This document shows, piece after piece, positions 1 through 52,837 of a DNA stretch of 52,837 nt. Below the pieces are notes generated by a model. It was given only the letters and a program-made list of their open reading frames with translations. It did no database searches and was not told where the DNA came from. This stretch comes from a virus, in the IMG/VR virus record IMGVR_UViG_3300044213_000047, positions 1 through 52,837 of that record; one strand, given 5' to 3'. A program made the translations under genes and the position numbers. Positions within the stretch are counted from its first letter, which is position 1. Every line of letters begins with the position of its first letter.

Positions 1-19
1 CAAGTCTTTTTTCTTGCAA

Positions 20-355
20 TCAGTCGGTGAACCAGAGGTCTTTGCCATCTGAAAATGCTCCATCAGGGGTTTCATCAGTGATAGGTGGCAGGTATAGGTT
101 CTCAGGGTTGAATTCGAACTCATCAGGATTGGCTTTTTGATGTATGGACTTCTGTTTTAGCTTACCACGCTCAATGAATGTCCAATTAGATGCTCGACCA
201 GCTTCAGTTTGAGCACGACGAGTGTTTGCTGCTGAGATTTTACGACGTGTACTTGGCTTGACCACTCGTGCTTTATTAGAGCAGACTTTTGAGCAGAACG
301 GACCACGTTTTTTATGAGTGGTGTCGCAAACAGGACAGGTTTTTTGCTTATACAT
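20..355 (-). CDS. small zinc-ribbon protein
   Basis: The 111-residue product has four N-terminal cysteines in two pairs (C7/C10 and C21/C25), which should form one zinc ribbon. A Ser/Arg-rich helix containing STRRKISAANTRR follows. It resembles the DNA-binding linkers (NUMOD type) of phage homing endonucleases, and an acidic tail ends the protein. No catalytic domain is visible, so a nucleic-acid-binding accessory role is inference. The gene ends with TGA close to the window edge. Confidence 0.7.
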   Translation of the reverse strand: MYKQKTCPVCDTTHKKRGPFCSKVCSNKARVVKPSTRRKISAANTRRAQTEAGRASNWTFIERGKLKQKSIHQKANPDEFEFNPENLYLPPITDETPDGAFSDGKDLWFTD

Positions 356-439
356 TATTGGTTTTCTGAAACGGTAGAACAGACTTCACATATTTAGAGT
401 CCGTCCGTTTTCCTTCCACACACCCCACCTAAATATACA

Positions 440-589
440 TCACCAGTGCCGTATGACTCCAGCGATAATAAATCCGTTAGTTATCATATACACTAATACA
501 ATGGCAGTTCTTACTAAGGCAATTCGATCTGATTCACCATCACTTTTACCTGATTTCTCACCTAACGCTTTAGCCCACAGACGCCACAT
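440..589 (-). CDS. small conserved phage membrane protein
   Basis: This 49-residue protein begins MWRLWAKALGEK, has a charged middle, then one hydrophobic helix (about residues 28-46) ending in a RHW tail. From memory it resembles a small one-helix protein common in T4-like cyanophages, but this was not checked. A GGAAGA ribosome site lies 5 nt before the ATG. The first 20 nt overlap the end of the preceding gene, suggesting translational coupling. Function unknown. Confidence 0.7.
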   Translation of the reverse strand: MWRLWAKALGEKSGKSDGESDRIALVRTAIVLVYMITNGFIIAGVIRHW

Positions 590-689
590 TTCTAATCTTC
601 CTCATATACCCTCGAAAGATAGTCTTTGGATCAGGGACAATGATCCACTCGTATCCCTCAGGAATATGCTTTGGTGCTTTGTAATTCAT
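570..689 (-). CDS. very small protein, coupled to its neighbours
   Basis: This is a 39-residue reading frame with the pattern YKAPKHIPEGYEWIIVPDP near its start and a basic C-terminus. Its ATG overlaps the stop of the upstream gene as ATGA, and its end overlaps the downstream gene, which is typical of the coupled small-gene strings here. The aromatic, proline-rich composition looks coded rather than random. Function unknown. Confidence 0.6.
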   Translation of the reverse strand: MNYKAPKHIPEGYEWIIVPDPKTIFRGYMRKIRNVASVG

Positions 690-892
690 AGTTCGATTCC
701 TTTGATTGAAACCTTTCCTAAGGCATTGATCAGATGATGGACTGCTCGTTTATCTATGGACAGGTAGATGGGTGAGTCGAAGTTGTTATCGTAGGTGTGT
801 AGGTGTAGCTTTATGATCGCTTCCTCTTCGATAATGGAAATATAAGGTTTTCCGTTTGGTTGATTGATTGTGTGTACTTTATCCATGAACAA
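686..892 (-). CDS. small protein of unknown function
   Basis: The 68-residue soluble protein alternates beta-like stretches (PYISIIEEEAIIKLHLHTY) with a helical end (AVHHLINALGKV). It overlaps the upstream membrane peptide gene by 14 nt and the downstream gene by 4 nt. No family was recognised. Confidence 0.65.
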   Translation of the reverse strand: MFMDKVHTINQPNGKPYISIIEEEAIIKLHLHTYDNNFDSPIYLSIDKRAVHHLINALGKVSIKGIEL

Positions 893-989
893 ATAGGTAA
901 ATTATGATGCCCAGAATGCAAAAGATTGGAATGTAATCTTTGGCTGTGGGCTTATCGTTGGTTGTTTTGGGTGGGGTGGGTTTAAGCAT
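879..989 (-). CDS. one-helix membrane peptide
   Basis: The 36-residue product has a Pro/Lys-rich N-terminal half and a hydrophobic helix at about residues 19-34 (YIPIFCILGIIIYLF). Its ATG overlaps the upstream stop as TAATG, arguing for translation by re-initiation. No function can be assigned. Confidence 0.55.
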   Translation of the reverse strand: MLKPTPPKTTNDKPTAKDYIPIFCILGIIIYLFVHG

Positions 990-1270
990 TATTCTTCGTT
1001 TGCAGTCCAGTGCTTACCGCAGTCTGGACAATTGTGATCAAACCACTCAATGTATTCCATAGCTCCCTCTCCTGCGTAGGATGGAGTAGTAACAACATTG
1101 GTGTGTGGACACTTGTCTTGTTTCTCCCAGCGTTGCAAGCAGTGGCTACATGTCCACATGCCTGCTTCCTCTGGAATTGGATAGCGTTCCTCTGTGTATG
1201 GTTGTTCACAGAAGTCACAGTGGTCTGGAATGCCACCACGCAGTTCAGCAATCATTTCTAATGTGTTCAT
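989..1270 (-). CDS. small multi-cysteine zinc-binding protein
   Basis: The 93-residue product carries several CxxC units: CDFC near residue 18, CSHC near 41, and CPDC near the C-terminus. A further Cys and several His residues also occur, consistent with two zinc sites. Such small zinc-ribbon proteins are common among early genes of T4-like phages. A +1-frame reading over the same bases has no comparable motif and is treated as a shadow. DNA, RNA or protein binding is possible; nothing more specific is visible. Confidence 0.75.
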   Translation of the reverse strand: MNTLEMIAELRGGIPDHCDFCEQPYTEERYPIPEEAGMWTCSHCLQRWEKQDKCPHTNVVTTPSYAGEGAMEYIEWFDHNCPDCGKHWTANEE

Positions 1271-1596
1271 TTTATTGGATAGTTCCTCTTCTTCACAAAT
1301 TCATCATGTTCTTCTTGTGTGGCAATCTGGTAGTTTTTGTCTTCATCCATCCAGCGACCCACCTCAGCCAGTGCTTTGTGTTGCAGTGGATTGCCCCATT
1401 GGTCGGTTTCGGTTGCCCAGTGAGTCACACACCAGTCAGAAATACAGGTGTCGGGATTCAGGTCGGGAGCAGCAACATTCTGAATCATCTTACCGCACCA
1501 GTATGGATAGTAGGATTTCAGAATTTGATCAGTAGACCATGTCTCTTGCACGTGTTGTCCATGCTCTCCAGGAAAAGAAATTGTGTAATACTTCAT
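1267..1596 (-). CDS. conserved phage protein, unknown function
   Basis: This 109-residue aromatic-rich protein starts MKYYTISFPGEHGQ and contains ETWSTDQILKSYYPYW. I recall this N-terminal pattern from small proteins of marine T4-like phages. The middle has several Cys and Trp residues without a clear metal motif. The end overlaps the next gene by 4 nt and the start overlaps the previous gene by 4 nt, placing it in one co-translated string. Function unknown. Confidence 0.75.
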   Translation of the reverse strand: MKYYTISFPGEHGQHVQETWSTDQILKSYYPYWCGKMIQNVAAPDLNPDTCISDWCVTHWATETDQWGNPLQHKALAEVGRWMDEDKNYQIATQEEHDEFVKKRNYPIK

Positions 1597-1859
1597 ACAG
1601 TTACTTTCAGTTGATTCAGTGCTGCGTCAATGCGCTCATGACATTGCTTCACAGCTTCATTTGGATTTAGATGACCGAACTCACTGGACACATCAAACTG
1701 TGTTCCAGTGGTGTTGGTGTTCATTTCCACTTTGCAATACCAACCCTTGTCCAGATAGGACAGACGTGGACGACCATATCGAATCAGAAAGGTCAGGTGC
1801 TCATCCAGTGGCAGGTCATACACTCTGGTGGCTTCTGGTTGTTTGAACAGTGTAAGCAT
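1593..1859 (-). CDS. hypothetical protein
   Basis: The 88-residue soluble protein has a beta-rich centre and a helical C-terminus (NEAVKQCHERIDAALNQL). It sits between the 2H-phosphoesterase gene and the conserved gene at 1267, with single-base or 4-base overlaps on both sides. No family was recognised. Confidence 0.7.
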   Translation of the reverse strand: MLTLFKQPEATRVYDLPLDEHLTFLIRYGRPRLSYLDKGWYCKVEMNTNTTGTQFDVSSEFGHLNPNEAVKQCHERIDAALNQLKVTV

Positions 1860-2356
1860 TATTTGTTTGCTGGTGTAAATTGTGGATCCAGTGGTACCAC
1901 CTTCACAGGTCCAAATTTCAGTGGGAATTTTGGAATTGGCAGGGTTTCTGGGTCGACCATCTGAGTCATGTCATAGGCAATAGTCAGGTGTGGTTTATAC
2001 ACAGGATAATCTGATGTGGCTCCCTCCTCGGTCAGCTTAGCATTCAGAAATTCTGCCCAGATAAACTTCAGTCGCATCACCAGACAGTGTCCATCGTTCT
2101 TGGTGGGGAAAACCTCATAGCCAGTGACGAATGCTTCTGTCTCTGTGGTCAAACCCTCAGCCGACTCTGCTGATGGAACAGGTGTGCGAGAGTAGATAAT
2201 TGTAATGTGATAGGTGCTTGGATCAACACGCTCGGTCAATCCCAGATTCATCTGAACAAAGTTATCTAACAGAGCACGTGACTCTGGTCGCAGATCCATG
2301 GACACATAGGTTCCATCCTTGTGCTTTGCGTATTGTTTTAATGTTGCAATCACCAC
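1859..2356 (-). CDS. 2H phosphoesterase, candidate anti-CBASS protein
   Basis: The 165-residue protein carries the two HxT signatures of the 2H phosphoesterase fold: H50-I-T52 in YHITIIYSR and H123-L-T125 in PHLTIAYD, spaced as in the LigT/2'-5' RNA ligase group. An N-terminal segment, DGTYVSMDLRPESRALLDNF, resembles T4 gp57B-type proteins. That family includes Acb1, which cleaves the cyclic nucleotides used by CBASS defence. The HxT residues are seen; Acb1 identity is inferred from length, the IYSR after the first HxT, and phage context. A cyclic-phosphodiesterase role in RNA or NAD metabolism is the main alternative. It lies in a string of small early-type genes. Confidence 0.7.
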   Translation of the reverse strand: MVIATLKQYAKHKDGTYVSMDLRPESRALLDNFVQMNLGLTERVDPSTYHITIIYSRTPVPSAESAEGLTTETEAFVTGYEVFPTKNDGHCLVMRLKFIWAEFLNAKLTEEGATSDYPVYKPHLTIAYDMTQMVDPETLPIPKFPLKFGPVKVVPLDPQFTPANK

Positions 2357-2553
2357 AGCTCCAAATCGGTAATGTCGATTTGTGTGTCTGGCTCATCTGA
2401 GTCCACATCGAACAGGTTTATATAAACTCTCATTGTTGGACCGATGCCTGATTCATGGGTCTCGCGAATTGAGTAGAAACTAATGTTGGGAAACGCTTTG
2501 TGAATTTCAACCAGCTTAGTCATTTGTTTGTTTGACAGAATAACTTCATTCAT
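2350..2553 (-). CDS. hypothetical protein
   Basis: The 67-residue protein has an N-terminal helix (NKQMTKLVEIHKAF) followed by beta segments and a very acidic end. It overlaps the 2H phosphoesterase start by 7 nt and the preceding 44-codon gene by 8 nt, so it is probably co-translated with both. Function unknown. Confidence 0.65.
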   Translation of the reverse strand: MNEVILSNKQMTKLVEIHKAFPNISFYSIRETHESGIGPTMRVYINLFDVDSDEPDTQIDITDLELW

Positions 2554-2680
2554 GGTGTACTTCCATTTCTTGTATAATCAGGTGTGCGAATTTCTGGCAG
2601 AATAGATGAAACCACAGGTCATCAATCAGTTCTTCTGGTGCTCCAGCTGCCAATACCAACTCACGTAGTGCTTCGTTCAT
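2546..2680 (-). CDS. very small helical protein
   Basis: This 44-residue helical peptide begins MNEALRELVLAAGAPEELI and contains KFAHLIIQE. The same two blocks (an MNERIKELA-like start and an LIVRE-like helix) occur in the 88-residue product at 44342, which suggests a shared family. It overlaps genes on both sides. Confidence 0.6.
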   Translation of the reverse strand: MNEALRELVLAAGAPEELIDDLWFHLFCQKFAHLIIQEMEVHHE

Positions 2681-2849
2681 TACTGCTCCAAATAATTGCA
2701 TCATTTTCATTACTGAACGCAGGAGATACCTGCTTGTCTTTCGAGTCTACCCAAAAGTAGATATAGTCAGGCGACTCAGGATCACGATATTTGATCAGAG
2801 TAATTGCCTTTGGTTTGATACCCAACAGGGTTTTAATTTTGTCTAGCAT
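2661..2849 (-). CDS. hypothetical protein
   Basis: The 62-residue product begins MLDKIKTLLGIKP and has a beta-rich body (YIYFWVDSKDKQV). It overlaps the downstream small gene by 20 nt and the upstream gene by 17 nt. No family was recognised. Confidence 0.6.
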   Translation of the reverse strand: MLDKIKTLLGIKPKAITLIKYRDPESPDYIYFWVDSKDKQVSPAFSNENDAIIWSSNERSTT

Positions 2850-3054
2850 TCTTTTCTATCCTATCAACACGTGCCCGTAGCACATTTACGCTTTCTGTTA
2901 ATTCTTGTATAGACTTGACAATGGCCACACGCATCTGATGCTCAAACAAGTCCTTATCGACTGCGAACATTTCTTCCTCGTCGTCAAGTTCTTGCATTGC
3001 CACCTCTTTCATCGCAATCATTGAAGTAATTTGTTTCTTGCGCCAGCCTGTCAT
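2833..3054 (-). CDS. coiled-coil protein
   Basis: The 73-residue protein has a basic N-terminus, an acidic block (ELDDEEE), then a long helix with heptad-like spacing (IQELTESVNVLRARVDRIEKN). This predicts a short coiled coil. Its start overlaps the end of the upstream gene by 4 nt. Function unknown. Confidence 0.65.
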   Translation of the reverse strand: MTGWRKKQITSMIAMKEVAMQELDDEEEMFAVDKDLFEHQMRVAIVKSIQELTESVNVLRARVDRIEKNARQN

Positions 3055-3470
3055 TCCAACTCCTTCACTTCAAAAATATAGTGACCACCACGACGAGATT
3101 GAACCCAAGTTAAATGCCACAACATATCAGCCTGTTGCATTGCACGAATAACTGCTTCATTGCCACTCCAACCAGCAGTGGACATATGAATACGATAGAC
3201 TTGCTCGCCTTGCTTATACTCATGTGCTTCTAAACCCTCAGACCAACCCCAAGAATGCAGATACCAGATAGAGTTGATAAACTTAAACCAACCCTGAATG
3301 TCATCCCAGTGCCACTTCTCAATAATCTCAAGGGCACCATCAGTGGGATAACCATCCTCATCGAGCAGTTCATCCTCCGCTAGGATTTCCTGAATCCGTG
3401 CCTTGTTGCGTGCTATCTTCTGGTCGTACTCCACTCTCCACTGTTCCTGTTGTTCCTTCGTTATTGCCAT
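3051..3470 (-). CDS. conserved Trp-rich phage protein
   Basis: The 139-residue protein begins with a charged helix (KEQQEQWRVEYDQKIARNKARI) and continues with a tryptophan-dense region (WHWDDIQGWFKF, WYLHSWGWSEG), ending in beta strands (WVQSRRGGHYIFEV). It starts inside the preceding small gene, with AGGA 6 nt before its ATG. No known domain was identified. Confidence 0.75.
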   Translation of the reverse strand: MAITKEQQEQWRVEYDQKIARNKARIQEILAEDELLDEDGYPTDGALEIIEKWHWDDIQGWFKFINSIWYLHSWGWSEGLEAHEYKQGEQVYRIHMSTAGWSGNEAVIRAMQQADMLWHLTWVQSRRGGHYIFEVKELE

Positions 3471-3552
3471 TATCAGTTCCTAATTCTTCAGCTTGAGCAG
3501 TGGTCATACCACGACCAATGTTTTGATATAAAAATGCCAGTGGATCACTCAC
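3370..3552 (-). CDS. possible small protein overlapping the next gene
   Basis: The frame starts with GTG overlapping the upstream stop as GTGA, a coupling signal. It reads MSDPLAFLYQNIGRGMTTAQ at its start, which looks coded. The last 33 codons run inside the gene at 3051 in another frame and are Gly/Thr/Asn-rich, which may simply reflect that overlap. The N-terminal half is therefore better supported than the C-terminal half. Confidence 0.45.
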   Translation of the reverse strand: MSDPLAFLYQNIGRGMTTAQAEELGTDNGNNEGTTGTVESGVRPEDSTQQGTDSGNPSGG

Positions 3553-3680
3553 TTAAAGAAACCCTTGATCCACTGCCACAGATTGTAGTAGCGACGCTGA
3601 TACTGCTCATGATAGTATGTATCATTGGGACAGTAACGACCTTGTTTACACATGTTATCACAACAGTATCGTTTTCTCAT
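3549..3680 (-). CDS. very small Cys/Tyr-rich protein
   Basis: The 43-residue product begins MRKRYCCDNMCKQGRYCP, with four cysteines in 13 residues, followed by an aromatic, basic stretch. A GGAG site precedes the ATG. A tiny metal-binding protein is plausible; no family was recognised. Confidence 0.55.
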   Translation of the reverse strand: MRKRYCCDNMCKQGRYCPNDTYYHEQYQRRYYNLWQWIKGFFK

Positions 3681-3688
3681 ATAACTCC

Positions 3689-4153
3689 TCACCAGCTAGA
3701 CTGGTAGTAAAAATCAGATTTAACAAACGCAGGGTCAGCAAGAATCTTATCAATGCGAGTCACAGTGTACTCAAGATCCTGCTTATACCCGTCATCGTAG
3801 TCAGTGCCACCGAAGAAAAATCCATTCTGTGTAGGTAGCAACTCACTTGCTTTACTTAGGTCAGAGAGAACTGTTTTACACGTTTCTCGCAACTGTTCAA
3901 GCTGATCGCGACCAACATAATACTCACGACAATTGTCCTCACCATCCTGACAGTTCTCAACGAACCACTGGTGAATCGCATTGGCTTTACGCCAGTAGGC
4001 AACTCGAAAGGTTACTTCCTGCGCACCATAGTCGCCATCCTCATCACCCTCAACACCAAAGATTTCGTTGATGTTTTGAATACGACCAGAGTCTTTCTCA
4101 TCGAAATACTTGCTCATATAACGCTTGCTAGACAGATACATATCGAGACCCAT
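3689..4153 (-). CDS. conserved MGLDMYL-family phage protein
   Basis: With the ATG preceded by AAGGAGTGATT, the product has 154 residues and starts MGLDMYLSSKRYMSKY. It contains VAYWRKANAIHQWFVENCQD and YYVGRDQLEQL. I know this pattern from many phage and bacterial proteins of unknown function, where the AYWRKANAIH block is the most conserved part. Two in-frame upstream codons (GTG, ATT) are less likely as starts. Confidence 0.8.
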   Translation of the reverse strand: MGLDMYLSSKRYMSKYFDEKDSGRIQNINEIFGVEGDEDGDYGAQEVTFRVAYWRKANAIHQWFVENCQDGEDNCREYYVGRDQLEQLRETCKTVLSDLSKASELLPTQNGFFFGGTDYDDGYKQDLEYTVTRIDKILADPAFVKSDFYYQSSW

Positions 4154-4162
4154 AATCACTCC

Positions 4163-4366
4163 TTAAACTTCTTCAACAGTCACACGGTAATGTTTACCGT
4201 TCTTATCAACAACAGTCATGGTCTTCTTGGTAGAGAGAAACTCACCATTGGTACCAAGATCCCACATAGTTTTACCAACGCTGTCCACATAGGTGCGCAT
4301 TTTCGTAGCATCCTGTTTCAGACTATCGCTGATAACCTTCGCAATGTAATCACAGTATGCTAACAT
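4163..4366 (-). CDS. hypothetical protein
   Basis: The ATG start, with GGAG 8 nt upstream, gives 67 residues beginning MLAYCDYIAKVISDSL. A helix is followed by a beta-rich end (TMTVVDKNGKHYRVTVEEV). The stop lies 9 nt before the next ATG. Function unknown. Confidence 0.7.
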   Translation of the reverse strand: MLAYCDYIAKVISDSLKQDATKMRTYVDSVGKTMWDLGTNGEFLSTKKTMTVVDKNGKHYRVTVEEV

Positions 4367-4368
4367 AA

Positions 4369-4602
4369 TCAATACTCCTTCTTACCACCAAATTGTTCAT
4401 TAAACTCATAACCAGCATTGTATGCTGTAATGTCAGCAGGGTTTGTAGCAACGATACGAGGACCAGAGTCACCACCAACACCACCACGATGGGGGTTTGG
4501 TTCACGACCGTAGTAGCTATCAGCTGAACCACGATCAAAGTAAGATCCGTGACTCATATCGTATTTGCTCTCAACCAGAGCACGTGCTTCAGTGTAATTC
4601 AT
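4369..4602 (-). CDS. conserved small protein with GSADSYYGR motif
   Basis: The start chosen is the internal ATG giving MNYTEARALVESKYD; the 25 codons before it look non-coding. The 77-residue protein contains FDRGSADSYYGREPNPH, a well-conserved block in small phage and bacterial proteins that usually end, as here, in an Asp/Lys-rich tail. The function of the family is unknown to me. Confidence 0.8.
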   Translation of the reverse strand: MNYTEARALVESKYDMSHGSYFDRGSADSYYGREPNPHRGGVGGDSGPRIVATNPADITAYNAGYEFNEQFGGKKEY

Positions 4603-4762
4603 AACCAATCCTTTCATTCCAACGCTGTTCAACGATCTCGTGAACAAAATCAACATCACAACCGAGCTCATCGGCAATTTCTTGACAGGACATGTAGTTC
4701 ATACCGATACAAATATCCAGCATGTAGTTAATGTCCTCCCAGAGTTCTTTGACCGCACCCAT
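4589..4762 (-). CDS. small helix-turn-helix-like protein
   Basis: This 57-residue protein contains SCQEIADELGCDVDFVHEIV, which has the spacing of a helix-turn-helix. Such a fold would suit a small DNA-binding regulator or accessory protein, but this is inference. It overlaps the downstream gene by 14 nt, and its start shares a base with the stop of the next upstream gene. Confidence 0.65.
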   Translation of the reverse strand: MGAVKELWEDINYMLDICIGMNYMSCQEIADELGCDVDFVHEIVEQRWNERIGYELH

Positions 4763-4947
4763 CAGAAATTCTCCCGAAGAAGAGCAATGAGTTCATCAGC
4801 ATCCATACTCAATTCTCTGGCAAGGTAATCTACGTCAGAGAGGGAAAGGTCAGCATAGTTCTCTTGACCCATCTCATCTTGAAACCGATCTACGTACTCG
4901 AGAACATCAACAATAAATTCAGCTTCAGCTGTCGCATTGTAACTCAT
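4762..4947 (-). CDS. small acidic protein
   Basis: The 61-residue acidic, helical protein begins MSYNATAEAEFIVDVLEYVD. Its second half, SDVDYLARELSMDADELIAL, is reminiscent of a helical DNA-binding turn but too acidic for confident assignment. It is co-transcribed with the membrane peptide upstream. Confidence 0.65.
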   Translation of the reverse strand: MSYNATAEAEFIVDVLEYVDRFQDEMGQENYADLSLSDVDYLARELSMDADELIALLRENF

Positions 4948-5111
4948 TATTTTGAACCTTTCATAGCAGTTACGCCAGAGTACACAATAAACAAACCAAC
5001 AGCAGCAATAACCAAAACGGTAGGAAGCTGAGCATCAGTTGCAGTATCAAGACCGCCAGCAGCACCAAAAACAACAAGTAGACCCAAGATAGCACGAATA
5101 GAACCTTTCAT
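4947..5111 (-). CDS. small membrane protein
   Basis: From the ATG preceded by AAGGAA, the product is 54 residues beginning MKGSIRAILGLLVVFGAAGG, with two hydrophobic helices (about 5-21 and 30-47) joined by a short polar loop. An upstream in-frame ATG lies right at the predicted transcription start and could add 13 residues by leaderless initiation. The gene is the first in a transcript started by the promoter at 5142. Confidence 0.7.
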   Translation of the reverse strand: MKGSIRAILGLLVVFGAAGGLDTATDAQLPTVLVIAAVGLFIVYSGVTAMKGSK

Positions 5112-5141
5112 AATCATTTCCTTTTCAATCATCATAAGACT

Positions 5142-5170
5142 ATTATACGCCAATTTTGAATTATTGTAAA
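5142..5170 (-). promoter_or_regulatory. sigma70-like promoter
   Basis: On the minus strand TTTACA (5165-5170) and TATAAT (5142-5147) are separated by 17 bp. The first ATG follows the -10 box by only 6 nt, while the better-supplied start lies 30 nt further on. The promoter would drive the small-gene string toward position 440. Confidence 0.8.
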
Positions 5171-5184
5171 GCACTTTCTTAAAG

Positions 5185-5203
5185 ACCCTACGGTCAGTAG
5201 GGT
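5185..5203 (-). terminator. hairpin terminator
   Basis: ACCCTAC, a 5-nt loop and GTAGGGT form a 7-bp stem followed by CTTT on the minus strand. It overlaps the stop codon of the gene at 5203 and sits just upstream of the promoter at 5142, separating two transcripts. Confidence 0.65.
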
Positions 5204-5466
5204 TATCTTGAGAGATTCAACACACGACCAGCGTATTCCATGAAAGAAACCTCATGAGGAACGAAAACGATTTTACCAACACGACCACCTTCGTCACCAC
5301 CGAAGTAGTCTTTGGTCACTGTGATTTTGTAAGCAGAGTAACCCATTTCGTTGTTGTTTGCTTGTTCAACAACACCCTCAACGAAGCAGTCTTCACGACC
5401 AATCATAGGTTTGAAGTCATAGGCACGAATCACATCACCAACAGAAGCAAGACCAGCGTTTCTCAT
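5203..5466 (-). CDS. conserved small phage protein
   Basis: The start at MRNAGLASVGDVIRAYDFKP follows an AAGGAA site. The 87-residue, beta-rich protein ends AGRVLNLSR and contains GREDCFVEGVVEQ and YKITVTKD. This overall pattern is familiar from conserved hypothetical proteins of T4-like marine phages. It is the only gene between its own promoter (5498) and terminator (5185), so it is expressed alone. Confidence 0.8.
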   Translation of the reverse strand: MRNAGLASVGDVIRAYDFKPMIGREDCFVEGVVEQANNNEMGYSAYKITVTKDYFGGDEGGRVGKIVFVPHEVSFMEYAGRVLNLSR

Positions 5467-5497
5467 AATAATTTCCTTTTCGATCATCATAATAGTT

Positions 5498-5526
5498 ATT
5501 ATGCCTGAATTCAGGATTATTGTCAA
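5498..5526 (-). promoter_or_regulatory. sigma70-like promoter
   Basis: TTGACA (5521-5526) and CATAAT (5498-5503) are 17 bp apart on the minus strand. The transcribed leader nearly duplicates that of the promoter at 5142: both read ATGATGAT, then GAAAAGGAAAT, then ATTATG. Confidence 0.8.
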
Positions 5527-5587
5527 GGACTTTTTCACTTATTTTTCGTCTAAAAACCCATTAAAAATCAACGACTTACAAACGAAA

Positions 5588-5608
5588 AACCCTCCATTTT
5601 GGAGGGTT
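5588..5608 (-). terminator. hairpin terminator
   Basis: AACCCTCC and GGAGGGTT form an 8-bp stem with a 5-nt loop; on the minus strand it is followed by TTT. A smaller GGGG/CCCC hairpin lies just before it at about 5612-5625. It ends transcription of the membrane protein gene at 5649. Confidence 0.75.
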
Positions 5609-5648
5609 ATTAGGGGTTACCCCTTAAAAACGCACTGCATGTGTTATT

Positions 5649-5879
5649 TTATGGCTCAGAAACCTCTTTGCCTGCATCGATGACGTTCCATGCACGCTCA
5701 TGCACGTAGTACAGAACAGAGTTTACGACAAGAGCGAAAGACACAACTCCAAGTCCAACTGTCCATGAACCTGATGCCAACCATCCACCAATAAAGTTTG
5801 TAATTGTTACTAGGATGCGCCAAGTGACAACTTTACCAAGTGAACGCATTGCTTTCTCATAAAATTTTGTGTGAATCAT
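5649..5879 (-). CDS. DUF2061-like membrane protein
   Basis: The ATG follows AGGAAACATA and gives 76 residues. The pattern GKVVTWRILVTITNFIGGWLASGS, two hydrophobic helices and LYYVHERAWNVI match the small DUF2061 membrane family, whose function is unknown. Alternative upstream in-frame starts run into the SGNH hydrolase gene and are less likely. Confidence 0.8.
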   Translation of the reverse strand: MIHTKFYEKAMRSLGKVVTWRILVTITNFIGGWLASGSWTVGLGVVSFALVVNSVLYYVHERAWNVIDAGKEVSEP

Positions 5880-5898
5880 TATGTTTCCTATTTTCGTG

Positions 5899-6306
5899 TT
5901 AATCATTCTTCTTCGTCTCTCTAGCAATTTCAGCATATCCACGATATGTTGGATGAATGCCATCAGGAGACATTTCCTTTGGTCGTTCAATGATAAAATC
6001 ACTGAACTCATTTGCGACATCTAAAACAGCCTGTCGTTCCTTTGGCTTACGAGTTGCTGATGGTAGAATCCAATAGACACGTCCATCAATTTCCTTACGC
6101 ATCTTACGCAAGTTGTCGTAAGTCTTACCATCCCAATCATTCGAACCGAGAGAGATGATAGTTGTGTTTGCTGGTTTGATTTGATTGATGTGTTTCTTGT
6201 TCCAATCAGTGGAGTTGATACCACTCTTAGCAATGGCAACACACTCAGTTCGTATCTGTGATACCCCAACTGCTATGCTATCACCAAGTATTAAACATTC
6301 AAGCAT
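5899..6306 (-). CDS. SGNH/GDSL-family hydrolase
   Basis: The 135-residue protein shows the blocks of SGNH hydrolases: GDS with the nucleophile Ser10, LGSNDW with the Asn of block III, and DGIHPT with the Asp/His pair near the C-terminus. The protein is short for the family (usually about 200 residues), close to a minimal domain. Phage SGNH enzymes can act on host glycans or lipids, but no substrate is visible and no signal peptide is present. It overlaps the upstream gene by 8 nt. Confidence 0.8.
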   Translation of the reverse strand: MLECLILGDSIAVGVSQIRTECVAIAKSGINSTDWNKKHINQIKPANTTIISLGSNDWDGKTYDNLRKMRKEIDGRVYWILPSATRKPKERQAVLDVANEFSDFIIERPKEMSPDGIHPTYRGYAEIARETKKND

Positions 6307-6589
6307 CTATCGTCCTCAATAATTTAACCATATCATCAGGTGCCACATAAGCACGTGCCACAATTGTTGTTGAAAAATCTATTGGATTTTTATATTGAGT
6401 GATCTCACACAACCTATTCTCCAACATTGCTTCAGCTAACCTTGCCACCATGGTAGATCGCATAGCTTGTCTTCCATCTTCATTAGAGAATCTGGAAACC
6501 ATTACCTGTTCATCAACTACAACCTTGGCAGTGATCATCTTACCACCAATCGCATAGTCCTTAAATTTTATATCAATCTGATCTATCAT
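6299..6589 (-). CDS. hypothetical protein
   Basis: The 96-residue alpha/beta protein begins MIDQIDIKFKDYAIGGK and has a helical centre (MVARLAEAMLENRL). It overlaps both neighbours by a few bases. No family was recognised. Confidence 0.7.
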   Translation of the reverse strand: MIDQIDIKFKDYAIGGKMITAKVVVDEQVMVSRFSNEDGRQAMRSTMVARLAEAMLENRLCEITQYKNPIDFSTTIVARAYVAPDDMVKLLRTIDA

Positions 6590-6857
6590 TTAGTAGTCCG
6601 TTTCCGTGTCTTGCTCGAGACAGTTCCATTTCCTGATGTGCTCGCTTTTCTTGTATCGTCAGTTCGTGCCACATCTTTCTTGGGTTTCCGCACATTACGC
6701 ACTTCGGATTTCCGCACGCCACTGGACTTTTTTTGTGTAGCTCGTGGGGGTTGTCCACTGGAATTCCGTACTGTTTTGCTATCTTCACTTCCTTTCGCAC
6801 GTGGTTTTCTTTTTGTTGGATTCTTTTGCTGTGTTTTAGCTTTGCTCGCTCGTCCAT
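6573..6857 (-). CDS. conserved basic protein with CGNPKCVMC motif
   Basis: The chosen ATG (MDERAKLKHSKRIQ) has AGGAGA upstream. The 94-residue basic protein contains AKQYGIPVDNPHELHKKSP followed by CGNPKCVMCGNPRK, a Cys cluster found in a conserved family of small bacterial and phage proteins. One zinc site and RNA or DNA contact are plausible. It overlaps the gene at 6586 in another frame for about 270 nt. Confidence 0.8.
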   Translation of the reverse strand: MDERAKLKHSKRIQQKENHVRKEVKIAKQYGIPVDNPHELHKKSPVACGNPKCVMCGNPRKMWHELTIQEKRAHQEMELSRARHGNGLLNDRSD

Positions 6858-7089
6858 TTGTTGTCTCCTCAAATTCAGAACCATCACCAAAAAATCTTAA
6901 TTCATATTCTTCTTTGGTGCACTCGTAATAATCATAGGAATCCACATACTCAAGAGATTCAGTAAATCTGATTTGCGATCCCAGATTATAACCACGACAA
7001 GGAACAACGTGTTTAAATCCACCTTGCCACTTCACTTCCATCAGGAAGTATGAATCATAGGGGACTTTCGTCGTCTCTTTCAATACCAT
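6586..7089 (-). CDS. hypothetical protein with overprinted basic tail
   Basis: The start at MVLKETTKVPYDSYFLMEVK gives about 167 residues. The first 80 form a normal folded-looking domain (FTESLEYVDSYDYYECT). From there on the frame overlaps the gene at 6573 in a different phase and becomes a Lys/Arg/Ser/Thr-rich tail without a stop for about 270 nt. The tail may be real or only permitted by the other frame's codons. A frameshift in the original sequence is another explanation. Confidence 0.55.
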   Translation of the reverse strand: MVLKETTKVPYDSYFLMEVKWQGGFKHVVPCRGYNLGSQIRFTESLEYVDSYDYYECTKEEYELRFFGDGSEFEETTNGRASKAKTQQKNPTKRKPRAKGSEDSKTVRNSSGQPPRATQKKSSGVRKSEVRNVRKPKKDVARTDDTRKASTSGNGTVSSKTRKRTTK

Positions 7090-7294
7090 CATATTCAATG
7101 CCGTACTCCTCACAGAATTTCTTCATCTTCATAATGTAAATATCAGCAGCAGCAATTTCATTGTCCCACTGTTCAATGGTATAGCTGTCACCACCACAAC
7201 CACAGTCGCAACCAAAGTGAACACCCATTCTATCAGGTGCCCACTTAGCTTGGTCATAGTCCATGAATAGGATTTCTAAATCAGATAGTTTCAT
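7055..7294 (-). CDS. small Cys-containing protein
   Basis: The internal ATG (MKLSDLEILFMDYDQAKW) gives 79 residues. The middle reads HFGCDCGCGGDSY, a tight cysteine cluster that could bind a metal, followed by helices. It overlaps the rubredoxin gene by 14 nt, so the two are probably co-translated. No family was recognised. Confidence 0.65.
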   Translation of the reverse strand: MKLSDLEILFMDYDQAKWAPDRMGVHFGCDCGCGGDSYTIEQWDNEIAAADIYIMKMKKFCEEYGIEYDGIERDDESPL

Positions 7295-7409
7295 AGTCGT
7301 CTTTTCCGACACCACATTCAGGGCAAACAAATTCAGCAGGAAGATCTTCCCACTTACCTTCTAATTCTTCATCGTGGACATGTCCACATACTACGCATAC
7401 GTGTTCCAT
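7281..7409 (-). CDS. rubredoxin
   Basis: The 42-residue protein has CVVCGHVHDEE near the N-terminus and CPECGVGKDDYE near the C-terminus. These are the two CxxC knuckles of rubredoxin that hold one iron, with the typical GVGKDDYE ending. It is slightly shorter than usual (about 52 residues). It starts at the stop of the rubrerythrin-like gene (TAATG), so the two redox partners are translationally coupled. The likely role is electron delivery to that protein during peroxide stress. Confidence 0.85.
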   Translation of the reverse strand: MEHVCVVCGHVHDEELEGKWEDLPAEFVCPECGVGKDDYETI

Positions 7410-7858
7410 TATAGTGTATCCTTTACCTGTTGATATGCTTCAGCATGACGTTGCTCAACTTTCTTCAATGCATTGAAACGCTTTTCTGCTTTAGCTAAAA
7501 TAGTTTTGAATTGTTCAGCATGTAGTTTAGATTCAGCTGTTTGTTCTTGCGCTTCTTGAGCAGCTTCTAACAAACCCTCACCTCTAGCTTCTGCTTCCAT
7601 CTGTGGATACATGTGAGTAAACTCGTGCGTTTCACCTTCAATCGCAAGCTCTAAACACTTACGTGTATCTGGTTTACCGATGAGTAATTCAAGATGCCCC
7701 CAAGCATGCAGGATTTCTTGATCAGCTGTATGTTCGAAGTGTTGAGCAACTTCTTCGAAACCTTCAGCACGTGCTAACTTAGCGAAATAACGATACTTGA
7801 TATGAGCCATTGATTCGCCAGCCAATGCGCTCTCAAGATTTTTAATTGTTAATGACAT
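7409..7858 (-). CDS. rubrerythrin-like diiron protein
   Basis: The 149-residue protein is all helical with carboxylate/His motifs of the rubrerythrin ferritin-like domain: LAGESMAHIKYRYFA, ADQEILHAWGH, GETHEFTHMYP and ESKLHAEQF. The usual C-terminal rubredoxin domain is absent, but a separate rubredoxin gene follows directly. The pair therefore looks like a split rubrerythrin. The family reduces hydrogen peroxide with electrons from rubredoxin. That it protects the infected cell or phage enzymes from oxidation is inference. Confidence 0.88.
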   Translation of the reverse strand: MSLTIKNLESALAGESMAHIKYRYFAKLARAEGFEEVAQHFEHTADQEILHAWGHLELLIGKPDTRKCLELAIEGETHEFTHMYPQMEAEARGEGLLEAAQEAQEQTAESKLHAEQFKTILAKAEKRFNALKKVEQRHAEAYQQVKDTL

Positions 7859-7866
7859 ATTTCCCT

Positions 7867-7968
7867 TTAATCTTCATCTGAACATTCAGTATTTTTACAA
7901 TGTCTAACTGTCAGTCCGACAATTAGAATCATACCCAGAAACACAAAACCCAATAGGCAACTAATCAT
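7867..7968 (-). CDS. one-helix membrane peptide
   Basis: The 33-residue peptide has a hydrophobic helix at residues 4-22 and a polar Cys-containing end (RHCKNTECSDED). A GAGGTGG site lies upstream of the ATG. Function unknown. Confidence 0.5.
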   Translation of the reverse strand: MISCLLGFVFLGMILIVGLTVRHCKNTECSDED

Positions 7969-7969
7969 A

Positions 7970-8203
7970 TTAACCACCTCTACCTGCTGCACGCTTCATT
8001 GGTTTATTTGAAGAAATACTTCTAACCGCTTTCTTCACCAATGACGATGCTTCGCCACGACTAAACCCCTTACGCTCAAGTTCCTTACGAGACTTTTTCT
8101 TTGCTTTCTTTAACAATTTCTCAGCATGCCATTTTTGAGCAAAGGTAAGTTTCTCTGCGCCAGAGATTTCAACTTCAGGTTGCTCAATTGTTTCAGTGTT
8201 CAT
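7970..8203 (-). CDS. basic hypothetical protein
   Basis: The 77-residue protein is acidic at its start and then strongly basic (KLLKKAKKKSRKELERKG, MKRAAGRGG). The composition suits nucleic-acid binding, but no fold was recognised. It sits between two membrane protein genes. Confidence 0.65.
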   Translation of the reverse strand: MNTETIEQPEVEISGAEKLTFAQKWHAEKLLKKAKKKSRKELERKGFSRGEASSLVKKAVRSISSNKPMKRAAGRGG

Positions 8204-8206
8204 AGT

Positions 8207-8551
8207 TTATCCTCTCAGAATATCAAATATCCAAATGTAAATAATAGCATGTGCCAACTGGTCTAGACCAAGATGGTTCCAGAATTGTGGTGTTGTGATA
8301 TCACGATTACCATAATTCATTTTGATCCAGTCGATGTGATAGTGTGTGATTCCATCAAGAATAGCAAGGAATAATGCCATCCAAGTGTTTGTGACCAGAA
8401 GTAAAATTGCTAGAGTGAATGCTGCGTGTTGTAGTGAATGGTAGATCCCATAAGGGTCACCATAAAGACCTTTGGACTTGACCATTTCGTCTGTTTGCAT
8501 GACGAAGTCAACATACCAATGCTTAACGAATAATAAAACAAGTAGAATCAT
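8207..8551 (-). CDS. DUF3307-like membrane protein
   Basis: The 114-residue protein has three or four hydrophobic helices and the pattern KHWYVDFVMQTDEMVKSKG, then YHSLQHAAFT, then LGLDQLAHA. These match the DUF3307 family of small membrane proteins, with conserved His and Asp residues in or near the membrane. The function of the family is unknown. Confidence 0.8.
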   Translation of the reverse strand: MILLVLLFVKHWYVDFVMQTDEMVKSKGLYGDPYGIYHSLQHAAFTLAILLLVTNTWMALFLAILDGITHYHIDWIKMNYGNRDITTPQFWNHLGLDQLAHAIIYIWIFDILRG

Positions 8552-8575
8552 AATAAAAGTATACCTCTTACAATG

Positions 8576-9046
8576 TTATTTGTCAAATTTAATATTAAAC
8601 GCAATAGAGATACGATCTTGCAATGACATGTTTTCGTTAACCCAATGTGGGATACTTGCATCCCAATACAATAGATCGAAAGGTTTCGGCATAAATTCCT
8701 CGCCAGTTTCGAACTGTATGGTACCTGAGTTTTCAGGAACAACAAGATAAAAACAACCACCAATATCAGCACCAATATGACTGTGTTTAGAATTTATACA
8801 TCCAGGTGGAGAGTAGTTTACCCATATGTCTGGGATTGTGAATTTATCTGCTCGCTTTCTGGCAATTTCGCATATCTTTGATGTGAGTGGAAGGAAATCT
8901 CTGAAGTGTGGTTTGATTGTCCACTGAGCACCACGAGGATTACCTGTACCTCTACCCTCTGGTCTAACTTTCTTCATTGAATTGATCCAACTCAGCATAG
9001 GATCGAGAGGAATGTTAAGTGTTTCTTTCGTTATCAAAATGAACAT
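8576..9046 (-). CDS. 2OG-Fe(II) oxygenase-like protein
   Basis: The 156-residue protein has a double-stranded beta-helix pattern: HSHIGADIGGCFYLVVPEN, then PFDLLYWDASIPHWVNEN, then RISIAFNI. These fit the first metal His, the distal His and the 2OG-binding Arg of small phage dioxygenases. The acidic metal ligand of the usual HxD is uncertain (HSH). It is the last gene of the enzyme cassette at 8576-15759. Confidence 0.7.
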   Translation of the reverse strand: MFILITKETLNIPLDPMLSWINSMKKVRPEGRGTGNPRGAQWTIKPHFRDFLPLTSKICEIARKRADKFTIPDIWVNYSPPGCINSKHSHIGADIGGCFYLVVPENSGTIQFETGEEFMPKPFDLLYWDASIPHWVNENMSLQDRISIAFNIKFDK

Positions 9047-9290
9047 CTTTCAAAATTGGATCATCAGGATGTTGTTCCTTCATATCCTTTAAGAATGAAA
9101 CTAGTTTATCAAGAACTGTGAACCCAACAACTTGTGGGATTATAGCATGGATCAGCATGGCGATTGACCATACGAACAATGATACAGAAAATTTAATTGC
9201 CCAGAACATGTGTTTAAAGTAGAACCATCTGCTACTTGACAGTCTAGAATACTTCTGGGCTTTTTCTAAATGGTCTTTATATAATTTCAT
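9015..9290 (-). CDS. small membrane protein, DUF6356-like
   Basis: The 91-residue protein has a basic N-terminus, one or two hydrophobic helices (FSVSLFVWSIAMLIHAIIP) and a charged end. The HAIIP block recalls small membrane proteins annotated DUF6356, though this is from memory. It overlaps the methyltransferase gene by 4 nt. Confidence 0.6.
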   Translation of the reverse strand: MKLYKDHLEKAQKYSRLSSSRWFYFKHMFWAIKFSVSLFVWSIAMLIHAIIPQVVGFTVLDKLVSFLKDMKEQHPDDPILKDVHFDNERNT

Positions 9291-10729
9291 TTTTCAGAGT
9301 AGAATGTAACAAACCCATAACGAGAGTTAATTATTTGGATGTTGGTAAATCCGACTTCCTTTAATGTATCTAGGTACCAATCAATTGGTAGCAGATTCAT
9401 ATAACCCTTTAACTTTTCTTCCTTCTCATATATGTATTCATCACTTATACCATTGGCTCTTTTAAAATCATAGTATAATTTTTTAACCGCATCACTCTGT
9501 GGAGTTTTATCAGTCAGAATGAAAGTTCCATTCAATGATAACGAAGTATATACATCTTGAATGTATTGTTTGCGTTCATTGACAAAGTGTAGCGTCCAGT
9601 TAGCCATCACAAAATTGGTGTTCCAATCAACAGGGAATGTTTCTGATAATGTGACGCAACTCGAGAACGCAGAATTCTCAATCATTGCTTTGCTTGATTC
9701 AATACCAGAAACATTTATGAACCCAGCATCAGTAAATTTCTCAATTGTATGACCAAGTGCTGATCCAACATCAACGATATGACAATGTGGGTCGCATCGT
9801 TCTTTTGCTATGTCAATACACAGATCAATAACACGTTCATAGTCAGGAATATTGGTAGCTGCTTCTTGTTGGAAACGCTTCGCTACTTCAGCATCAAACT
9901 TCCACCTAACTGCTTTTTGTATATTAACATTTGAATCATATTTGATATTTGGACGCTTTCCTTCTTGTAAATTATTTCGAATCTTATACTGCAGACTGTT
10001 CTTTTTAGTATTACGTTTTTTATATCTGGCCATGTATCTCTGTGGCAATCCAAAGATGGATGTGAGAGATGACGACATATTATCATTAAAGGAATCATGT
10101 CCACCAATGATTTCTTTCGGATATAATCTATCTCCATACAACTCGAAATTAAATTCGTGCATAACTGCTCTAAGAGCATCATATCCAATAAGACTCGTCC
10201 AACCTTCATATGGAAGTCCATCTCTATTACTAACCATATTGACCAATTTGAATTTGATTGCTGGGCATTCTTCTTCATCAACTTTCTGAGATTCAATAAC
10301 GATATATTCTGACGAAACGTCAGACATTAATTGAACAAGACCGATAGGATTCATATATCCGTGAATAACACCAGCAGCAACAATTATGTCATATTTCATA
10401 GTTGTTGTTTTTAAGAAATTTTCAACATCTGATTGTACGATTGTGAATTTGCTGTTATCCCAATATTTTCCAAGAAGAGTTTTTGATTTCTCGCAGAATT
10501 GCGTTTGAATATCAACACCAGTGTAGTGAGATGCTCCATTCGATAATGCCCAATGACCGAACGCACCCATGCAATGACCAAGATCTAATATGGTTTTACC
10601 TTCAATAAACCATTTCGGTAAAAGAACTTCGCATCGTTTAGATAACGATTCAGAAGAAATAGTGGTTGTTGGTCTATTCTTTCGAACATCGCTTTCAATA
10701 AACTCAGGATATGAATCGAAAAACATCAT
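9287..10729 (-). CDS. two-domain methyltransferase, C-terminal half CmoA-like
   Basis: This 480-residue protein contains two class I SAM-methyltransferase folds. Domain 1 (about 45-160) has ILDLGHCMGAFGHWAL, TGVDIQ and VAAGVIHGYMNP, and resembles CmoB/UbiG-type domains. Domain 2 (about 275-480) follows CmoA closely: WKFDAEVAKRF, IVDVGSALGHT, WTLHFV, LTDK and YYDFKRANGISDEYI. E. coli CmoA makes carboxy-SAM for wobble cmo5U34, with CmoB using it. As I align it, the Arg that holds the carboxylate (R199 in E. coli) is Glu here, so ordinary SAM or another ligand may be used. The nearby tRNA array contains many U34 tRNAs, the natural substrates of this pathway. Confidence 0.75.
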   Translation of the reverse strand: MMFFDSYPEFIESDVRKNRPTTTISSESLSKRCEVLLPKWFIEGKTILDLGHCMGAFGHWALSNGASHYTGVDIQTQFCEKSKTLLGKYWDNSKFTIVQSDVENFLKTTTMKYDIIVAAGVIHGYMNPIGLVQLMSDVSSEYIVIESQKVDEEECPAIKFKLVNMVSNRDGLPYEGWTSLIGYDALRAVMHEFNFELYGDRLYPKEIIGGHDSFNDNMSSSLTSIFGLPQRYMARYKKRNTKKNSLQYKIRNNLQEGKRPNIKYDSNVNIQKAVRWKFDAEVAKRFQQEAATNIPDYERVIDLCIDIAKERCDPHCHIVDVGSALGHTIEKFTDAGFINVSGIESSKAMIENSAFSSCVTLSETFPVDWNTNFVMANWTLHFVNERKQYIQDVYTSLSLNGTFILTDKTPQSDAVKKLYYDFKRANGISDEYIYEKEEKLKGYMNLLPIDWYLDTLKEVGFTNIQIINSRYGFVTFYSEK

Positions 10730-11412
10730 ACTTCTATACTTCCCATTTTATACACAGATTCTTCGTTTTTTTCTAATTCTTTTATAAAATCACTAAACTT
10801 AAAATGTATATTTGAAATTACCGCTAAACGATAGTCGTATCTCGCATTATCATAATCAGTTGGTTCAACGAAGTGAATTAAATATCCTGGATGTATAACC
10901 ATTAATCCACGTTCAACAGCGACACGTTTGAATGGAGTAAACTGATTGTGCCACAAACATCCACCACGTGGGTCAATCAACATAAGATTGCCAGCATTTC
11001 TTTTTGGAACGTTTATATAAAGAATACCAACTCCAAGTGTTTGAGCATGTTTGTGTGGAGATATTCTATAAACACTGTCTTGTTTGATCTCACGAAAATA
11101 TCCCTTGGAACCAAACAATGGTGGAAGTGGCATCTCAGAAAGTGGTCTATAATACTTGTCTGTTAACTCTACCATTTTCTTTTCTACTTGACGCATTGTA
11201 TCTGGTAAATCTGGAAGATCCCAAAGATTAGTTTTATTTAATGTTCCAGGTGCTCCTGGTTTTAACAAATATTGTACGTCTGCTTCTAATTTATCAAGGA
11301 ATGCGTCATCAAATGGTTTTGCAGTAATTACTGGAGTCGACCACAATTCATGACATTGCTCATTATTAGAAGTTTCGAGATACGTAATAGTTTTCTTTTC
11401 CATCATTTCCAT
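10726..11412 (-). CDS. 2OG-Fe(II) oxygenase family protein
   Basis: The 228-residue protein has SPHKHAQTLGVGILYINVP, GNLMLIDPRGG, then GLMVIHPGYLIHFVEP and RLAVISNI. This follows the phage 2OG-oxygenase layout: first His, short beta hairpin with DPR, distal His, and Arg for 2OG. A residue for the acidic ligand is not obvious. AAGGA precedes the ATG. It overlaps the methyltransferase gene by 4 nt, and a shared substrate within the cassette is plausible but unproven. Confidence 0.75.
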   Translation of the reverse strand: MEMMEKKTITYLETSNNEQCHELWSTPVITAKPFDDAFLDKLEADVQYLLKPGAPGTLNKTNLWDLPDLPDTMRQVEKKMVELTDKYYRPLSEMPLPPLFGSKGYFREIKQDSVYRISPHKHAQTLGVGILYINVPKRNAGNLMLIDPRGGCLWHNQFTPFKRVAVERGLMVIHPGYLIHFVEPTDYDNARYDYRLAVISNIHFKFSDFIKELEKNEESVYKMGSIEV

Positions 11413-11473
11413 AATTAATCCTTTAATCTGATTCTAAAAACCAATGAATGTCTATATTTGAATTGTTTATCCA

Positions 11474-12094
11474 TTACATCAACTCCTTAAAATTATCAAT
11501 ACAGTTTTCATAAGAACCGTAGGCTCTAGTCATATCTATAAGCATACCAATTCTGGTTTTATTTACATTATTAACACTATGTATATGGTTGTGATTAAAC
11601 GCATGCCAGTCACCACGCGACATAGTAAATGTGTATTTCTTTGATACATCAGATGGAGACCATACAGTTCCATAGATTGGATCTGCGTCAGAAGTATAAA
11701 AACTTGTAGCTGCTGTATCATCACTCAACATATAATAGAAAGAACACATGCGTGTACCGTCATTATGAATGAATGTGTGCTTGGTGTTTATAACCTGCAC
11801 AACGAAGTCGGTTTCTTCTGGGAATTTTACTGGGAGTTCTGATCTGATTCGATCACTGATGTTTCTGGGTAAACGCATACCACGATGTTGTGGCAGATAA
11901 TGAAACCCATAAAGGTTTTTGAGTGCGTTTAACTCATTAAGAACTTTAGTGTCATTATTCGCAATCGCATTCTGTTCAATCTCACCGATTGTGTTTTTAC
12001 TTACGTGTTCTGATACAGTTGATGAAATTTTTAATATCTCATTCTCAAGATCACCAGATAATCTGGGCAAATTCAATTTTATCAGAGGATTCAT
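11474..12094 (-). CDS. 2OG-oxygenase-like protein
   Basis: The 206-residue protein contains KHTFIHNDGTRMCSFYYML with an HxD pair, and later FNHNHIHSVNNVNKTRIGM with a distal His and Arg. This spacing fits a 2OG-Fe(II) dioxygenase of the asparaginyl/prolyl hydroxylase type. The first 90 residues are helical and unassigned. It precedes the other oxygenases of the same operon. Confidence 0.65.
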   Translation of the reverse strand: MNPLIKLNLPRLSGDLENEILKISSTVSEHVSKNTIGEIEQNAIANNDTKVLNELNALKNLYGFHYLPQHRGMRLPRNISDRIRSELPVKFPEETDFVVQVINTKHTFIHNDGTRMCSFYYMLSDDTAATSFYTSDADPIYGTVWSPSDVSKKYTFTMSRGDWHAFNHNHIHSVNNVNKTRIGMLIDMTRAYGSYENCIDNFKELM

Positions 12095-12110
12095 TGTAAA
12101 AAATTTATTA

Positions 12111-12608
12111 TCAATAATTTTCTATATTCAGTGTTTGTAAAAAATTACACACATCATCAAATGGCGCATTAATACTTAGGCTAAAGATAATACGTTCTTC
12201 GTCAGTATTATTAATGACGCAGTGTTCTTTAGTTACGTCCAGAAGTGTTGGTTTATATAATGTATATTCAACAGCTTCGATTTTATATTGAAGGGATTTC
12301 TGCCCATCTTCTCCAGGAATGTGCTCTCAATATAATGTTATGCCATCTGTGTTTTTCAACAACCAATTCAAAGAGCATTGACGATTGATATAAATGTGCC
12401 AGTCATATATCGTCATTTGTGTGTTTTTCATGTACAATCCACCACAATTTCCAAAGGTGGTTTTCAATAATTTGACGAAACTGGTGTTGTTAAATGAAGA
12501 TACAGCTTTTAACTGGTTTGGTTTATAACCAATCTCATATTTGGCATTTATCGCTTCTTCAATACAATTTTTTGGAAATTGTGGTAAATTATATAAAGGT
12601 TTATACAT
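12111..12608 (-). pseudogene. oxygenase-like gene broken by an in-frame TGA
   Basis: The first 93 codons (MYKPLYNLPQFPKNCIEEAI, with IYDWHIYINRQCSLNWLL) end at TGA (12327-12329). The same frame then continues for 71 more codons without an ATG, reading EHIPGEDGQKSLQYKIEAVE and DVTKEHCVINNTDEERIIFS, to a second TGA at 12111. Together the halves look like one dioxygenase-type protein of about 165 residues (WH early; THC..NN..R late). CGA to TGA would explain the break. TGA is used as a normal stop elsewhere, so general recoding is unlikely. Sequencing error is possible. Confidence 0.7.
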
Positions 12609-12625
12609 TACAAAAACATAACATA

Positions 12626-12895
12626 TTAAATAGTAATTGGCGCAGCTTCTGGTGAACCTTGAGCTAATGGTTTAGCATCTACTGCTGCAGCAGGTACTGT
12701 TGGAGCAGTACCCTTAGTGAAAACTTGGGTGCCAGTTGGATCTTTAATCTCAACGAAAGGTGCAGATGATTTGTTAGCAATAACTTCTGCTGCAGCTAAA
12801 GTTGAAGCGAAAGAACTTACCAATGATATATTAGAAGTACCATCTACTGGAATGATTTTATGTTCAATAATAGTGAATTTATCTGTGGTTGCCAT
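12626..12895 (-). CDS. hypothetical protein, Ala-rich
   Basis: The 89-residue protein has a beta-like N-terminal half (FTIIEHKIIPVDGTSNISLV) and an Ala/Pro-rich end. No signal peptide or known motif is present. A CTAAATA box lies about 45 nt before its start. Confidence 0.65.
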   Translation of the reverse strand: MATTDKFTIIEHKIIPVDGTSNISLVSSFASTLAAAEVIANKSSAPFVEIKDPTGTQVFTKGTAPTVPAAAVDAKPLAQGSPEAAPITI

Positions 12896-12939
12896 TTATA
12901 TTCTCCTAAAAAGGCTAGTTGTTTTAATGTCTAGACGAA

Positions 12940-12946
12940 TATTTAG
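12940..12946 (-). promoter_or_regulatory. CTAAATA box
   Basis: CTAAATA on the minus strand, about 45 nt upstream of the gene at 12626. The same box recurs in several intergenic gaps (22664, 31014, 34570, 39928, 45520, 51280) and may be a late-promoter variant. Confidence 0.35.
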
Positions 12947-12993
12947 TCAAGGAAAAAAGACCCACCGAAATTCTGGGGAAATTTTTAATTTTT

Positions 12994-13473
12994 TTATGCA
13001 GCTAAATGCATGTAAGATTTGTATCTGTCAGCAGCATATGAAGCAGCGAATGCTTTTGGTTTAACCATAGGCACCACGTTACACATACCACGAATGTAGC
13101 CAGTAGCTTCGTTGATTACACAGCTTGATCCGTGCATTTCATTTGGGTTAATGTCCAAGTGAACTTCAACATCTCTATCTTCTAACACATCGTGTAGCTT
13201 CAAGTACAATTCAGCAATCTTATAAACTTCATTCATAAGACGCATACGTGGCTTGTCTTTCTTCTGATCCCAGTCACGTTCTCTCTGCACTTCACCGAAA
13301 ATTTTACAACCATTGTTGCCGTTGATATGAACAACAACAACTAAAATGTAATCTGCGTACCATTGACCATTCATTAGGAATCGTTCAGAGTCACCACCGA
13401 TATAAATCTTAGAATCAGGACTCTGTGCCATGATGAATTCTTTTACTTCATCAATATTGATTTGCTTCCGCAT
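12994..13473 (-). CDS. YkuK-like RNase H-fold protein
   Basis: The 159-residue protein reads IYIGGDSERF, then YADYILVVVVHI, then RLMNEVYKIAELYLKLHDVL and VHLDINPNEMHGSS. This corresponds to the YkuK family (DUF458), a predicted RNase H-like fold in which the early and later Asp residues would bind metal. I have no evidence for its substrate. It sits between the radical SAM gene and a small gene within the enzyme cassette. Confidence 0.75.
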   Translation of the reverse strand: MRKQINIDEVKEFIMAQSPDSKIYIGGDSERFLMNGQWYADYILVVVVHINGNNGCKIFGEVQRERDWDQKKDKPRMRLMNEVYKIAELYLKLHDVLEDRDVEVHLDINPNEMHGSSCVINEATGYIRGMCNVVPMVKPKAFAASYAADRYKSYMHLAA

Positions 13474-13495
13474 TTTACACTCCTTAATTAAAAAT

Positions 13496-14965
13496 TTACA
13501 GTCCTTTCAAATCACTAACGTATTTTTCAATGAACTGCTTTCGTTTTGATGTTAAATTATCAACAGCAGCTGAGACCACCAAGAATTTATTTTTTTCTTC
13601 GTGTAAGTCAAACCCATAATTACCTTTTTCTATCAATTCCCAACAACTTGGTTTTTGATATTTACTGGCAGAAGAAGTTAAATACTTTCCAAGATCTTCC
13701 GCAATATGTTCATCCATATATTCTGTTTTCCAAATAGATTTTCCATACTTCAAAATCCATGTAAAACCATACTTTTCGTGTTCGCGATCAAATTCGCTAA
13801 CCCATGGTCCCTTTATATCTCGTTGCAGCGATAAAGCATGCCATTTCCAGTTATGCATTTGATTATCAATAAACCATCTGTTACTACCAATAACATCTTG
13901 TTTAGTTTCAGGTGGTAGTCCAATAATCATACTGGATCTAAATGTTACATCGTCTTTCCAGATTTCATTTCTTAATCTCAAAAGATAAGTTTTTCCATGC
14001 TTGCCGCTCCATCCTTTACTAATCACCTTTGATCCTTCTTCAGAAAAAGATTCTATTCCAAGATAACCAGCAATCAATCCCATTTCCTTCAACTTCTCAG
14101 CCTGCCCATCATACGTATATAATAGGTCTGGTCTTAAATATGCTCCGAAATTAATCTTAAATGGTAGTTTAGTTAATCTCTTATGTAACTCGTTAATCTT
14201 TTCATTATTATCGTTAAATGTATCCTCTAACATATAATAATTTGTTGTTCCATACATATCATAATTATAAACAATCTCATCGATGATTGAATCATAATCT
14301 TTTGAAAAATCGTTTTTAGTTTTACCAATATATGGAAACCTACAGAATTTACATTTAAAAATGCATCCTCTACTAATTTCCAATGGAAGTGATTCTTTGG
14401 TTTGAATGCAATCATTCTTATGCCACCTAAAAGAACACTTTGAAATTTGAAACTTTCCACTATCGCCAAGAATAGAATCAGCGAAAGTTTCACGAACAAT
14501 TCTATTACCATTAAATATTTCAAATGGTAACATTTTACCACCACGATAAATGTGATTACAATATGCTAAAATTGTGTCTTCAGCATGGCCATAAAAATAG
14601 TAATCAAATGCTGTTCTATTTTTATAACGATGACTAAACTCGTGTACTGAAGGACCACCCATAATTACATTTAAATTTGGGTATTTCTGTTTTATCTTTG
14701 GAAGGATTTCTTCACAAAACTTAACGGTCCACCAACCAGATGTTCCATAATTGATCATCTGACCCCAAGCAAGAATTTTAGTTTCTTGCGTTATAAATTT
14801 GTCGAGAAGATCGAACAATGTTTGTGAATCTAATTCGTGCACCCAATCAATTACTTGCACAGAATATTCGTGTTGTCTGAGATACCAAGCCAGTTGATAT
14901 GGTCCAAAAATTCTATACAGTTGTTTATTATCAGATACAACACCTGTTAATACAACAATATCCAT
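13496..14965 (-). CDS. B12-binding-type radical SAM enzyme
   Basis: The ATG overlapping the upstream stop (TAATG) gives 489 residues. An N-terminal Rossmann-like part (about 1-150: YQLAWYLRQHEYSVQVIDW, NVIMGGPSVHEF) matches the cobalamin-binding-like domain of this class. The cluster motif C201-x3-C205-x2-C208 (SRGCIFKCKFC) starts the radical SAM barrel, followed by GYLGIESFSEEGS and SSMIIGLPPET. The canonical B12 DxHxxG motif is not visible, so cobalamin use is uncertain. It is translationally coupled to the DUF3050 gene, arguing for a shared pathway. Confidence 0.88.
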   Translation of the reverse strand: MDIVVLTGVVSDNKQLYRIFGPYQLAWYLRQHEYSVQVIDWVHELDSQTLFDLLDKFITQETKILAWGQMINYGTSGWWTVKFCEEILPKIKQKYPNLNVIMGGPSVHEFSHRYKNRTAFDYYFYGHAEDTILAYCNHIYRGGKMLPFEIFNGNRIVRETFADSILGDSGKFQISKCSFRWHKNDCIQTKESLPLEISRGCIFKCKFCRFPYIGKTKNDFSKDYDSIIDEIVYNYDMYGTTNYYMLEDTFNDNNEKINELHKRLTKLPFKINFGAYLRPDLLYTYDGQAEKLKEMGLIAGYLGIESFSEEGSKVISKGWSGKHGKTYLLRLRNEIWKDDVTFRSSMIIGLPPETKQDVIGSNRWFIDNQMHNWKWHALSLQRDIKGPWVSEFDREHEKYGFTWILKYGKSIWKTEYMDEHIAEDLGKYLTSSASKYQKPSCWELIEKGNYGFDLHEEKNKFLVVSAAVDNLTSKRKQFIEKYVSDLKGL

Positions 14966-15759
14966 TATTCGTGTCTCCAATAATCTTTCTGCGTAGTAAT
15001 ATCCTCTAAGACAGCATCCCAGAACTCAATTCTAGCGTCAATCGCCTCAAGTGCTGCCTGTTCTGCTTCGTGGATTTTTACTGGATCATGTTCACATAAA
15101 GTCTCAACCAAATAGATTGAAGCTGGTCCATGTTCGTCACCATCTAATTCAATGTGTCTTTGTAGATAGTAATGAAATTTTGGACAATCATGGTTAACCA
15201 AGTTTAACGTATTAGCTATATTTGTGAACATAGTTGGAATAGATGTCTCTCGTCCAAAACAAAACGCTGCAGCAACCACATGTGGTTTACCTGTTTCGAT
15301 AAACTTAAATGTTTTTTCCATAAACCTTCTACTTGGATATGGAACACTGGCATTTTCAAGAGCATAACGAAACCCATTATTCGTTACAGTTTGAATGAAA
15401 CTCTCAAATTCTCTGCCATCCGCCCCAATTTCCAACATTGCTTGAGCGTATAGATCATGGTGTGAAATTGTACCAATACCATCAATATCAATATCACTTT
15501 CTTCTCCAGTCACAATATCATTAATCGTCCTTGCTAATCCCGAACGAATCCATTTATTTGGAACCCAACAAGTTGTACTTGGGCAGATTTCATGCTGAAG
15601 GGTTTTTAACAGCGACATGAAATCCCAGACAGCATAAACATGTCTTTCCATAAACATCTGAAGTGAAGTTATGTCACAGAGAATCTTATCATTGTTTAAA
15701 AGTGGATGATTATACAAAACCCTTCTTCTTTCTTCAATTTTCCTTAATGGTAATTTCAT
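14965..15759 (-). CDS. DUF3050 protein, haem-oxygenase-like fold
   Basis: The start chosen (MKLPLRKIEERRRVLYNHP) avoids the tRNA just upstream. The 264-residue helical protein follows DUF3050 closely: FMERHVYAVWDFMSLLKTLQ, ISHHDLYAQAMLEIGAD and LQRHIELDGDEHGPAS. The His, Glu and Asp residues in these helices are placed like the metal ligands of haem-oxygenase-like diiron oxidases (HDO). HDO enzymes often work beside radical SAM or 2OG enzymes in small-molecule pathways, and here the next gene is radical SAM with a TAATG overlap. Product unknown. Confidence 0.82.
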   Translation of the reverse strand: MKLPLRKIEERRRVLYNHPLLNNDKILCDITSLQMFMERHVYAVWDFMSLLKTLQHEICPSTTCWVPNKWIRSGLARTINDIVTGEESDIDIDGIGTISHHDLYAQAMLEIGADGREFESFIQTVTNNGFRYALENASVPYPSRRFMEKTFKFIETGKPHVVAAAFCFGRETSIPTMFTNIANTLNLVNHDCPKFHYYLQRHIELDGDEHGPASIYLVETLCEHDPVKIHEAEQAALEAIDARIEFWDAVLEDITTQKDYWRHE

Positions 15760-15772
15760 ATAATCCTTATTT

Positions 15773-15846
15773 TGGAGCGGATAGGGGAAATCGAATCCCA
15801 CTCTGCGCAGCTTGGAAGGCTGGCGACGCACCTCACGCTTACCCGC
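15773..15846 (-). tRNA. tRNA-Gly(TCC)
   Basis: The acceptor GCGGGTA/TATCCGC pairs fully, CCA is encoded, and the loop CTTCCAA gives anticodon TCC. C27:C43 and the outer T-stem pair are mismatched. Confidence 0.8.
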
Positions 15847-15859
15847 ATATTTGAACGAA

Positions 15860-15935
15860 TGGCTACCGTGGAGAGATTCGAACTCCCAGCCTTGTGTTTT
15901 GGAGACACCTGCGCTGCCAATTGCGCCACACGGTA
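15860..15935 (-). tRNA. tRNA-Trp(CCA)
   Basis: TACCGTG/CACGGTA acceptor, T loop TTCGAAT, anticodon loop CTCCAAA and an encoded CCA end give a regular tRNA-Trp. Confidence 0.88.
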
Positions 15936-15966
15936 ATAATTTTATTATTTTTCACTGAGATATATT

Positions 15967-16040
15967 TGGTGCCCATTTACGGATTTGAACTCCCACCAAG
16001 GGTTTTGGAGACCCGTATGCTGCCATTACACTATCGAGAT
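15967..16040 (-). pseudogene. decayed tRNA-Trp-like sequence
   Basis: The anticodon arm GGGT-CTCCAAA-ACCC, D arm (TAGTGTAATGG) and terminal CCA remain. Neither acceptor strand (ATCTCGA with AATGGGC) nor T stem pairs. GGGAGTTC is shared with the adjacent tRNA-Trp, so it looks like a degenerated duplicate. Confidence 0.6.
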
Positions 16041-16096
16041 ATTATTTCATTCAATACCCAACGCTTCAGCCAGTTGCAAACTTCTACAAAGGCAAA

Positions 16097-16306
16097 TTAT
16101 GCATAAGAGTCTTGAGGTACTGGACCAATGCTATCTGCTAATTGACCTTCAGCGTCATAAACCTTAATATGCTTACCCTGTTGGTTATGTAGGTTACGAC
16201 CGAATTCTAGTGCTTTTTCGAGCGAAGAAAGGAAGAAGTGAGTAACTTTCAACTCACCATTTTCCCAGAAGTGCATTGTTACTTTATGAGATTTAGGTAA
16301 TGACAT
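16097..16306 (-). CDS. hypothetical protein
   Basis: The 69-residue alpha/beta protein (VTMHFWENGELKVTHFFLSS, ALEFGRNLHNQQGKHIKVYD) begins directly next to the glycosyltransferase stop. It probably shares that transcript. No family was recognised. Confidence 0.7.
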   Translation of the reverse strand: MSLPKSHKVTMHFWENGELKVTHFFLSSLEKALEFGRNLHNQQGKHIKVYDAEGQLADSIGPVPQDSYA

Positions 16307-17359
16307 TTAATTCTCCTTGAATTGTTTAAACCAAATTCGTTTGGTCTTGTTTGTATAGTTCTTTAACGACAACTGATTTGTCTTCACATTCAGCTGAGGG
16401 AATCTATATGCAAACCTCAATCCCTCGATAATATCTTGTCCGTTGGTTGGGTCTCTAAGACCTAGTGTTTGCCATGGTATCTCTTTGCTACCAATGAGCG
16501 GAACACCCTGACTGATTACATCAGCACCAACGATGTTAAATGTTTCTGAGAAGTTACACTGTAACGCCAGATCCATTTGCCCACATAACTCCAAGAATTG
16601 TTCTCTTGGTGTCCATGTATGATTGATAAGAGTATGACCCTTATCGTGAAAATGCTGGAACAAACCTTTCAAGTTGCTAACGGCAGGTTGTCCCTGCATT
16701 TCAATTCGACCAGCATTAACGTGGAATCTGAGTTTCTTACCGATGTTGTCGGCAAACTCTACAGCTGCCAATGCTTGTACTAGGTGATTCTTCAGAGGTC
16801 TAACAGCACCGAAACACCCAATATCTATATTGTCCTTGTCTTTTTCGAGTTTCTTGCTCTTATACTCTTGCGGGTAATAGTTGGGTAAGTAGATAACCTT
16901 TTCGTTGGCTGTCTTGTCATCCCAATCGTTAAGATGTTGAAGAAAGAACTTCATTTCCCTTAACATGCGAGGAGCATTAACGCCAATGATTATATTCTTA
17001 AACTTTGAATACTCGCCGATCCAATCCATAGCCATACCTTCACCAGCCATAAATGGCATCTCTGAATGAAGACGAATAATCCACTTCACATTCGGGTGAA
17101 GTTTCTGTAGGATTAAAAACTTTTGAGGAACAACCCATAATGCTTCAACAATGACATGGGTTGGTTTGAAATTAGTAACTTCTCTGTCAATAGCATTGTT
17201 ATCTGGAACGACAACTAACTTTGATTCGATACCCATATCGTTGAGCATAACATACATGAAGTTTGCTGAGTTATACAGACCTGTGCTTAGACCGATGTGG
17301 TTATCACGATCAATGTTATAATCTTCTTTTCGTTTTAATATAAACAGTACACGAGACAT
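16307..17359 (-). CDS. GT-B glycosyltransferase (GT4-like)
   Basis: The 350-residue protein shows two Rossmann-like halves. The C-terminal half has IGCFGAVRPLKNHLVQALAA, a histidine-rich stretch, and CNFSETFNIVGADVISQG followed by VPLIGSKE, the E-x-F-x-x-x-x-A-x-x-x-G layout that binds the nucleotide sugar in GT4-type enzymes. No membrane segment is seen. Phage glycosyltransferases may modify DNA bases, virion proteins or host glycans, and nothing here chooses between these. A TATAAATA box (17398) about 40 nt upstream may be a late promoter. Confidence 0.82.
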   Translation of the reverse strand: MSRVLFILKRKEDYNIDRDNHIGLSTGLYNSANFMYVMLNDMGIESKLVVVPDNNAIDREVTNFKPTHVIVEALWVVPQKFLILQKLHPNVKWIIRLHSEMPFMAGEGMAMDWIGEYSKFKNIIIGVNAPRMLREMKFFLQHLNDWDDKTANEKVIYLPNYYPQEYKSKKLEKDKDNIDIGCFGAVRPLKNHLVQALAAVEFADNIGKKLRFHVNAGRIEMQGQPAVSNLKGLFQHFHDKGHTLINHTWTPREQFLELCGQMDLALQCNFSETFNIVGADVISQGVPLIGSKEIPWQTLGLRDPTNGQDIIEGLRFAYRFPQLNVKTNQLSLKNYTNKTKRIWFKQFKEN

Positions 17360-17397
17360 GTCGAATCAAAAAATGGTAAAGGAATTGTTATCTTGTA

Positions 17398-17405
17398 TTT
17401 ATAAC
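17398..17405 (-). promoter_or_regulatory. T4-like late promoter box
   Basis: TATAAATA on the minus strand matches the T4 late-promoter consensus and lies about 40 nt before the glycosyltransferase start. No -35 element is needed for this class. Confidence 0.5.
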
Positions 17406-17428
17406 ACCCCTGTATTTCCATTTTATTT

Positions 17429-17504
17429 TGGTGCCCACAACATGATTCGAACACGTGACCTACTGATTACTAATCAGTTGCTCTACCAACTGAGCTATGT
17501 GGGC
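17429..17504 (-). tRNA. tRNA-Thr(AGT)
   Basis: GCCCACA acceptor, loop TTAGTAA (anticodon AGT) on an ACTGA/TCAGT stem, and encoded CCA. An A34 anticodon for Thr is unusual in bacteria and would need deamination to read all ACN codons. Confidence 0.88.
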
Positions 17505-17510
17505 GATAAC

Positions 17511-17774
17511 TTAATTTTCTAAAACTGCGACGATATCTTCTTGTTTAATAATAACACGTTGAGCATCACCAACTTTAACAACTTGTGCTTTATTCCACAT
17601 CAAATATACTACGTCGCCTACTTTAACATCAGTAACTTCTGGTCCGATTGCTAATACTGTTCCAGATTTTGATTCACCAGTTCCCTGAGAATCAAGAATA
17701 ATACCAGAAGATGTTGTTTCTTCACGTTTATTTTCAGCAATCAAAACTTTGTCATGCAAGGGTTGAATGTTCAT
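17511..17774 (-). CDS. GroES-like co-chaperonin (gp31 analogue)
   Basis: With the ATG start (MNIQPLHDKVLIAENKREET) the protein has 87 residues. The GroES pattern is clear: N-terminal strand PLHDKVL, a mobile-loop region ETTSSGIILD, GTVLAIGPEVTDVKVGDVVY, and the end VIIKQEDIVAVL. It should cap host GroEL, as T4 gp31 does for capsid folding. Four codons upstream a GTG could extend it slightly, but it has no ribosome site. The gene lies inside the tRNA array. Confidence 0.92.
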   Translation of the reverse strand: MNIQPLHDKVLIAENKREETTSSGIILDSQGTGESKSGTVLAIGPEVTDVKVGDVVYLMWNKAQVVKVGDAQRVIIKQEDIVAVLEN

Positions 17775-17799
17775 ATTATCTTTCACTGTGTTAAAAAAT

Positions 17800-17874
17800 T
17801 GGTGGTGAAGGTTGGATTCGAGCCAACGACCTTTTCCGTATGAAGGAACTGCACTACCGCTGTGCTACATCACC
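17800..17874 (-). tRNA. tRNA-Met(CAT)
   Basis: GGTGATG/CTTCACC acceptor with one T:T mismatch, loop TTCATAC (CAT) on TTCC/GGAA, CCA encoded. The paired position 1 suggests an elongator or an Ile-type CAT tRNA. Confidence 0.82.
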
Positions 17875-18076
17875 ATTGTTGAAAGTACTGTCATCTGTTT
17901 AAGGAAATATAGTCTTGAATATAGCGTTCAAGCATTCATTCCCCTCTACCTTGGCAGATCTGCTCTTCGGTCCTCGTACCACCACAGTACATCGAGGGAC
18001 TCGGTAAAGGTCGGTATCACCCTGACAGTCAGGCTGCTGGTTAGGCAACTTCGCTCTCAGACTTTCAACAATGGTG
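17871..18076 (-). repeat. structured insert A with 16-bp inverted repeats
   Basis: CACCATTGTTGAAAGT (17871-17886) is perfectly inverted at 18061-18076. It encloses about 174 nt without a coding frame but with internal hairpins (CCTGACTGTCAGG, GCAGATCTGC). The base of the stem includes the CCA end of tRNA-Leu(TAG) and the first bases of tRNA-Met. See findings. Confidence 0.7.
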
Positions 18077-18157
18077 CGTCTGGTCAGACTCGAACTGACA
18101 CGCTTTTAGGGCACGAGCTTCTAAGACTCGCATGGCTACCAATTACATCACAGACGC
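18072..18157 (-). tRNA. tRNA-Leu(TAG)
   Basis: Perfect GCGTCTG/CAGACGC acceptor, loop CTTAGAA (TAG), a long variable arm as expected for Leu, T loop TTCGAGT and encoded CCA. Confidence 0.9.
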
Positions 18158-18300
18158 ATGGTGTATAATTTTACAACTCTCACATCGTAAAACCTAACGA
18201 CTCCACCTGCCGAATTACCGTAACGTGGCATTAACACGAACTTCATTGACGGAAGTTAATCGGATAGATGCTTTTTGCTCATGCCTATCATACGAGGAGA
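18158..18300 (-). other. non-coding spacer with hairpins
   Basis: This 143-nt spacer between an initiator-like tRNA and tRNA-Leu has no convincing gene. It holds hairpins AACTTC/GAAGTT and TTTTAC/GTAAAA. It may be a structured RNA like inserts A-C, but no inverted repeat joins its ends. Confidence 0.35.
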
Positions 18301-18375
18301 TGGTAGCGGGAGGTGGTAACGCTCCACCCTCGACATGGCTTATGAGACCATTCGGGTCGACTTGACCTTCCCGCA
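18301..18375 (-). tRNA. initiator-like tRNA-Met(CAT), atypical loops
   Basis: The cloverleaf closes with six acceptor pairs (GCGGGA/TCCCGC), a T:T mismatch at 1:72, A73 and encoded CCA, echoing the unpaired 1:72 of initiator tRNA. The anticodon loop CTCATAA sits on ATGGT/GCCAT. The D arm is GGTC/GACC with a 5-nt loop lacking GG, and the T arm is GGTGG/CCACC with loop AGCGTTA lacking TTC. It could be a specialised tRNA mimic or a decaying gene. Confidence 0.5.
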
Positions 18376-18380
18376 ACAGC

Positions 18381-18746
18381 TTATTGTTTAGACCACTCAG
18401 CAATCACCTTGCGATCTACACTTCTTTGTTCTCTTGTACCATATTTTGCTACCATGGCAACAATTCTTGGCACAATATACAACTGAAACATTCCATCATT
18501 GTTACGTTTCTTCTCAACATAACTGTATGGTTTACCAGCTAGATATGCTCTTGCTAATTCAGTGGCACGAGCTTCATTTCTAACATTCCACTTTCGATGA
18601 TTAGTCAAACTGTTTAATTTCCAGATAAGACTAGAATCAGTTCCTTTTGTATATTTTATCTGACCCTTGAGTTTGTTTTCTTCACGTTTGATGATAGATG
18701 GCTCAAGTGCCAAATGCTTTGCTTTAATTTTTAATTCGATACACAT
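18381..18746 (-). CDS. conserved phage protein, unknown function
   Basis: The start MCIELKIKAKHLALEPSIIK gives 121 residues. The block NHRKWNVRNEARATELARAY, followed by LAGKPYSYVEKKRN, is familiar from conserved proteins of T4-like and other phages. The basic, helical composition suggests nucleic-acid contact. It stands alone between tRNAs. Confidence 0.75.
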   Translation of the reverse strand: MCIELKIKAKHLALEPSIIKREENKLKGQIKYTKGTDSSLIWKLNSLTNHRKWNVRNEARATELARAYLAGKPYSYVEKKRNNDGMFQLYIVPRIVAMVAKYGTREQRSVDRKVIAEWSKQ

Positions 18747-18857
18747 TTTAATTTCCTTTGTTGTTAATTTTAGAAACATAATAAAAAACAAAAGAAACCT
18801 TACGGTGGACGAATCTAGGCTGACAATTTCTCCATGTCGCTTCTCCTTATAAAAAGT

Positions 18858-18934
18858 TGGTGCGTTAGACAGGAATCGAACCTGCTTCAGTCTGGTTTAG
18901 AATCAGCTACCCTTACCAAGTGGGCTACTAACGC
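18858..18934 (-). tRNA. tRNA with anticodon CTA (possible amber suppressor)
   Basis: GCGTTAG/CTAACGC acceptor, D stem GCCC/GGGT, T arm GCAGG-TTCGATT-CCTGT, A73 and CCA are regular. Counting from base 26, the anticodon arm is GCTGA-TTCTAAA-CCAGA, placing CTA at 34-36, which reads UAG. Only three central pairs hold the stem (27:43 and 31:39 mismatch). The neighbouring tRNA-Cys has the same mismatch pattern, which supports the register. Confidence 0.65.
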
Positions 18935-18948
18935 ATTTTATATATATC

Positions 18949-19023
18949 TGGCTCCAGAGGGTGGGATCGAACCACCGACCAATTGATTAACAGTCAACTG
19001 CACTACCGCTGTGCTACTCTGGA
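18949..19023 (-). tRNA. tRNA-Asn(GTT)
   Basis: TCCAGAG/CTCTGGA acceptor, loop CTGTTAA (GTT), T loop TTCGATC and encoded CCA. Confidence 0.92.
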
Positions 19024-19030
19024 ATAAAAC

Positions 19031-19105
19031 TGGCGACTCGTAGGAGAATCGAACTCCTGTGTCCTGCTAGACAGGCAGGCATAATAACCATTATATTAAC
19101 GAGCC
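19031..19105 (-). tRNA. tRNA-Asp(GTC)
   Basis: GGCTCGT/ACGAGTC acceptor, anticodon stem CCTGC/GCAGG with loop CTGTCTA (GTC), discriminator G and CCA. Confidence 0.92.
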
Positions 19106-19111
19106 AAATTT

Positions 19112-19202
19112 TGGTGGACAACAATGGGAATCTAACCCACTTCTTCCTCGTATGCTATTACGAAGTTTCAGACCAGCATCAGGTCATCACAACAGTAAGT
19201 CC
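19112..19202 (-). pseudogene. decayed tRNA-Ser-like sequence
   Basis: It has class II length with GGAC/GTCC at the acceptor base, T stem GTGGG/CCCAT (loop TTAGATT) and a terminal CCA. The anticodon region reads GGTCTGAAAC, one base short of a Ser TGA loop, and its stem no longer pairs. It is probably a degenerating tRNA-Ser; an intact tRNA-Ser(TGA) exists at 21078. Confidence 0.5.
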
Positions 19203-19212
19203 AAAATGTTTA

Positions 19213-19431
19213 TCAGTCAACCAAAAAACTAGAGTATTTTGGTTTGGTTATTTCTACCCATGCTTCAACACCTGGGTCGACCTCTTCAAACTGGTTTCCA
19301 TATGTAAACTCAAAACAACAATTTGCTGCTTGCCTGAAATTCTCGAAAACATACTTTTCGCCAGTTTTAGAATCCAACACCAATACATCATCAACACGGA
19401 GTTTGAATCTCTCAAAATGTTCATCAATCAT
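19213..19431 (-). CDS. hypothetical protein in tRNA array
   Basis: The start at MIDEHFERFKLRVDDVLVLD gives 72 residues with a compact alpha/beta pattern (SKTGEKYVFENFRQAANCCF, VEAWVEITKPKY). The 12-nt word taagtccaaaat flanks the gene on both sides (about 19196 and 19464), hinting at local duplication or insertion. Function unknown. Confidence 0.65.
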   Translation of the reverse strand: MIDEHFERFKLRVDDVLVLDSKTGEKYVFENFRQAANCCFEFTYGNQFEEVDPGVEAWVEITKPKYSSFLVD

Positions 19432-19476
19432 GATTGATCTCCTTGTTGCTATGTGTCTGATTATAAGTCCAAAATA

Positions 19477-19569
19477 TGGTGGAGCAACTTGGAGTCGAAC
19501 CAAGAATGTTTACCACGAGGGGACGGATTTACAGTCCGCCGATGCACACGCCATAGCATCAATTGCTCC
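19477..19569 (-). tRNA. tRNA-Tyr(GTA)
   Basis: Perfect GGAGCAA/TTGCTCC acceptor, loop CTGTAAA (GTA), long variable arm and encoded CCA. Confidence 0.93.
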
Positions 19570-19577
19570 GAAACTTT

Positions 19578-19776
19578 CCATTTGTTAGTGTTACTACGTT
19601 ATAGACAGCCTTCACCGTACTGCCGTTTGTTTTTAACGACCAAACTTATTTCCCAAGCGTCCAAGGGATCTTTGTTTGATAACAACTGTATACGTAGTCT
19701 ACTCGAGTTAACCACACATTGACAGATTCACTATCCTGCGATCACAGGAATTTTCCATAATAACACTAACAAATGG
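19578..19776 (-). repeat. structured insert B with 16-bp inverted repeats
   Basis: CCATTTGTTAGTGTTA (inverted at 19578-19593) and its partner at 19761-19776 are perfect complements. They enclose about 167 nt of non-coding sequence with hairpins such as CCTGTGATCGCAGG. The 5' arm starts with the CCA end of tRNA-Glu. Confidence 0.7.
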
Positions 19777-19848
19777 TACTGCGTACGAGAGTCGAACTCG
19801 TCTTCTCAGGTTGAAAACCTGATGTCCTAACCGATAGACGAACGCAGT
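19774..19848 (-). tRNA. tRNA-Glu(TTC)
   Basis: ACTGCGT/ACGCAGT acceptor, loop TTTTCAA (TTC) on TCAGG/CCTGA, and encoded CCA. Its 3' end begins insert B. Confidence 0.92.
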
Positions 19849-19866
19849 ATTAACTAACTAAACTCA

Positions 19867-19895
19867 ATTATACTTGATATTTAAATAAATGTCAA
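19867..19895 (-). promoter_or_regulatory. sigma70-like promoter inside tRNA array
   Basis: TTGACA (19890-19895), 17 bp, TATAAT (19867-19872). It starts transcription about 12 nt before tRNA-Glu, giving the distal half of the array a second promoter. Confidence 0.85.
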
Positions 19896-19907
19896 GCATT
19901 ATTTTTT

Positions 19908-19981
19908 TGGAGTAGGTGACAAGAATCGAACTTGCTTCCATGGGTTTGCAATCCAGTGCCCATCCAACTGGCTCCACCTAC
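19908..19981 (-). tRNA. tRNA-Cys(GCA)
   Basis: GTAGGTG/CACCTAC acceptor, anticodon loop TTGCAAA (GCA) with only three central stem pairs, T arm CAAG-TTCGATT-CTTG, CCA encoded. Confidence 0.88.
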
Positions 19982-19987
19982 ATAACT

Positions 19988-20065
19988 TGGTACCTCTGCT
20001 GAGATTCGAACTCAGAGAACTTCTCCTTTTGAGAGAGACGACTTTACCAATTTGTCCACAGAGGC
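19988..20065 (-). tRNA. tRNA with anticodon CAA (Leu codon, short variable loop)
   Basis: GCCTCTG/CAGAGGT acceptor, anticodon stem TCTCT/GGAGA with loop CTCAAAA (CAA), T arm CTGAG-TTCGAAT-CTCAG, and CCA. The variable region is only about 6 nt, unlike normal bacterial Leu tRNAs. Confidence 0.8.
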
Positions 20066-20070
20066 ATACT

Positions 20071-20145
20071 TGGCCTCGCCTGAAGGAATCGAACCCTCAT
20101 TCGTAGGGTAGAAACCTACTGTATTATCCATTATACTAAAGCGAG
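20071..20145 (-). tRNA. tRNA-Arg(TCT)
   Basis: CTCGCTT/AGGCGAG acceptor, GTAGG-TTTCTAC-CCTAC anticodon arm (TCT), discriminator G and CCA. Confidence 0.9.
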
Positions 20146-20150
20146 ATAAT

Positions 20151-20227
20151 TGGTGCGGAAGGCGAGACTCGAACTCGCAGAACTCAGATTTTAAGTCTGA
20201 TATGTATACCAATTCCATCACATCCGC
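20151..20227 (-). tRNA. tRNA-Leu(TAA), short variable loop
   Basis: GCGGATG/CTTCCGC acceptor with one T:T mismatch, TCAGA-CTTAAAA-TCTGA (TAA), D arm GATGGAATTGGTATACAT of Leu type. The variable loop is only about 5 nt where Leu tRNAs carry a long arm. Confidence 0.85.
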
Positions 20228-20233
20228 AAAATT

Positions 20234-20328
20234 TGGTACTCCCGACAGGATTCGAACCTGTATCATCCCCTAATCTGGAGGCATTGCCGAGGTATAAGCT
20301 CGGAGTTTTACCATTAAACTACAGGAGT
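20234..20328 (-). tRNA. tRNA-Ile(TAT)-anticodon tRNA with long variable arm
   Basis: ACTCCTG/CGGGAGT acceptor, CCGAG-CTTATAC-CTCGG anticodon arm (TAT), and a 25-nt variable region with a CCTC/GGGG stem before a normal T arm and CCA. Ile tRNAs normally have short variable loops, so charging identity is uncertain. Confidence 0.8.
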
Positions 20329-20398
20329 ATGGCTCCGTCATATTTTTTATTTTAACAGGGCGAGAACGGAAGCACCCCTGATTAGCTGCAGCGCAACT

Positions 20399-20488
20399 TG
20401 GTGGAGAGTGTGGGAGTCGAACCCACTGACCGTATTCCTACGATCTACAGTTTAGCAAACTGCTGCATTACCATCCTGCCCACTCTCC
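20399..20488 (-). tRNA. tRNA-Ser(GCT)
   Basis: GGAGAGT/ACTCTCC acceptor, CAGT-TTGCTAA-ACTG (GCT), long variable arm and CCA. The metallophosphatase stop codon is the next base upstream. Confidence 0.92.
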
Positions 20489-21055
20489 TTAATAGTTACC
20501 ATTCTTGAAACCCACAGTACCACCCTGCTCCTGAATCCTTTTTAGAACTTCTTCAAAAAGGATGGGTCTGAACTCAGTTTGCTCTACGCACACAGAGAAG
20601 TACCGTGGATCAATTATCTCACCCATTTTCTTATCATCATACATAACTCTGTTGCTATGTAAGTGACCATGAATGTTGCAACCGAATCGTCTTAGTTGAT
20701 CAGGATGAACAGGGATGTGAGAAAGAATTAAACCATTCATAACATGGTAAGCACGAATGTCTCTAAAGTATTTGGTATAATCCTCTAACTTAAAGATATC
20801 GTGGTTACCTTTGATTAAAACCTTATCACCATTCAGACGATGCATAATGTGTAACGATTTTCTGTTAATCACAACATCACCTAAGTGGTAAACCTTATCG
20901 TTGGGTTTAACTGTTTCGTTCCACAGTTTAACCATTGCTTCATCCATTTCTTCAACAGAATCCCAAGGACGAAGTTTCGTACCATCCGCACGCAAGAACT
21001 TAGTCACACCAGCGTGACCAAAGTGCGTATCGCTTACTAAGAATACACTCGGCAT
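20489..21055 (-). CDS. calcineurin-like metallophosphoesterase
   Basis: The ATG with GGAAAAGTT upstream gives 188 residues. The five metal-binding blocks are visible in order: DTHFGH, GDVV, GNHD, a His in ILSHIPVH, and GHLH. This matches small phosphoesterases of the YfcE/YvnB type acting on phosphodiesters or nucleotides. Similar enzymes near phage RNA-repair or tRNA genes may clear 2',3'-cyclic phosphates, but the substrate cannot be told here. Confidence 0.88.
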   Translation of the reverse strand: MPSVFLVSDTHFGHAGVTKFLRADGTKLRPWDSVEEMDEAMVKLWNETVKPNDKVYHLGDVVINRKSLHIMHRLNGDKVLIKGNHDIFKLEDYTKYFRDIRAYHVMNGLILSHIPVHPDQLRRFGCNIHGHLHSNRVMYDDKKMGEIIDPRYFSVCVEQTEFRPILFEEVLKRIQEQGGTVGFKNGNY

Positions 21056-21077
21056 AACTTTTCCTTTCATAAAAAAA

Positions 21078-21169
21078 TGGAGGAGACGGTGGGATTCGAA
21101 CCCACGGAGCTATCTCTAACCCGACAGTTTTCAAGACTGTTGCCATAAACCAGACTCGACCACGTCTCC
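21078..21169 (-). tRNA. tRNA-Ser(TGA)
   Basis: GGAGACG/CGTCTCC acceptor, ACAGT-CTTGAAA-ACTGT (TGA), long variable arm and CCA. Confidence 0.92.
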
Positions 21170-21175
21170 ATAACT

Positions 21176-21250
21176 TGGCACCCAATGAGAGAATCAAACT
21201 CCCAACCCAGCGTTCGTAGCACTGTGTGATATTCATTTCACCAATCGGGT
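21176..21250 (-). tRNA. tRNA-Arg(ACG)
   Basis: ACCCGAT/ATTGGGT acceptor, CAGTG-CTACGAA-CGCTG (ACG), T arm GGGAG-TTTGATT-CTCTC, and CCA. Confidence 0.9.
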
Positions 21251-21256
21251 ATAACT

Positions 21257-21331
21257 TGGTACCTTGTGACAGATTCGAACTGCCGACATCCCACTTGTAA
21301 GGAGGGAGCTCTACCACTGAGCTAACAAGGC
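21257..21331 (-). tRNA. tRNA-Val(TAC)
   Basis: GCCTTGT/ACAAGGT acceptor, loop CTTACAA (TAC), T arm GGCAG-TTCGAAT-CTGTC, and CCA. Confidence 0.9.
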
Positions 21332-21333
21332 AT

Positions 21334-21409
21334 TGGAGCGGGAGACGAGGTTCGAACTCGCGACATCTTGCTTGGCAAGCAAGCTCTCTACCAACTGAGA
21401 TACTCCCGC
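21334..21409 (-). tRNA. tRNA-Gly(GCC)
   Basis: GCGGGAG/CTCCCGC acceptor, CTTGC-TTGCCAA-GCAAG (GCC) and encoded CCA. Confidence 0.93.
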
Positions 21410-21418
21410 ATAAAAATT

Positions 21419-21493
21419 TGGTGGACCGTAAGAGAATCGAACTCTTACCTCTGACGTGCAAAGCCAGCGTGCTCCCATTATCACTAACAGCCC
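21419..21493 (-). tRNA. tRNA-Ala(TGC)
   Basis: GGGCTGT/ACGGTCC acceptor, CTGGC-TTTGCAC-GTCAG (TGC) and CCA. The G3:T70 pair recalls the Ala identity element. Confidence 0.9.
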
Positions 21494-21498
21494 AAAAC

Positions 21499-21572
21499 TG
21501 GTCTCGGTGGAAAGAATCGAACTTTCGACACATGGTCCCAAACCACGAATTTTACCACTAAACTACACCGAG
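21499..21572 (-). tRNA. tRNA-Pro(TGG)
   Basis: CTCGGTG/CACCGAG acceptor, CGTGG-TTTGGGA-CCATG (TGG) and CCA. Confidence 0.92.
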
Positions 21573-21578
21573 AAAAAC

Positions 21579-21652
21579 TGGTGCCCCACGACAGAATCGA
21601 ACTGCCGTATTCGGATTACAAAACCGACGTAATACCATTATACGAGTAGGGC
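21579..21652 (-). tRNA. tRNA-Thr(TGT)
   Basis: GCCCTAC/GTGGGGC acceptor, TCGG-based stem with loop TTTGTAA (TGT), and CCA. It is a second Thr tRNA beside the AGT one at 17429. Confidence 0.9.
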
Positions 21653-21659
21653 GAAAACT

Positions 21660-21734
21660 TGGTCCCTTAGGTAAGAATTGAACTTACTACCAATGCCTTA
21701 TCAAGACACTGCTCTACCAATGAGCTACTAAGGG
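21660..21734 (-). tRNA. tRNA-Ile(GAT)
   Basis: CCCTTAG/CTAAGGG acceptor, GTGTC-TTGATAA-GGCAT (GAT) and CCA. Confidence 0.9.
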
Positions 21735-21742
21735 ATAATATT

Positions 21743-21818
21743 TGGTGCAACCTGCAGGAATCGAACCTGCTTCATCGGATTTTCAATCCGCTGCTATGAC
21801 CACATCAGCTAAGGTTAC
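21743..21818 (-). tRNA. tRNA-Phe(GAA)
   Basis: GTAACCT/AGGTTGC acceptor, GCGGA-TTGAAAA-TCCGA (GAA) and CCA. Confidence 0.92.
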
Positions 21819-21820
21819 AT

Positions 21821-21896
21821 TGGGGTGAACTATGAGGATCGAACTCATACTATCTCGGTCACAGCGAGATGTGCAGACCACTACACTAAGAACACC
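21821..21896 (-). tRNA. tRNA-His(GTG)
   Basis: TCTCG-CTGTGAC-CGAGA anticodon arm (GTG). An extra 5' G pairs with C73, the tRNA-His hallmark. Two T:T mismatches lie in the acceptor. Confidence 0.88.
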
Positions 21897-21904
21897 ATCG
21901 AAAC

Positions 21905-21980
21905 TGGTACGGGTAGAGAGACTCGAACTCTCAACTTCCTGGTTAAAAGCCAGATACTCTACCAATTGAGTTATACCCGC
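21905..21980 (-). tRNA. tRNA-Lys(TTT)
   Basis: GCGGGTA/TACCCGT acceptor, loop CTTTTAA (TTT), T arm GAGAG-TTCGAGT-CTCTC, and CCA. Confidence 0.92.
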
Positions 21981-21984
21981 ATTA

Positions 21985-22207
21985 CCAAACAAAATCACAC
22001 TGGGATGATCAGCAGTAACCATCACCCGATGGCTAACCACGTATTCGTCATACGACTGACCGCATCTCACATTACGATCTAGATTACTCCAGCGTCCTCC
22101 TGATATTATCTCAAGGTTTCTTGATATCATGGCGCACCCATCTCCGTCGAGACAGCTAATGCCCATGTACCCTACTGGATCTAGCAACCCAATGCAATTT
22201 TGTTTGG
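21985..22207 (-). repeat. structured insert C with 11-bp inverted repeats
   Basis: CCAAACAAAAT (minus strand, starting with the CCA of tRNA-Gln at 22197-22207) is inverted at 21985-21995, just before tRNA-Lys. About 200 nt of non-coding sequence between the arms contains short hairpins. Confidence 0.6.
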
Positions 22208-22280
22208 CACCCCCTGATGGATTCGAACCACCGCATGACGGAATCAAAATCCGTTGCCTTACCAGCTTGGCGAAGAGGGT
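22205..22280 (-). tRNA. tRNA-Gln(TTG)
   Basis: ACCCTCT/AGGGGGT acceptor, CGGA-TTTTGAT-TCCG (TTG), discriminator G and CCA. It is the first tRNA downstream of the promoter at 22338. Confidence 0.92.
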
Positions 22281-22337
22281 ACAGAGTCCTAATTGTTAAA
22301 GATCGTTTGGTTGACAATTCAATCAACCAGAACTTGA

Positions 22338-22366
22338 AGTATACGCTTAATTAGCATTTACGTCAA
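22338..22366 (-). promoter_or_regulatory. sigma70-like promoter of tRNA array
   Basis: TTGACG (22361-22366), 17 bp, TATACT (22338-22343). Transcription would start about 50 nt before tRNA-Gln. Confidence 0.8.
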
Positions 22367-22411
22367 GCTCTTTTTTAATAACCATACAAACTGTAAGGTC
22401 ATAAAACAAAA

Positions 22412-22437
22412 AACCCCAAGACTTTCATCTTGGGGTT
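22412..22437 (-). terminator. intrinsic terminator, part of a two-state switch
   Basis: AACCCCAAGA and TCTTGGGGTT form a 10-bp stem with a 6-nt loop followed by TTTT on the minus strand. Its 5' arm can instead pair with a 13-nt segment at 22469-22481. Confidence 0.85.
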
Positions 22438-22481
22438 CTGTAAAATATACTTGTTGTTTTCAGTCTACTTTACAGAACCCC
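22432..22481 (-). promoter_or_regulatory. antiterminator hairpin (attenuator-like)
   Basis: GGGGTTCTGTAAA in the RNA (from 22481-22469) is perfectly complementary to TTTACAGAACCCC (22444-22432), 13 bp with a 24-nt loop. It is mutually exclusive with the terminator at 22412. The 5' arm covers the last codons of the 37-codon frame at 22465, so ribosome position could decide the outcome. Confidence 0.6.
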
Positions 22482-22578
22482 CAGTGTAATCAATCGCTGT
22501 AAACTCTGGGCGTGAGCATGTCCAGCCACTATTAAGTGGTAAATGCTTCTGCATTCTGGATATGTTCGTCAAGTTCAT
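22465..22578 (-). CDS. 37-residue peptide, possibly leaderless leader peptide
   Basis: The frame starts MNLTNISRMQKHLPLNSGWT and ends in TAG. The ATG lies about where transcription from the promoter at 22586 should begin, so no ribosome site exists and translation would be leaderless. It is the only frame between a promoter and a terminator. It may act as a leader peptide for the attenuator, as an independent small protein, or not be translated at all. Confidence 0.5.
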   Translation of the reverse strand: MNLTNISRMQKHLPLNSGWTCSRPEFTAIDYTGGSVK

Positions 22579-22585
22579 AGTAGAA

Positions 22586-22614
22586 ATTATACTTCCGTTT
22601 TGATTAAATGTCAA
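22586..22614 (-). promoter_or_regulatory. sigma70-like promoter
   Basis: TTGACA (22609-22614), 17 bp, TATAAT (22586-22591). It lies directly before the 37-codon frame and attenuator and is the second of three tandem promoters ahead of the tRNAs. Confidence 0.87.
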
Positions 22615-22628
22615 GTAGTTTATTAAAT

Positions 22629-22649
22629 AACCCTACAATTTGTAAGGTT
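22629..22649 (-). terminator. hairpin between tandem promoters
   Basis: AACCTTAC and GTAGGGTT form an 8-bp stem (one G:T pair) with a 5-nt loop followed by TTATTT. It would cut short RNA from the promoter at 22675. Confidence 0.45.
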
Positions 22650-22674
22650 ACTCCCTATCAATGTATTTAGTCAT

Positions 22675-22703
22675 ATTATACACGCAAAATGACTAAATGT
22701 CAA
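22675..22703 (-). promoter_or_regulatory. sigma70-like promoter
   Basis: TTGACA (22698-22703), 17 bp, TATAAT (22675-22680), just after the Fe-S carrier gene. A CTAAATA box overlaps its expected start region (22664-22670). Confidence 0.85.
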
Positions 22704-22720
22704 ATTATTTTCAATTATTT

Positions 22721-23023
22721 TTATGCTGCGAAGGAAGATCCGCAACCACAAGTTGCAGTTGCGTTTGGATTGGAAACTTTGAAAGAAGCACCCATCAACT
22801 CTTCAACGTAGTCAACAGTGGCACCTTGTAGATATTGCATACTCATAGCATCAACAAGAACAGAACCGAGTTCAAAATCATCTTCTTCTTTGTCACCAAA
22901 GTTAAATGCATAAGAAAACCCTGAACAACCACCACCCTGAACCGAGATTCTCAAGTGCGTTTCTTGGTTTTCCAATAACAAATCGGAAATTTTATTTTGT
23001 GCGCTTTCTGTTACTGTTATCAT
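22721..23023 (-). CDS. A-type iron-sulfur carrier (IscA/ErpA-like)
   Basis: The 100-residue protein matches the HesB/IscA/ErpA family in length and motifs: GGGCSGFSY with the first Cys and CGCGSSF with the C-terminal pair. These three cysteines bind the [Fe-S] cluster handed to client enzymes. In this genome, clients could include the radical SAM enzyme, the host, or ribonucleotide reductase-related proteins. It overlaps the oxygenase gene by 4 nt. Confidence 0.92.
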   Translation of the reverse strand: MITVTESAQNKISDLLLENQETHLRISVQGGGCSGFSYAFNFGDKEEDDFELGSVLVDAMSMQYLQGATVDYVEELMGASFKVSNPNATATCGCGSSFAA

Positions 23024-23571
23024 TTTTCTTTTCTTTGCGATGATACGTTTGTAGATGAAACATTAGTTGCAACACAAATCCTAGTTTCGGTAGATCTGTT
23101 AATTTCAACCATATGTAAAAGATATGCTGGGAATAGAACAATTTTACCTGATACTGGTTTTATCCGTTTGTGTTTAACACCAATGACATTATTTTCAACT
23201 GCAATATCCCAATTATGACTACCTCTTGGATCTACCAACAGTAAATCTCCACAATTATCTGGAGCATTAACATAATAAACGCAAGCTAAAACAGTAACAC
23301 CATGATCATGTATTGGTAACGACTCCATGGGTTTTTGCCTATTTATCCACCCACGCATAATAACTGGTTCAATACCAACACATTCTTTAACTGTAGAAAA
23401 AATAAGATCTTTTAGAGAAGAAATTCTTGGAGAAGAATAATTCCAAAGATTAAACGAAGAACCATCAGAACTTTTACAATTATTAAGTTCTGAGAGTAAT
23501 GCACTGTTGTTAAAATCTGTTTGTATCTCCCAAACTGGAGTAACCCAGAATTCGTGTTTAACTGCGTTCAT
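23020..23571 (-). CDS. 2OG-Fe(II) oxygenase
   Basis: The 183-residue protein follows the phage 2OG-oxygenase layout: LPIHDHGVTVLACVYYVNAP (His-x-Asp-x-His region), GDLLLVDPRGS, GKIVLFPAYLLHMVEINR (distal His) and RICVATNV (2OG Arg). It begins inside the end of the dCMP deaminase gene. Substrate unknown. Confidence 0.82.
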   Translation of the reverse strand: MNAVKHEFWVTPVWEIQTDFNNSALLSELNNCKSSDGSSFNLWNYSSPRISSLKDLIFSTVKECVGIEPVIMRGWINRQKPMESLPIHDHGVTVLACVYYVNAPDNCGDLLLVDPRGSHNWDIAVENNVIGVKHKRIKPVSGKIVLFPAYLLHMVEINRSTETRICVATNVSSTNVSSQRKEK

Positions 23572-24001
23572 TCGTTTTCTCTACTTCAATACCACATTTC
23601 TCAAGAAACTCAATTCCGCTGGTGTCGCGATATGAATTTCTGTAATACACTTTATGTATTCCTGATCCGTAAATCATCTTGGCGCATTGAACACAAGGAG
23701 CATGAGTGCAGAATAAACTAGCGTGTAAACCAGACTCACCATCACGAGCGAGTTTACCAATGGCATTCGCTTCTGCATGAATAACCTCATCCTTCGTTTT
23801 CGTGACTGTACCACCGTCCTCATGCACTTCAATAATTTCTTCACAGCAATTATCCCAACCAGCTGGAGTTCCATTGTATCCAATAGAGATAATTCGATTG
23901 TCTTTTACAACAACTGAACCAACCTTTAAACGAACAGCAGAAGACAGCTGAGCAAATCTCTCAGCTGTATCCATAAACGCATCAATCCACTTCTGTTTCA
24001 T
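23558..24001 (-). CDS. dCMP deaminase
   Basis: The protein has IHAEANAIG (zinc His and catalytic Glu) and CTHAPCVQCAKMIYGSGI (the PCxxC zinc pair) within the deoxycytidylate deaminase fold, and NGTPAGWDNC near the N-terminus. It makes dUMP for ThyX, which is also encoded here. The start at MKQKWIDAF gives 147 residues; an ATG 12 nt upstream is also possible. It overlaps the preceding gene by 20 nt. Confidence 0.92.
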   Translation of the reverse strand: MKQKWIDAFMDTAERFAQLSSAVRLKVGSVVVKDNRIISIGYNGTPAGWDNCCEEIIEVHEDGGTVTKTKDEVIHAEANAIGKLARDGESGLHASLFCTHAPCVQCAKMIYGSGIHKVYYRNSYRDTSGIEFLEKCGIEVEKTNERS

Positions 24002-24476
24002 CAAACTCGCCATCCTCTTTCAACATATTATGATAATCAATCAAACCAGCGAATTCTTCAATGTCACTTGGGATTGCTTCGAGTTCTTCCAAATTTGAAA
24101 TGTCGTATTCATAAAACTCTTCGGTACCTTCGATCCAGCTACCACAAAACCCAACTCCTGGTTCGTGGTAATATGCTTCTACATTCCAACCTTCTTCATA
24201 AAGAAATTCATAAAGATTAACTGGTGGCGACCAAGCAGTTTCAAAACTAATCCAAATTGTATGGTCATCTTCTCGATTGAAGTCGACCAAAGTCATGTCC
24301 CATTTAGTTCCCCAATTTTCAACAGACCAGTTGTAATCCCACTCACCTGATGGGTTTGGACGTAATAGTTGGAAAACCCCATCACCCTCTTTGTTTGAGA
24401 GTTCTTTCTCTAGAGCATCAATCGCTTCTTTGTCTTGGAATGTAAGACGAACACTGTTATCGCACCAATTAGGCAT
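23982..24476 (-). CDS. Api92/YubB-like protein
   Basis: The 164-residue protein starts MPNWCDNSVRLTF and continues with NWGTKWDMTLVDF and FETAWSPPVNLYEFLYEEG. These are the signature blocks of the YubB ferredoxin-like (Api92-like) family found in phages and plasmids. Its function is unknown. An acidic C-terminal tail overlaps the deaminase gene. Confidence 0.82.
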   Translation of the reverse strand: MPNWCDNSVRLTFQDKEAIDALEKELSNKEGDGVFQLLRPNPSGEWDYNWSVENWGTKWDMTLVDFNREDDHTIWISFETAWSPPVNLYEFLYEEGWNVEAYYHEPGVGFCGSWIEGTEEFYEYDISNLEELEAIPSDIEEFAGLIDYHNMLKEDGEFDETEVD

Positions 24477-24504
24477 CACACTTCTCCATTATATAAAATA
24501 AAAA

Positions 24505-24810
24505 TCAATGTTGGTAACAGAAAGTTCCGCTACGCCAAATTCCTTGGGAATCTTGAAACGAACGTTGTTCGCATGTTTGATTTTGTTGAACGACAACAGG
24601 TGGTTGCTGAACGATCACTGGTTGTTGTTGGACATACACAGTTGGTGGAACAGTATAACCATATGGTCCATAGTAATATCTCGGTTGAGCTAATGAATAT
24701 CCAACAATACCACCAATCAACGCTGGTCCAACCCAATGTTGGGCACGTGCTTCAGCTGAAGCAGTCAACAGAGAACCAACAGCAAGTATACTTACAAGAA
24801 TCTTTTTCAT
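24505..24810 (-). CDS. small exported protein, Gln/Tyr-rich
   Basis: An N-terminal signal peptide (MKKILVSILAVGSLLTASAE, cleavage likely after ARA) is followed by a glycine-rich hydrophobic patch, a Tyr/Pro/Gly stretch (YYYGPYGYTVPP) and a Gln/Val repeat (QQQPVIVQQPPVVVQQ). A conserved-looking end has two Cys (QTCEQRSF, GTFCYQH). It has its own promoter (24837) and terminates nothing obvious downstream. An envelope or secreted role in infected cells is likely but undefined. Confidence 0.75.
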   Translation of the reverse strand: MKKILVSILAVGSLLTASAEARAQHWVGPALIGGIVGYSLAQPRYYYGPYGYTVPPTVYVQQQPVIVQQPPVVVQQNQTCEQRSFQDSQGIWRSGTFCYQH

Positions 24811-24836
24811 AGTGACCTTCCTATCTTTATAAGACT

Positions 24837-24865
24837 ATTATACCCTATTTATGTTTAAATGTCAA
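24837..24865 (-). promoter_or_regulatory. sigma70-like promoter
   Basis: TTGACA (24860-24865), 17 bp, TATAAT (24837-24842). A ribosome site AGGAAGG follows before the exported protein gene. Confidence 0.88.
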
Positions 24866-24906
24866 TACCCTAAAGATCCTCTTCCAGTAAGGCTCCGATA
24901 CTTTCT

Positions 24907-25374
24907 TTAGGTATCGCTCTTCCCAGTTTTCGGAGCCACTTGTTTTTTTGCAGGTGGCTTCTTTGCTGCTGGTGGTTCAACAGTAATAAACCCATTGTCA
25001 TATGCAAGTTTGTGTGTAATTTTTGGATACAACTTGGATAGAGTTTGATCTTTAACAGCGAGAATCATCTTGGCTTCAAGTGGATGAATACCCTCAAGGA
25101 ATCCGATGAATAGACCCTCACGTTTTAATGGTGTCAAATCTGTACGACAGAAAACATAGAGACGACGCAACTCTTGATAGAGATTTGCTGGTGTCATTCC
25201 CAGTGGTTCTGGTGTTGGAGTGAAAGGAGGATCTCCTTCAGGAAGAACGAACTTCTTCGCAGGATCAAACGCATATTCGAAAATAATCTTAAGTGCGTTG
25301 TTACCTTTATACTTTTCAATCGCCTTTGGATCGGCATTGATCTCATCAAAAATTTCAGTGATTGGCTTAGCCAT
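24907..25374 (-). CDS. conserved T4-like phage protein (DUF6433-like)
   Basis: The 155-residue protein begins MAKPITEIFDEINADPKAIE and contains LKREGLFIGFLEGIHPLEAK, with a Lys/Pro/Ala-rich tail. I recall this as a conserved protein located beside RNase H in T4-like marine phages, often labelled DUF6433. Its role is unknown. It abuts the RNase H gene with a 1-nt overlap. Confidence 0.75.
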   Translation of the reverse strand: MAKPITEIFDEINADPKAIEKYKGNNALKIIFEYAFDPAKKFVLPEGDPPFTPTPEPLGMTPANLYQELRRLYVFCRTDLTPLKREGLFIGFLEGIHPLEAKMILAVKDQTLSKLYPKITHKLAYDNGFITVEPPAAKKPPAKKQVAPKTGKSDT

Positions 25375-26264
25375 TAAAAATCCTCCAATTCGTCAAGCAA
25401 CAAGCGACATTTGTTTTCTATCAAATAACTCATAATAGACATTTTATCACCAGTTGTTTTATAATTAACATACGTATCTACGATTTCTTTTGATACATCC
25501 TCAGGTATATATTCAAAATCAATTAAGAGTGTATTGCGTTGCCAGTTACGACGCTCATCATCATTCTTACAAGCAATAAAACCATTCTCAATAAACTCTT
25601 GAAGACGTTTAGCTGATACAGGTTTTTGTCTCTCCCCAACAACAAACACATCATCTTTACTAAGAATGTTTGGAATTCCATCGTCACCTGCTTTCACGAT
25701 ATGAGTAATTTTCTTCTCGTGAAGTTCTTTAGCTGTGACTTTAATTTGTTTCTTCTGCATAGGTGACCATTGAGAAACATTGCTATATTTTTGTAGCTGA
25801 ATGAAGTCACCATCAGATGAAAGAATCAAAACTTTTTGTGGTTCCTCAACTAAACCTTGCTGAACTAGCCCATTTGTCTGAGTCCACTTAGCCATAACTG
25901 CAATAACATCATCAGCTTCAGCACGATCAAGGTGAATAACCTTATATGAGAAATACTTGGCAATGTCTTCACGCATTTCTGACAGGGTATCAAAGATCAA
26001 AGTCCAATCCAAATCAGAGTTCTCACGTGCTTTCTTTCGACCTGCCTTGTAGTGCGGGAACACTTCACGACGCCAATACTTGCGTCCATCACAACAAATA
26101 ACAAGTTCCCCATACTCTTTACCATACTTCTTCTTGTATGATTTAAGAGTGGACAGAGTTACATGTCGAATCAGATTCTTAATTTCTGACTCACTACCTT
26201 TCAACTCTCGCTGAAACGATAGAATGTTGCTTAGGGCAACTTGGGAATAATCAACTAAAATCAT
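25374..26264 (-). CDS. rnh: T4-type RNase H (5'-3' flap exonuclease)
   Basis: The 296-residue protein begins MILVDYSQVALSN and has CDGRKYWRREVFPHYKAGRK, DRAEADDVIAVMA, SSDGDFIQLQKY and KAGDDGIPNIL. These are the acidic metal-binding clusters of the FEN/T4 RNase H family. It removes RNA primers from lagging-strand fragments, working with the phage primase at 48161 and polymerase. Its ATG overlaps the upstream stop (TGATG). Confidence 0.93.
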   Translation of the reverse strand: MILVDYSQVALSNILSFQRELKGSESEIKNLIRHVTLSTLKSYKKKYGKEYGELVICCDGRKYWRREVFPHYKAGRKKARENSDLDWTLIFDTLSEMREDIAKYFSYKVIHLDRAEADDVIAVMAKWTQTNGLVQQGLVEEPQKVLILSSDGDFIQLQKYSNVSQWSPMQKKQIKVTAKELHEKKITHIVKAGDDGIPNILSKDDVFVVGERQKPVSAKRLQEFIENGFIACKNDDERRNWQRNTLLIDFEYIPEDVSKEIVDTYVNYKTTGDKMSIMSYLIENKCRLLLDELEDF

Positions 26265-27379
26265 CAAAATGCTCCAAGCAAAATTGTTTCTTCATTGAAT
26301 CGACCATTCGGTACTGCTGGTTTTGTTTTCAGTGTTTTCAATGAAGCATTAAGTGCACGTTTACCGAAAGAAAGGTTCTTAAAGAATTCCTCAGGTTTAC
26401 GTAGCGTAAATTGTTTAGACTCGGCAGTGTCGAAGCCAACAATGGTTGTTCCCTTCACAGCCAGAGTGTTACCGTTAGTTCCCTTGTATACACCAACACG
26501 GCGATACTTCGTATTATAGAACCAAACCTCAGTTGAACCAATAATGTCAGTCAGTGCTGCGGATTTCAGTTTTAGTTCTGGGAATTCCTTCATGACTTTC
26601 ATTTTAGCAACCTGAACACCAGCTGGTTTCTCTTTACGCTTGCGTGGCATACGAGTTGCTTTAGCAGTTTGAACTGCTTGATTACAGTCAGCAATAATGG
26701 TATCGATGAACTCAGCGAACTTCTTCAGCTCTCGCTTTGTGAAGTTGGAGTAACCTTCCACAAGTTGCTCGTCGTCTCCAGCAATTGCTTCGTGTAGTTC
26801 TTTTGATTGTTTAACGTAGAACTCACCAATTCGTTTTGCAATTGGTGCTGCGACTTGGTTAGCGAGCAGGTAATTTTTTGCCGAGAAATCGGATTTTTTA
26901 TTTGTAACAAAGTCATCGATTGCTCCATCAATCTCACCTGCGAGTTCGTGGGCACGATCTTCCATACGTTGCTGAATTGACACAACAGGTGTAGTTGGTT
27001 GTGTATCTACAACAACCTTTTTCTTTTTGGGGATTTTTACTTTTAGTTCTTCGATTCGGTTCAGAATCCACTGTTCTTCTCGTTCCTCAAGAACTTGACC
27101 ACGGGATTTCAAACGACAAAGAACTGCCAGCTGTCGGACATCAAAGTCAGACAGATCATTGAATGTTGATACCAATCCCTTCAGATTGTTTTGAGTCAAG
27201 AAAGTGGATAACCACTTACGCTTGACCTTATCATCTTCATTGTTGTTATACCAACAGAGTGCTCTTGTTAAAGATACACGATAATCGTCACCTTCCAACA
27301 AGACTGGTTCATCACCACCCTTCATTGACGCCATGAGTTGACGTGTTTTTTCGTTACGTTTTTCAACAGATACAGCCAT
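26264..27379 (-). CDS. conserved T4-like phage protein next to RNase H
   Basis: The 371-residue protein begins with a Lys/Glu-rich helical half and has a central basic block (MPRKRKEKPAG). A beta-rich C-terminal half (VWFYNTKYRRVGVYKGTNGN, TLRKPEEFFKNLSFGKRAL) follows. It resembles a protein that regularly precedes rnh in cyanophage-like genomes. Function unknown. It is first in the transcript from the promoter at 27408, with GGAGG before its ATG. Confidence 0.75.
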   Translation of the reverse strand: MAVSVEKRNEKTRQLMASMKGGDEPVLLEGDDYRVSLTRALCWYNNNEDDKVKRKWLSTFLTQNNLKGLVSTFNDLSDFDVRQLAVLCRLKSRGQVLEEREEQWILNRIEELKVKIPKKKKVVVDTQPTTPVVSIQQRMEDRAHELAGEIDGAIDDFVTNKKSDFSAKNYLLANQVAAPIAKRIGEFYVKQSKELHEAIAGDDEQLVEGYSNFTKRELKKFAEFIDTIIADCNQAVQTAKATRMPRKRKEKPAGVQVAKMKVMKEFPELKLKSAALTDIIGSTEVWFYNTKYRRVGVYKGTNGNTLAVKGTTIVGFDTAESKQFTLRKPEEFFKNLSFGKRALNASLKTLKTKPAVPNGRFNEETILLGAF

Positions 27380-27407
27380 AGGTTCTCACCTCCAAGTTTA
27401 TAATATA

Positions 27408-27436
27408 ATTATACCCTATTTCTGAATATTTGTCAA
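27408..27436 (-). promoter_or_regulatory. sigma70-like promoter
   Basis: TTGACA (27431-27436), 17 bp, TATAAT (27408-27413). It lies across the TAG stop of the alpha/beta hydrolase gene. Confidence 0.88.
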
Positions 27437-28228
27437 GCAAAATTTAAGCATTGCTGCACGGGTCTTAGCGGACTCTTTTTCCCACATGGAGAAGTGAGTG
27501 CTGTTTAGAATCACAATTTCTTGTGTTTTTGGAAACATTTGCATGAACAAGTCAAAACCACCAGTCTTACACTCATAGTCATACTGACCACGAATCGCAA
27601 GAATTTCAGCAGTTATGTTTTCTGGATTGAACCCATTGTTACCATGATCAACCCAATAATTATTAATATCATATACAGGTTTTGCTGGAACTTTCCAAGA
27701 AGTTTTTCCAATGACATTAACGATGCGAGTTTCCCAATCAACAATTCTGTTAGGATTTGGAATCAAACGATCGCTTATTTTCTCAAGTCTGTTTGTTTTT
27801 AGTTTTTCAATACTTGTTGAAAATTCATCACCATGTTTAACATAGTAACTTTTATCATTACGAATAGAAGGGCTATGAATTATTACTTTATCGAATAACT
27901 GTCGCTCGGCTGAAATTAAAGCAACTGCTGTTGTTGTGGAGAATGCGAAAATTGTTTTACTCTCATACTCTCTACTAACGAAATTCTTTAAAAAATATTC
28001 AATCTGGTCAGCATATCCAATTCTGTCATATTGATAAAATTCTGGACTGTTACCATAACCAGCTGGATCGAACATAATAACATCAAGTCCAGATTCAAAC
28101 AACAACTGTGCGTGTGTTTTACCTTCTGGTAGTTCAAAATCCCAAAATGCTCTTGGTGATAATGACTGCCCAGGAAGTAAGAATAGTAAATGTTTATTGC
28201 TTGGATTTAGATATTCGCTTGTAACCAT
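27416..28228 (-). CDS. alpha/beta hydrolase
   Basis: The 270-residue protein fits the alpha/beta-hydrolase fold: oxyanion region LLPGQSLSPRAFWDF, FDPAGYGNS, nucleophile elbow FAFSTTTAVALI (Ser, but with Thr where Gly is usual), RGQYDYEC with the acid, and NSTHFSMWE with the catalytic His. The altered elbow makes hydrolysis likely but less certain. It follows the aminotransferase with a 22-nt overlap and ends in TAG, rare in this window. Confidence 0.8.
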   Translation of the reverse strand: MVTSEYLNPSNKHLLFLLPGQSLSPRAFWDFELPEGKTHAQLLFESGLDVIMFDPAGYGNSPEFYQYDRIGYADQIEYFLKNFVSREYESKTIFAFSTTTAVALISAERQLFDKVIIHSPSIRNDKSYYVKHGDEFSTSIEKLKTNRLEKISDRLIPNPNRIVDWETRIVNVIGKTSWKVPAKPVYDINNYWVDHGNNGFNPENITAEILAIRGQYDYECKTGGFDLFMQMFPKTQEIVILNSTHFSMWEKESAKTRAAMLKFCLTNIQK

Positions 28229-29046
28229 GATAAGGTTTCGTTATCTTCAAACATGATGTCTTCAAATTGCGTCACTCTAATTACGTCACCAGCTGTTGAT
28301 GTTAAAAACATAGCATCAACTTCTTGATGGATATCGATTGGAGAAATATCTGCCCAAATAAAGTTTACACCATTTTCAGTACAAACCTGTTCGACTTGTT
28401 TCATAACAGTACCATTAAGTCTGTTATGTTTTGGTGCATAGACAAATCCATCTTTACTAATAAACCCAACGTTGAAACCAACACCTTCAGTAATGAAACC
28501 ATCAGTTGAACATAGGATTGCGGAATCATAACCACGATCAATAGCTTCCCATTGAGCCATTGTTAAATCATTCCAAGCAAAATTCTTGTTCGCTTGTTTG
28601 ATTGAACACTCAGGAATGCGTTTGACGTTTCTTGCCAAACATACCGTTGCTTCATTTTTTGGATTGAAACCAAAATATGGTTTAATGTATGCGTAGAAAT
28701 TTGGTTTGCATGATTTAAGATCTCGAGGATTACCACTGGTTGGAACACCCCTAGTAACAGCGATCCAAACCAAACAATCTTTATACTCTGAAGAAACCTT
28801 TGCGTGAAGAACACGAAGAATTGCTTCTAGATCTTCTTTGGTATATTCTATCGGAATTCTCCAACCAACACAACTCTTCAAGAATCTATCTAAATGCGCA
28901 TCTATGTTAACAAATTCGTTATCACGAATTGCGAGAACATCATATGTGGCATCGCAGTGAATCAACCCCAAGTCTAAAATTGAAACAGACAAGTCTTTAA
29001 CACTGCAAAAGTTACCATTCGTAAATGCTGGAAAATCTTCAAACAT
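28207..29046 (-). CDS. class IV PLP aminotransferase (BCAT/DAAT-like)
   Basis: The 279-residue protein follows fold-type IV aminotransferases: LIHCDATYDVLAIRD, IDAHLDRFLKSC, IKQANKNFAWNDLTMA with the likely PLP Lys, and ITEGVGFNVGFI binding the phosphate. D-amino acid aminotransferase, branched-chain aminotransferase and aminodeoxychorismate lyase share these motifs. The substrate is not evident. It is flanked by two alpha/beta hydrolases in one overlapping string, which suggests a small metabolic module. Confidence 0.88.
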   Translation of the reverse strand: MFEDFPAFTNGNFCSVKDLSVSILDLGLIHCDATYDVLAIRDNEFVNIDAHLDRFLKSCVGWRIPIEYTKEDLEAILRVLHAKVSSEYKDCLVWIAVTRGVPTSGNPRDLKSCKPNFYAYIKPYFGFNPKNEATVCLARNVKRIPECSIKQANKNFAWNDLTMAQWEAIDRGYDSAILCSTDGFITEGVGFNVGFISKDGFVYAPKHNRLNGTVMKQVEQVCTENGVNFIWADISPIDIHQEVDAMFLTSTAGDVIRVTQFEDIMFEDNETLSWLQANI

Positions 29047-29656
29047 TCATAATCTCCATAATTTTGTTAGCCAGTTCATATCTGGCAGGTTCAATTAAAA
29101 CGTAGTGAGATCCCTGAAGATCAACAACAGTTTTGTTTTTAATAAACTTTACCTGAAGACTATTTTGTTTGTCCATTTCTGAAGAATCACTAGTGTTGAA
29201 TATTGTAACAGGACATTTTATTTTATCTAATGCTATTTGTGGCAATTTTTCATCAAGATTTAAATTTCTATTTTTGATATCATCATTCATAAGAGTAGCA
29301 AACTCAGGAATGAATTCTGTTTGTTTAGATTTATCTGGACATGGATCGAGCATGAACATATGTTTAGTTTTGTTATTTCCAATCGCACTAGCAACAGCGC
29401 AACCATAACAATATCCCATAATGTAATCAGGATTTTGTATGTTTACTAAATCTCGACACTTCTTAAAAATTGTTTGATGTGTGTCGCCTGTTTGCCAATC
29501 AACGGAAATTACGTCAATTCCAGCATTATACAAAATGTCAGCAAAACTGTCCTCTTCCATATCAAGGTCAAACATGGTTTTATATTTCCATGTTTTACCC
29601 ATTAGATATAGAAGTTTTGCTTTAGGATTGGTTGGAGTTCTGCGGCGAATTAGCAC
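29039..29656 (-). CDS. alpha/beta hydrolase with Cys nucleophile
   Basis: This 205-residue protein starts at GTG. The nucleophile elbow is GYCYGCAVAS, i.e. G-x-C-x-G with cysteine in place of serine, as in dienelactone hydrolases. FMLDPCPD and CPVTIFNTSD are strand ends, and LQGSHYVLIEP carries the catalytic His. It could cleave an acyl or lactone group. It overlaps the aminotransferase gene by 8 nt and the DsbA-like gene by 35 nt. Confidence 0.75.
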   Translation of the reverse strand: MLIRRRTPTNPKAKLLYLMGKTWKYKTMFDLDMEEDSFADILYNAGIDVISVDWQTGDTHQTIFKKCRDLVNIQNPDYIMGYCYGCAVASAIGNNKTKHMFMLDPCPDKSKQTEFIPEFATLMNDDIKNRNLNLDEKLPQIALDKIKCPVTIFNTSDSSEMDKQNSLQVKFIKNKTVVDLQGSHYVLIEPARYELANKIMEIMNV

Positions 29657-29900
29657 TTGTAATTTCTTCGTATGTTTCTACAAATTCATCATGCTCAGCA
29701 ACTGTTTGCGATAGACTTTGTTTATGATAAACACGAGCCATCTTATTAACAACCTTACGGGATAGTTGATAATTATCAGCTACATCCTTAACGATGTCTT
29801 TAATCAAATCTTTCTCAGCTTCAATACGAACCATTGAATTGCTGATCTCACGGATTGCCGCAAAAATTTTCTTGCGGTCTTCAATTGAACTGATACTCAT
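29622..29900 (-). CDS. DsbA-like dsDNA-binding protein
   Basis: The 92-residue protein has ISNSMVRIEAEKDLIKDIVK followed by SRKVVNKMARVYHKQSLSQ and an acidic end. This spacing matches the T4 DsbA family (late-transcription double-stranded DNA-binding protein of about 90 residues). In T4 it helps late promoters; a similar role here is inference supported by the TATAAATA boxes in the window. Confidence 0.75.
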   Translation of the reverse strand: MSISSIEDRKKIFAAIREISNSMVRIEAEKDLIKDIVKDVADNYQLSRKVVNKMARVYHKQSLSQTVAEHDEFVETYEEITSANSPQNSNQS

Positions 29901-30094
29901 TTAGATGACGCTCCACGGAAAAACATACCCAACAGAATTGTTGCTGACCAAGTTTCCAATGTATATGGAATATTAAACATTGGGAATAGGGTGTTGAATG
30001 ACCAGATAGAAAGGAACGGCAAAATAATTATCATACCGATAATAAATGCAGCACCAATACCAACACCAAAAGTTCTCAAAATCGCATTAAACAT
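29897..30094 (-). CDS. small membrane protein
   Basis: GGAGTTAATT precedes the chosen ATG (MFNAILRTFGVGIG). The 65-residue product has two hydrophobic helices (about 8-30 and 43-60). A holin-like role is possible but there is no specific evidence. Confidence 0.65.
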   Translation of the reverse strand: MFNAILRTFGVGIGAAFIIGMIIILPFLSIWSFNTLFPMFNIPYTLETWSATILLGMFFRGASSK

Positions 30095-30377
30095 AATTAA
30101 CTCCATTAAAAGATTTTACTGATTCGAAACGGAAGGATCTCCATTCACCCTTGTCAACATCGAATGCCCGAACTGCGGATCCAGCAGTGCTGCTACTTTG
30201 CGTTTCCGATTTTGGTTGCTTGTCGGTTGGGATTTTTGATTCAACAAGCGTGCAATGCATCGTTCGTTCTGTTCCGTCTGCTTTAGTGAAGACGACGGTA
30301 GAGACGTCAGCACGCAATGCGTCAAGGATGATTGTTTTAAAGTCATCACTGTCCTTCTTTAGTGAACTTTGGGTCAT
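30087..30377 (-). CDS. conserved small protein, SH3-like
   Basis: The 96-residue protein contains VVFTKADGTERTMHCTLVES and AFDVDKGEWRSFRFESV. These blocks occur in small phage proteins with an SH3-like barrel (DUF2693 type), sometimes thought to bind nucleic acid. A Ser/Thr/Gln linker separates them. It overlaps both neighbours. Confidence 0.75.
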   Translation of the reverse strand: MTQSSLKKDSDDFKTIILDALRADVSTVVFTKADGTERTMHCTLVESKIPTDKQPKSETQSSSTAGSAVRAFDVDKGEWRSFRFESVKSFNGVNYV

Positions 30378-30603
30378 TTTCAAATCTCTCTTTCAATTCA
30401 TTAACTAATGGGGTGAAGAAGTTCTTAAATTCTTCAGGTTCAAAAAACATTGTATATGCATTATCAACAATAACCTTACCTTCTTCAGTCGTCATCTTTC
30501 GTTTGAAAGAAAACTCAATCATATTGTATGGAATTGCCTTAACTTTTACAACAGTGTGTAAGCCAGCACGGAAGTGTTCGGCTTCAAAATCAAGATCGCT
30601 CAT
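30346..30603 (-). CDS. conserved hypothetical phage protein
   Basis: From MSDLDFEAEHFRAGLHTVVK the product has 85 residues and a beta-rich core (VKVKAIPYNMIEFSFKRKM, AYTMFFEPEEFKNFF). No family name could be assigned. Its start overlaps the preceding 48-codon gene by 14 nt. Confidence 0.65.
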   Translation of the reverse strand: MSDLDFEAEHFRAGLHTVVKVKAIPYNMIEFSFKRKMTTEEGKVIVDNAYTMFFEPEEFKNFFTPLVNELKERFENDPKFTKEGQ

Positions 30604-30736
30604 ATAATGTATCCTTGTGTTTAACTTTACGTGTGAACGCAACCTTTGACTCCACTACACGCATACGGTATTTTGGAGTGCGAAGATCTCTTGCTATTGG
30701 ATCTCTAGGTTTGGAATAAGTATACTTCGCTTTCAT
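30590..30736 (-). CDS. small basic protein
   Basis: This 48-residue basic protein begins MKAKYTYSKPRDPIARDLRT and continues PKYRMRVVESKVAFTRK. The SKPRDPIARDLRTPKYR pattern is familiar from tiny conserved phage proteins. Function unknown. Confidence 0.65.
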   Translation of the reverse strand: MKAKYTYSKPRDPIARDLRTPKYRMRVVESKVAFTRKVKHKDTLYERS

Positions 30737-30748
30737 GATTTTGTCAAA

Positions 30749-30910
30749 TTATTCTTTATCTTTAAGTTTTGCTAACTTAGCACGTGCCTCAGAGTATTCA
30801 GCTTCGACCATCATACGCTTGAACGCATTTCGTTCTTGAGCTGTACCCTTCATCAAAGCCAACATACGCTTAGTGGTCTTGCTTAGTCTAAAATTCTTGT
30901 CAGTTTTCAT
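30749..30910 (-). CDS. small basic helical protein
   Basis: The ATG behind AAAGGATACT gives 53 residues (MKTDKNFRLSKTTKRMLALM, NAFKRMMVEAEYSEARAKL). It is the first gene after the promoter at 30948. No family was recognised. Confidence 0.65.
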   Translation of the reverse strand: MKTDKNFRLSKTTKRMLALMKGTAQERNAFKRMMVEAEYSEARAKLAKLKDKE

Positions 30911-30947
30911 AGTATCCTTTGTTAATAACATCAAACCCTACACCGTA

Positions 30948-30976
30948 AGTTTACCTCGGTGTCAAATAAATGTCAA
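30948..30976 (-). promoter_or_regulatory. sigma70-like promoter
   Basis: TTGACA (30971-30976), 17 bp, TAAACT (30948-30953). It lies immediately downstream of the terminator closing the curli/cyclase operon. Confidence 0.75.
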
Positions 30977-30988
30977 GTTAAATGTGAA

Positions 30989-31010
30989 AACCCTACTTGC
31001 AAGTAGGGTT
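30989..31010 (-). terminator. terminator of curli/cyclase operon
   Basis: AACCCTACTT and AAGTAGGGTT are perfect inverted arms, followed by TTTT across the join on the minus strand. The hairpin lies 23 nt after the cyclase stop codon. Confidence 0.75.
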
Positions 31011-31032
31011 CTTTATTTAGCGTAGTTGCAAC

Positions 31033-33036
31033 TTACTTCGATGTGGCTCTATATGTTCCATCCCAGTCAGCTGGTTTGCCTTCTTGCATACGTTCAACCA
31101 TGTTATCATAGTATTGCGATAGTTCTGGAGATTCAGCTTTCAGAGAATCAACCATTGCAATAGCAGCATCCCAATTTCCAGAGTAATAGTTTTCTAACCA
31201 AATAGGATGTAACGAATAAACTATTGCAGGTGTAAAAATTTTCACTCCAATCTTTTTACCTTTTACCGCAATACAATCAAGTTCTGCTACAGGATACTGA
31301 TCTTGAACATATCGTGCAGTTTGTTGTCCAAGAATGATTCGGACGCCATACGATTTACTCTGTCCTTCAAGTCTGGATGCAAGATTGACAGAATCCCCAA
31401 GACAAGTATAATCGAAACGCTGGTCGCTACCCATATTCCCAACAACAACGGTACCAGTATTAATCCCAAGACCCATGCCGAAAGGTGGCACACCCTCTTT
31501 AGTAATTTCTGAATTAAATTCATCCAAACTCTCCATCATTTGTAAAGCTGTTTTCAAAGCCATCTTAGCGTGTTCAGGTTCATCGAGTGGAGCATTCCAA
31601 AATGCCATCTGAGCATCACCGATATACTTATCTAACGTGCCATTGTTTTCTATAATTTTTGATGTCATCGCTGTCATGTAGCGATTCATAATTTGAGTTA
31701 AACCTTGAACATCTTCCCCATAGTGTTCTGATATTGAAGTAAACCCTCTAACATCTGTGAACATAATGGAAAGTTCTCTTGACTCACCACCGAGTTTAAG
31801 TAATTCAGGTTGTCGCTGTAACTTTTCGACCAGAGCGGGAGACAAGTAAGTACCGAACTGTTTTTTGATTTGAAGTTTTTGGCGCAGTTCAACAAGGAAT
31901 TTGACAATGTATCCATGGAAGCTGCAGATTCCAATGGTAAGTATCGGGAACACAGCATCAAGTAGATACTGGTGTCGTACAAACAATTCCATACCACCAT
32001 AATAGGCAACGAATCCCAATAAGATCGCGAAGATGTATCCATGAGTAAACCTCGTTAGGTAAAGTGAAAGTAACACTGCTACAATCATAAATCCTAACTC
32101 AGCGATTAAAGACCAATCTGGTCTACTGATGTTAGTGCCACTAATTACTGTGTCTAGAACCTCAGCTTGTATATAATGAGGAAATTGGGCACCTCCTGCT
32201 GTGGCGACAGGATTGTTAAGACCTTTTGCGGTAAGACCGACGATGACGATTTTTCCACCGAAGTCTTTTGGTAAATTGATGGCAGAATATTCTGCTGGTC
32301 TGCTAGTAGGGTCAACCCAAATTCTCCCGAGTTCATCGGTTTCGATTTTTCCAAGTTGAGCAATTCTGACTGCTTGGATTGCGTTGTCGTTGACTTTAAC
32401 TTGGAAACTTGGTTGTCCTGCGGCAACTCTGAGAGTTTCAAGGCTGATGCTGGGGTATAAGTTTCCATTTGCGTTGACGACCATTGGTATTCTTCTGGTG
32501 ACGCCATCGACTTCTGGCAGAGTGTTAACAACACCAATACCAGCAGCACTATTATTGAATATGGTTGGATATATCGTATCATACTTCACACCTGTATCTT
32601 TCGCATTTCCTCCGATTACTGAAACACCTGGACGGAATGGAATTACATCGGTAGTAACTTTACCTACTTCTGCTAGTTGCGGTAAAATTACTGGATTATT
32701 TTTTAATGTAGCAGCCAGCTGGCTGTCTTGATGAAACCTATCGGAATCAGGCATATAAACATTAAACACAACAAGACCAGCGTTACGTTTAAGAATATCT
32801 TCAATAATCTTTGAGTAGTCTCCTCTAGGGAACGGAAACTGTCCTTTTTGCTTAATAGTGGCATCGTCTATATTTACAACTGCCACATGTTCTGAGACAG
32901 TTGCTTCCTTTGATGTTATTAGTTGATCGAAATAACGAAGTCTGACAGACTCAACGAATGTCGGGTCTGCCAGTCGAATTACAATCATAAGCACCAATGT
33001 AACCAGTGCCATCCATGGCGATAAAAGTTTTTTCAT
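31033..33036 (-). CDS. CHASE2-domain membrane nucleotide cyclase
   Basis: The 667-residue protein has one N-terminal TM helix (about 8-22), a periplasmic CHASE2-type sensor (about 40-305: VAVVNIDDATIKQKGQFPFP, RGDYSKIIEDILKRNAGLVV), three more TM helices (about 308-380) and a class III cyclase domain (about 395-610). Catalytic residues are complete: D428 in FTDVRGFT, K470 and D474 in DKYIGDA, T544 in the DYTCLGDS block, N551 and R555 in NLASR. This pattern favours adenylate cyclase. It ends the curli operon and its ATG overlaps the preceding gene (ATGA). A phage-borne full-length sensor cyclase is highly unusual. It may change host cAMP or sense the envelope state. Confidence 0.93.
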   Translation of the reverse strand: MKKLLSPWMALVTLVLMIVIRLADPTFVESVRLRYFDQLITSKEATVSEHVAVVNIDDATIKQKGQFPFPRGDYSKIIEDILKRNAGLVVFNVYMPDSDRFHQDSQLAATLKNNPVILPQLAEVGKVTTDVIPFRPGVSVIGGNAKDTGVKYDTIYPTIFNNSAAGIGVVNTLPEVDGVTRRIPMVVNANGNLYPSISLETLRVAAGQPSFQVKVNDNAIQAVRIAQLGKIETDELGRIWVDPTSRPAEYSAINLPKDFGGKIVIVGLTAKGLNNPVATAGGAQFPHYIQAEVLDTVISGTNISRPDWSLIAELGFMIVAVLLSLYLTRFTHGYIFAILLGFVAYYGGMELFVRHQYLLDAVFPILTIGICSFHGYIVKFLVELRQKLQIKKQFGTYLSPALVEKLQRQPELLKLGGESRELSIMFTDVRGFTSISEHYGEDVQGLTQIMNRYMTAMTSKIIENNGTLDKYIGDAQMAFWNAPLDEPEHAKMALKTALQMMESLDEFNSEITKEGVPPFGMGLGINTGTVVVGNMGSDQRFDYTCLGDSVNLASRLEGQSKSYGVRIILGQQTARYVQDQYPVAELDCIAVKGKKIGVKIFTPAIVYSLHPIWLENYYSGNWDAAIAMVDSLKAESPELSQYYDNMVERMQEGKPADWDGTYRATSK

Positions 33037-33122
33037 TTACTAAACCAAATATCATATATCTGATAACAGATCGTTGGAATGAATACTATTAAAATTCCAG
33101 CAATCTGTATAGTTAATGTCAT
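33033..33122 (-). CDS. 29-residue membrane peptide coupled to the cyclase
   Basis: The peptide MTLTIQIAGILIVFIPTICY continues with a short polar end and is one hydrophobic helix. Both its start and stop form ATGA overlaps with adjacent genes, so it is almost certainly translated between them. It might bind the cyclase TM region, which is speculation. Confidence 0.6.
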   Translation of the reverse strand: MTLTIQIAGILIVFIPTICYQIYDIWFSK

Positions 33123-33349
33123 AGCGCCAACGATAGTGCTTCTGCCGCAGCAACAATAAATCTGAACGCTTGTTCATCGTTCGATAAATCTTGAGCAGCC
33201 TTTACTTGAGCAACCTGTTGAATGAGATATTGATAATCATCAGAACTTAATTCTTGGTTTTCATATTGTTGACGAATAACCAACAACTGGTTTGCTAAAT
33301 TAGCAGTAGGTCCACCCATCCCAGCAGCTTCTCTTAATTGTTCAAACAT
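33119..33349 (-). CDS. hypothetical helical protein
   Basis: With the ATG overlapping the lipoprotein stop (TAATG) the product has 76 residues, starting MFEQLREAAGMGGPTANLAN. It is helical, Gln-rich and ends in an Ala-rich helix. No family was recognised. Confidence 0.65.
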   Translation of the reverse strand: MFEQLREAAGMGGPTANLANQLLVIRQQYENQELSSDDYQYLIQQVAQVKAAQDLSNDEQAFRFIVAAAEALSLAL

Positions 33350-33699
33350 TATCGACTCCTCCAAGCATCTTCGATTACACTAACACGTGTTTTATTAATT
33401 GACAATACATCATTACACAGTATATCACTTTTAGAATTATATGCCTTTAGCAATGCTTCTTCCAACTGACTTACGTTGGTAGCTTGAGGGTCTTTTCTTA
33501 ATTCAGTATAAACCTTTAAGTGATGGACACGATCTAATAAATCACCCCAGTCTTTATTTGAACAATTAACTTGATTCAATTTAATATCGATTGAGACGAT
33601 CTGATTAAACATAACTGGATCATGATCTTTTGGCAATAAACTAGTAACAGTGGAACAACCTGTTAGGGCTAAAACTGCTGTTAATATTATTGCTCTCAT
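33349..33699 (-). CDS. lipoprotein
   Basis: The N-terminus MRAIILTAVLALTGC is a signal peptide with a lipobox and acylated C15. The remaining 100 residues are helical with two further Cys (VNCSNKDWGDLL, ILCNDVL). Its place in the operon suggests an outer-membrane partner of the secretion system or cyclase, but it resembles neither CsgE nor CsgG. Confidence 0.78.
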   Translation of the reverse strand: MRAIILTAVLALTGCSTVTSLLPKDHDPVMFNQIVSIDIKLNQVNCSNKDWGDLLDRVHHLKVYTELRKDPQATNVSQLEEALLKAYNSKSDILCNDVLSINKTRVSVIEDAWRSR

Positions 33700-33701
33700 G
33701 A

Positions 33702-34541
33702 TCAGTCATCCGATGCGTTAGCACCACACTTAGCACGCTTAGCTTTTGTTAAAGCACCGAAGTCGACTGGCCATTCTTGACCTGGAGCCAACTCTTTAGC
33801 GTTCGGTGGGAAAGCATATTTAACGCCAACCTTCTGTTCAAGCTGACCAATTTCAACACGGAACTTAGTCAAATCGTTACCCAAGTTTGGATATGGAGCA
33901 ACGTGAGGGAAATACCAAGCAGCTACTTCAGAAGTTTGATTGTTGATAACAATTTTATAGAAGCCATGAGGAACAACTACACCCTTACCAATTGTTTTGT
34001 CGCCTTGACCGTAGTCACCACCAACATAAACAGTGTAGCTCTGGTTTCGTTGAACAGTCCATCCACGAACTGAGGTCTCTAATAGTTTCCAGATTCCACG
34101 ATTCAAAGATCCAGCTTGGGGGGACATGTTTGTCATCAAAAAACTTTCAAATTCCACCTGAGGGTCCCACGATAAGTCTCCATCTGGAGCCATATGCCCT
34201 TTGTCGTATCCTGTTCCAGCGTAATCTGCGGGAACGGCTCCATTTGGTACAAATTGATTAGCAGCAAAAGCATTAGTACGAGCGACGCAGCCCAAAGCAT
34301 TTTGAGGAAGTAATTCATATGTGACAAACTTCGGTAATTTTGCTTGAGCATCATAACCAACTAGGTATGCTTGCTGGCAAAGTGGTTGAACATTATTTGT
34401 TTGAGGGAACCCATAAGGTGCATGGGCTTGGCAGTTTTGTACTGGGAATGGTTGACGCTGAGTCCAAGCATTAGCTGTGTTAAACTCTACACCAACGATT
34501 GTCCAGATAACAATGTTTAATGCAATTAAAAACTTTTTCAT
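33702..34541 (-). CDS. exported NUC1-type DNA/RNA endonuclease
   Basis: A signal peptide (MKKFLIALNIVIWTIVGVEF, cleavage near NAWA) precedes a DNA/RNA non-specific endonuclease domain. YDKGHMAPDGDL corresponds to the DRGH motif with catalytic His, and TNMSPQAGSLNRGIWKLLE supplies the metal-binding Asn. Cysteines before and after the active site may form disulphides. The enzyme should act in the periplasm or outside the cell. Within a curli operon it may degrade extracellular DNA in biofilm or incoming phage DNA. Confidence 0.88.
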   Translation of the reverse strand: MKKFLIALNIVIWTIVGVEFNTANAWTQRQPFPVQNCQAHAPYGFPQTNNVQPLCQQAYLVGYDAQAKLPKFVTYELLPQNALGCVARTNAFAANQFVPNGAVPADYAGTGYDKGHMAPDGDLSWDPQVEFESFLMTNMSPQAGSLNRGIWKLLETSVRGWTVQRNQSYTVYVGGDYGQGDKTIGKGVVVPHGFYKIVINNQTSEVAAWYFPHVAPYPNLGNDLTKFRVEIGQLEQKVGVKYAFPPNAKELAPGQEWPVDFGALTKAKRAKCGANASDD

Positions 34542-34572
34542 AACTATTCCTTTATAAGAATGACAAGTGTAT

Positions 34573-36096
34573 TTAGTTACCTTGTCTAACTGTAATTGTT
34601 CCGCACCCAGCAGAACTCGTACAAGTTTGGTTTATACTATAAACCTGACCACCAGTCTGAGTTAGGTTTAGAGATGTTGGACCGCCAGAGTTATTTAGCA
34701 CAATTGTAGCTGCATTCGATCCAGTTGCCCCAGTATTACTTTGGGATATTGTAGCGGAGTTACTATTTCCAGTCAATGTTACATCACTGAAGTGGGTAGA
34801 TGTTCCCTGTTGGGTTACGCTAAGTGTATTGCTACTACCATTTACGACGTTGAAACTTTGTTGAGGAGCTGAACCAGTCTGATAAACGCCAACGTTATTC
34901 GCATTACCAGAAATAGCAATCTGAGTGTAATTTCCAACTGTTAGGTTAGTTGTTTGTTGTTGAGTAGTTACACTGTTGGAACTACCATTAATTTGTAGAC
35001 CAAGATAGTGATGACCAGCATCAGTTCCAGTACCATTACCGTTAGTATCAGTTCCTTGATTCAAATTTAATGTATTTCCACCACCACCGAGAACATCAAC
35101 TTGCATTAAATTGTGGGTACTTGCAGTATTGTTCGGGTCGCCTTGACGCATAGTTATGTTGTTGTTACCACCACGAATAAGAACTGCGTTTTGTGTGTAG
35201 CCAGTTATTGCGTTATACTTTGTATTCTGGTTGATAGTAACTCTATCATTATTTCCGACCTGATCAATATAAATTGAATTTGATGTTATAGCATTAACAT
35301 ATGATTGATCAAGTGCCATCAACGCACTTTCAGAAGTCGTAATGCTACTTGAATATGTTGGAGCAGTGCTACCACCACCTGTATCTGGAGGTGGAGTTGG
35401 TGCACCACCTGTTCCTTGAGTAGCTTGAGGTGTGGCAGCAGCAGTGAACCCTGATGTTGTTACTGGTGTGCAGTTGAAAATGTTTGAACCAGCAGCACAT
35501 GCGCCAGCATAAACACCAATCATAATTGATGGGTTTGAATAGGAATTTGTTCCATCTGAATAGAAACTAAAATTATATGTAGTTCCAGCAGTAGCGTTAA
35601 ATCCTTGATAGATACCATCATAACTACCAACAGCACCATCAATCCAAGAACCAGAAGTTCCAGTATTAACTCCAAGTCCCGCAGTAGTTGACCCCATCCA
35701 TCCACTTCCTGGACCGTACCACATACCAGCAGCTGGTGGTGCGCCAGCTGAACTTTGATACCAAACACCCCAATCAGCTGGTGCCTGTAAACCGTATTGG
35801 CTTACATTACCGCCATATTGTAAATTTGGGTTATTTAGTAAGTTAGTCGTGCTTCCCTGCGCAGTTAGTTTGAAACTACCCACGCTCCAATATCCAGGAT
35901 CTTGACGAAACGCTAGACCGATATAATCAACACCAGTCGTTGGTGCAGTATATGAATAAGAGAATTGTTGATATATTCCAGTGGCAGTTTGATTAACTGT
36001 TCCGATATAACCAGAGGGTAGATTCTGTGCTTGTGCTCTTGGAGTGCAGAATCCAACTAACCCAGCAACGAGAAACGATAGTAATACCTTAACCAT
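34573..36096 (-). CDS. large exported protein with curlin-type repeats
   Basis: A signal peptide (MVKVLLSFLVAGLVGFCTPR, cleavage after AQA) leads a beta-sandwich-like region (about 25-200: DYIGLAFRQDPGYWSVGSFK) similar to extracellular carbohydrate-binding modules. A Thr/Gly/Pro linker follows. From about residue 255 come curlin-like units with the Q-x-G-x-x-N spacing: SIYIDQVGNNDRVTINQ, TLNLNQG, NVGVYQTG, TLSVTQQG, SLNLTQTG, TITVRQGN. It is likely an amyloid subunit with an N-terminal adhesive domain. Two Cys near the C-terminus may stabilise it. Confidence 0.85.
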   Translation of the reverse strand: MVKVLLSFLVAGLVGFCTPRAQAQNLPSGYIGTVNQTATGIYQQFSYSYTAPTTGVDYIGLAFRQDPGYWSVGSFKLTAQGSTTNLLNNPNLQYGGNVSQYGLQAPADWGVWYQSSAGAPPAAGMWYGPGSGWMGSTTAGLGVNTGTSGSWIDGAVGSYDGIYQGFNATAGTTYNFSFYSDGTNSYSNPSIMIGVYAGACAAGSNIFNCTPVTTSGFTAAATPQATQGTGGAPTPPPDTGGGSTAPTYSSSITTSESALMALDQSYVNAITSNSIYIDQVGNNDRVTINQNTKYNAITGYTQNAVLIRGGNNNITMRQGDPNNTASTHNLMQVDVLGGGGNTLNLNQGTDTNGNGTGTDAGHHYLGLQINGSSNSVTTQQQTTNLTVGNYTQIAISGNANNVGVYQTGSAPQQSFNVVNGSSNTLSVTQQGTSTHFSDVTLTGNSNSATISQSNTGATGSNAATIVLNNSGGPTSLNLTQTGGQVYSINQTCTSSAGCGTITVRQGN

Positions 36097-37214
36097 TAAT
36101 TCTGTCTCAATGTTATTATTGTGTTACCACCTTGATTAACACGATTGTGAATTGTCACTGAACCTTGTGTCTGATAGATCGAAGAGTTTTGATCTTTAGG
36201 GACAGTTACGCACTGTATATTCGAACCATCACTTCTACACAATCCAACTGTACTTGAACCAATAGTTGCAACTACACCTGTTTCCTTTTTATAATCAGGA
36301 AGAATGTTATTCTGTGGAGTCAATACGTTTTGAAGTAAAGCAGCCTGTTCATCTTGTAACTGTTGAGCCAAGATGTCAAAGATATCTGCTAAGAAGTATT
36401 GTTGTAGTAATGGTTGCGTTAAAGGATTATCACCGAATGGAGTTTGTCCACTTAATTCATCCTTTAAGAAATCTTGTTTCAAAAAATTAACTGTTAACAT
36501 ATTTCCTGAAGTATTTAACACAGTGGTCTTATTAACTTCAGACTCTTTAGTAAATTCTTTTGGTGGTGATACAATTAACAGATTATTAATAACATCAGCA
36601 GTTAAATGTAGAATAGTCGGTTTCAATGGTGGCATATTTCTTGCTGTTACTTTAGTTCCCTCGAATGGTTTATTTAGAGTCACCATCCCAGCATCTGTTA
36701 TAACATCAATGATTCCAGTTTTACAATCACGATCGATATCTACCCAAGTTTTTGGGCACGATGGTAGTAGAATGATTGTTGATGTACCAACTTCGTCAAC
36801 TGTTGCTGTGAAGTCAGTACCACGAACTGCGATAGTGGCAGTTGGTGTATTGATTGCTACTTTAGATGGGTCATTATGAGCGATAGCACCAGAAGCGTAT
36901 TTAACTGTGCCTTGCGCAAACTTCATTGCGAGTTTGCCACTCTTTGAAGATTTGGGATCATAAACGAAATCGTCAATTACCAATTTCGAATTTTCGTTCA
37001 CTTCAACTTTAGTATCATCAGCGAACGTAATACCAACCTTACCTTTGGCGGTATTAATAGTGTCGTTCATTTCGATACCAGCACCTTTCAATGCTGATGA
37101 AGATTTACCAGAACGAACAATGGATCCAGGGACGGCTACCTGTTCGGTAACTGTCCCTATCCCCGCATAACAATTAAATGATATCAAAAATAAACATAAC
37201 CATATACGTTTCAT
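36096..37214 (-). CDS. exported FecR-domain protein with curlin-like end
   Basis: A signal peptide (MKRIWLCLFLISFNCYAG) is followed by a FecR domain (about 25-170) with INTAKGKVGITFADDTKVEV and TPTATIAVRGTDF, the typical core. The central region is helical and Gln-rich. The last 25 residues (SVTIHNRVNQGGNTIITLRQ) resemble one curlin repeat, so it could dock on or nucleate the amyloid. Its ORF overlaps its neighbours by one base on each side. Confidence 0.87.
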   Translation of the reverse strand: MKRIWLCLFLISFNCYAGIGTVTEQVAVPGSIVRSGKSSSALKGAGIEMNDTINTAKGKVGITFADDTKVEVNENSKLVIDDFVYDPKSSKSGKLAMKFAQGTVKYASGAIAHNDPSKVAINTPTATIAVRGTDFTATVDEVGTSTIILLPSCPKTWVDIDRDCKTGIIDVITDAGMVTLNKPFEGTKVTARNMPPLKPTILHLTADVINNLLIVSPPKEFTKESEVNKTTVLNTSGNMLTVNFLKQDFLKDELSGQTPFGDNPLTQPLLQQYFLADIFDILAQQLQDEQAALLQNVLTPQNNILPDYKKETGVVATIGSSTVGLCRSDGSNIQCVTVPKDQNSSIYQTQGSVTIHNRVNQGGNTIITLRQN

Positions 37215-38098
37215 TAGTGTGCTTTAGTTGTAATTAAAAATGTATTGTTGCTTCCAACTGATTGCACATTTACTGTTGTGTTAGCAGTGTTTGCTTGTTG
37301 AACGATATTAGCAGTGTTACCAGAACCATTCAATGCTAGCACTGTTGTGTTAGTATAAGCACTTGTACCAGTTTGTTGAATGTCAACAGTATTGCTTGCG
37401 CCTTGAACAGTAACAGTAGCAGTACCGTTATAGTTTTGTGTTGAAGCTCCGATAGTTCCAAGGTTGATAGCTGAGTTGTTAACAGCACTACCACCAACAC
37501 CTTGATTGATCTCAACTGTATTAGTACCACCACCTGTTACGCTAACAGATTGAGTATTACCATTACCGTTTACAGTTGATAGGAAAGCATTCCCAGAACC
37601 ACCAGCAGTGGTAGCAGTTACATTATTGTTTGTTCCTAAAATGTTTACATTAGAAACAGAACTGTTACCAGACTGGTTGATTGTTAAGTTGTTACTTGCG
37701 CTGGTATTTTGACCATCGTTATTACTGTCGATAGTTGCTGTACTGTTGTTGCCAGTAACAGTATAGCTATAGTTATTACCAGTCATACCGTTAGCAACTG
37801 TTGTATTGATGCCCATATTCAAGATGTTACCAGTACCAACCTGATCAACTACAACTGATTGGTTGTTACCAGTTAAACGAACAGGAGTTGTATTACCAGT
37901 ACCAGTACCTGTTCCTTGAATACCACGAACAACGTTACCAGCACCGTCTTGAGTAACAGTCACAGTAGAGTTACTACCAGACTGATCAATGTAGATGCTG
38001 TTATCTGCAGCGTATACCATTAATGGAATTCCAGCCATTAACAGACTTGCAATTAGTTTTCTCGGCAAATTGCCAGTGCCTGTCATTCTTTTAAACAT
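37214..38098 (-). CDS. curlin-repeat protein (CsgA/CsgB-like)
   Basis: A signal peptide (LIASLLMAGIPLMVYA|AD) precedes about 270 residues almost entirely of imperfect curlin-type repeats rich in Asn, Gly, Thr, Gln: SIYIDQSGSNSTVTVTQDG, SVVVDQVGTGN, NLTINQSGNSS, TVEINQGVGGS, TVDIQQTGTSA. E. coli CsgA has five such units; this protein has roughly nine or ten less regular ones. It sits directly after csgG, so export by that channel is likely. Confidence 0.88.
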   Translation of the reverse strand: MFKRMTGTGNLPRKLIASLLMAGIPLMVYAADNSIYIDQSGSNSTVTVTQDGAGNVVRGIQGTGTGTGNTTPVRLTGNNQSVVVDQVGTGNILNMGINTTVANGMTGNNYSYTVTGNNSTATIDSNNDGQNTSASNNLTINQSGNSSVSNVNILGTNNNVTATTAGGSGNAFLSTVNGNGNTQSVSVTGGGTNTVEINQGVGGSAVNNSAINLGTIGASTQNYNGTATVTVQGASNTVDIQQTGTSAYTNTTVLALNGSGNTANIVQQANTANTTVNVQSVGSNNTFLITTKAH

Positions 38099-38100
38099 TT

Positions 38101-38901
38101 TTATTTTTCCTCTTTAGGTTTTCTGTATTCCCAGATTCCTTTGCGTTCTCCTTCTCTAATCAACTCAACGACTGCTGCTTCAACAGATGTTTTAATGGCA
38201 AGTGTTCCTGGCTCATTAATAGTTAAACCTGTTTCTGCTTCGAATAATTGTGTACCATCCTGGAATGCTTTCAACATAGCGAACGAATCTGCTGTTGAAT
38301 AGACTGTTTTAGTTACAGTTACTGTCGCTAAAACTTTACCAGTGCTTACGCTAACTGCTCGTAAACTTATAGTTACGATATCTTTACTGTATTGTGTCTG
38401 TGGTCCAATACCTAACCATCTATATGCAGCACCACCCGATTCTGTTGATGAATCATAACCGATGATGCCACCTTCCATAATAATACCTGCGAACTGTAAT
38501 GGTGCTAGAGGTCTAGCATCTTTACCTTCATATTGTGTTCTCATTTGTTGAATAATAGTTCTTTCTTTAACTAGATTATCAACGCTAACACGTTCAACTA
38601 CATCAAACCATTGACCATAGCCAACGTCTTGAAGAGCTTTAATTAAAAATGGTTCAGCACCTTGAGTTACTGCTGTGCTGAAACTGGCGTAATTGCTAAC
38701 TGCCTTACGCTGCCCTGTCATATCTTTAAATGAATATACAGCAACAGTTATTTTAGAACTGTTTGGTGGTTGAATACTATCAAATTCTTTTTGTAGTTTT
38801 GTTTGCGCAACTTCAGGTTTATATTCAACACCCATTTTTTGAGTAATTGCGCAACCACTCATTAAAGAAATCATGGCGAGGGCGAGAAGTGTTTTCTTCA
38901 T
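38101..38901 (-). CDS. csgG: CsgG-like curli secretion channel
   Basis: The 266-residue lipoprotein (MKKTLLALAMISLMSGC, acylated C17) follows E. coli CsgG along its length: ITVAVYSFKDMTGQRK, FSTAVTQGAEPFLIKALQD, FDVVERVSVDNLVKERTII, FAGIIMEGGIIGYDS, ESGGAAYRWLGIGPQTQYSK, VSTGKVLATVTVTKTVYS and IREGERKGIWEY. The constriction Phe (F56 in E. coli) is kept in SFSTA. It should form the nonameric outer-membrane pore that exports curlin subunits. Confidence 0.96.
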   Translation of the reverse strand: MKKTLLALAMISLMSGCAITQKMGVEYKPEVAQTKLQKEFDSIQPPNSSKITVAVYSFKDMTGQRKAVSNYASFSTAVTQGAEPFLIKALQDVGYGQWFDVVERVSVDNLVKERTIIQQMRTQYEGKDARPLAPLQFAGIIMEGGIIGYDSSTESGGAAYRWLGIGPQTQYSKDIVTISLRAVSVSTGKVLATVTVTKTVYSTADSFAMLKAFQDGTQLFEAETGLTINEPGTLAIKTSVEAAVVELIREGERKGIWEYRKPKEEK

Positions 38902-38902
38902 C

Positions 38903-39376
38903 TTAGTGTCCTGTCATGTTAAATTGTGCTGTCGGAATAGTAATGTTACTAGTTCCACTTGGTTGTGTTACTTGCATTACGATGTTTGTGCCAGACCACC
39001 ACCAGCTAATGCTAGTTGTTGGGTCAAACTGAAACGTACATGCAGAAGAAGATACACAGGTGCTAGAACTACCACTAAACATAGCAGTAGCAGTGTTCTG
39101 AGAAATCTGTGCGTATATTCTTGACTCAAGGTTTGTCAAGAATTGATTGATTGGTGTATTAGCAGCATCAGTTTTAGCTTGTTGGGCTGCAGCTTGAACA
39201 GCCTGATTGATTGCTTGCTGACGTGTGAATTGTTCGTTCTCAATAGTAAGAACGTATGTGCCATATCCGTTGCCAGTAAAAGCTGGAGATTTAAATGTGA
39301 AATCGTTTAGGGGTGCTGCTAGAGCGAGGTTACTGATTAACCCCAGTGCTATTGTTATCTTTTTTAGATGTGTCAT
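38903..39376 (-). CDS. csgF: CsgF-like curli assembly factor
   Basis: The 157-residue exported protein has a signal peptide ending ALAA and then NDFTFKSPAFTGNGYGTYV, matching the mature N-terminus of CsgF that inserts into the CsgG pore. INQFLTNLESRIYAQISQ and a beta-rich end (NITIPTAQ) complete the match. It is longer than E. coli CsgF (138 residues) because of a Ser/Cys-rich insertion. It is the first gene of the operon; no CsgE or CsgD is found in the window. Confidence 0.87.
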   Translation of the reverse strand: MTHLKKITIALGLISNLALAAPLNDFTFKSPAFTGNGYGTYVLTIENEQFTRQQAINQAVQAAAQQAKTDAANTPINQFLTNLESRIYAQISQNTATAMFSGSSSTCVSSSACTFQFDPTTSISWWWSGTNIVMQVTQPSGTSNITIPTAQFNMTGH

Positions 39377-39617
39377 TTTTTATGTTTCCGTTTTCGCGCA
39401 ACGATAAAATGACATTCACCTTTTGATTCAGTCTAATTAGGTCATTATCCAACATACGGATACGATCAATAAGAGCTATTAAAACATTATTTGCTTCAGT
39501 CGTTACTGGTTTAATATCTTTGGTTGCCCATTCCCATACATAAAATATGAGGTAACCCATTCCACCTGCAGCGACAATAGGGAAACCATATTTGTTAATT
39601 AATGATACAAAATCCAT
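39330..39617 (-). CDS. small membrane protein, paralogue of the next gene
   Basis: The 95-residue protein begins MDFVSLINKYGFPIVAAGGM, with one TM helix (about 10-30) and a coiled-coil-like C-terminal half (IDRIRMLDNDLIRLNQKVNV). The gene at 39617 has the same plan (MDFIKIIAEVGFPIAAAMAA, LDKRVAAMNHDVIRIDTKV), so the two arose by tandem duplication. They resemble the small membrane proteins next to lysis genes of many phages. Confidence 0.7.
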   Translation of the reverse strand: MDFVSLINKYGFPIVAAGGMGYLIFYVWEWATKDIKPVTTEANNVLIALIDRIRMLDNDLIRLNQKVNVILSLRENGNIKNDTSKKDNNSTGVNQ

Positions 39618-39892
39618 TAATCTCTCCTTGCATCTGATTGCTCTGCTCGAGCAATGCGATCTAGATCAGGAGGTATACCCAAAGCATGACTAACCTTCGT
39701 GTCAATTCGAATCACATCGTGGTTCATAGCTGCCACACGTTTATCTAAAGCTGTAATAATACCAGCCATACTCTTAACAGCTGATGTAACACCAGCCAAA
39801 ATAAACTTTAATGTTAAGAATACGAAGTACCCAGCAGCCATTGCAGCTGCAATTGGGAACCCTACTTCCGCTATGATTTTTATAAAATCCAT
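39617..39892 (-). CDS. small membrane protein, paralogue of the previous gene
   Basis: The 91-residue protein has one TM helix (about 10-32) and a helical cytoplasmic part with an Arg/Asp-rich end. It shares the layout of the gene at 39330 and overlaps it by one base. The CTAAATA box at 39928 lies about 36 nt upstream. A pinholin or membrane-scaffold role is conceivable. Confidence 0.7.
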   Translation of the reverse strand: MDFIKIIAEVGFPIAAAMAAGYFVFLTLKFILAGVTSAVKSMAGIITALDKRVAAMNHDVIRIDTKVSHALGIPPDLDRIARAEQSDARRD

Positions 39893-39947
39893 TTCTACCC
39901 GATTAATAGTCCAAACTACATTAGAACTATTTAGGCATATTTCCCGT

Positions 39948-40502
39948 TTACAAGAAATTGTAATTGAGGACTATACGAACTTTATTTTGAATTGGGGGTT
40001 GCCCACAGTGTAAGGTCTTTCCATCGAACAAGACGAATCGACCACGCATAGCTGTAATTATGTCTACAACTTCACGATTTTCGTCAAATGTAATGGTCGC
40101 TCCATCAGAGTCATTTACGTAATATATCAGAACTTTATGGTTCTCATAAGAATCGTAATGTGGAGTCATGTACTGCGTTGTTGTGGCATTTGATTGCAGG
40201 CTGAGGTTAGCCTTACATCTGAATAATGACTTTATTTTAATCCCTGTTTTACTACAGAATTTATCTAAAATGGCAGCTGCATGAACCCAGTGCTGGGAAT
40301 TCTGCCTACCATTATTAAACAGGAAATTTGTCATTTGTGGTGGTTCGATGGTGTTCTTGTCAGAGAACTGTTCCACCACATTTTTAGTAACTGACGCATA
40401 GTTGTCAGCTGTCGATAAGAACCATGGTATTTGAATAAACCTTGATTCTAACTCTTTACTCTCTTCATCAGTTAGAATATCATCATAAACTTGGACCGAC
40501 AT
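39948..40502 (-). CDS. 2OG-Fe(II) oxygenase (prolyl-hydroxylase-like)
   Basis: The 184-residue protein has MTPHYDSYENHKVLIYYVND (HxD metal pair), GATITFDENREVVDI, GRFVLFDGKTLHCGQPPI (distal His) and VRIVLNYNF (2OG Arg). All catalytic positions of a P4H-type oxygenase are present. Substrate unknown. It overlaps the membrane protein gene by 20 nt. Confidence 0.85.
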   Translation of the reverse strand: MSVQVYDDILTDEESKELESRFIQIPWFLSTADNYASVTKNVVEQFSDKNTIEPPQMTNFLFNNGRQNSQHWVHAAAILDKFCSKTGIKIKSLFRCKANLSLQSNATTTQYMTPHYDSYENHKVLIYYVNDSDGATITFDENREVVDIITAMRGRFVLFDGKTLHCGQPPIQNKVRIVLNYNFL

Positions 40503-41529
40503 AAACCCTCTTCGCTATTGGATGATCAGCATACTGTATATCAATTTTAACTATGTCCGATGTTTGGACTTCGTCACTAATACTCAAATCTAAAGTTTCA
40601 TCATTAGTTACTGGTTCAGTTTGTTCGGGAAGATCTTTTTTTTTAAAGAATTCTTTTATGATGTTTTTAGATTCCTCGGGTAGAGGTTCTGGTTCTGGCT
40701 CTGGAGTTGGATCTGGAAAAGTAACATCAGCAACCCAAGCATCTGGTTTATACGATTGATATTCGTTTTCTATAACTTCAGGTTCTTTTTGTTTTTGATT
40801 CCAGTTAGCAGCAACTAACAGTAAAACTGCCAACGGATCAAAAACAATAACAATCATTATAATAACAACCCTAACTGCTTTTTCTAAAATATCAGCATCT
40901 GGGTTATCGCCATAGATTATTGCTGCGATGTACTTGATTGGTCCGACTTCTGCTTCGACTTTACGGTTTTCGGCTGCGATTGGCGCACGCTCTTCGTTGT
41001 ACTTGGCGATCTTGGTTTGCGTGTCACCGATTTCTTTGAGGATTCTGGCTCTGTCTTTTTGCTGTCCTCTACGGATGGCGATGGCTCGCTCGGCACCTTT
41101 GTCGTCGGTTGTTCTACTGATGGTTTGATCAACTTGTTGATCCAGTTGAGTAAGTTCTTTACGGCTCGCATCTAGGTTCTCCTTCTCTGTTTTAATTTTT
41201 TCATCAATTAACGCCAACTTAGCAGCAACATCACCAGTTGGAACTGCTTGATCTAAATGTGCCTTCGATAGATATCCAAAGATTCCCATCGAAGTAAGCA
41301 TCATTAATACAACAAGAGCAACTGTAAAATAGCTCTTCATTAAAATAGGGATTTTCTTCCACGAGCGATATAACCATGAAGCAACTACAAGTTTAGACGC
41401 TTCTAATAATGACCCCATAATAAAAATCGGAATGGGTGCTGCCGCAAAGATTGCTAGCAATCCCATAACCGAGTAGTAAGCAGCACAGGCAGATAAACCT
41501 AATGCTGATGCAAATAATAGATACGTCAT
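40483..41529 (-). CDS. multi-pass membrane protein with coiled coil
   Basis: The 348-residue protein has three TM helices near the N-terminus (about 3-25, 30-50, 65-88), a long coiled coil (about 100-195: LIDEKIKTEKENLDASRKEL), another TM (about 222-242) and an acidic Pro/Glu-rich tail (DPTPEPEPEPLPEESK). Similar proteins are common in large phages without known function. It shares an ATGA overlap with the GIY-YIG gene. Confidence 0.75.
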   Translation of the reverse strand: MTYLLFASALGLSACAAYYSVMGLLAIFAAAPIPIFIMGSLLEASKLVVASWLYRSWKKIPILMKSYFTVALVVLMMLTSMGIFGYLSKAHLDQAVPTGDVAAKLALIDEKIKTEKENLDASRKELTQLDQQVDQTISRTTDDKGAERAIAIRRGQQKDRARILKEIGDTQTKIAKYNEERAPIAAENRKVEAEVGPIKYIAAIIYGDNPDADILEKAVRVVIIMIVIVFDPLAVLLLVAANWNQKQKEPEVIENEYQSYKPDAWVADVTFPDPTPEPEPEPLPEESKNIIKEFFKKKDLPEQTEPVTNDETLDLSISDEVQTSDIVKIDIQYADHPIAKRVYVGPSL

Positions 41530-41951
41530 AGTTTATTTAATATATGCCCTTTATGCACTCTAACTGAAATCTGACCATTATAGTATTCTTCAGTTTCCAT
41601 TACCCTTCTAGAAAACTGTTCTCTTGCTTCTATATAACTACACTCTGCTTTAGATTTGCAGAAAAATAAAATTTCTCGGGTGAAGTTATCCTTCCCGAGA
41701 TTCTCTACATCTTTATTTAACTCTATACTGGAACCATAATACTCCATCCAATCAGAGTCAATTTTACTCTTGACTTTCTTTTTCTTCTTGGTTCCGTTTT
41801 TTAATTTTACAGTTTTATAGGTTGTCCTAGAAAACTTTGCTAACTTTTTACCAATATATTTACGACTATTCGTCAGGTTCGTTATTTGATAAACGAACCC
41901 AACGCAGTCTTCAGGTAATGTTTCGATGATTTGATTTTGATAAGTCCACAT
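41526..41951 (-). CDS. GIY-YIG-type endonuclease (Seg-like)
   Basis: The 141-residue protein has FVYQITNLTNSRKYIGKK (the GIY and YIG core, degenerate as VYQ/YIG) and SDWMEYYGSSIELNKDV, as in phage SegE-like proteins. REILFFCKSKAECSYIEARE and YYNGQISVRVHKGH follow. The Lys-rich insert (KNGTKKKKKVKSK) may bind DNA. It may be a free-standing homing endonuclease of the T4 Seg type. Confidence 0.8.
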   Translation of the reverse strand: MWTYQNQIIETLPEDCVGFVYQITNLTNSRKYIGKKLAKFSRTTYKTVKLKNGTKKKKKVKSKIDSDWMEYYGSSIELNKDVENLGKDNFTREILFFCKSKAECSYIEAREQFSRRVMETEEYYNGQISVRVHKGHILNKL

Positions 41952-41958
41952 AGTAGAC

Positions 41959-41966
41959 TATTTATA
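41959..41966 (-). promoter_or_regulatory. T4-like late promoter box
   Basis: TATAAATA on the minus strand ends 8 nt before the ATG of the GIY-YIG gene. It fits the T4 late consensus, but the leader would be almost absent, so it may be fortuitous. Confidence 0.4.
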
Positions 41967-41982
41967 TCAACCATCCCAGCCC

Positions 41983-42132
41983 TCATTCTTCCTCATCATA
42001 CTCTTCTTCCTCGTAGATGTCAGCAGAGCAAACTGGACAATAGACAATGTCTTCTAATTTATGATCATCTCCCTTTATCATAATTTTACCATTCGCTCCA
42101 CACTCTTCACATTCAAAGTGTTTTGTTGTCAT
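41983..42132 (-). CDS. small zinc-ribbon protein
   Basis: The 49-residue protein has CEEC at residues 8-11 and CPVC near 32, then a Glu/Asp-rich tail. Two CxxC pairs suggest one zinc site. Its start is at the nrdB stop codon, so it is co-translated with NrdB. Confidence 0.7.
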   Translation of the reverse strand: MTTKHFECEECGANGKIMIKGDDHKLEDIVYCPVCSADIYEEEEYDEEE

Positions 42133-43121
42133 TATGCTGCCTTTCCCCATACGTCTGACCAAGAACCTGACAAGGCACCCTTGGCGTAATCTGTTACTCT
42201 ATTCTCAAAGAAGTTACCATGCACTGGAGCATTAATCATTTCTTCAACCCAAGGCAATGGATTTTTCTTAACTTTGAAAATACCCTTCATACCCAATGAG
42301 ATCAAACGACGATCTGCGATATAACGAATATATTGCTTAACGTCTGCTGCAGATAATTCTCTCATATCTCCAGTCGCATAGCAAAGGTCAATGAACTTAT
42401 CTTCAAGTTCTACCATCTTTTCAGCGATAGTGTATATTTTACCCTTTAATTCGTCATTCCAGATTTCTGGATTTTCTTTGATATATTCTTTAAAGAGTTT
42501 AATCATTGACTCGGCATGCATTGTTTCATCAACAATAGACCAAGTAACGATCTGTCCCATTCCCTTCATCAAGCCATGACGAGGAAAATTAAGAAGCATA
42601 ATGAAACTACTAAACAACTGCATACCTTCGGTAAAAGCAGAGAAGATAGCGATGTGTTGCGCAGTCGATTCGATAGTGCCATTCTTCGAACTTTGTTCGA
42701 CAACATATTCGTGTTTATCCTTCATTTCTTGGTATTCTAAGAACTCGTTATAAGTTGACTCAGGCATACCAAGTGTTTCGATTAAGTGACTGTATGCTGC
42801 GATATGTAGTGCTTCTCGAGCAGCAAACCCTGATAGCATCATACGAATTTCAGGCTGTGGGAAATATGGAAGATAATTCTTTACATATCCACCAGCAACA
42901 TCAATATCACCTTGCGTGAAGAAACGAAAAATGTTCGTCAAAAATTGTTTTTCTTCAGCAGTTAATTTCTTTTTCCAATCTTTAACATCCTCAGCCATCG
43001 GTACTTCAGAGTGTAGCCAATGCGCTTGCTCATGTTTGAGCCACGCTTCATATGCCCATGGATAATTGAATGGCTTAAAGTAAGTTCGTTCATCGGTCAT
43101 TCTTGTTTTATTTTTTACCAT
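42132..43121 (-). CDS. nrdB: ribonucleotide reductase small subunit
   Basis: The 329-residue protein shows the class I R2 diiron motifs: E103-A-L-H106 followed by the radical Tyr Y110 (AREALHIAAYSHLIETLG), an EGMQLFSSFIM block, and DETMHAESMIKLF with the second E-x-x-H. It generates the tyrosyl radical used by the split NrdA encoded nearby. Alternative ATG at codon 8 (MTDERTYF) is possible. An oxygenase gene sits between nrdB and nrdA, which is unusual. Confidence 0.95.
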   Translation of the reverse strand: MVKNKTRMTDERTYFKPFNYPWAYEAWLKHEQAHWLHSEVPMAEDVKDWKKKLTAEEKQFLTNIFRFFTQGDIDVAGGYVKNYLPYFPQPEIRMMLSGFAAREALHIAAYSHLIETLGMPESTYNEFLEYQEMKDKHEYVVEQSSKNGTIESTAQHIAIFSAFTEGMQLFSSFIMLLNFPRHGLMKGMGQIVTWSIVDETMHAESMIKLFKEYIKENPEIWNDELKGKIYTIAEKMVELEDKFIDLCYATGDMRELSAADVKQYIRYIADRRLISLGMKGIFKVKKNPLPWVEEMINAPVHGNFFENRVTDYAKGALSGSWSDVWGKAA

Positions 43122-43122
43122 T

Positions 43123-43710
43123 TTATTTCCTATTGAAAAATATGTTGAACGAAAAACTAATTCGTTCTTGTTCTGTCTCGTTTAAAGTTATACCATGACT
43201 CAACCATCCAGGAAATAAAACTAATTTCCCAACACTTGGTGGATGAACAAACATGGTATTATGATATGAATGATATGTTGAAGTATCACCAGCAAGGTTA
43301 GGTGATTGGAAATATAAATTTCCGTCGCGACCATTTGTTTTATAGTAATAACAACCAGAAATGTCAGCATCACCATGGTGGTGACACATACCAAAATCAC
43401 CTTTATCAAATCGGGTAAACCAAGAAGTTATTCTGTAATCACTAAACGGCATTCTCAATTCATCTAGATATTTCTTTAAATGAATTTCCATATTTCGTTT
43501 AAAGTTTAGTAGATTATATTTCTCTACTTCATCACTATCAAAATGTGCAGTTGATATCTTGTGAGTTCTTCCCCAATCAATTCCACCAACTTTATTCCAA
43601 CTAGTCTGATCAACAGCAAGTTTCATCTCTTGCTGTATGGTCGGATCCTGTAATAAACAAGTATATATTACTGTTGGAAATATGTGTTGTACTTTAAATG
43701 GATCTTCCAT
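43123..43710 (-). CDS. 2OG-Fe(II) oxygenase between nrdA and nrdB
   Basis: With the ATG start (MEDPFKVQHIFPTVIYTCLL) the product has 195 residues. CHHHGDADISGCYYYKTNG, LYFQSPN, GKLVLFPGWLSHGITLN and RISFSFNIFF fit the TIGR02466-like phage oxygenases with His, Asp, distal His and Arg in place. Why it is inserted in the reductase operon is unknown. Confidence 0.85.
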   Translation of the reverse strand: MEDPFKVQHIFPTVIYTCLLQDPTIQQEMKLAVDQTSWNKVGGIDWGRTHKISTAHFDSDEVEKYNLLNFKRNMEIHLKKYLDELRMPFSDYRITSWFTRFDKGDFGMCHHHGDADISGCYYYKTNGRDGNLYFQSPNLAGDTSTYHSYHNTMFVHPPSVGKLVLFPGWLSHGITLNETEQERISFSFNIFFNRK

Positions 43711-43712
43711 TA

Positions 43713-44345
43713 TCAACCTTCACATGCCAAACAAACAGATTCATCACCAGTCATAGCATGCAAGTCGATCTCTTTAATAACTTCACGTTCGATCTTCTTA
43801 GCAACTTTATCTGCTTTAGCGATCTTGTCTGAACGACAATAGTACATAGTCTTTAGCTTCAATTTCCATGCCATAAAGTGAACAGCATGAATGTATTTAA
43901 TATTAGAATCAGGACGGAAGAATACATTTAAGGATTGCGCCTGATCAATGTATTCTTGTCGATCGGCAGCATGCTGGATAACCCAACGCTGGTCAATTTC
44001 CATAGAAGTCTTGAATACATCTTTAGTCCAGTCGTCCATCCATGTCAGATGTTGTACGCTACCATCGTTGGCAATAATGCTACGCCAAATGTCTTCATAA
44101 TCCTCAGTGCTAATAGCACCTGTTCCATCATCTAGATGATCTTGAATAACCTTATCAAGATAACGATTCTTGTTTAAGTGCGAACCTGAAAGAGTATCTT
44201 GACGATACGCATTGGCACGATAAGGTTCAATACTAGGACTAGTATTCCCCATGAGAATGGAACTTGATGCGTTTGGTGCCACCGCCATTAAATGGGAAAA
44301 TCTATTCCCAACCCAATCAGGTTTTGTTATTTTTTTTACTTTCAT
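43713..44345 (-). CDS. nrdA: ribonucleotide reductase large subunit, C-terminal part
   Basis: These 210 residues begin with a short unique head (MKVKKITKPDWVGNRF) and then continue class I NrdA: HLMAVAPNASSSILMGNTSP, NVFFRPDSN, LKTMYYCRSDK with the radical-transfer pair Y168/Y169, and the C-terminal redox pair C205/C208 in VCLACEG. The N-terminal part is a separate gene at 45532. Together they carry all catalytic residues, so a two-chain enzyme is likely. Confidence 0.92.
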   Translation of the reverse strand: MKVKKITKPDWVGNRFSHLMAVAPNASSSILMGNTSPSIEPYRANAYRQDTLSGSHLNKNRYLDKVIQDHLDDGTGAISTEDYEDIWRSIIANDGSVQHLTWMDDWTKDVFKTSMEIDQRWVIQHAADRQEYIDQAQSLNVFFRPDSNIKYIHAVHFMAWKLKLKTMYYCRSDKIAKADKVAKKIEREVIKEIDLHAMTGDESVCLACEG

Positions 44346-44608
44346 TTTTGTATTCCTAACAATTCTTTGATCAAAGTTTTCTTATCTTCAACACTCATAC
44401 CCAAGCCAAAGTGGGCATCAATCCTGTTGGCAATAATCATACCAGGACCAGACATTTTTGGTGCGTCATACTCATAGGCAATATCCATACATTCCCGAAC
44501 AATCAACAGGGCAAAAAGCGAATGGTCAAAGTCTGAGTAATCAGCATAGCCCCCAGGACCCCACTCCAATCCAGCCTGTTCAGCAAGTTCTTTAATTCGT
44601 TCGTTCAT
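44342..44608 (-). CDS. conserved small phage protein
   Basis: The 88-residue protein begins MNERIKELAEQAGLEWGPGG and contains LFALLIVRECMDIAYEYD. This layout (an MNERIKELAEQAG start and an LIVRECM helix) is typical of a widespread small family in T4-like marine phages. It lies in the insertion that splits nrdA, which suggests it moved together with the endonuclease or filled the gap later. Confidence 0.75.
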   Translation of the reverse strand: MNERIKELAEQAGLEWGPGGYADYSDFDHSLFALLIVRECMDIAYEYDAPKMSGPGMIIANRIDAHFGLGMSVEDKKTLIKELLGIQK

Positions 44609-44913
44609 ACATTCCCCAATCCTATTCTACTATAACCCAACTTGGATTTAATCTCTTTACGGTCTTTGTTCTTCTCTGGTTTCCACGCTCTTGGGTCAAC
44701 AGTTTCGCCAGTAAGCACATAACGAAAGTCTGGATCATAAACCATGTGTCCTGATAAGTTCCATAATGGTTCACTGTTATATGGAAAAATACAACCACGG
44801 CACATACACCAACTCCAGCCCGTGTCAGTCATTACATTGCCGTTGACTGTGCCAACATACTTGACCACATTACCTTTGTGCATTTCTCTAACAGCTTCGT
44901 GATAGTCAATCAT
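44605..44913 (-). CDS. hypothetical protein in the nrdA insertion
   Basis: The 102-residue protein contains WSWCMCRGCIFPYNSEPLWN with three Cys and several Trp, and a basic end. It overlaps its neighbours by 4 nt on both sides. No family was recognised. Confidence 0.65.
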   Translation of the reverse strand: MIDYHEAVREMHKGNVVKYVGTVNGNVMTDTGWSWCMCRGCIFPYNSEPLWNLSGHMVYDPDFRYVLTGETVDPRAWKPEKNKDRKEIKSKLGYSRIGLGNV

Positions 44914-45485
44914 ATCTTCTTTCTCAAATTAGCATTCTTAGATGCAGTTTCTTTATTCTTCATAGGATTGTTTTCGCTAAACCCAAAACGACCACGAACC
45001 CAACCTTCTGGAATTTCAGTGTTTGGTGGTAACTTCTTATTGGTAGTACCATCATTGATCCACTTCCACCCATCCATCTTTGGTGGGGTCAAACCACCAT
45101 TCTTATACTTCGCTTTGAACTCATCACCAGTAATACCTTTATTCCAAGCAGTTCTTCCGATGTTCCATTTACCCATATAAGGTGCCAGAGTTTTCTTGAC
45201 AACTTCGAAGTGTTTAGAAGTGAGAACATCGAATCGTTTAGAGTTCTTTCTAGAAACACGAACCATCGAAGAAAATGCGAAGATTAACTTTTGGTTATCT
45301 GGGTGTATCTTACATAGTAACTGGTGACAAAGAAAGTGTTCTCTGAAGGTTAGTCTAACAAGATTCTCTGGTTCATCATTTCCACCCAAACATTTAGGTA
45401 AAATATGATGTTTTTCAGAGTATTCTGTTAGCACTCGGTTCTTTGCTCGTTCAATAATTGATTCGTAAATCTTGCTATAAAGCAT
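44910..45485 (-). CDS. HNH homing endonuclease
   Basis: From the ATG with GGAG upstream, 191 residues start MLYSKIYESIIERAKNR. The HNH core is visible as KHHILPKCLGGND, EPENLVRLTFREHFLCHQLL (His-His, Asn, His). The C-terminal half carries NUMOD3-like repeats (WNKGITGDEFKAKY, KNKETASKNANLRKKI). It lies between the two parts of NrdA and is the probable cause of the split. Confidence 0.88.
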   Translation of the reverse strand: MLYSKIYESIIERAKNRVLTEYSEKHHILPKCLGGNDEPENLVRLTFREHFLCHQLLCKIHPDNQKLIFAFSSMVRVSRKNSKRFDVLTSKHFEVVKKTLAPYMGKWNIGRTAWNKGITGDEFKAKYKNGGLTPPKMDGWKWINDGTTNKKLPPNTEIPEGWVRGRFGFSENNPMKNKETASKNANLRKKI

Positions 45486-45531
45486 TAGGGACTCCATTAA
45501 ATTATATGCTCCTAATGCTTATTTAGCGTTT

Positions 45532-46875
45532 TCAGATTTTCAAATCATCTCCTTCAATGACGGCACAAGCACGAATAAGCATCGTTTCACCATCTCGGAC
45601 AACAGTAACAGTATCAGAAGAATTAAACTCAACGGTATTGCCAGAATCATCTTCGAAAAGAATTTTACCCTGCACATCAGGAGCTTCCCCTCGTTCAGTA
45701 CCCAGTTCTTTATTCGCAACATCTAATTTTTCCCTAATACCTTTAAAGATTTGTTTATTTCTACCAACAGCGAGTGATGATTCCCAAGGAATATTATTCT
45801 TCTGTAGATACGCATGCCAACCTAAAGCACCGATACCAATAGAACGTTCGTTCTTAGCTGAATAAATCGCTCGTTTAATTTCTTTTGGTGCATTCTTAAT
45901 GAAATACTCCAAAACATTATCAAGCATTTCCGCAACGTCTTTAAGAAATAACTTTTCGTTTTTCCAATCATCATAATATTCAAGATTTAATGATGACAAG
46001 CAACAAACAGCAGTACGTTTCTCGTTGGTTGGAAGAATAATCTCAGAACACAAATTTGATTGACGAATAGTCAATCCCTTATCTTTTAACCATTGTGGCA
46101 TCTGACGATTAGATTCATCAATATAGTGAATATATGGTTCGCCAGTTTGCATGCGCATTTCAAGAACACGTTGCCACAACTCACGAGCAGAAACAACTTC
46201 GCGAACTTCATTAGAAGCAGGGTCGATTAATTCCCACGAATCATCTGCATGATCATCAATCATTGACTTCTCAATAATTTCCATAAACGCATCAGGAATG
46301 TTAATTCCATGGTGCATGTTCAATGTGCGCATATTTTGATCGCCTGTTGGCTTGCGCATTTCTAAAAAGTTAATAATGTCAGGGTGACTAATATCAAGAT
46401 AAGCAGCATAACTACCACGTCTCGTGCGTCCTTGGCGATACGCAAGCGAGCTCGCATCGTAGATTTTAAGGTGCGGCATAACTCCAGTAGACTTATCGTC
46501 AGCTGAGCGGATGCCAAAACCAATACCCACGCCACCCCCAAGCATAGATAACCAATTAGTTTCTGAAAGATTATCAACTAATCCCTCCGCAGTATCTTCA
46601 ATATAGTTAAGGAAACAAGATATAGGAAGACCACGCTTACTGCGACCAAAAGAAAGAACGGGAGTAGAGTAAGAGAGCCAATGCTTACTTGAATATTCAT
46701 ATAATCGTTGCGCATGTTCGGGATTGCTTCCAAATTGTTTAGAGACAAAAGCGAATCTTTCTTGAGGACTTGTCTCATCGTCCTTCATATAACTTTCTTT
46801 TAAACGTAGTTTACCTAATTCATCAAATAAATTATCACGTGAATAGTCAACCTTAATGCCGTGAACGAAGTCCAT
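45532..46875 (-). CDS. nrdA: ribonucleotide reductase large subunit, N-terminal part
   Basis: Of 447 residues, the first 400 are class I NrdA without an ATP cone: redox C87 in LPISCFLN, radical-site N274/C276/E278 in SNLCSEI, C291 in AVCCLSS, and IGIGALGWHAYLQ. Similarity stops at LGTERGEAPD. A 47-residue tail with VVRDGETMLIRACAVIEGDD follows, unrelated to NrdA. The remainder of the enzyme is encoded at 43713. The tail may help the two chains meet or be a remnant of the mobile element. Confidence 0.93.
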   Translation of the reverse strand: MDFVHGIKVDYSRDNLFDELGKLRLKESYMKDDETSPQERFAFVSKQFGSNPEHAQRLYEYSSKHWLSYSTPVLSFGRSKRGLPISCFLNYIEDTAEGLVDNLSETNWLSMLGGGVGIGFGIRSADDKSTGVMPHLKIYDASSLAYRQGRTRRGSYAAYLDISHPDIINFLEMRKPTGDQNMRTLNMHHGINIPDAFMEIIEKSMIDDHADDSWELIDPASNEVREVVSARELWQRVLEMRMQTGEPYIHYIDESNRQMPQWLKDKGLTIRQSNLCSEIILPTNEKRTAVCCLSSLNLEYYDDWKNEKLFLKDVAEMLDNVLEYFIKNAPKEIKRAIYSAKNERSIGIGALGWHAYLQKNNIPWESSLAVGRNKQIFKGIREKLDVANKELGTERGEAPDVQGKILFEDDSGNTVEFNSSDTVTVVRDGETMLIRACAVIEGDDLKI

Positions 46876-46890
46876 AAAATGCCCTTATTG

Positions 46891-47559
46891 TTATAATTGT
46901 ATTAATTCGTTTGCTAAAGGAAATACCTCAGCAATAACTTTAGCACATTGAAGTGCTACTTCTTGATGTTCTTTCTGGGTGCCATTTGCCATTCTCAATT
47001 CACAGTAATGTACCCAACTTCTGAGAGTACCATTCATGTATAAACGAGAAACTGTAAGTCCCTCTGGCAACACTGCTCTGGCTTGCTCTTTCGCAATGCC
47101 ATTATCGATCGCCCATTGATAAGCTAGACGGGATTCGGTAATGACATTATTCTGCCTTAGTTCCCATTGCCTTTGCAAGTCTTCGTCGTTTGTTTCGATA
47201 CTATTTTGACGATTCTTCGTATCTTGAAGTCGGGCTTCTCTAAGAACGAAAGATAAGTCTTTAGTTGGATCAGCATATCGCTGTGAGAATTCTTGAAATG
47301 AGAAAGAGCGGTGACGCAAGATCTGCCTTGCTATATCACGAGTAGTTTCAATTTCTAAACAAGCACTGACCATCTCAAGTGGAGACCAGTGTTTGTTCTT
47401 AATCAAATACTTAATTAACTTCTCTGATGTATCTGTGTTGAATTGATTGCTTGGATTACTGACACGTGCGCAGAAAGCAATCAATTCCTGCACATCCAAC
47501 AAACCTTCATCATACATCTCACGAGAGGGTTTACTATAACTAATTAACTTTACTCGCAT
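46891..47559 (-). CDS. thyX: flavin-dependent thymidylate synthase
   Basis: The 222-residue protein carries the ThyX signature RHRSFSFQEFSQRY, with PEGLTVSRLYMNGTLRSWVH and REARLQD. The enzyme methylates dUMP to dTMP with FAD and methylene-tetrahydrofolate, receiving dUMP from the dCMP deaminase at 23558. It overlaps the VWA gene by one base. Confidence 0.95.
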   Translation of the reverse strand: MRVKLISYSKPSREMYDEGLLDVQELIAFCARVSNPSNQFNTDTSEKLIKYLIKNKHWSPLEMVSACLEIETTRDIARQILRHRSFSFQEFSQRYADPTKDLSFVLREARLQDTKNRQNSIETNDEDLQRQWELRQNNVITESRLAYQWAIDNGIAKEQARAVLPEGLTVSRLYMNGTLRSWVHYCELRMANGTQKEHQEVALQCAKVIAEVFPLANELIQL

Positions 47560-48164
47560 TAAATACTCACTTGTGTTGATGAATTTGTAGTTGCCTTTAA
47601 TTTATCTTCGCTGGTAAAGTTGATAGACGCACCAGTGGTAGCATAAGCAGTAGTGTATGAAGAAAGTGTATTCATCGCTGCGGCAATATTACCACGAGTG
47701 ATGTTCATAGTCTTACTACCAACAACACCAACTGAACCAGAAACAGTTTCAACTGCATCAAAGTTTGCGCCAAGAAATAGAACTTCCCATTTCTTATCCT
47801 CAAACTGTTTCACACGTGCTTTAATAGCAGCTTGCGTATATTCATGCGATGCGTTTTCATATCCGTCTGTCATAACAACGAGAACAGTTTTCTTCGCATC
47901 ATCTTCTTCGGCTTGAGTCATGATTTTGCCACAAGAATCGTAGAGAGGTGTACCACCACGTGGTTGAACTTCTTCGGCAGTAACATCGTCCCAATCTTTG
48001 GCTTTACAATCTCGAATTACATCATGGGAAACAGAATCGAAAACAGCTAAGTGAACATTATCAGTTTTCTTTAATTTCTCAATGTATCCATTGATAGAAC
48101 CAATCGCCTCATTCCACAAAGTGGCCATTGAGCCACTACGATCTAACAAAATATAAACATTCAT
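47559..48164 (-). CDS. von Willebrand A domain protein
   Basis: The start MNVYILLDRSGSM places the MIDAS motif DxSxS near residue 8, followed by RGGTPLYD and VVMTDGYENAS, the other metal-site loops. The last 40 residues are Ser/Thr-rich. The 201-residue protein is cytoplasmic and probably binds a partner protein with a metal ion. Its place between primase and thyX suggests a role in replication or nucleotide metabolism, though this is only context. Confidence 0.88.
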   Translation of the reverse strand: MNVYILLDRSGSMATLWNEAIGSINGYIEKLKKTDNVHLAVFDSVSHDVIRDCKAKDWDDVTAEEVQPRGGTPLYDSCGKIMTQAEEDDAKKTVLVVMTDGYENASHEYTQAAIKARVKQFEDKKWEVLFLGANFDAVETVSGSVGVVGSKTMNITRGNIAAAMNTLSSYTTAYATTGASINFTSEDKLKATTNSSTQVSI

Positions 48165-49186
48165 ATCTTTCTCCATGTAGTAAATCTTAATTTCGCTTCA
48201 ACACCAGAGTAGGTGTTTGTATTTATCATCTCAACAATTTCCTCAGAGGTTTTACCTGATAAAATCATCTCGTTGATGTCTTTCTCTTTCACAGTATCAG
48301 GGTACATGCATACATTATACCCTAAATCAATATACTTAGCAAGTTGTCTTACGATATCTTTATTGCGAGGTTCGTTATCCATTACGATTGTTGCATTAGT
48401 AAGCAACTGGCGAACAGTAGGGGTATCGAAACTGCTTCCAGAAACGGCAATTGCATTAGGTAGGAATAAGGAATCAATTGGTCCTTCAACGACGTAGATT
48501 CTTTTACCATAGTCAATTCGATCGAGTCCATAAATCTTCTCCTCTGTTTCATCTACCTTGATGGTATAATACTTAGGTTCTTCTGCACCATACGCACGAC
48601 CTTGGTATGCGAAACACTTGCCGCTTGGTTTGAAGTATGGAATGATCATTCTTGGGTGCTCGTCATTCTCGTTTGTAAATTTGAATGACACACTGTTTGT
48701 GTACTTCTTAAACTTTGGACAGAAATACAGTAAACTCCATTTATCTTTTGGAATTTTTCTCTTGATCACATAAGCAACTGCTGGGTGTGTAACTGGAAGT
48801 GTGTCCAACCTTTTGAGTGATGAAAGAATATCATCCTCAAGTAGTTCTACTGGTTTGGTTTCTAGAACGACAGATGTTTCTTTAACATCCTTGTGATCAT
48901 TATTCTTTACTGCGCCACTTTTATAGCGTTCAAGAACATATTCATCATAAAGTTTTTGATCTACATGTTTGATAAGGTTACCAATGTTTGTTCCCTTACC
49001 GCAATTATGACATTTATAAAACAGATCTGCCTTAGTTCGATAAATGTAACCACGTGCTTTTAGTTTGTTTGACGCACTATCGCCACAAAATGGACACGAG
49101 AAGTTCCAGTTGTAATCATTTTTCTTTTTGAAGTTTCTTAGACGTGTGCCTAAGATGTTTGCAAACTTAACGTCAATGTATAGCAT
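48161..49186 (-). CDS. DNA primase, T4 gp61-like
   Basis: The 341-residue protein has an N-terminal zinc ribbon (C31/C34 in CPFCGDS, C59/C62 in CHNCGKG) and a TOPRIM-like catalytic core (YVVEGPIDSLFLPNAIAVSG, IVMDNEPRNKDIV). The order and size fit the T4 gp61 primase. It primes lagging-strand synthesis; RNA is later removed by the RNase H at 25374. It overlaps the VWA gene by 4 nt. Confidence 0.92.
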   Translation of the reverse strand: MLYIDVKFANILGTRLRNFKKKNDYNWNFSCPFCGDSASNKLKARGYIYRTKADLFYKCHNCGKGTNIGNLIKHVDQKLYDEYVLERYKSGAVKNNDHKDVKETSVVLETKPVELLEDDILSSLKRLDTLPVTHPAVAYVIKRKIPKDKWSLLYFCPKFKKYTNSVSFKFTNENDEHPRMIIPYFKPSGKCFAYQGRAYGAEEPKYYTIKVDETEEKIYGLDRIDYGKRIYVVEGPIDSLFLPNAIAVSGSSFDTPTVRQLLTNATIVMDNEPRNKDIVRQLAKYIDLGYNVCMYPDTVKEKDINEMILSGKTSEEIVEMINTNTYSGVEAKLRFTTWRKI

Positions 49187-49199
49187 AATGTGAAAATCC

Positions 49200-49228
49200 C
49201 AAGTAGAGTAGTAATTTTACTCCACTTG
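49200..49228 (-). terminator. hairpin terminator
   Basis: CAAGTAGAGTA and TACTCCACTTG form an 11-bp stem with one mismatch and a 7-nt loop, followed by GGGATTTT on the minus strand. It lies between the coiled-coil gene at 49246 and the primase gene. Confidence 0.6.
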
Positions 49229-49245
49229 AGATTAAAAAGCAAATT

Positions 49246-49569
49246 TTATTTTAAGAACTTTGCAAAAAAGTCTAAATGACCCATTAAATAACCAATTACA
49301 ACTGCACCACCAACAATCATCCAACGCCACTTCTCAAGAATGTCAACACGATCCTTTACATTATCCATAGTTTTCTTTAAAGATTCATGTTGTTCTCTGT
49401 CAGACTTCGCTAGAGCATCGATCTTCTCGTCTAGTTTGTCCATGATTTCTCTGTTACCTGTAGTTATACGTGAATGTAACTCTTTGATGTCCACCTTGAC
49501 ATCAGCCATATCTTCTTTTATTGATTCGACTTGGGCTTCCAATTTTGCGATTCTTTCAGGCGATTCCAT
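49246..49569 (-). CDS. coiled-coil protein with C-terminal membrane anchor
   Basis: Of 107 residues, the first 80 form a coiled coil (AKLEAQVESIKEDMADVKVD) and the last 25 a TM helix (WRWMIVGGAVVIGYLMGHLD). This is the plan of XhlA-like and holin-associated phage proteins. Lying just after the spanins, it is probably part of the lysis set. Confidence 0.75.
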   Translation of the reverse strand: MESPERIAKLEAQVESIKEDMADVKVDIKELHSRITTGNREIMDKLDEKIDALAKSDREQHESLKKTMDNVKDRVDILEKWRWMIVGGAVVIGYLMGHLDFFAKFLK

Positions 49570-49836
49570 TTAATTTACCGATTCGAATATTTGTTTTTGA
49601 GTTTTGTACCATTCAATCCACGCATCAACTTTAAGTTGACACTCTTGATATTGCCCATAGTTTTTAGTAACAACAGAAACAACATCACTAAACTTAGTGG
49701 TTGGTTCAACTGTGTTCAAATCGGGGCATGCAACTTTCAAATCTTCTGGAACATTAGGAAAGTTTCGCTGAATGGGAACTGTTCCTAAACAACCAGTCAA
49801 TAATAATACAGGAAGTATCAATAGAAGTTTTTTCAT
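49570..49836 (-). CDS. outer-membrane spanin lipoprotein (Rz1-like)
   Basis: The signal MKKLLLILPVLLLTGC carries a lipobox with acylated C16. The mature 72 residues contain VPEDLKVACPDL and QYQECQLKVDAWIEWYKTQK. This Cys/Trp pattern is typical of outer-membrane spanins. It overlaps the inner-membrane spanin gene by 4 nt. Confidence 0.82.
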   Translation of the reverse strand: MKKLLLILPVLLLTGCLGTVPIQRNFPNVPEDLKVACPDLNTVEPTTKFSDVVSVVTKNYGQYQECQLKVDAWIEWYKTQKQIFESVN

Positions 49837-50276
49837 TTTGTAGGTTTCTTCGCAGCATCGTTTAGGATTTTAATCACTTCAGGATCAACTGCGCACTGCG
49901 AGTCGATTCTTTTTTCTACTTCTTTAATACGTTCTTGTATTACTACTTGTGTTTTCGTAATTATTTGTTTCTTATCTTTTAACGCATCATCTAATTTTTT
50001 ATTGGCATCTTTTGATTGCTGTTCGCTAATTTGAACTTTAGCTTGTAACTCAGCAACCTTGTTGCGCCAACTCATTTCATTTTCATAACCACCATAAAAA
50101 TACACACCAAGAATAGTTAATACTGTGGCAGCAATTCTAACTGGCTCGCGATATGGTAATGATGGTGGCCAAAAATTCAGCAACAATCCAATAACATATA
50201 AAGCAACACCAGAAAACAGTGTAGCTAAAACTGCCGTATGTAATAAACTATCAGGTACGAATGATAAAAGCCACAT
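49833..50276 (-). CDS. inner-membrane spanin (Rz-like)
   Basis: The 147-residue protein has two or three N-terminal hydrophobic segments (about 10-65), a long periplasmic coiled coil (about 70-125) and the ending CAVDPEVIKILNDAAKKP, familiar from phage Rz proteins. Together with the Rz1-like gene it should fuse the two membranes during lysis of a Gram-negative host. Confidence 0.82.
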   Translation of the reverse strand: MWLLSFVPDSLLHTAVLATLFSGVALYVIGLLLNFWPPSLPYREPVRIAATVLTILGVYFYGGYENEMSWRNKVAELQAKVQISEQQSKDANKKLDDALKDKKQIITKTQVVIQERIKEVEKRIDSQCAVDPEVIKILNDAAKKPTK

Positions 50277-50278
50277 TA

Positions 50279-50860
50279 TTAGTTTCTCAGTTCAACAGGA
50301 GCAGATCTTCTGTTAATTTCCTTATATTTTTTAATCTTAGTATTTAGTAATTTTGGAGTATTAGTGGAAACTCTATCACCAGTAACGTTAGCTGGTACAG
50401 CAGAAGCAACTCCACCACCTGCTCCAGCACCGCCTGCGCCACCAGCACCACCGCCATCTTCAGACAGTTGCATATACTTCGATACTAGAATTTCTTCTTC
50501 AACTAAAACAATACCATTGTTCATATGCTCAAGAATTTTACGTAGTCTTGCTTCCATCAAAGAAGTAGTTCTAATTTTATTTTCTTGGTATTCTTTAACG
50601 AGAAATAACGCAGCAGTCATATTTTGTAAATGCGAACTGCCAGCTGGAAGTTTAGCTATAATCTTTTTCAAATTAAAAACTAAACGATCTAGATAAGTGT
50701 AAGCATCTTTCTCAGCAGCAGTTGTAAGTGTGTTGGATTTTCTCAACACATTACCGTGAGCATCTATAATTCCATACTTATACGCATCAGTGTCAATGAA
50801 TGGTGTTACTAATTTATGTAACACTTTAAATGCGATTAAGTTGTCTACTATTGCTGTCAT
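50279..50860 (-). CDS. conserved myovirus protein, likely virion-associated
   Basis: The 193-residue protein begins MTAIVDNLIAFKVLHKLVTP and has DAYKYGIIDAHGNVLRK and AYTYLDRLVFNLKKIIAKLP. A Gly/Ala-rich linker and a basic tail follow. The first 110 residues match, from memory, a protein conserved in T4-like cyanophages near structural genes. Exact role unknown. Confidence 0.75.
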   Translation of the reverse strand: MTAIVDNLIAFKVLHKLVTPFIDTDAYKYGIIDAHGNVLRKSNTLTTAAEKDAYTYLDRLVFNLKKIIAKLPAGSSHLQNMTAALFLVKEYQENKIRTTSLMEARLRKILEHMNNGIVLVEEEILVSKYMQLSEDGGGAGGAGGAGAGGGVASAVPANVTGDRVSTNTPKLLNTKIKKYKEINRRSAPVELRN

Positions 50861-51234
50861 ATTTTCCTTAGCGTCGCAATGATAGTTTCATCTAACTTAT
50901 AATCAGATAGCACAATTCCATATTCAGGAATCGTTTCTGGCATTCTGTTAAGATAAACTAAGAAAGTTATTAGCTCTGGCCATAACGCTTGTTCTATTTT
51001 ATAAAACAACATCTTCGTTGTATTTTCTCCGAAGATATTATATAAAACAATAATATGGTTTAGTATTAATCGCTCTCTTAATTCACCATTATTCTTATAA
51101 CGTGATAATAACTTCTTGAGATAAAGAAACTTTTTAAGGTCATCTTCAAATTCGTTCAGACTATGACATTGGGGATTGTCATAATGATGCATTGCGAATA
51201 CCAAGAAGTTAGCATCATTTAATTTTTCTACCAT
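50857..51234 (-). CDS. conserved T4-like phage protein (DUF7207-like)
   Basis: The 125-residue protein contains FLVFAMHHYDNPQCHSLNEF, DDLKKFLYLKKLLSRYKNNG and RLILNHIIVLYNIFG. This pattern (FAxxHYDNPQC, then GELRERLILNHxIVLYNxFG) is highly conserved in T4-like marine phages near virion genes. Function unknown. It overlaps the gene at 50279 by 4 nt. Confidence 0.8.
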   Translation of the reverse strand: MVEKLNDANFLVFAMHHYDNPQCHSLNEFEDDLKKFLYLKKLLSRYKNNGELRERLILNHIIVLYNIFGENTTKMLFYKIEQALWPELITFLVYLNRMPETIPEYGIVLSDYKLDETIIATLRKI

Positions 51235-51253
51235 AATAATCCATTTTAAAATG

Positions 51254-51272
51254 GAGGGGAACGATTCCCCTC
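51254..51272 (-). terminator. hairpin between structural genes
   Basis: GAGGGGAA and TTCCCCTC form a perfect 8-bp stem with a 3-nt loop. A short CATTTTAAAATG palindrome follows instead of a clean T-run, so termination may be partial. Confidence 0.55.
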
Positions 51273-51287
51273 GTCACTTTATTTAGA

Positions 51288-51872
51288 TTAACTGTTAGCA
51301 AGAACTGCGTTGTCGTTAGCGTTAGTACCAGCTTGAGCTGGAGTAGCTTTAACAGCAACTAGAGTCTCAGACTTGTGGCGAACGTTACCGTTAGCATCAG
51401 TATAAGAGATGTAAGTATTCCAACCTGGAGTCTTCAGACCACGAGCACGGTTAGCAGCAACAGTAGCTTCATTAGTGTCTTCCAAGTATAAACCACGACC
51501 ATTGTAGTTGTGATCAAACCCTTGATTAGCAGCACCAGTAGATTGAAGAATCTGTGCGCCAATGCCAGCAGAAGTTAAATTAATCTTACCAGTTGCGCCA
51601 CCAGCGATTGCGTCAGCTTGAGTGTCATATAAAGCAATATGACCGCTGTCGTTACGGTGAACGTAATAAGTAGTACCATCTGTCAAACCACCAATAGCTG
51701 TTCCGCCATTTACAGAGTAAACAACTTCAGTACCAGTTGGGAAGTCAGTGCTTGCGCCAAGCAAGCTGATTGTTTCTGCAGTAGTGTCAACTTGAGTGCT
51801 GTCAAAAACTGCTTTTCTTGCGACGAACTTTGGCTTACCAGCTAAGTTGTCTGTTTTATTCCATAGTGCCAT
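51288..51872 (-). CDS. probable virion structural protein
   Basis: The 194-residue protein begins MALWNKTDNLAGKPKFVARK and has beta-rich Ig-like stretches (GTEVVYSVNGGTAIGGLTDG, TYYVHRNDSGHIALYDT) and GYNTYISYTDANG-like C-terminal strands. Its start and end resemble structural proteins of cyanophage-type myoviruses. Decoration of capsid or tail is likely; no exact name. Confidence 0.72.
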   Translation of the reverse strand: MALWNKTDNLAGKPKFVARKAVFDSTQVDTTAETISLLGASTDFPTGTEVVYSVNGGTAIGGLTDGTTYYVHRNDSGHIALYDTQADAIAGGATGKINLTSAGIGAQILQSTGAANQGFDHNYNGRGLYLEDTNEATVAANRARGLKTPGWNTYISYTDANGNVRHKSETLVAVKATPAQAGTNANDNAVLANS

Positions 51873-51887
51873 TTTAATCTCCTTTGA

Positions 51888-52837
51888 TTACTTGTTTGTG
51901 TTTGGCAAATGTAGTTTATAACCAGAATAGTCTGCATACGTTTTCTTTTTCGCAGCAGTTGATCCCTTCTGTCTAGCTCCCGAACCAGCACCCTTTGGTC
52001 TACCACGACCACGCTTCTCAGTAGAAGCTGGTTTAGTAGCTGGCTTATCATCATCTTCGTCATCATCATCACCTTGGTATGAACTACCATATGTTCCAAT
52101 GTGGCGTCTAACTCCTGGAGAAACTTGGATTGTCTTGCCTTCTCGTAGAGTATTTATAAAATCTAAAAATGAAACTGATTCCTTCTTAAGTTTCTTAGCT
52201 TTTTCCCACTTCTCATCATGTGGTTTATCACCAGCAGCATTTACTTTGTTAGTATCAACTGGACCAGTTTGTTTCAATTCTTCTTTAACAGTAGACTGAG
52301 TAGTTTTAATTACACCACCTTTAGCCTTGGCAGCAACAGATGCCTTTAGTTTATCGTAGTTGACAAGAGCTGCTTTTAATTTCTCAGCAGCAGTTGTTTC
52401 TTCTAAAGAAGTATGTACCTTGAATTTGTGAACAGTACTGTCTGATGGGTTGTATGGGTTGTGAGTAACTTTAACGTGGACTTCTTTACCATCGTTCTTT
52501 AAAACTTTACCATGGTGCTTGTCGCCAGAACCTTGACCATAGAAGTCCATCTCATTACCAACATGCATATGTTTAGCCATGTCTGGGTGCATTCTACCAT
52601 GCATTGCCATTTCGCGATGATTAGCTTCGTCTAAGTGTTCAACTTCTTCATTCATAGTGTGATGAGGAACTTTAGTTTTCATTGCACCATGGTGATCAGC
52701 TGATTGAAAGTGAACATCATCACCTCTGCGATAAGCACCCCAGTGGTGTCCAGTTTCATCTTTAAAGTGGTGTTCCTGACCATCTTTCAATTTAGCAATT
52801 GCTTGGTGGTGTTCTGGGTGTAGAGGAATAGAAAAGT
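51888..52837 (-). CDS. His-rich protein, 5' end beyond the window
   Basis: The reading frame is open to the window edge, so the N-terminus is missing. The visible 316 residues start IPLHPEHHQAIAKLKDG, are rich in His and Lys, and contain two beta-like modules (ETGHHWGAYRRGDDVHFQSA, NEMDFYGQGSGDKHHGKV). A helical part, an acidic run (DDDDEDDDK) and a basic AT-hook-like stretch (KRGRGRPKGAGS) follow. The AT-hook may bind DNA. Proximity to virion genes suggests packaging or a capsid role. Confidence 0.7.
   Translation of the reverse strand, partial: FSIPLHPEHHQAIAKLKDGQEHHFKDETGHHWGAYRRGDDVHFQSADHHGAMKTKVPHHTMNEEVEHLDEANHREMAMHGRMHPDMAKHMHVGNEMDFYGQGSGDKHHGKVLKNDGKEVHVKVTHNPYNPSDSTVHKFKVHTSLEETTAAEKLKAALVNYDKLKASVAAKAKGGVIKTTQSTVKEELKQTGPVDTNKVNAAGDKPHDEKWEKAKKLKKESVSFLDFINTLREGKTIQVSPGVRRHIGTYGSSYQGDDDDEDDDKPATKPASTEKRGRGRPKGAGSGARQKGSTAAKKKTYADYSGYKLHLPNTNK

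Follow-up and report, generated by a model that had tools for sequence, protein, structure and literature searches.

The tRNA arrays of phages are usually read as lists of tRNAs, and the locus analysed here raises the question of what occupies the gaps between the tRNA genes. Within the window, 52,837 nucleotides of DNA from a lake-type virus (IMG/VR record IMGVR_UViG_3300044213_000047), three inserts lie among tRNA genes that are all on the minus strand, and each is closed by a helix anchored on the 3' end of the upstream tRNA (Table 1). Such gaps contain RNA genes that form a large, unlabelled class and share a testable architecture; the three inserts are examples.

Closing stems of the three inserts

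A first-pass annotation of this DNA had reported perfect inverted repeats of 16, 16 and 11 bp, and these were confirmed on the minus strand. Insert 1 (read from 18076 to 17871) has the arms CACCATTGTTGAAAGT and ACTTTCAACAATGGTG, located at 18061-18076 and 17871-17886, which form 16 perfect base pairs; the 16 perfect base pairs of insert 2 (19776 to 19578) belong to a closing stem of 21 bp in the predicted fold, and the 11 of insert 3 (22207 to 21985) to one of 20 bp when G-U pairs are counted. The closing stems, 16-21 bp in length, start at the (A)CCA of tRNA-Leu, tRNA-Glu and tRNA-Gln. The arms are therefore as originally given, but the statement that each 5' arm starts exactly at CCA needs amendment for insert 1, in which pairing begins two bases ahead of the tRNA-Leu CCA (C72-A73). 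The 3' arm of this insert ends in GGUG, the first bases of tRNA-Met, so that both neighbouring tRNA ends lie in the stem. For each of the three inserts, none of 200 dinucleotide shuffles folded as well as the native sequence.

Table 1. Inserts, tRNA genes and putative transcription signals of the array (window coordinates)
Feature	Position	Strand	Remarks
Insert 1, structured RNA	17871..18076	minus	fold z -3.7; nhmmer relatives
Insert 2, structured RNA, family i2	19578..19776	minus	fold z -6.2; 39 family matches; stem covariation
Insert 3, structured RNA, family i3	21985..22207	minus	fold z -5.6; 48 family matches; stem covariation
tRNA-Met	17800..17874	minus	its 5' GGUG closes the 3' arm of insert 1
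tRNA-Leu(UAG)	18072..18157	minus	CCA inside stem of insert 1
tRNA-Glu(UUC)	19774..19848	minus	CCA inside stem of insert 2
tRNA-Gln(UUG)	22205..22280	minus	CCA inside stem of insert 3
Perfect promoter TTGACA-17-TATAAT, ahead of tRNA-Glu and insert 2	19867..19895	minus	consensus match
Sigma-70-like promoter TTGACG-17-TATACT, ahead of tRNA-Gln and insert 3	22338..22366	minus	consensus match only
boxA-like GATCTTTAACAATT	22291..22304	minus	behind hairpin at about 22308-22329

RNA families and adaptation of the stem to its flank

Inserts 2 and 3 represent new RNA families (termed i2 and i3), with matches at many loci. After partial, edge and near-identical matches had been dropped, 28 of the 39 i2 matches remained, 26 of which were aligned (alignment A2; L441 and L004 were left out), and the i3 alignment (A1) comprises 37 of 48 matches. 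The closing stem of i2 is paired in 98.5% of cells, with compensatory changes at 13 of 20 pairs (94 compensatory cells), compared with at most 59% pairing in slid controls, and its covariation was matched by none of 500 shuffles. The corresponding values for i3 are 94.4% of cells paired and 12 of 22 pairs compensatory (98 cells), with slid controls at or below 44%; some i3 stems tolerate mismatches, as at one pair in 13 of the 37 sequences. Loss of pairing without compensation in close relatives had been named as the observation that would count against the stems, and the alignments show the opposite. Within the closing stems of the two families G-U far exceeds A-C (42:2 and 68:7, in sum 110:9), an asymmetry which, together with the covariation, indicates that the RNA transcribed from the tRNA strand is under selection. 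In this respect the first-pass view is upheld: the stems exist, have been conserved and work at the level of RNA.

The bodies of the three inserts share no sequence with one another, as had been noted, but they are not without relatives: those of i2 and i3 have dozens of members, and nhmmer detected relatives of insert 1 in L176 (1.7e-20) and in L021, L023, L024 and L161 (3.5e-7), with weak matches in L423, L170 and L189. The outermost stem pairs track the upstream flank, with UGGU opposite ACCA and other complements elsewhere. For example, copies of i2 located behind flanks other than CCA (L395, L413, L429, L085, L392, L430 and L336) have an adapted outer stem, and the weak insert 1 relative in L423, which follows tRNA-Asn, shows GCCA/UGGC pairing. 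Since the outer pairs change with a non-tRNA flank, the pairing of CCA is a consequence of the neighbour, and the stem is a clamp fitted to its flank, with no specificity for CCA. The proposal that the stems trap CCA ends is not supported in that form, the outer pairs of the same RNA matching the non-tRNA flank where there is one. Bodies, including those of i2 and i3, recur behind different tRNAs, and the outer stem can differ as well: one body follows tRNA-Glu in L090 and tRNA-Lys in L158. This distribution agrees only in part with the suggestion that the stems are the ends of mobile RNAs, for none of the 14 records searched contained more than one full-length match to a given family. A helix of this kind can persist by adapting to its neighbour, and such RNAs are therefore easy to find by searching for arms that start at the CCA of a tRNA.

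Occurrence of tRNA-anchored stems

Two sets of loci were surveyed, in both of which redundant tRNAs and identical stems were removed ahead of counting. The unbiased set consists of 80 loci fetched via a neighbouring gene, plus the window, and contains 903 tRNAs; as these loci were not picked by stem, the 60 stem-bearing tRNAs among them give an unbiased count. The wider set contains all loci collected, some of which were fetched by the stem pattern, and here a downstream arm was present in 225 of 2703 non-redundant CCA-ended tRNAs, while two controls gave 11 and 18; with a stricter cut-off the count was 167, and the controls gave 1 and 3.

The stems have a narrow length distribution, with 20-22 bp in 32 of 60 elements and 19-23 bp in 42. 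In a helix profile of 61 elements, C74, C75 and A76 are paired in 58, 59 and 61 cases, and the edges are sharp, with background pairing outward of base 72 and inward past +19. Insert 1, whose stem is too weak for the automatic cut-off, was added by hand to the profile and to the window rows of the body clustering. The base directly after CCA is T in 46 elements, A in 11, G in 2 and C in 1 (n=60). Non-Watson-Crick positions in the unbiased tRNA scan comprise 80 G-U, 38 A-C and 51 others, an asymmetry weaker than that in families i2 and i3, partly because stems of the Lys type keep A-C at +7. The bodies are diverse, forming 148 clusters among 223 elements, and the shortest elements (39-43 nt; L092, L070 and L086) are nearly bare hairpins, so that release of a cargo RNA cannot be the sole purpose of the stem. 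When 84,980 cellular genomes were searched for the stem pattern, 64 matches were obtained, about chance level by our own estimate. None of the cellular matches has a real second arm (at most 16 of 18 positions paired), whereas 16-18 are paired in 144 of 149 viral matches.

The elements are strongly biased towards particular tRNAs: 48 of the 60 stems lie behind tRNA-Lys(UUU), tRNA-Glu(UUC) or tRNA-Gln(UUG), and the rate is 48/96 for these tRNAs versus 12/807 for all others in the unbiased set. We considered U at base 72 as the cause and rejected it, because Lys, Glu and Gln copies with C72 carry elements about equally often (6/14, versus 42/77 for the U72 copies), whereas elements are rare behind U72 tRNAs of other kinds (3/144). 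A purely processing role does not explain this bias.

Relation to known RNAs

Rfam searches of the window, at gathering thresholds and at E<=10, returned tRNA alone above threshold and assigned no family to the inserts. A blast search of inserts 2 and 3 and one Lys-type element against phage isolates found nothing above chance, and no description of this layout was found in the open-access PMC literature. Similar clamped RNAs are carried by many related viruses, and they seem to have gone undescribed so far.

Other stable RNAs of phage tRNA arrays have been known from T4 for decades. Like the inserts, T4 RNAs C and D (species 1 and 2 RNA) are non-tRNA structured RNAs, located directly behind the phage tRNA-Arg. 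In contrast, their predicted folds contain no CCA-anchored closing stem, and the i3 model (R2), the only model run on T4, gave no match at E<=1; we therefore reject them as the same element. The GOLLD RNA (RF02032) is likewise a large structured RNA of phage tRNA arrays and shares some arrays with the elements (L301, L018 and L077). The inserts do not match RF02032, and the single GOLLD copy inspected (L301) showed no CCA anchoring. Theta ribozymes, which are HDV-like, are structured RNAs that start at phage tRNA 3' ends, where a role in 3' processing has been proposed; they are reported to begin with G1 at the site of cleavage and to follow, for the most part, tRNAs without an encoded CCA (PMC10879173). 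In the inserts the CCA is both encoded and paired, and G follows CCA in only 2 of 60 elements. This low count, and the absence of any Rfam ribozyme match in the window at gathering thresholds or E<=10, led us to reject a Theta or HDV-like identity.

Possible processing and function of the clamped RNAs

Bacterial rRNA operons combine pre-rRNA processing stems, RNase III and boxA antitermination. The inserts resemble them in that a long helix brackets a structured RNA within a stable-RNA transcript, and the leader in the window shows the hairpin and boxA order of rRNA-operon antitermination leaders; its boxA-like sequence resembles the E. coli rrn boxA. They differ in that the body of an element is only about 20-200 nt and the helix is built with sequence of the neighbour, and cleavage is proposed by analogy. 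The helix is real: compensatory changes preserve it as RNA of the tRNA strand, its ends are sharp, its length is nearly constant, and it re-adapts to its upstream flank. As in a processing stem, about two helical turns close a loop and are maintained by covariation.

We consider it somewhat probable (roughly 55%) that the inserts are small structured RNA genes in tRNA operons, each closed at its ends by a helix of about 21 bp, transcribed from sigma-70 promoters and cut by host RNase III. Transcription would begin at strong sigma-70 promoters, in the window with a boxA-type antitermination leader; perfect TTGACA-17-TATAAT sites number 5 in the window against 0.03 expected, and the stand-alone i3 copies discussed below have one of their own. 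A two-turn helix would fold round each RNA, as round 16S and 23S rRNA in pre-rRNA. An RNase III site, one of the readings offered in the first-pass annotation, is also the one that we prefer for the stems, and excision is probably performed by the host enzyme, which may cleave close to the middle of the helix. No RNase III gene was found in 13 phage records searched, and the cutting enzyme would therefore have to be that of the host; Ro60 was not found encoded in 14 phage records searched. A single cut would release the small RNA, and the short single-stranded trailer remaining on the upstream tRNA could be trimmed back to CCA by ordinary exonucleases. As long as the helix is uncut, the paired RCCA of the tRNA should delay 3' maturation, and possibly cleavage by RNase P as well. 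One study reports that RCCA pairing slows RNase P in vitro, the partner there being the 5' leader (PMC9433436). We count against this explanation the nearly bare hairpins, the bias towards Lys, Glu and Gln tRNAs, the weaker G-U excess in the unbiased scan, the mismatches in some i3 stems, and the presence of a boxA-like sequence at only 23 of 90 promoter-proximal tRNAs. The architecture offers a way into two long-standing questions, namely how the long tRNA transcripts of phages are processed into mature RNAs and what role the other stable RNAs of such arrays have.

A somewhat doubtful alternative is that the helix is no more than P1, the terminal stem, of some stable small RNA and protects its ends, the usual tRNA enzymes separating tRNA from RNA and the host CCA-adding enzyme repairing the tRNA, with no dedicated cut. 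Such a stem would fit the conservation of the bodies and the stand-alone i3 copies in L343 and L286, which have their own TTGACA-17-TATAAT directly upstream and begin right at the stem, but it leaves unexplained why the stem continues to adapt to its flank and why its length is so narrow (19-23 bp in 42 of 60).

We regard it as unlikely that the stem gates the tRNA, sealing the 3' end of tRNA-Lys, -Glu or -Gln so as to cause late maturation, prevent charging or confer nuclease resistance, with the body as a sensor or filler. The strong preference of the stems for these tRNAs and for the promoter-proximal position (26 of 31 such tRNAs), the hairpins almost without a body and the inhibition of RNase P by RCCA pairing reported in PMC9433436 are all in keeping with gating, against which stand the conserved families of bodies and the presence of the same RNAs without an upstream tRNA, their outer stems fitted to another flank. 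That the inserts are DNA elements with terminal inverted repeats aimed at tRNA 3' ends (MITE-like or integron-like cassettes) is highly improbable, for although one body can lie behind different tRNAs with differing outer stems and the Lys type has fixed differences between left and right arms, a DNA repeat would give equal numbers of G-U and A-C instead of the 110:9 in i2 and i3, full-length matches do not exceed one per family in any of the 14 records searched, and the outer bases track the flank.

Host anticodon nucleases of antiviral defence attack tRNAs with UUN anticodons (Lys, Glu and Gln), and for this reason the RNAs carried as cargo might serve as decoys or inhibitors. We suggest very tentatively, as a rather doubtful extension, that a modular and fast-changing repertoire of small RNAs might plug into tRNA operons via a clamp of about 21 bp refitted to each neighbour, coupling RNA release to maturation of these tRNAs, with cargo directed against the host nucleases. 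Related proteins indicate T4-like phages of Methylophilales and Pelagibacter.

Structured RNAs downstream of tRNA CCA ends

In the window, a virus record of 52.8 kb, ARAGORN identified 26 tRNAs, of which 25 are clustered on the minus strand at 17.4-22.3 kb, and an Rfam search of the window assigned no family to the three inserts that lie between them (Table). Each insert is predicted to form a multibranched fold with a closing stem of 16-21 bp, at -66.6 kcal/mol (z -3.7), -67.5 kcal/mol (z -6.2) and -86.9 kcal/mol (z -5.6) for inserts 1, 2 and 3 respectively; none of 200 shuffles matched the native fold energy in any of the three cases. The first-pass annotation placed the start of every 5' arm exactly at the CCA of the upstream tRNA. 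Stems anchored on the CCA are indeed present in all three, but they begin either at the CCA or two bases earlier.

Table. Coordinates of features in the window and in related viral loci (L-numbers)
Feature	Sequence	Position	Strand	Remark
Insert 1	window	17871-18076	minus	directly 3' of tRNA-Leu(UAG)
Insert 2	window	19578-19776	minus	directly 3' of tRNA-Glu(UUC)
Insert 3	window	21985-22207	minus	directly 3' of tRNA-Gln(UUG)
Overlooked tRNA-like gene	window	~18301-18375	minus	anticodon CAT
CUA-anticodon tRNA	window	18858-18934	minus	ARAGORN label tRNA-Pyl
Phosphoesterase gene	window	20489-21070
Perfect promoter	window	19867-19895	minus
Perfect promoter	window	22586-22614	minus
Perfect promoter	window	22675-22703	minus
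Perfect promoter	window	24837-24865	minus
Perfect promoter	window	27408-27436	minus
GOLLD RNA	L301	2526-2991		158-206 bits (range of the three)
GOLLD RNA	L018	9011-9474
GOLLD RNA	L077	10386-10786
Group I intron match	L018	11373-11575	plus	65.7 bits
Probable Y-like element type	L393	80-188	minus
~225-nt RNA	L011	9030-9256
~225-nt RNA	L041	2877-3101
~225-nt RNA	L048	2783-3009

Frequency of the anchored stems

Since loci fetched by stem pattern are biased to one stem type, we took rates from a stem-independent sample, namely the window and 80 related loci retrieved through the neighbouring phosphoesterase gene, together with tables of tRNA type and operon position. A downstream arm pairing to the stretch that starts at the CCA was found for 60 of 903 non-redundant CCA-ended tRNAs in this sample. 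Among all loci collected at that stage, which include those retrieved by stem pattern, 225 of 2703 tRNAs have such an arm (167 at a stricter cut-off), compared with 11 (1) when the arm was taken inside the tRNA and 18 (3) when the downstream part was swapped in from another locus.

The pattern of one common 3' arm matched at least 120 viral stretches, with a matching upstream arm in 144 of 149 viral matches; the same pattern gave 64 matches in cellular genomes, none with an upstream arm above chance. Across all viral loci then collected, 163 of 171 matches possess the upstream arm and 103 of these start no more than 3 nt from the end of an ARAGORN tRNA, counts that include both strands of near-palindromic elements. 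Many of the armed matches away from ARAGORN tRNAs sit behind another NCCA-ended RNA, including odd-T-loop tRNAs, a kind that ARAGORN overlooks. Overlooked tRNA-like genes of the window, L130 (anticodon TTT) and L154, the latter two upstream of their elements, carry the T-loop AGCGTTA instead of TTCGAxx.

Families and adaptation to the flanking sequence

Clustering by body sorted the 223 distinct elements into 148 groups; identical or similar bodies recur after different tRNAs, with differing outer stems. Families i2 and i3, of which inserts 2 and 3 are members, gave 39 and 48 nhmmer matches among the collected loci. Relatives of insert 1 occur in L176 and in L021 with its near-duplicates, with weak ones in L423, L170 and L189. 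Family i3 lies directly behind a tRNA in 34 of 48 cases (Glu(UUC) 24, Gln 4, Ile 3, Glu(CUC) 2, Leu 1) and i2 behind an ARAGORN tRNA in 16 of 39. Both models found at most one full-length match per family per record in 14 records; we interpret the shorter matches to the i3 model, at about 30-40 bits, as other elements sharing the closing stem.

The outer pairs follow the flank. Where the tRNA ends ACCA the adjoining 3' arm ends UGGU, and in L423, whose tRNA-Asn has G73, the outer pairing is GCCA/UGGC. Behind non-tRNA flanks i2 has different outer pairs with pairing retained (tgata...tatca in L395, tagtatt...aatacta in L413, ccaagt...atttgg in L429), and in L430, L336 and L338 it directly follows i3 and pairs with the i3 end. 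At the C74 position, the first base of CCA, the i2 pair is C-G in 16 cases, U-A in 5, G-U in 3, A-U in 1 and U-G in 1, and is never broken. Nine i3 copies (L301, L088, L193, L195, L145, L122, L148, L188 and L097), their arms being CTATATG/CATATAG, follow a boxA-like leader, and two (L343 and L286) have their own TTGACA-17-TATAAT promoter. As the outer pairs change with the flank and still match it, the unit is the RNA together with its terminal helix, and the tRNA CCA is recruited only when it is the neighbour.

Covariation in the closing stems

The i2 closing stem (26 sequences, 20 pairs) is paired in 98.5% of cells, with compensatory change at 13 pairs (94 cells), compared with 79.3% and 25 cells in shuffles, none of 500 reaching the observed values; sliding the stem by 1-3 columns reduced pairing to 31-59%. 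For i3 (37 sequences, 22 pairs) 94.4% of cells are paired and 12 pairs show compensatory change (98 cells), as against 83.2% and 36 cells in shuffles and 33-44% pairing on sliding. No i3 shuffle of 500 reached the observed values on these measures, although 29 did so for the number of changed pairs and 47 for the number of pair types. The relatives compared are non-independent metagenomic fragments. A DNA repeat, or selection on the other strand, would not yield the excess of G-U over A-C among non-Watson-Crick cells (42:2 in i2, 68:7 in i3), which shows that the closing stem acts as RNA of the tRNA strand.

Helix shape, operon position and possible processing

In a profile of 61 helices (60 elements and insert 1), with G-U counted as paired, C74 pairs in 58 cases, C75 in 59 and A76 in all 61, against 50 for base 73 and 38 for base 72; pairing reaches background at base 71 outwards and fades over +18 to +20 inwards. 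Stems are 20-22 bp long in 32 of 60 elements and 19-23 bp in 42. Lys-type stems keep an A-C mismatch at +7 (12/61), and i3 stems also tolerate mismatches near this position (9/37). Seven cases, in the manner of insert 1, have a 3' arm whose final GG doubles as the opening GG of the tRNA that follows.

Excluding tRNAs too close to a contig end, elements in the stem-independent loci follow 26 of 31 promoter-proximal Lys/Glu/Gln tRNAs, 21 of 64 other Lys/Glu/Gln tRNAs, 4 of 59 other promoter-proximal tRNAs and 8 of the remaining 735; the Lys/Glu/Gln bias could derive partly from descent. The window has two instances: a promoter followed by tRNA-Gln and insert 3, with a boxA-like leader, and a perfect promoter followed by tRNA-Glu and insert 2. 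It contains five perfect TTGACA-17-TATAAT promoters against 0.03 expected. Its CUA-anticodon tRNA is a possible amber suppressor.

The bracketing helix, the boxA-like leader and the fixed two-turn length resemble pre-rRNA, whose bracketing helices are cut by RNase III. No RNase III gene was found in 13 phage records searched, so it is the host enzyme that would act. The helix from base 72 to +18 has its midpoint at about +8, and by this analogy the upstream tRNA would keep a short A/U-rich trailer after a putative cut near the middle and, until that cut, its RCCA would be paired and unavailable. RNase P is slowed when RCCA pairs with the 5' leader (PMC9433436).

Comparison with other RNAs of phage tRNA arrays

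T4 RNA C and RNA D are likewise structured RNAs of a phage tRNA array, as is GOLLD, present in L301, L018 and L077, and theta ribozymes are located at phage tRNA 3' ends (PMC10879173). In the comparisons made here, none of these RNAs has a flank-adapted closing helix; on that basis the inserts represent new structured-RNA families of phage tRNA arrays, and their clamp is apparently undescribed.

The GOLLD RNAs of L301 and L018 have a tRNA match inside, and the group I intron match of L018 adjoins a tRNA array containing clamped elements and GOLLD. A recurrent element type in L393, TTTTAGGATxCTTTCAGCAA...GAATCCTGTTG, has a similar layout in L070, L080, L009, L059 and L003; some examples enclose a circularly permuted tRNA-like structure with the T-arm half before the D-arm half. 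The type has a sub-threshold Rfam match, at 36.7 bits, to the Y RNA-like RNA YrlA and so probably represents Y-like RNAs of phages; a search of 14 records found no Ro60 gene. tRNA-His-like genes without CCA, their acceptor stem lengthened by ~8-10 bp, occur in L003 and L004 (behind tRNA-Lys), L163 and L168. A further inter-tRNA RNA of ~225 nt, with the conserved stretches CAGCAAG... and TGATCGGAAGATCG..., differs from the clamped elements in its CCA anchoring.

Follow-up and report, generated by a model that had tools for sequence, protein, structure and literature searches.

The known attenuators respond to one amino acid or to a few, and to our knowledge no attenuator leader selected for all 20 has been described; none was found in the literature searched, where most subscription journals were missing. 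The phage locus described here shares with the E. coli trp and his attenuators a short leader frame on which the position of the ribosome would pick between an antiterminator and an intrinsic terminator, a stop codon inside the segment to be masked, a candidate pause hairpin, and the predicted rule that a stall means read-through (PMC1183508). The differences lie in the leader and in what follows it: trp and his leaders repeat the codon of one amino acid and precede biosynthesis genes, whereas the phage leader has 19 or 20 different amino acids and precedes a tRNA array. The phage leaders also appear to be mostly leaderless or nearly so, unlike trp and his. Two other systems are similar in part. 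As in the rRNA operon leaders that carry boxA, a boxA-like site with the E. coli core stands shortly before stable RNA genes, but here a translated-leader attenuator would lie upstream of it, the products are phage tRNAs, and the role of Nus factors is putative. As in T4, a tRNA cluster headed by tRNA-Gln occurs in a T4-like phage; the T4 cluster, however, has eight tRNAs against 27 in the window (the whole 52.8-kb stretch of DNA analysed, an IMG/VR virus record), and no leader frame with at least 18 different amino acids was found in the 900 nt before the first T4 tRNA.

We consider it likely that the locus works as a ribosome-mediated transcription attenuator and checks the complete set of tRNAs, the array being transcribed when any tRNA is short; both the mechanism and the sign of the response are what we infer. 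The short leader frame, intrinsic terminator and competing antiterminator pairing by which an attenuator is recognized are all found by sequence and by folding. The leader is not of the single-amino-acid type of trp and his, as 20 different amino acids occur in 37 codons, the scarce ones once. Set against known attenuators of the same structural plan, its novelty would be that it samples all 20 amino acids and that the genes under its control are phage tRNA genes. The features are collected in Table 1; all parts of the leader, attenuator and array lie on the minus strand of the window. A first-pass annotation had placed the promoter, the ATG, the 37-codon frame, segments A and B, the terminator and the T-run, and all these positions were confirmed, as were its statements that A lies in the last codons of the frame, that A and B form a perfect 13-bp inverted repeat, and that B runs into a 10-bp terminator stem.

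Table 1. Positions of the features of the leader, attenuator and tRNA array in the window
Feature	Position	Strand	Remarks
IscA/ErpA-like gene (PF01521)	22721-23023		Upstream of the leader element
Leader promoter	22586-22614	-	TTGACA, 17 nt, TATAAT; 12/12 consensus matches
Leader frame MNLTNISRMQKHLPLNSGWTCSRPEFTAIDYTGGSVK	22465-22578	-	37 codons plus TAG (22467-22465); ATG at 22578
Small in-frame hairpin	22526-22539	-	CCACU/AGUGG; pair probability ~1
P2 pairing	22477-22513	-	G run of A with upstream GCCCAG; 22513-22503 with 22487-22477
Segment A (GGGGTTCTGTAAA)	22469-22481	-	Last codons and stop of the frame
Segment B (TTTACAGAACCCC)	22432-22444	-	Pairs with A; longer stem in the fold, 22476-22437
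Terminator hairpin (B + C) and T-run	22408-22436	-	Stem 22436-22427 with 22422-22413; T-run 22413-22408
Promoter-like site, terminator-array gap	22338-22366	-	TTGACG, 17 nt, TATACT
boxA-like sequence TCTTTAACAA	22293-22302	-	Before the first tRNA
tRNA array	15860-22280	-	ARAGORN: 26 tRNAs, tRNA-Gln to tRNA-Trp
tRNA-Cys of the array	19911-19981	-	Rfam; brings the total to 27 tRNAs
tRNA with anticodon CTA	18858-18934		ARAGORN call tRNA-Pyl

A GenBank search returned no close relatives of the window. For one of its proteins, the nearest cultured relatives are Methylophilales phage Melnitz and Pelagibacter phage HTVC008M. The same element occurs on five long contigs (162-174 kb) with a gene for a T4-type Gp23 capsid protein, and the relatives that carry the element, where tested, are T4-like phages. 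Relatives of the element were gathered from viral contigs by DNA patterns of segments A and B, plus neighbours of the IscA-like gene; the DNA patterns involve no selection for peptide composition. In this way 64 distinct peptides were obtained regardless of composition, and nine more, from a scan requiring at least 18 different residues, brought the set to 73, so that unbiased counts refer to the 64. The element thus has 73 distinct relatives in viral contigs, and leader frame, A:B and terminator are kept together in dozens of them. In each of the 59 loci whose sequence extends far enough, the element is followed by a tRNA array, whose first gene is nearly always tRNA-Gln(TTG). Among GenBank phages, searched by DNA and by peptide, no relatives of the element were found; bacterial genome contigs gave two matches, neither with a comparable leader frame, which were taken as chance. 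A search of 22400-22620 against Rfam gave no match up to E = 1, so the leader was not assigned to any known Rfam cis-regulatory RNA. In one decayed copy (L006, 5280-5640) the terminator is gone, as is the part of the array that begins with tRNA-Gln, and the remnant peptide is without Arg; this copy provides a natural control, in a single case.

The leader peptide is 36-46 aa long across relatives, and its frame is kept with in-frame indels across the 73 distinct versions; a non-coding small RNA gene, suspected from the strong fold, was rejected on this ground. Conservation of the frame, together with its selected composition, supports the view that it is translated. The window's peptide contains each of the 20 amino acids, a property absent from the earlier reading of the sequence. 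All 20 are present in 47 of the 64 peptides of the unbiased set, the other 17 having 19, and in 53 of the full 73 (window included), with 19 in the remaining 20; of these, 14 lack Val, 4 lack Cys, 1 lacks Trp and 1 lacks Arg. By comparison, only 0.17-0.7% of similar-length stretches from 870 open frames of these phages hold all 20. Shuffling within columns with the conserved core kept (5000 trials) gave a mean of 3.9 and a maximum of 11 complete peptides out of 41, against 31 observed, and for peptides less than 65% alike the observed 12 of 14 compares with a mean of 1.25. When evolution from an all-20 ancestor was simulated on the inferred tree, using each column's own composition and a divergence nearly as observed, 7.7 of the 64 peptides were complete on average and never more than 20, against the observed 47. 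The excess over both nulls arises because scarce residues shift position yet stay present once. For example, Cys is spread over six columns yet single in 38/41 peptides, and Tyr is likewise spread over six columns yet single in 41/41. Selection would therefore seem to act on the presence of residues and not on their position, which is hard to explain by protein function.

This bears on a more ordinary interpretation, namely that the frame encodes a small phage protein with its own promoter and terminator, that A:B stabilises the end of its mRNA, and that the array is a separate unit with its own promoter. The conserved core of the peptide would suit such a protein, but no usual constraint on a protein accounts for a composition of all 20 amino acids or for single residues that move, and we regard this interpretation as unlikely.

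The place at which the set is completed also fits the proposed attenuator. In 44 of the 47 all-20 peptides, the set of 20 is complete ahead of the last six codons, and in most of those Asp, seventh from the end, completes it. The only Val of the window's leader is codon 36, the second last, where a stall would not signal. Val is missing from the leaders of L098, L103, L105, L119, L133, L135, L154, L180, L181, L189, L195, L198, L200 and L202. A correspondence between Val-less leaders and arrays without tRNA-Val was looked for and not seen, as the arrays of L105, L135, L180 and L181 have tRNA-Val.

With the split boxes of Ser, Leu, Arg and Ile taken separately, there are 24 codon families. All 24 occur in the window frame and in 27 of 43 distinct frames, with 23 in the other 16, as against 24 families in 5.5% of frames given random synonymous codons at the usage of these phages; these numbers are descriptive only, because the frames are related by descent. 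In arrays with at least 19 tRNAs, nearly every sense tRNA is matched by a codon in its own leader. The unmatched ones are for the most part Leu-CAA, the codon of which (TTG) Leu-TAA should read as well, together with Val or Cys where the leader is without them.

The leader RNA folds more stably than expected (z = -6.3; 0/200 shuffles as stable). In a comparison of 44 relatives, A and B are paired in 98.8% of cells, and the stem is kept in all relatives with energies of -16 to -26 kcal/mol. Such a long and constant stem could be mainly an RNA-processing or stability element of the array transcript (e.g., an RNase III site), attenuation being incidental. We find this very improbable, as it leaves unexplained the leader frame, its 20 amino acids, and the stop codon that lies inside A in every relative. 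The covariation score of A:B plus the small in-frame hairpin lies above all 500 shuffles and all slid controls; the double changes are mostly in the small hairpin, and much of A:B is invariant. The small hairpin, which shows compensatory changes in relatives, is a candidate polymerase pause hairpin. The terminator hairpin and T-run are present in all 44 relatives folded, with a stem whose sequence varies widely and always folds. Segment A is a GGGTTTTGG-type sequence, and relatives preserve it even when their reading frame or the encoded amino acid differs. The C-terminal variants GGLASR, GGFGKLM and EGFGN, for instance, change the residues and retain segment A as RNA, which again speaks against an ordinary small protein.

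The first-pass annotation held that A:B and B:C exclude each other. This did not stand: the two compete only for the CCCC of B, at the terminator base, and when the full-length RNA is folded without a ribosome, the complete terminator and a shortened A:B stem form together with a probability near 1, because the G run of A can also pair with the upstream GCCCAG. We defined the closing energy as the free energy gained as the last G run of the terminator emerges and calculated it for the 44 relatives by folding with a masked ribosome footprint. It is about -13.5 kcal/mol (sd 0.3) with the ribosome at the stop, -1.6 kcal/mol with the ribosome edge 21-30 nt before the stop (a mid-frame stall), and -4 to -5 kcal/mol with an early ribosome or none; the switch occurs as the A site moves from codon -9 to codon -7 relative to the stop. 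In other words, the terminator is predicted at full strength when the ribosome is on the last codons or the stop, in agreement with the earlier proposal that translation covering A allows termination, and a stall at an earlier codon is predicted to cost it about 8-12 kcal/mol. With the ribosome mid-frame, shuffles of the sequence upstream of B kept the terminator strong and reproduced the effect of A in 0/300 cases in each of three relatives, window included. Synonymous recoding mostly leaves the terminator strong, the observed value being matched by 0.5-4.5% of recodings in four of five leaders and 14% in the fifth; this weakening of the effect of A under recoding is a further point against the small-protein interpretation.

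Equilibrium folding gives a narrower picture. Strong competition by A:B is predicted chiefly when the ribosome stalls in the second half of the frame, and with early stalls or no ribosome the terminator is still favoured; read-through is predicted mainly for second-half stalls because P2 otherwise occupies the G run of A. The earlier claim that stalling favours A:B agrees with the weakened terminator, the prediction for early stalls being ambiguous. The claim that read-through follows from lack of translation agrees with the much reduced closing energy, but not with the equilibrium fold. A classical three-state attenuator that senses only second-half codons (~GWTCSRPEF in the window), in which an early stall forms P2 (1:2) and the terminator closes, would match the sensitivity window seen in the equilibrium folding of most relatives examined in detail, and its layout is that of trp with a 1:2 hairpin (PMC1183508). 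We nevertheless think it rather unlikely, as the presence constraint applies equally to Cys, Val and Asn, which in many relatives occur only within the first ten codons, early stalls already cut the closing energy by 8-9 kcal/mol, and P2 is only partly conserved among relatives. For the attenuator that tests the whole tRNA set, the sensing of early codons would depend on the order of folding and on the reduced closing energy being decisive.

Transcription of the leader would start very close to its ATG, which in the window begins 7 nt past the -10 box. Among distinct versions in relatives, the distance from the -10 box to the start codon is 6-7 nt in 38 and 10 nt in 11, and this short spacing suggests that initiation is leaderless or nearly so; six relatives (L110, L133, L135, L172, L177 and L188) instead have an AAGGA-type site ahead of the ATG. 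Further upstream, at 22675-22703, is a second full-consensus promoter. A transcript from it would carry the leader ATG at an internal position, ~90 nt downstream of its 5' end and with no obvious Shine-Dalgarno site, and its encounter with the attenuator would be different. A short inverted repeat, ACCTTACA..TGTA.GGTTATT, is found at 22626-22649 and 22377-22399, in each case 10-15 nt upstream of the -35 box at two successive promoters, and also before tandem promoters in L003, L005, L010 and L011; it may act as a weak terminator or be an element associated with promoters.

How far the array depends on the switch varies between loci. A scan limited to sigma-70-type sites found a promoter-like site between the terminator and the first tRNA in 34/59 loci and none in 25/59. 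In these 25 the array seems to be accessible only via the terminator and to need read-through. In the window the array does follow the switch, as had been noted, but it also has the promoter-like site past the terminator, so the switch would govern only part of its transcription. The window and the 34 loci are what an ordinary small protein beside an independent array would lead one to expect, and the other 25 are not. Shortly ahead of the first tRNA, 57/59 loci have a boxA-like TCTTTAA[AC]AA. Its core also occurs in a sequence present ~7 times per E. coli genome, which we take to be the rrn leader boxA; the site suggests that host Nus-dependent antitermination may be used for the tRNA genes.

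The preferred mechanism can be outlined as follows. The design of the leader peptide would be such that each amino acid, and almost every split-box tRNA family, is sampled one or more times. RNA polymerase would start at or just before the ATG and probably pause at the small in-frame hairpin while a ribosome loads. If all charged tRNAs are present, the ribosome would keep pace, reach the last six or seven codons and the stop, and cover A; B would then be free, the terminator would close at full strength, and the array would not be transcribed from the leader promoter. If any tRNA is short, the ribosome would lag before A, and A would pair with B, taking the CCC at the terminator base, so that the polymerase would read into the tRNA array, where the boxA-like site may recruit rRNA-type antitermination.

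That tRNA supply is sensed, as the first-pass annotation had suggested, is very probable because the peptide samples all 20 amino acids. In a published model of attenuation, few regulatory codons (or a single one) give low sensitivity (PMC1183508), and the sensor should therefore answer to severe tRNA loss. Host defences cleave tRNAs, and phage tRNAs are known or proposed to counter this (PMC10264068, PMC11555353, PMC12409363); we speculate that such cleavage is one possible cause of the loss sensed. The leader may even be a universal tRNA integrity sensor, in which one all-20 peptide tests every tRNA family and any loss (e.g., through a tRNA-cleaving host defence) turns on a replacement set, an idea that is possible but that we hold only tentatively. 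If the switch works as read here, expression of a large phage tRNA array would follow demand, setting in once decoding fails at whichever codon; phage tRNAs, the role of which is debated, would be linked to a trigger that can be measured, for example nutrient collapse or tRNA-cleaving defences; and the leader would be a compact natural reporter of overall tRNA supply.

The 27 tRNAs of the window's array cover all 20 amino acids. The tRNA with anticodon CTA is probably an amber suppressor. A link between it and the TAG stop of the leader was considered and dropped, as among the four arrays that have such a tRNA, a TAG leader precedes the window's alone. Amid the tRNA genes, at 17511-17786, is a gene for a GroES-like protein (Cpn10, PF00166). 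Elsewhere in the window, 31033-33036 encodes a 667-aa protein whose relatives in phages Melnitz and HTVC008M are annotated as adenylate/guanylate cyclase.

What the first reader, a model, noticed from the sequence alone, without database searches (positions are those of the whole stretch)
31033..39376. Phage-encoded curli (type VIII secretion) operon
Ten consecutive minus-strand genes, joined by ATGA/TAATG or 0-4 nt junctions, encode CsgF, CsgG, a curlin-repeat protein, a FecR-domain protein, a larger curlin-repeat protein, an exported NUC1 nuclease, a lipoprotein, two small proteins and a CHASE2 cyclase, ending in a terminator at 30989. CsgG (lipobox C17, FSTA constriction, GIIGYDS and WLGIG blocks) and CsgF are directly recognisable. 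Curli are known as chromosomal biofilm amyloids; I know of no phage that carries the secretion channel with subunits. Infected cells may coat themselves with amyloid, which could block superinfection, aggregate neighbours for the next infection round, or hold progeny in a matrix.
Basis: partly seen in the sequence, partly recalled or inferred. Interest (0 to 1): 0.96.

Follow-up and report, generated by a model that had tools for sequence, protein, structure and literature searches.

The report
Phage-borne curli amyloid secretion operon
A large phage related to known ocean phages carries a complete-looking gene set for exporting curli amyloid fibres from the bacterium it infects; the gene set is real, but phages with this same set were already published in 2020-2022, so the news lies in details such as interchangeable sticky heads on one fibre subunit.

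Summary
The operon is real. CsgG (E=1.8e-45), CsgF, FecR, CHASE2 plus cyclase, NUC1 nuclease and the first curlin pass Pfam cut-offs. The larger curlin is just below Pfam's cut-off, but a profile of its body hits one PDB sequence, the curlin of 8c50 (E=1.6e-12). Junctions are as described, except for a 31-nt gap before the nuclease. The "never seen in phage" claim is wrong: Pelagibacter phage HTVC008M and Methylophilales phage Melnitz carry CsgF-CsgG-curlin-FecR-curlin-cyclase in the same order, and three papers discuss it. I found 53 further viral contigs with it, some over 200 kb. The nuclease-lipoprotein-small-protein trio is a separate, widespread phage cassette. Related contigs with the same flanking genes lack the curli genes, so the module is an optional island, not a chimera. 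Details not found in the papers searched: swappable N-terminal heads on the second curlin (PA14, F5/8C, others); a FecR protein without FecR's anti-sigma architecture, resembling an adhesin anchoring domain; and one bacterial chromosome (Hyphomonas TMED17) with the five-gene module. Most likely it displays an adhesive amyloid coat on infected cells; function is untested.

The parts
39617..39892 (-). Small membrane protein 1 (91 aa, N-terminal TM segment plus coiled-coil-like tail); upstream partner of the module
   Evidence: Homologues beside the csg module in 24 of 56 phage loci; no Pfam family, so no sign of a histidine kinase
39330..39617 (-). Small membrane protein 2 (95 aa), 1-nt overlap with the previous gene and 47-nt overlap with csgF
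   Evidence: phrog_18771 E=2e-34, weak holin hit phrog_4898 E=0.0036; present in 25 of 56 loci
38903..39376 (-). CsgF, extracellular gate/chaperone, Sec signal then FTFKSPAFTGNGY
   Evidence: Pfam CsgF E=2.1e-7 above cut-off; phrog_35372; K-S-P-x-F-x-G-x-G-Y invariant in the phage copies aligned
38101..38901 (-). CsgG, outer-membrane lipoprotein channel (lipobox C17)
   Evidence: Pfam CsgG E=1.8e-45; aligns to E. coli CsgG structures 3x2r, 4uv3, 6si7; C17 invariant in 18 phage CsgG
37214..38098 (-). Curlin subunit 1 (294 aa)
   Evidence: Curlin_rpt 24.0 bits over cut-off 20.7; strong 11-residue periodicity in Q/G/N
36096..37214 (-). Exported FecR-domain protein: signal peptide, FecR beta domain, disordered linker (210-302), C-terminal strand domain
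   Evidence: Pfam FecR E=8.6e-11; AF2 model; Foldseek hits the periplasmic anti-sigma domain 4m0h/6ovk and the cell-surface anchoring domain 5ix9
34573..36096 (-). Curlin subunit 2 (507 aa): signal peptide, N-terminal beta head (~25-245), curlin body (~270-507)
   Evidence: Body profile hits only PDB 8c50 curlin, E=1.6e-12; AF2: 12 regular strands at 362-506, block pLDDT about 71-92; head shared with L005 and L016
33702..34541 (-). Exported NUC1 DNA/RNA non-specific endonuclease (separate cassette, not curli machinery)
   Evidence: Pfam Endonuclease_NS E=8.6e-40; 400 confirmed viral stretches, nearly all of the 80 examined without csg genes
33349..33699 (-). Small lipoprotein of the nuclease cassette
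   Evidence: Lipobox LTGC by eye; follows NUC1 in L162, L163, L169, L188 without csgF/csgG
33119..33349 (-). Small cytoplasmic protein (76 aa from the ATG) of the nuclease cassette
   Evidence: Follows the lipoprotein in the same loci
33033..33122 (-). 29-aa single-TM microprotein, ATGA overlaps at both ends
   Evidence: Translation, hydropathy; no homologue tested
31033..33036 (-). CHASE2 sensor-class III nucleotide cyclase
   Evidence: CHASE2 E=1.3e-37, Guanylate_cyc E=3.1e-22; metal-binding Asp pair, purine Lys and transition-state Arg invariant in 30 phage homologues
30989..31010 (.). Stem-loop, possible terminator
   Evidence: 9-bp stem; fold z-score -3.5

Best explanation
The operon gives the infected Gram-negative cell a phage-made type VIII secretion system. 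Sec exports the two curlins, CsgF, CsgG and the FecR-domain protein. CsgG forms the outer-membrane channel, CsgF caps it, and the curlins leave through it and assemble into amyloid on the surface (inferred from family membership). Curlin 2 carries an interchangeable beta-rich head, so the fibre would display a binding domain; the most likely role is an adhesive coat that sticks infected cells to neighbours or particles and may shield them from other phages. The FecR protein is probably a periplasmic assembly or anchoring factor rather than an iron regulator. The CHASE2-cyclase, with an intact active site, probably reports a periplasmic signal as cAMP. Shown here: gene identities, order, conservation, intact catalytic residues, head swapping, optional presence. 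Inferred: secretion, amyloid formation, adhesion, signalling.
For: CsgG/CsgF/curlin/FecR/CHASE2-cyclase assignments, PDB matches for CsgG and for the curlin 2 body. CsgF, CsgG, curlin, FecR and cyclase together in 39 of 56 phage loci, the rest mostly cut by contig ends. CsgG 41-82% identical to the window copy, with 48 invariant columns. Curlin 2 heads differ while the body is kept: PA14 in HTVC008M (E=2.7e-6) and L054 (7.7e-14), F5/8-type C in L031 (2.4e-10), a third fold family in the window, L005 and L016; PA14 and F5/8C are typically carbohydrate- or cell-binding domains (established knowledge). FecR protein: cleavable-looking signal directly before the FecR domain and no other TM segment, fold like adhesin anchoring domain 5ix9. 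Expression of phage curli genes in ocean metatranscriptomes is reported in PMC9599517.
Against: No expression, secretion or fibre has been shown for this phage. In Melnitz cultures no clumping was seen (PMC9004378), which weakens the aggregation role there. CsgE is absent from the window and from eight related contigs, so the channel may be ungated. The head of the window's curlin 2 has no Pfam match, is modelled only moderately, and Foldseek gave no significant match. Heads are absent in many loci, which have a short second curlin instead.
Confidence: 0.55

Rival explanations
1. The CsgG-CsgF pore was repurposed as a lysis-timing or pinhole device and the curlins are secondary, as proposed for Melnitz.
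For: Authors of PMC9004378 propose it from synteny and from not finding csgA/B; two small membrane proteins, one with a weak holin-like hit, sit upstream of csgF.
Against: Curlin genes are present next to csgG in at least 51 of 56 phage loci, and are annotated in both Melnitz and HTVC008M; the heads on curlin 2 make sense for surface display, not for lysis; CsgG sits in the outer membrane, where an open pore would not by itself release the lysin (established knowledge).
Confidence: 0.12
2. The coat works mainly as superinfection exclusion: amyloid (and, in this phage, the exported nuclease) blocks or degrades other phages and their DNA.
For: Surface amyloid and an exported nuclease would act at the right place; suggested for curli in PMC9599517.
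Against: The nuclease cassette occurs mostly without curli and curli mostly without the nuclease in the same operon, so they are not a functional pair; exclusion needs no swappable binding heads.
Confidence: 0.25
3. An open CsgG pore imports large nutrients or cofactors for the phage.
For: Suggested in PMC7029224 and PMC9599517; no CsgE gate in the window or in eight relatives.
Against: Does not explain conserved CsgF, two curlins or adhesive heads.
Confidence: 0.05
4. The segment is a chimeric assembly or host DNA joined to a phage contig.
For: The window is a 52.8-kb linear metagenomic virus record of unknown completeness.
Against: The same flank order (up41526-up40483-small membrane proteins-csg-NUC1-lipoprotein-cyclase) recurs in the independent contig L167, and the same flanks without csg in L188; GC and strand bias are level; no bacterial CsgG is closer than about 50%.
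Confidence: 0.01

Closest known systems
Pelagiphage/methylophage T8SS module (HTVC008M KC465899; Melnitz MZ577097; PMC7029224, PMC9004378, PMC9599517)
   Same: Gene order small membrane proteins-CsgF-CsgG-curlin-FecR-curlin-CHASE2-type cyclase on phage genomes, no CsgE found; CsgG about 42-43% identical
   Different: A different group of phages (T4-type gp23 capsid found on four related contigs of 230-357 kb); nuclease-lipoprotein-small trio between curlin 2 and the cyclase; different head on curlin 2
Alphaproteobacterial chromosomal curli loci (Sphingomonas, Bradyrhizobium, Erythrobacter and others)
   Same: CsgF-CsgG-curlin order in many, CsgG up to 47-50% identical
   Different: No FecR of this subfamily or CHASE2 cyclase within 10 kb in 79 of the 80 loci, apart from the FecR of L062, a 3-kb contig that looks like a mis-binned phage
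Hyphomonas sp. TMED17 chromosomal locus (L065, 705-kb contig)
   Same: Five-gene run CsgF-CsgG-curlin-FecR-CHASE2 cyclase; CsgG groups with phage copies (support 96)
   Different: Flanked by ordinary bacterial metabolic genes; no second curlin and no small membrane pair found; long branch, so direction of transfer is open
E. coli csgDEFG/csgBAC
   Same: CsgG and CsgF families; amyloid repeat subunits
   Different: No CsgE found; no obvious CsgB; CsgC and CsgD were not searched for; FecR protein and cyclase instead

Membership tests
Curli / type VIII secretion system | CsgG outer-membrane lipoprotein channel | tested here: met
   Pfam CsgG 155 bits against 20.8; lipobox Cys invariant in 18 phage sequences
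Curli / type VIII secretion system | CsgF | tested here: met
   Pfam 31.6 against 25.8; N-terminal KSPxFxGxGY motif invariant in the copies aligned
Curli / type VIII secretion system | Curlin-repeat subunits with export signals | tested here: met
   Curlin_rpt above cut-off for curlin 1; curlin 2 body matches 8c50 at E=1.6e-12; N-terminal signals by hydropathy and eye
Curli / type VIII secretion system | CsgE gate | tested here: not met
   No PF10627 in window or eight related viral contigs; control rings in E. coli. PMC9599517 reports it missing from alphaproteobacterial modules too, so it is not treated as decisive
Curli / type VIII secretion system | Amyloid fibre formed outside the cell | not testable with these tools
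   Needs expression and staining or EM
Phage T8SS module of PMC9599517 | CsgF-CsgG-CsgA/B-FecR-(CsgA/B)-adenylate cyclase order | tested here: met
Phage T8SS module of PMC9599517 | Histidine kinase(s) upstream of csgF | tested here: not met
   The upstream genes are 91- and 95-aa membrane proteins with no kinase family hit; probably the same genes as the published 'HK', whose name then looks doubtful
FecR-type anti-sigma iron regulator | Cytoplasmic anti-sigma domain and inner-membrane TM helix before the periplasmic domain | tested here: not met
   Signal peptide ends at about residue 19 and the FecR domain follows; no other TM segment
Class III adenylate cyclase with CHASE2 sensor | Two metal Asp, purine-specifying Lys, transition-state Arg | tested here: met
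   Invariant in 30 phage sequences; purine partner T in the window, D/T/S overall
NUC1 (Endonuclease_NS) | Endonuclease_NS domain with D-R/K-G-H active site | tested here: met
   137 bits; DKGHM in window, DRGHM in L027

The most novel reading that the evidence does not exclude
Infected cells display a phage-encoded modular amyloid fibre with swappable binding heads (PA14, F5/8C, others) on curlin 2, tethered in the periplasm by the FecR protein instead of a CsgB nucleator, with the CHASE2 cyclase reading fibre or FecR status: a phage-built, retargetable cell-capture surface.
Probability: 0.2. Interest if true: 0.78.

Novelty: new member of a known kind. Interest (0 to 1): 0.45.

Why it matters
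If the fibres form, lytic phages turn single cells into sticky, amyloid-coated ones during infection, which changes how infection spreads in dilute water. The interchangeable heads on curlin 2, apparently not discussed in the curli-phage papers I searched, make the adhesion idea directly testable (swap or delete the head). The one chromosomal five-gene relative gives a lead on where phages got, or delivered, the module. It would also correct two published labels, the 'iron regulator' FecR and the 'histidine kinase'.

Tried and rejected
(1) Curlin-like nature of the FecR C-terminus (ends ...GGNTIITLRQN, modelled as six strands): not supported by HMM search or by profile-profile comparison (prob 0.9%), so kept only as speculation. 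(2) T4-type late promoter TATAAATA: 3 in the window against 3.2 expected, none usefully placed upstream of the operon; sigma-70-like sites also at chance; timing of expression stays open. (3) Methanotroph host via AmoC/PmoC: no hit in 17 related contigs, but the control did not ring either, so inconclusive. (4) Fold search of curlin 2: no significant hit. (5) Nuclease as part of the curli machine: rejected. (6) A near DNA match of the window's right half (28000-52837) in INPHARED: none. (7) First bacterial scan with the single CsgG: nothing; it needed the alignment. (8) FecR subfamily in 249 genomes of the order of the Hyphomonas genome: only that genome has a strong match, the rest being generic FecR at 75-82 bits.
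Full report
OBSERVATION. The ten genes are there. Nine are ordinary ORFs; the tenth is a 29-residue single-TM protein at 33033-33122 that shares ATGA overlaps with both neighbours. Junction lengths were measured: all tight except 31 nt before the nuclease. Pfam supports CsgG, CsgF, FecR, CHASE2+cyclase, Endonuclease_NS and the first curlin above curated cut-offs. The second curlin is just below Pfam's cut-off (18.6 against 20.7 bits), but a profile of its conserved C-terminal body hits exactly one PDB sequence in a search of all chains at E up to 10, the curlin-repeat protein of 8c50, at E=1.6e-12 in five stretches. Its G-x1-2-N-x5-Q ladder is far above shuffles, and AlphaFold2 draws twelve regular strands (block pLDDT about 71-92) over residues 362-506. 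All PHROG hits among the csg, FecR and cyclase genes are families of unknown function, which shows that other phages carry them.

NOT NEW AS A KIND. tblastn against annotated phages finds CsgG in HTVC008M and in four Melnitz isolates at about 43% identity. Both have csgF-csgG-curlin-FecR-curlin-cyclase in the same order (in HTVC008M the FecR and second curlin are annotated 'hypothetical'). PMC7029224 reported the phage curli genes in 2020 and proposed 'sibling capture'. PMC9004378 proposed a pore role for Melnitz and saw no clumping. PMC9599517 identified the curlin subunits, FecR and adenylate cyclase in podo- and myophages, found expression in metatranscriptomes, and discussed superinfection exclusion and aggregation.

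DISTRIBUTION. One scan of IMG/VR returned 53 contigs with relatives, 42-84% identical in CsgG, on contigs up to 357 kb. Counting the window and the two isolates, 39 of 56 loci contain CsgF, CsgG, curlin, FecR and cyclase together; the others are mostly cut by contig ends. Four of the largest related contigs (230-357 kb) encode a T4-type gp23 capsid, and the window itself has nrdA, nrdB and a phage primase and 26 tRNAs. So this is the curli module in a group of large T4-type phages.

ISLAND, NOT CHIMERA. Contig L167 repeats the window's order from up41526 and up40483 through the small membrane proteins, the csg genes and NUC1 to the lipoprotein, small protein and cyclase. Contigs L188, L191 and L205 have up41526-up40483-NUC1, and in L188 also lipoprotein-small-dn30749, with no csg genes and no cyclase; other genes occupy the slot. 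The module is thus an optional insertion at a conserved place in related phages. The nuclease trio belongs to that backbone: NUC1 relatives lie in 400 confirmed viral stretches, and among the 80 loci kept it is next to csgF/csgG once. In one csg-bearing contig (3300022602_002721) a NUC1 relative lies tens of kb away from csgG (L017, L165).

ANATOMY AND MECHANISM. CsgG keeps the lipobox cysteine, the FSTAV constriction segment and 48 invariant columns across 18 phage sequences, and aligns over its length to E. coli CsgG structures. CsgF keeps an invariant K-S-P-x-F-x-G-x-G-Y stretch in the copies aligned, which corresponds by eye to the E. coli CsgF segment that inserts into CsgG (recalled from the solved complex, not tested). 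Curlin 2 is modular. The body is conserved, while the N-terminal part is PA14 in HTVC008M and L054, F5/8-type C in L031, another domain in the window, L005 and L016, and absent in the many loci with a short second curlin. Conserved fibre body plus interchangeable, typically glycan-binding heads is what one expects of a displayed adhesin, and it is the main reason I prefer adhesion over lysis timing or nutrient import. The FecR protein has an export signal directly followed by the FecR domain and no cytoplasmic part, so it cannot be a FecR-type anti-sigma regulator; Foldseek links it to the periplasmic domain of such proteins (4m0h, 6ovk) and, with a tight 1.4 A fit over 62 columns (E=0.012), to 5ix9, a 'cell surface anchoring domain' (from memory the anchoring domain of a giant ice-binding adhesin, not checked). 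A disordered linker and a confident C-terminal strand domain follow. A periplasmic tether for the fibre is a fair but untested reading; homology of the C-terminus to curlin was tested and not found. The cyclase keeps both metal aspartates, the purine lysine and the transition-state arginine in 30 of 30 phage homologues, so it is probably active. What CHASE2 senses is unknown.

ORIGIN. A scan of bacterial genomes with the CsgG alignment gave 80 loci, mostly Alphaproteobacteria. Within 10 kb of csgG, this FecR subfamily and the CHASE2 cyclase occur together only in L065, Hyphomonas sp. TMED17, on a 705-kb contig with ordinary metabolic neighbours. Its CsgG falls with the phage copies (support 96, quick tree, long branch). 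Three other 'bacterial' hits (L059, L062, L064) are short contigs that fall among phage sequences and are probably mis-binned phage DNA. Of 249 genomes in that order only TMED17 has a strong FecR match. PMC9599517 says that FecR and cyclase are not part of bacterial T8SS operons; this locus is an exception worth following, with direction of transfer unresolved.

VERDICT. Observation confirmed; novelty claim refuted by the literature and by annotated phages; function plausible and untested. New member of a known kind, with several details (heads, FecR architecture, island nature, Hyphomonas relative) that I did not find in the papers I searched.

Noticed in passing
window 18858-18934: ARAGORN calls a 'tRNA-Pyl' with a CTA anticodon among 26 tRNAs: a possible amber-suppressor tRNA. 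TAG ends only 3 of 53 ORFs of at least 120 aa on the minus strand; the ten operon genes end in TAA or TGA.
   Followed up: partly
L065 9477-15500 (Hyphomonas sp. TMED17): Chromosomal CsgF-CsgG-curlin-FecR-CHASE2 cyclase run, the only cellular locus found that resembles the phage module.
   Followed up: yes
L059, L062, L064: Short contigs in bacterial reference genomes (Rhodobacteraceae, Pelagibacter, Pirellulales bins) whose csg genes group with phage copies: likely phage contigs mis-binned into reference MAGs.
   Followed up: partly
L157 9654-13875; L163 2091-4760: At or near the site that holds curli genes in the window, related phages carry exported S/T/N-rich low-complexity repeat proteins; L163's 188-aa one resembles curlin 1 in its signal-peptide region. 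Possibly an alternative surface fibre or matrix system.
   Followed up: no
L011 14550-16565; L016 13733-15703; L036 15129-17198: Exported 640-680-aa proteins with N-terminal binding-type domains and a C-terminal beta-barrel-like end (autotransporter-like) beside the csg module; the L016 one shares its head with the window's curlin 2.
   Followed up: partly
L188 8825-12622, L167 8944-9647: IscU-like and IscA-like iron-sulphur proteins and (by eye) an LpxH-like phosphoesterase, a glycosyltransferase and a glutamine-amidotransferase-like protein recur in the same variable region.
   Followed up: no
window 26264-29656: Run of metabolic-looking genes (by eye two alpha/beta hydrolases and a class IV aminotransferase) next to the operon; elsewhere in the window a radical SAM protein at 13496-14980, a DUF3050 protein at 14965-15831 and a methyltransferase at 9287-10729. 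Possibly small-molecule biosynthesis.
   Followed up: no
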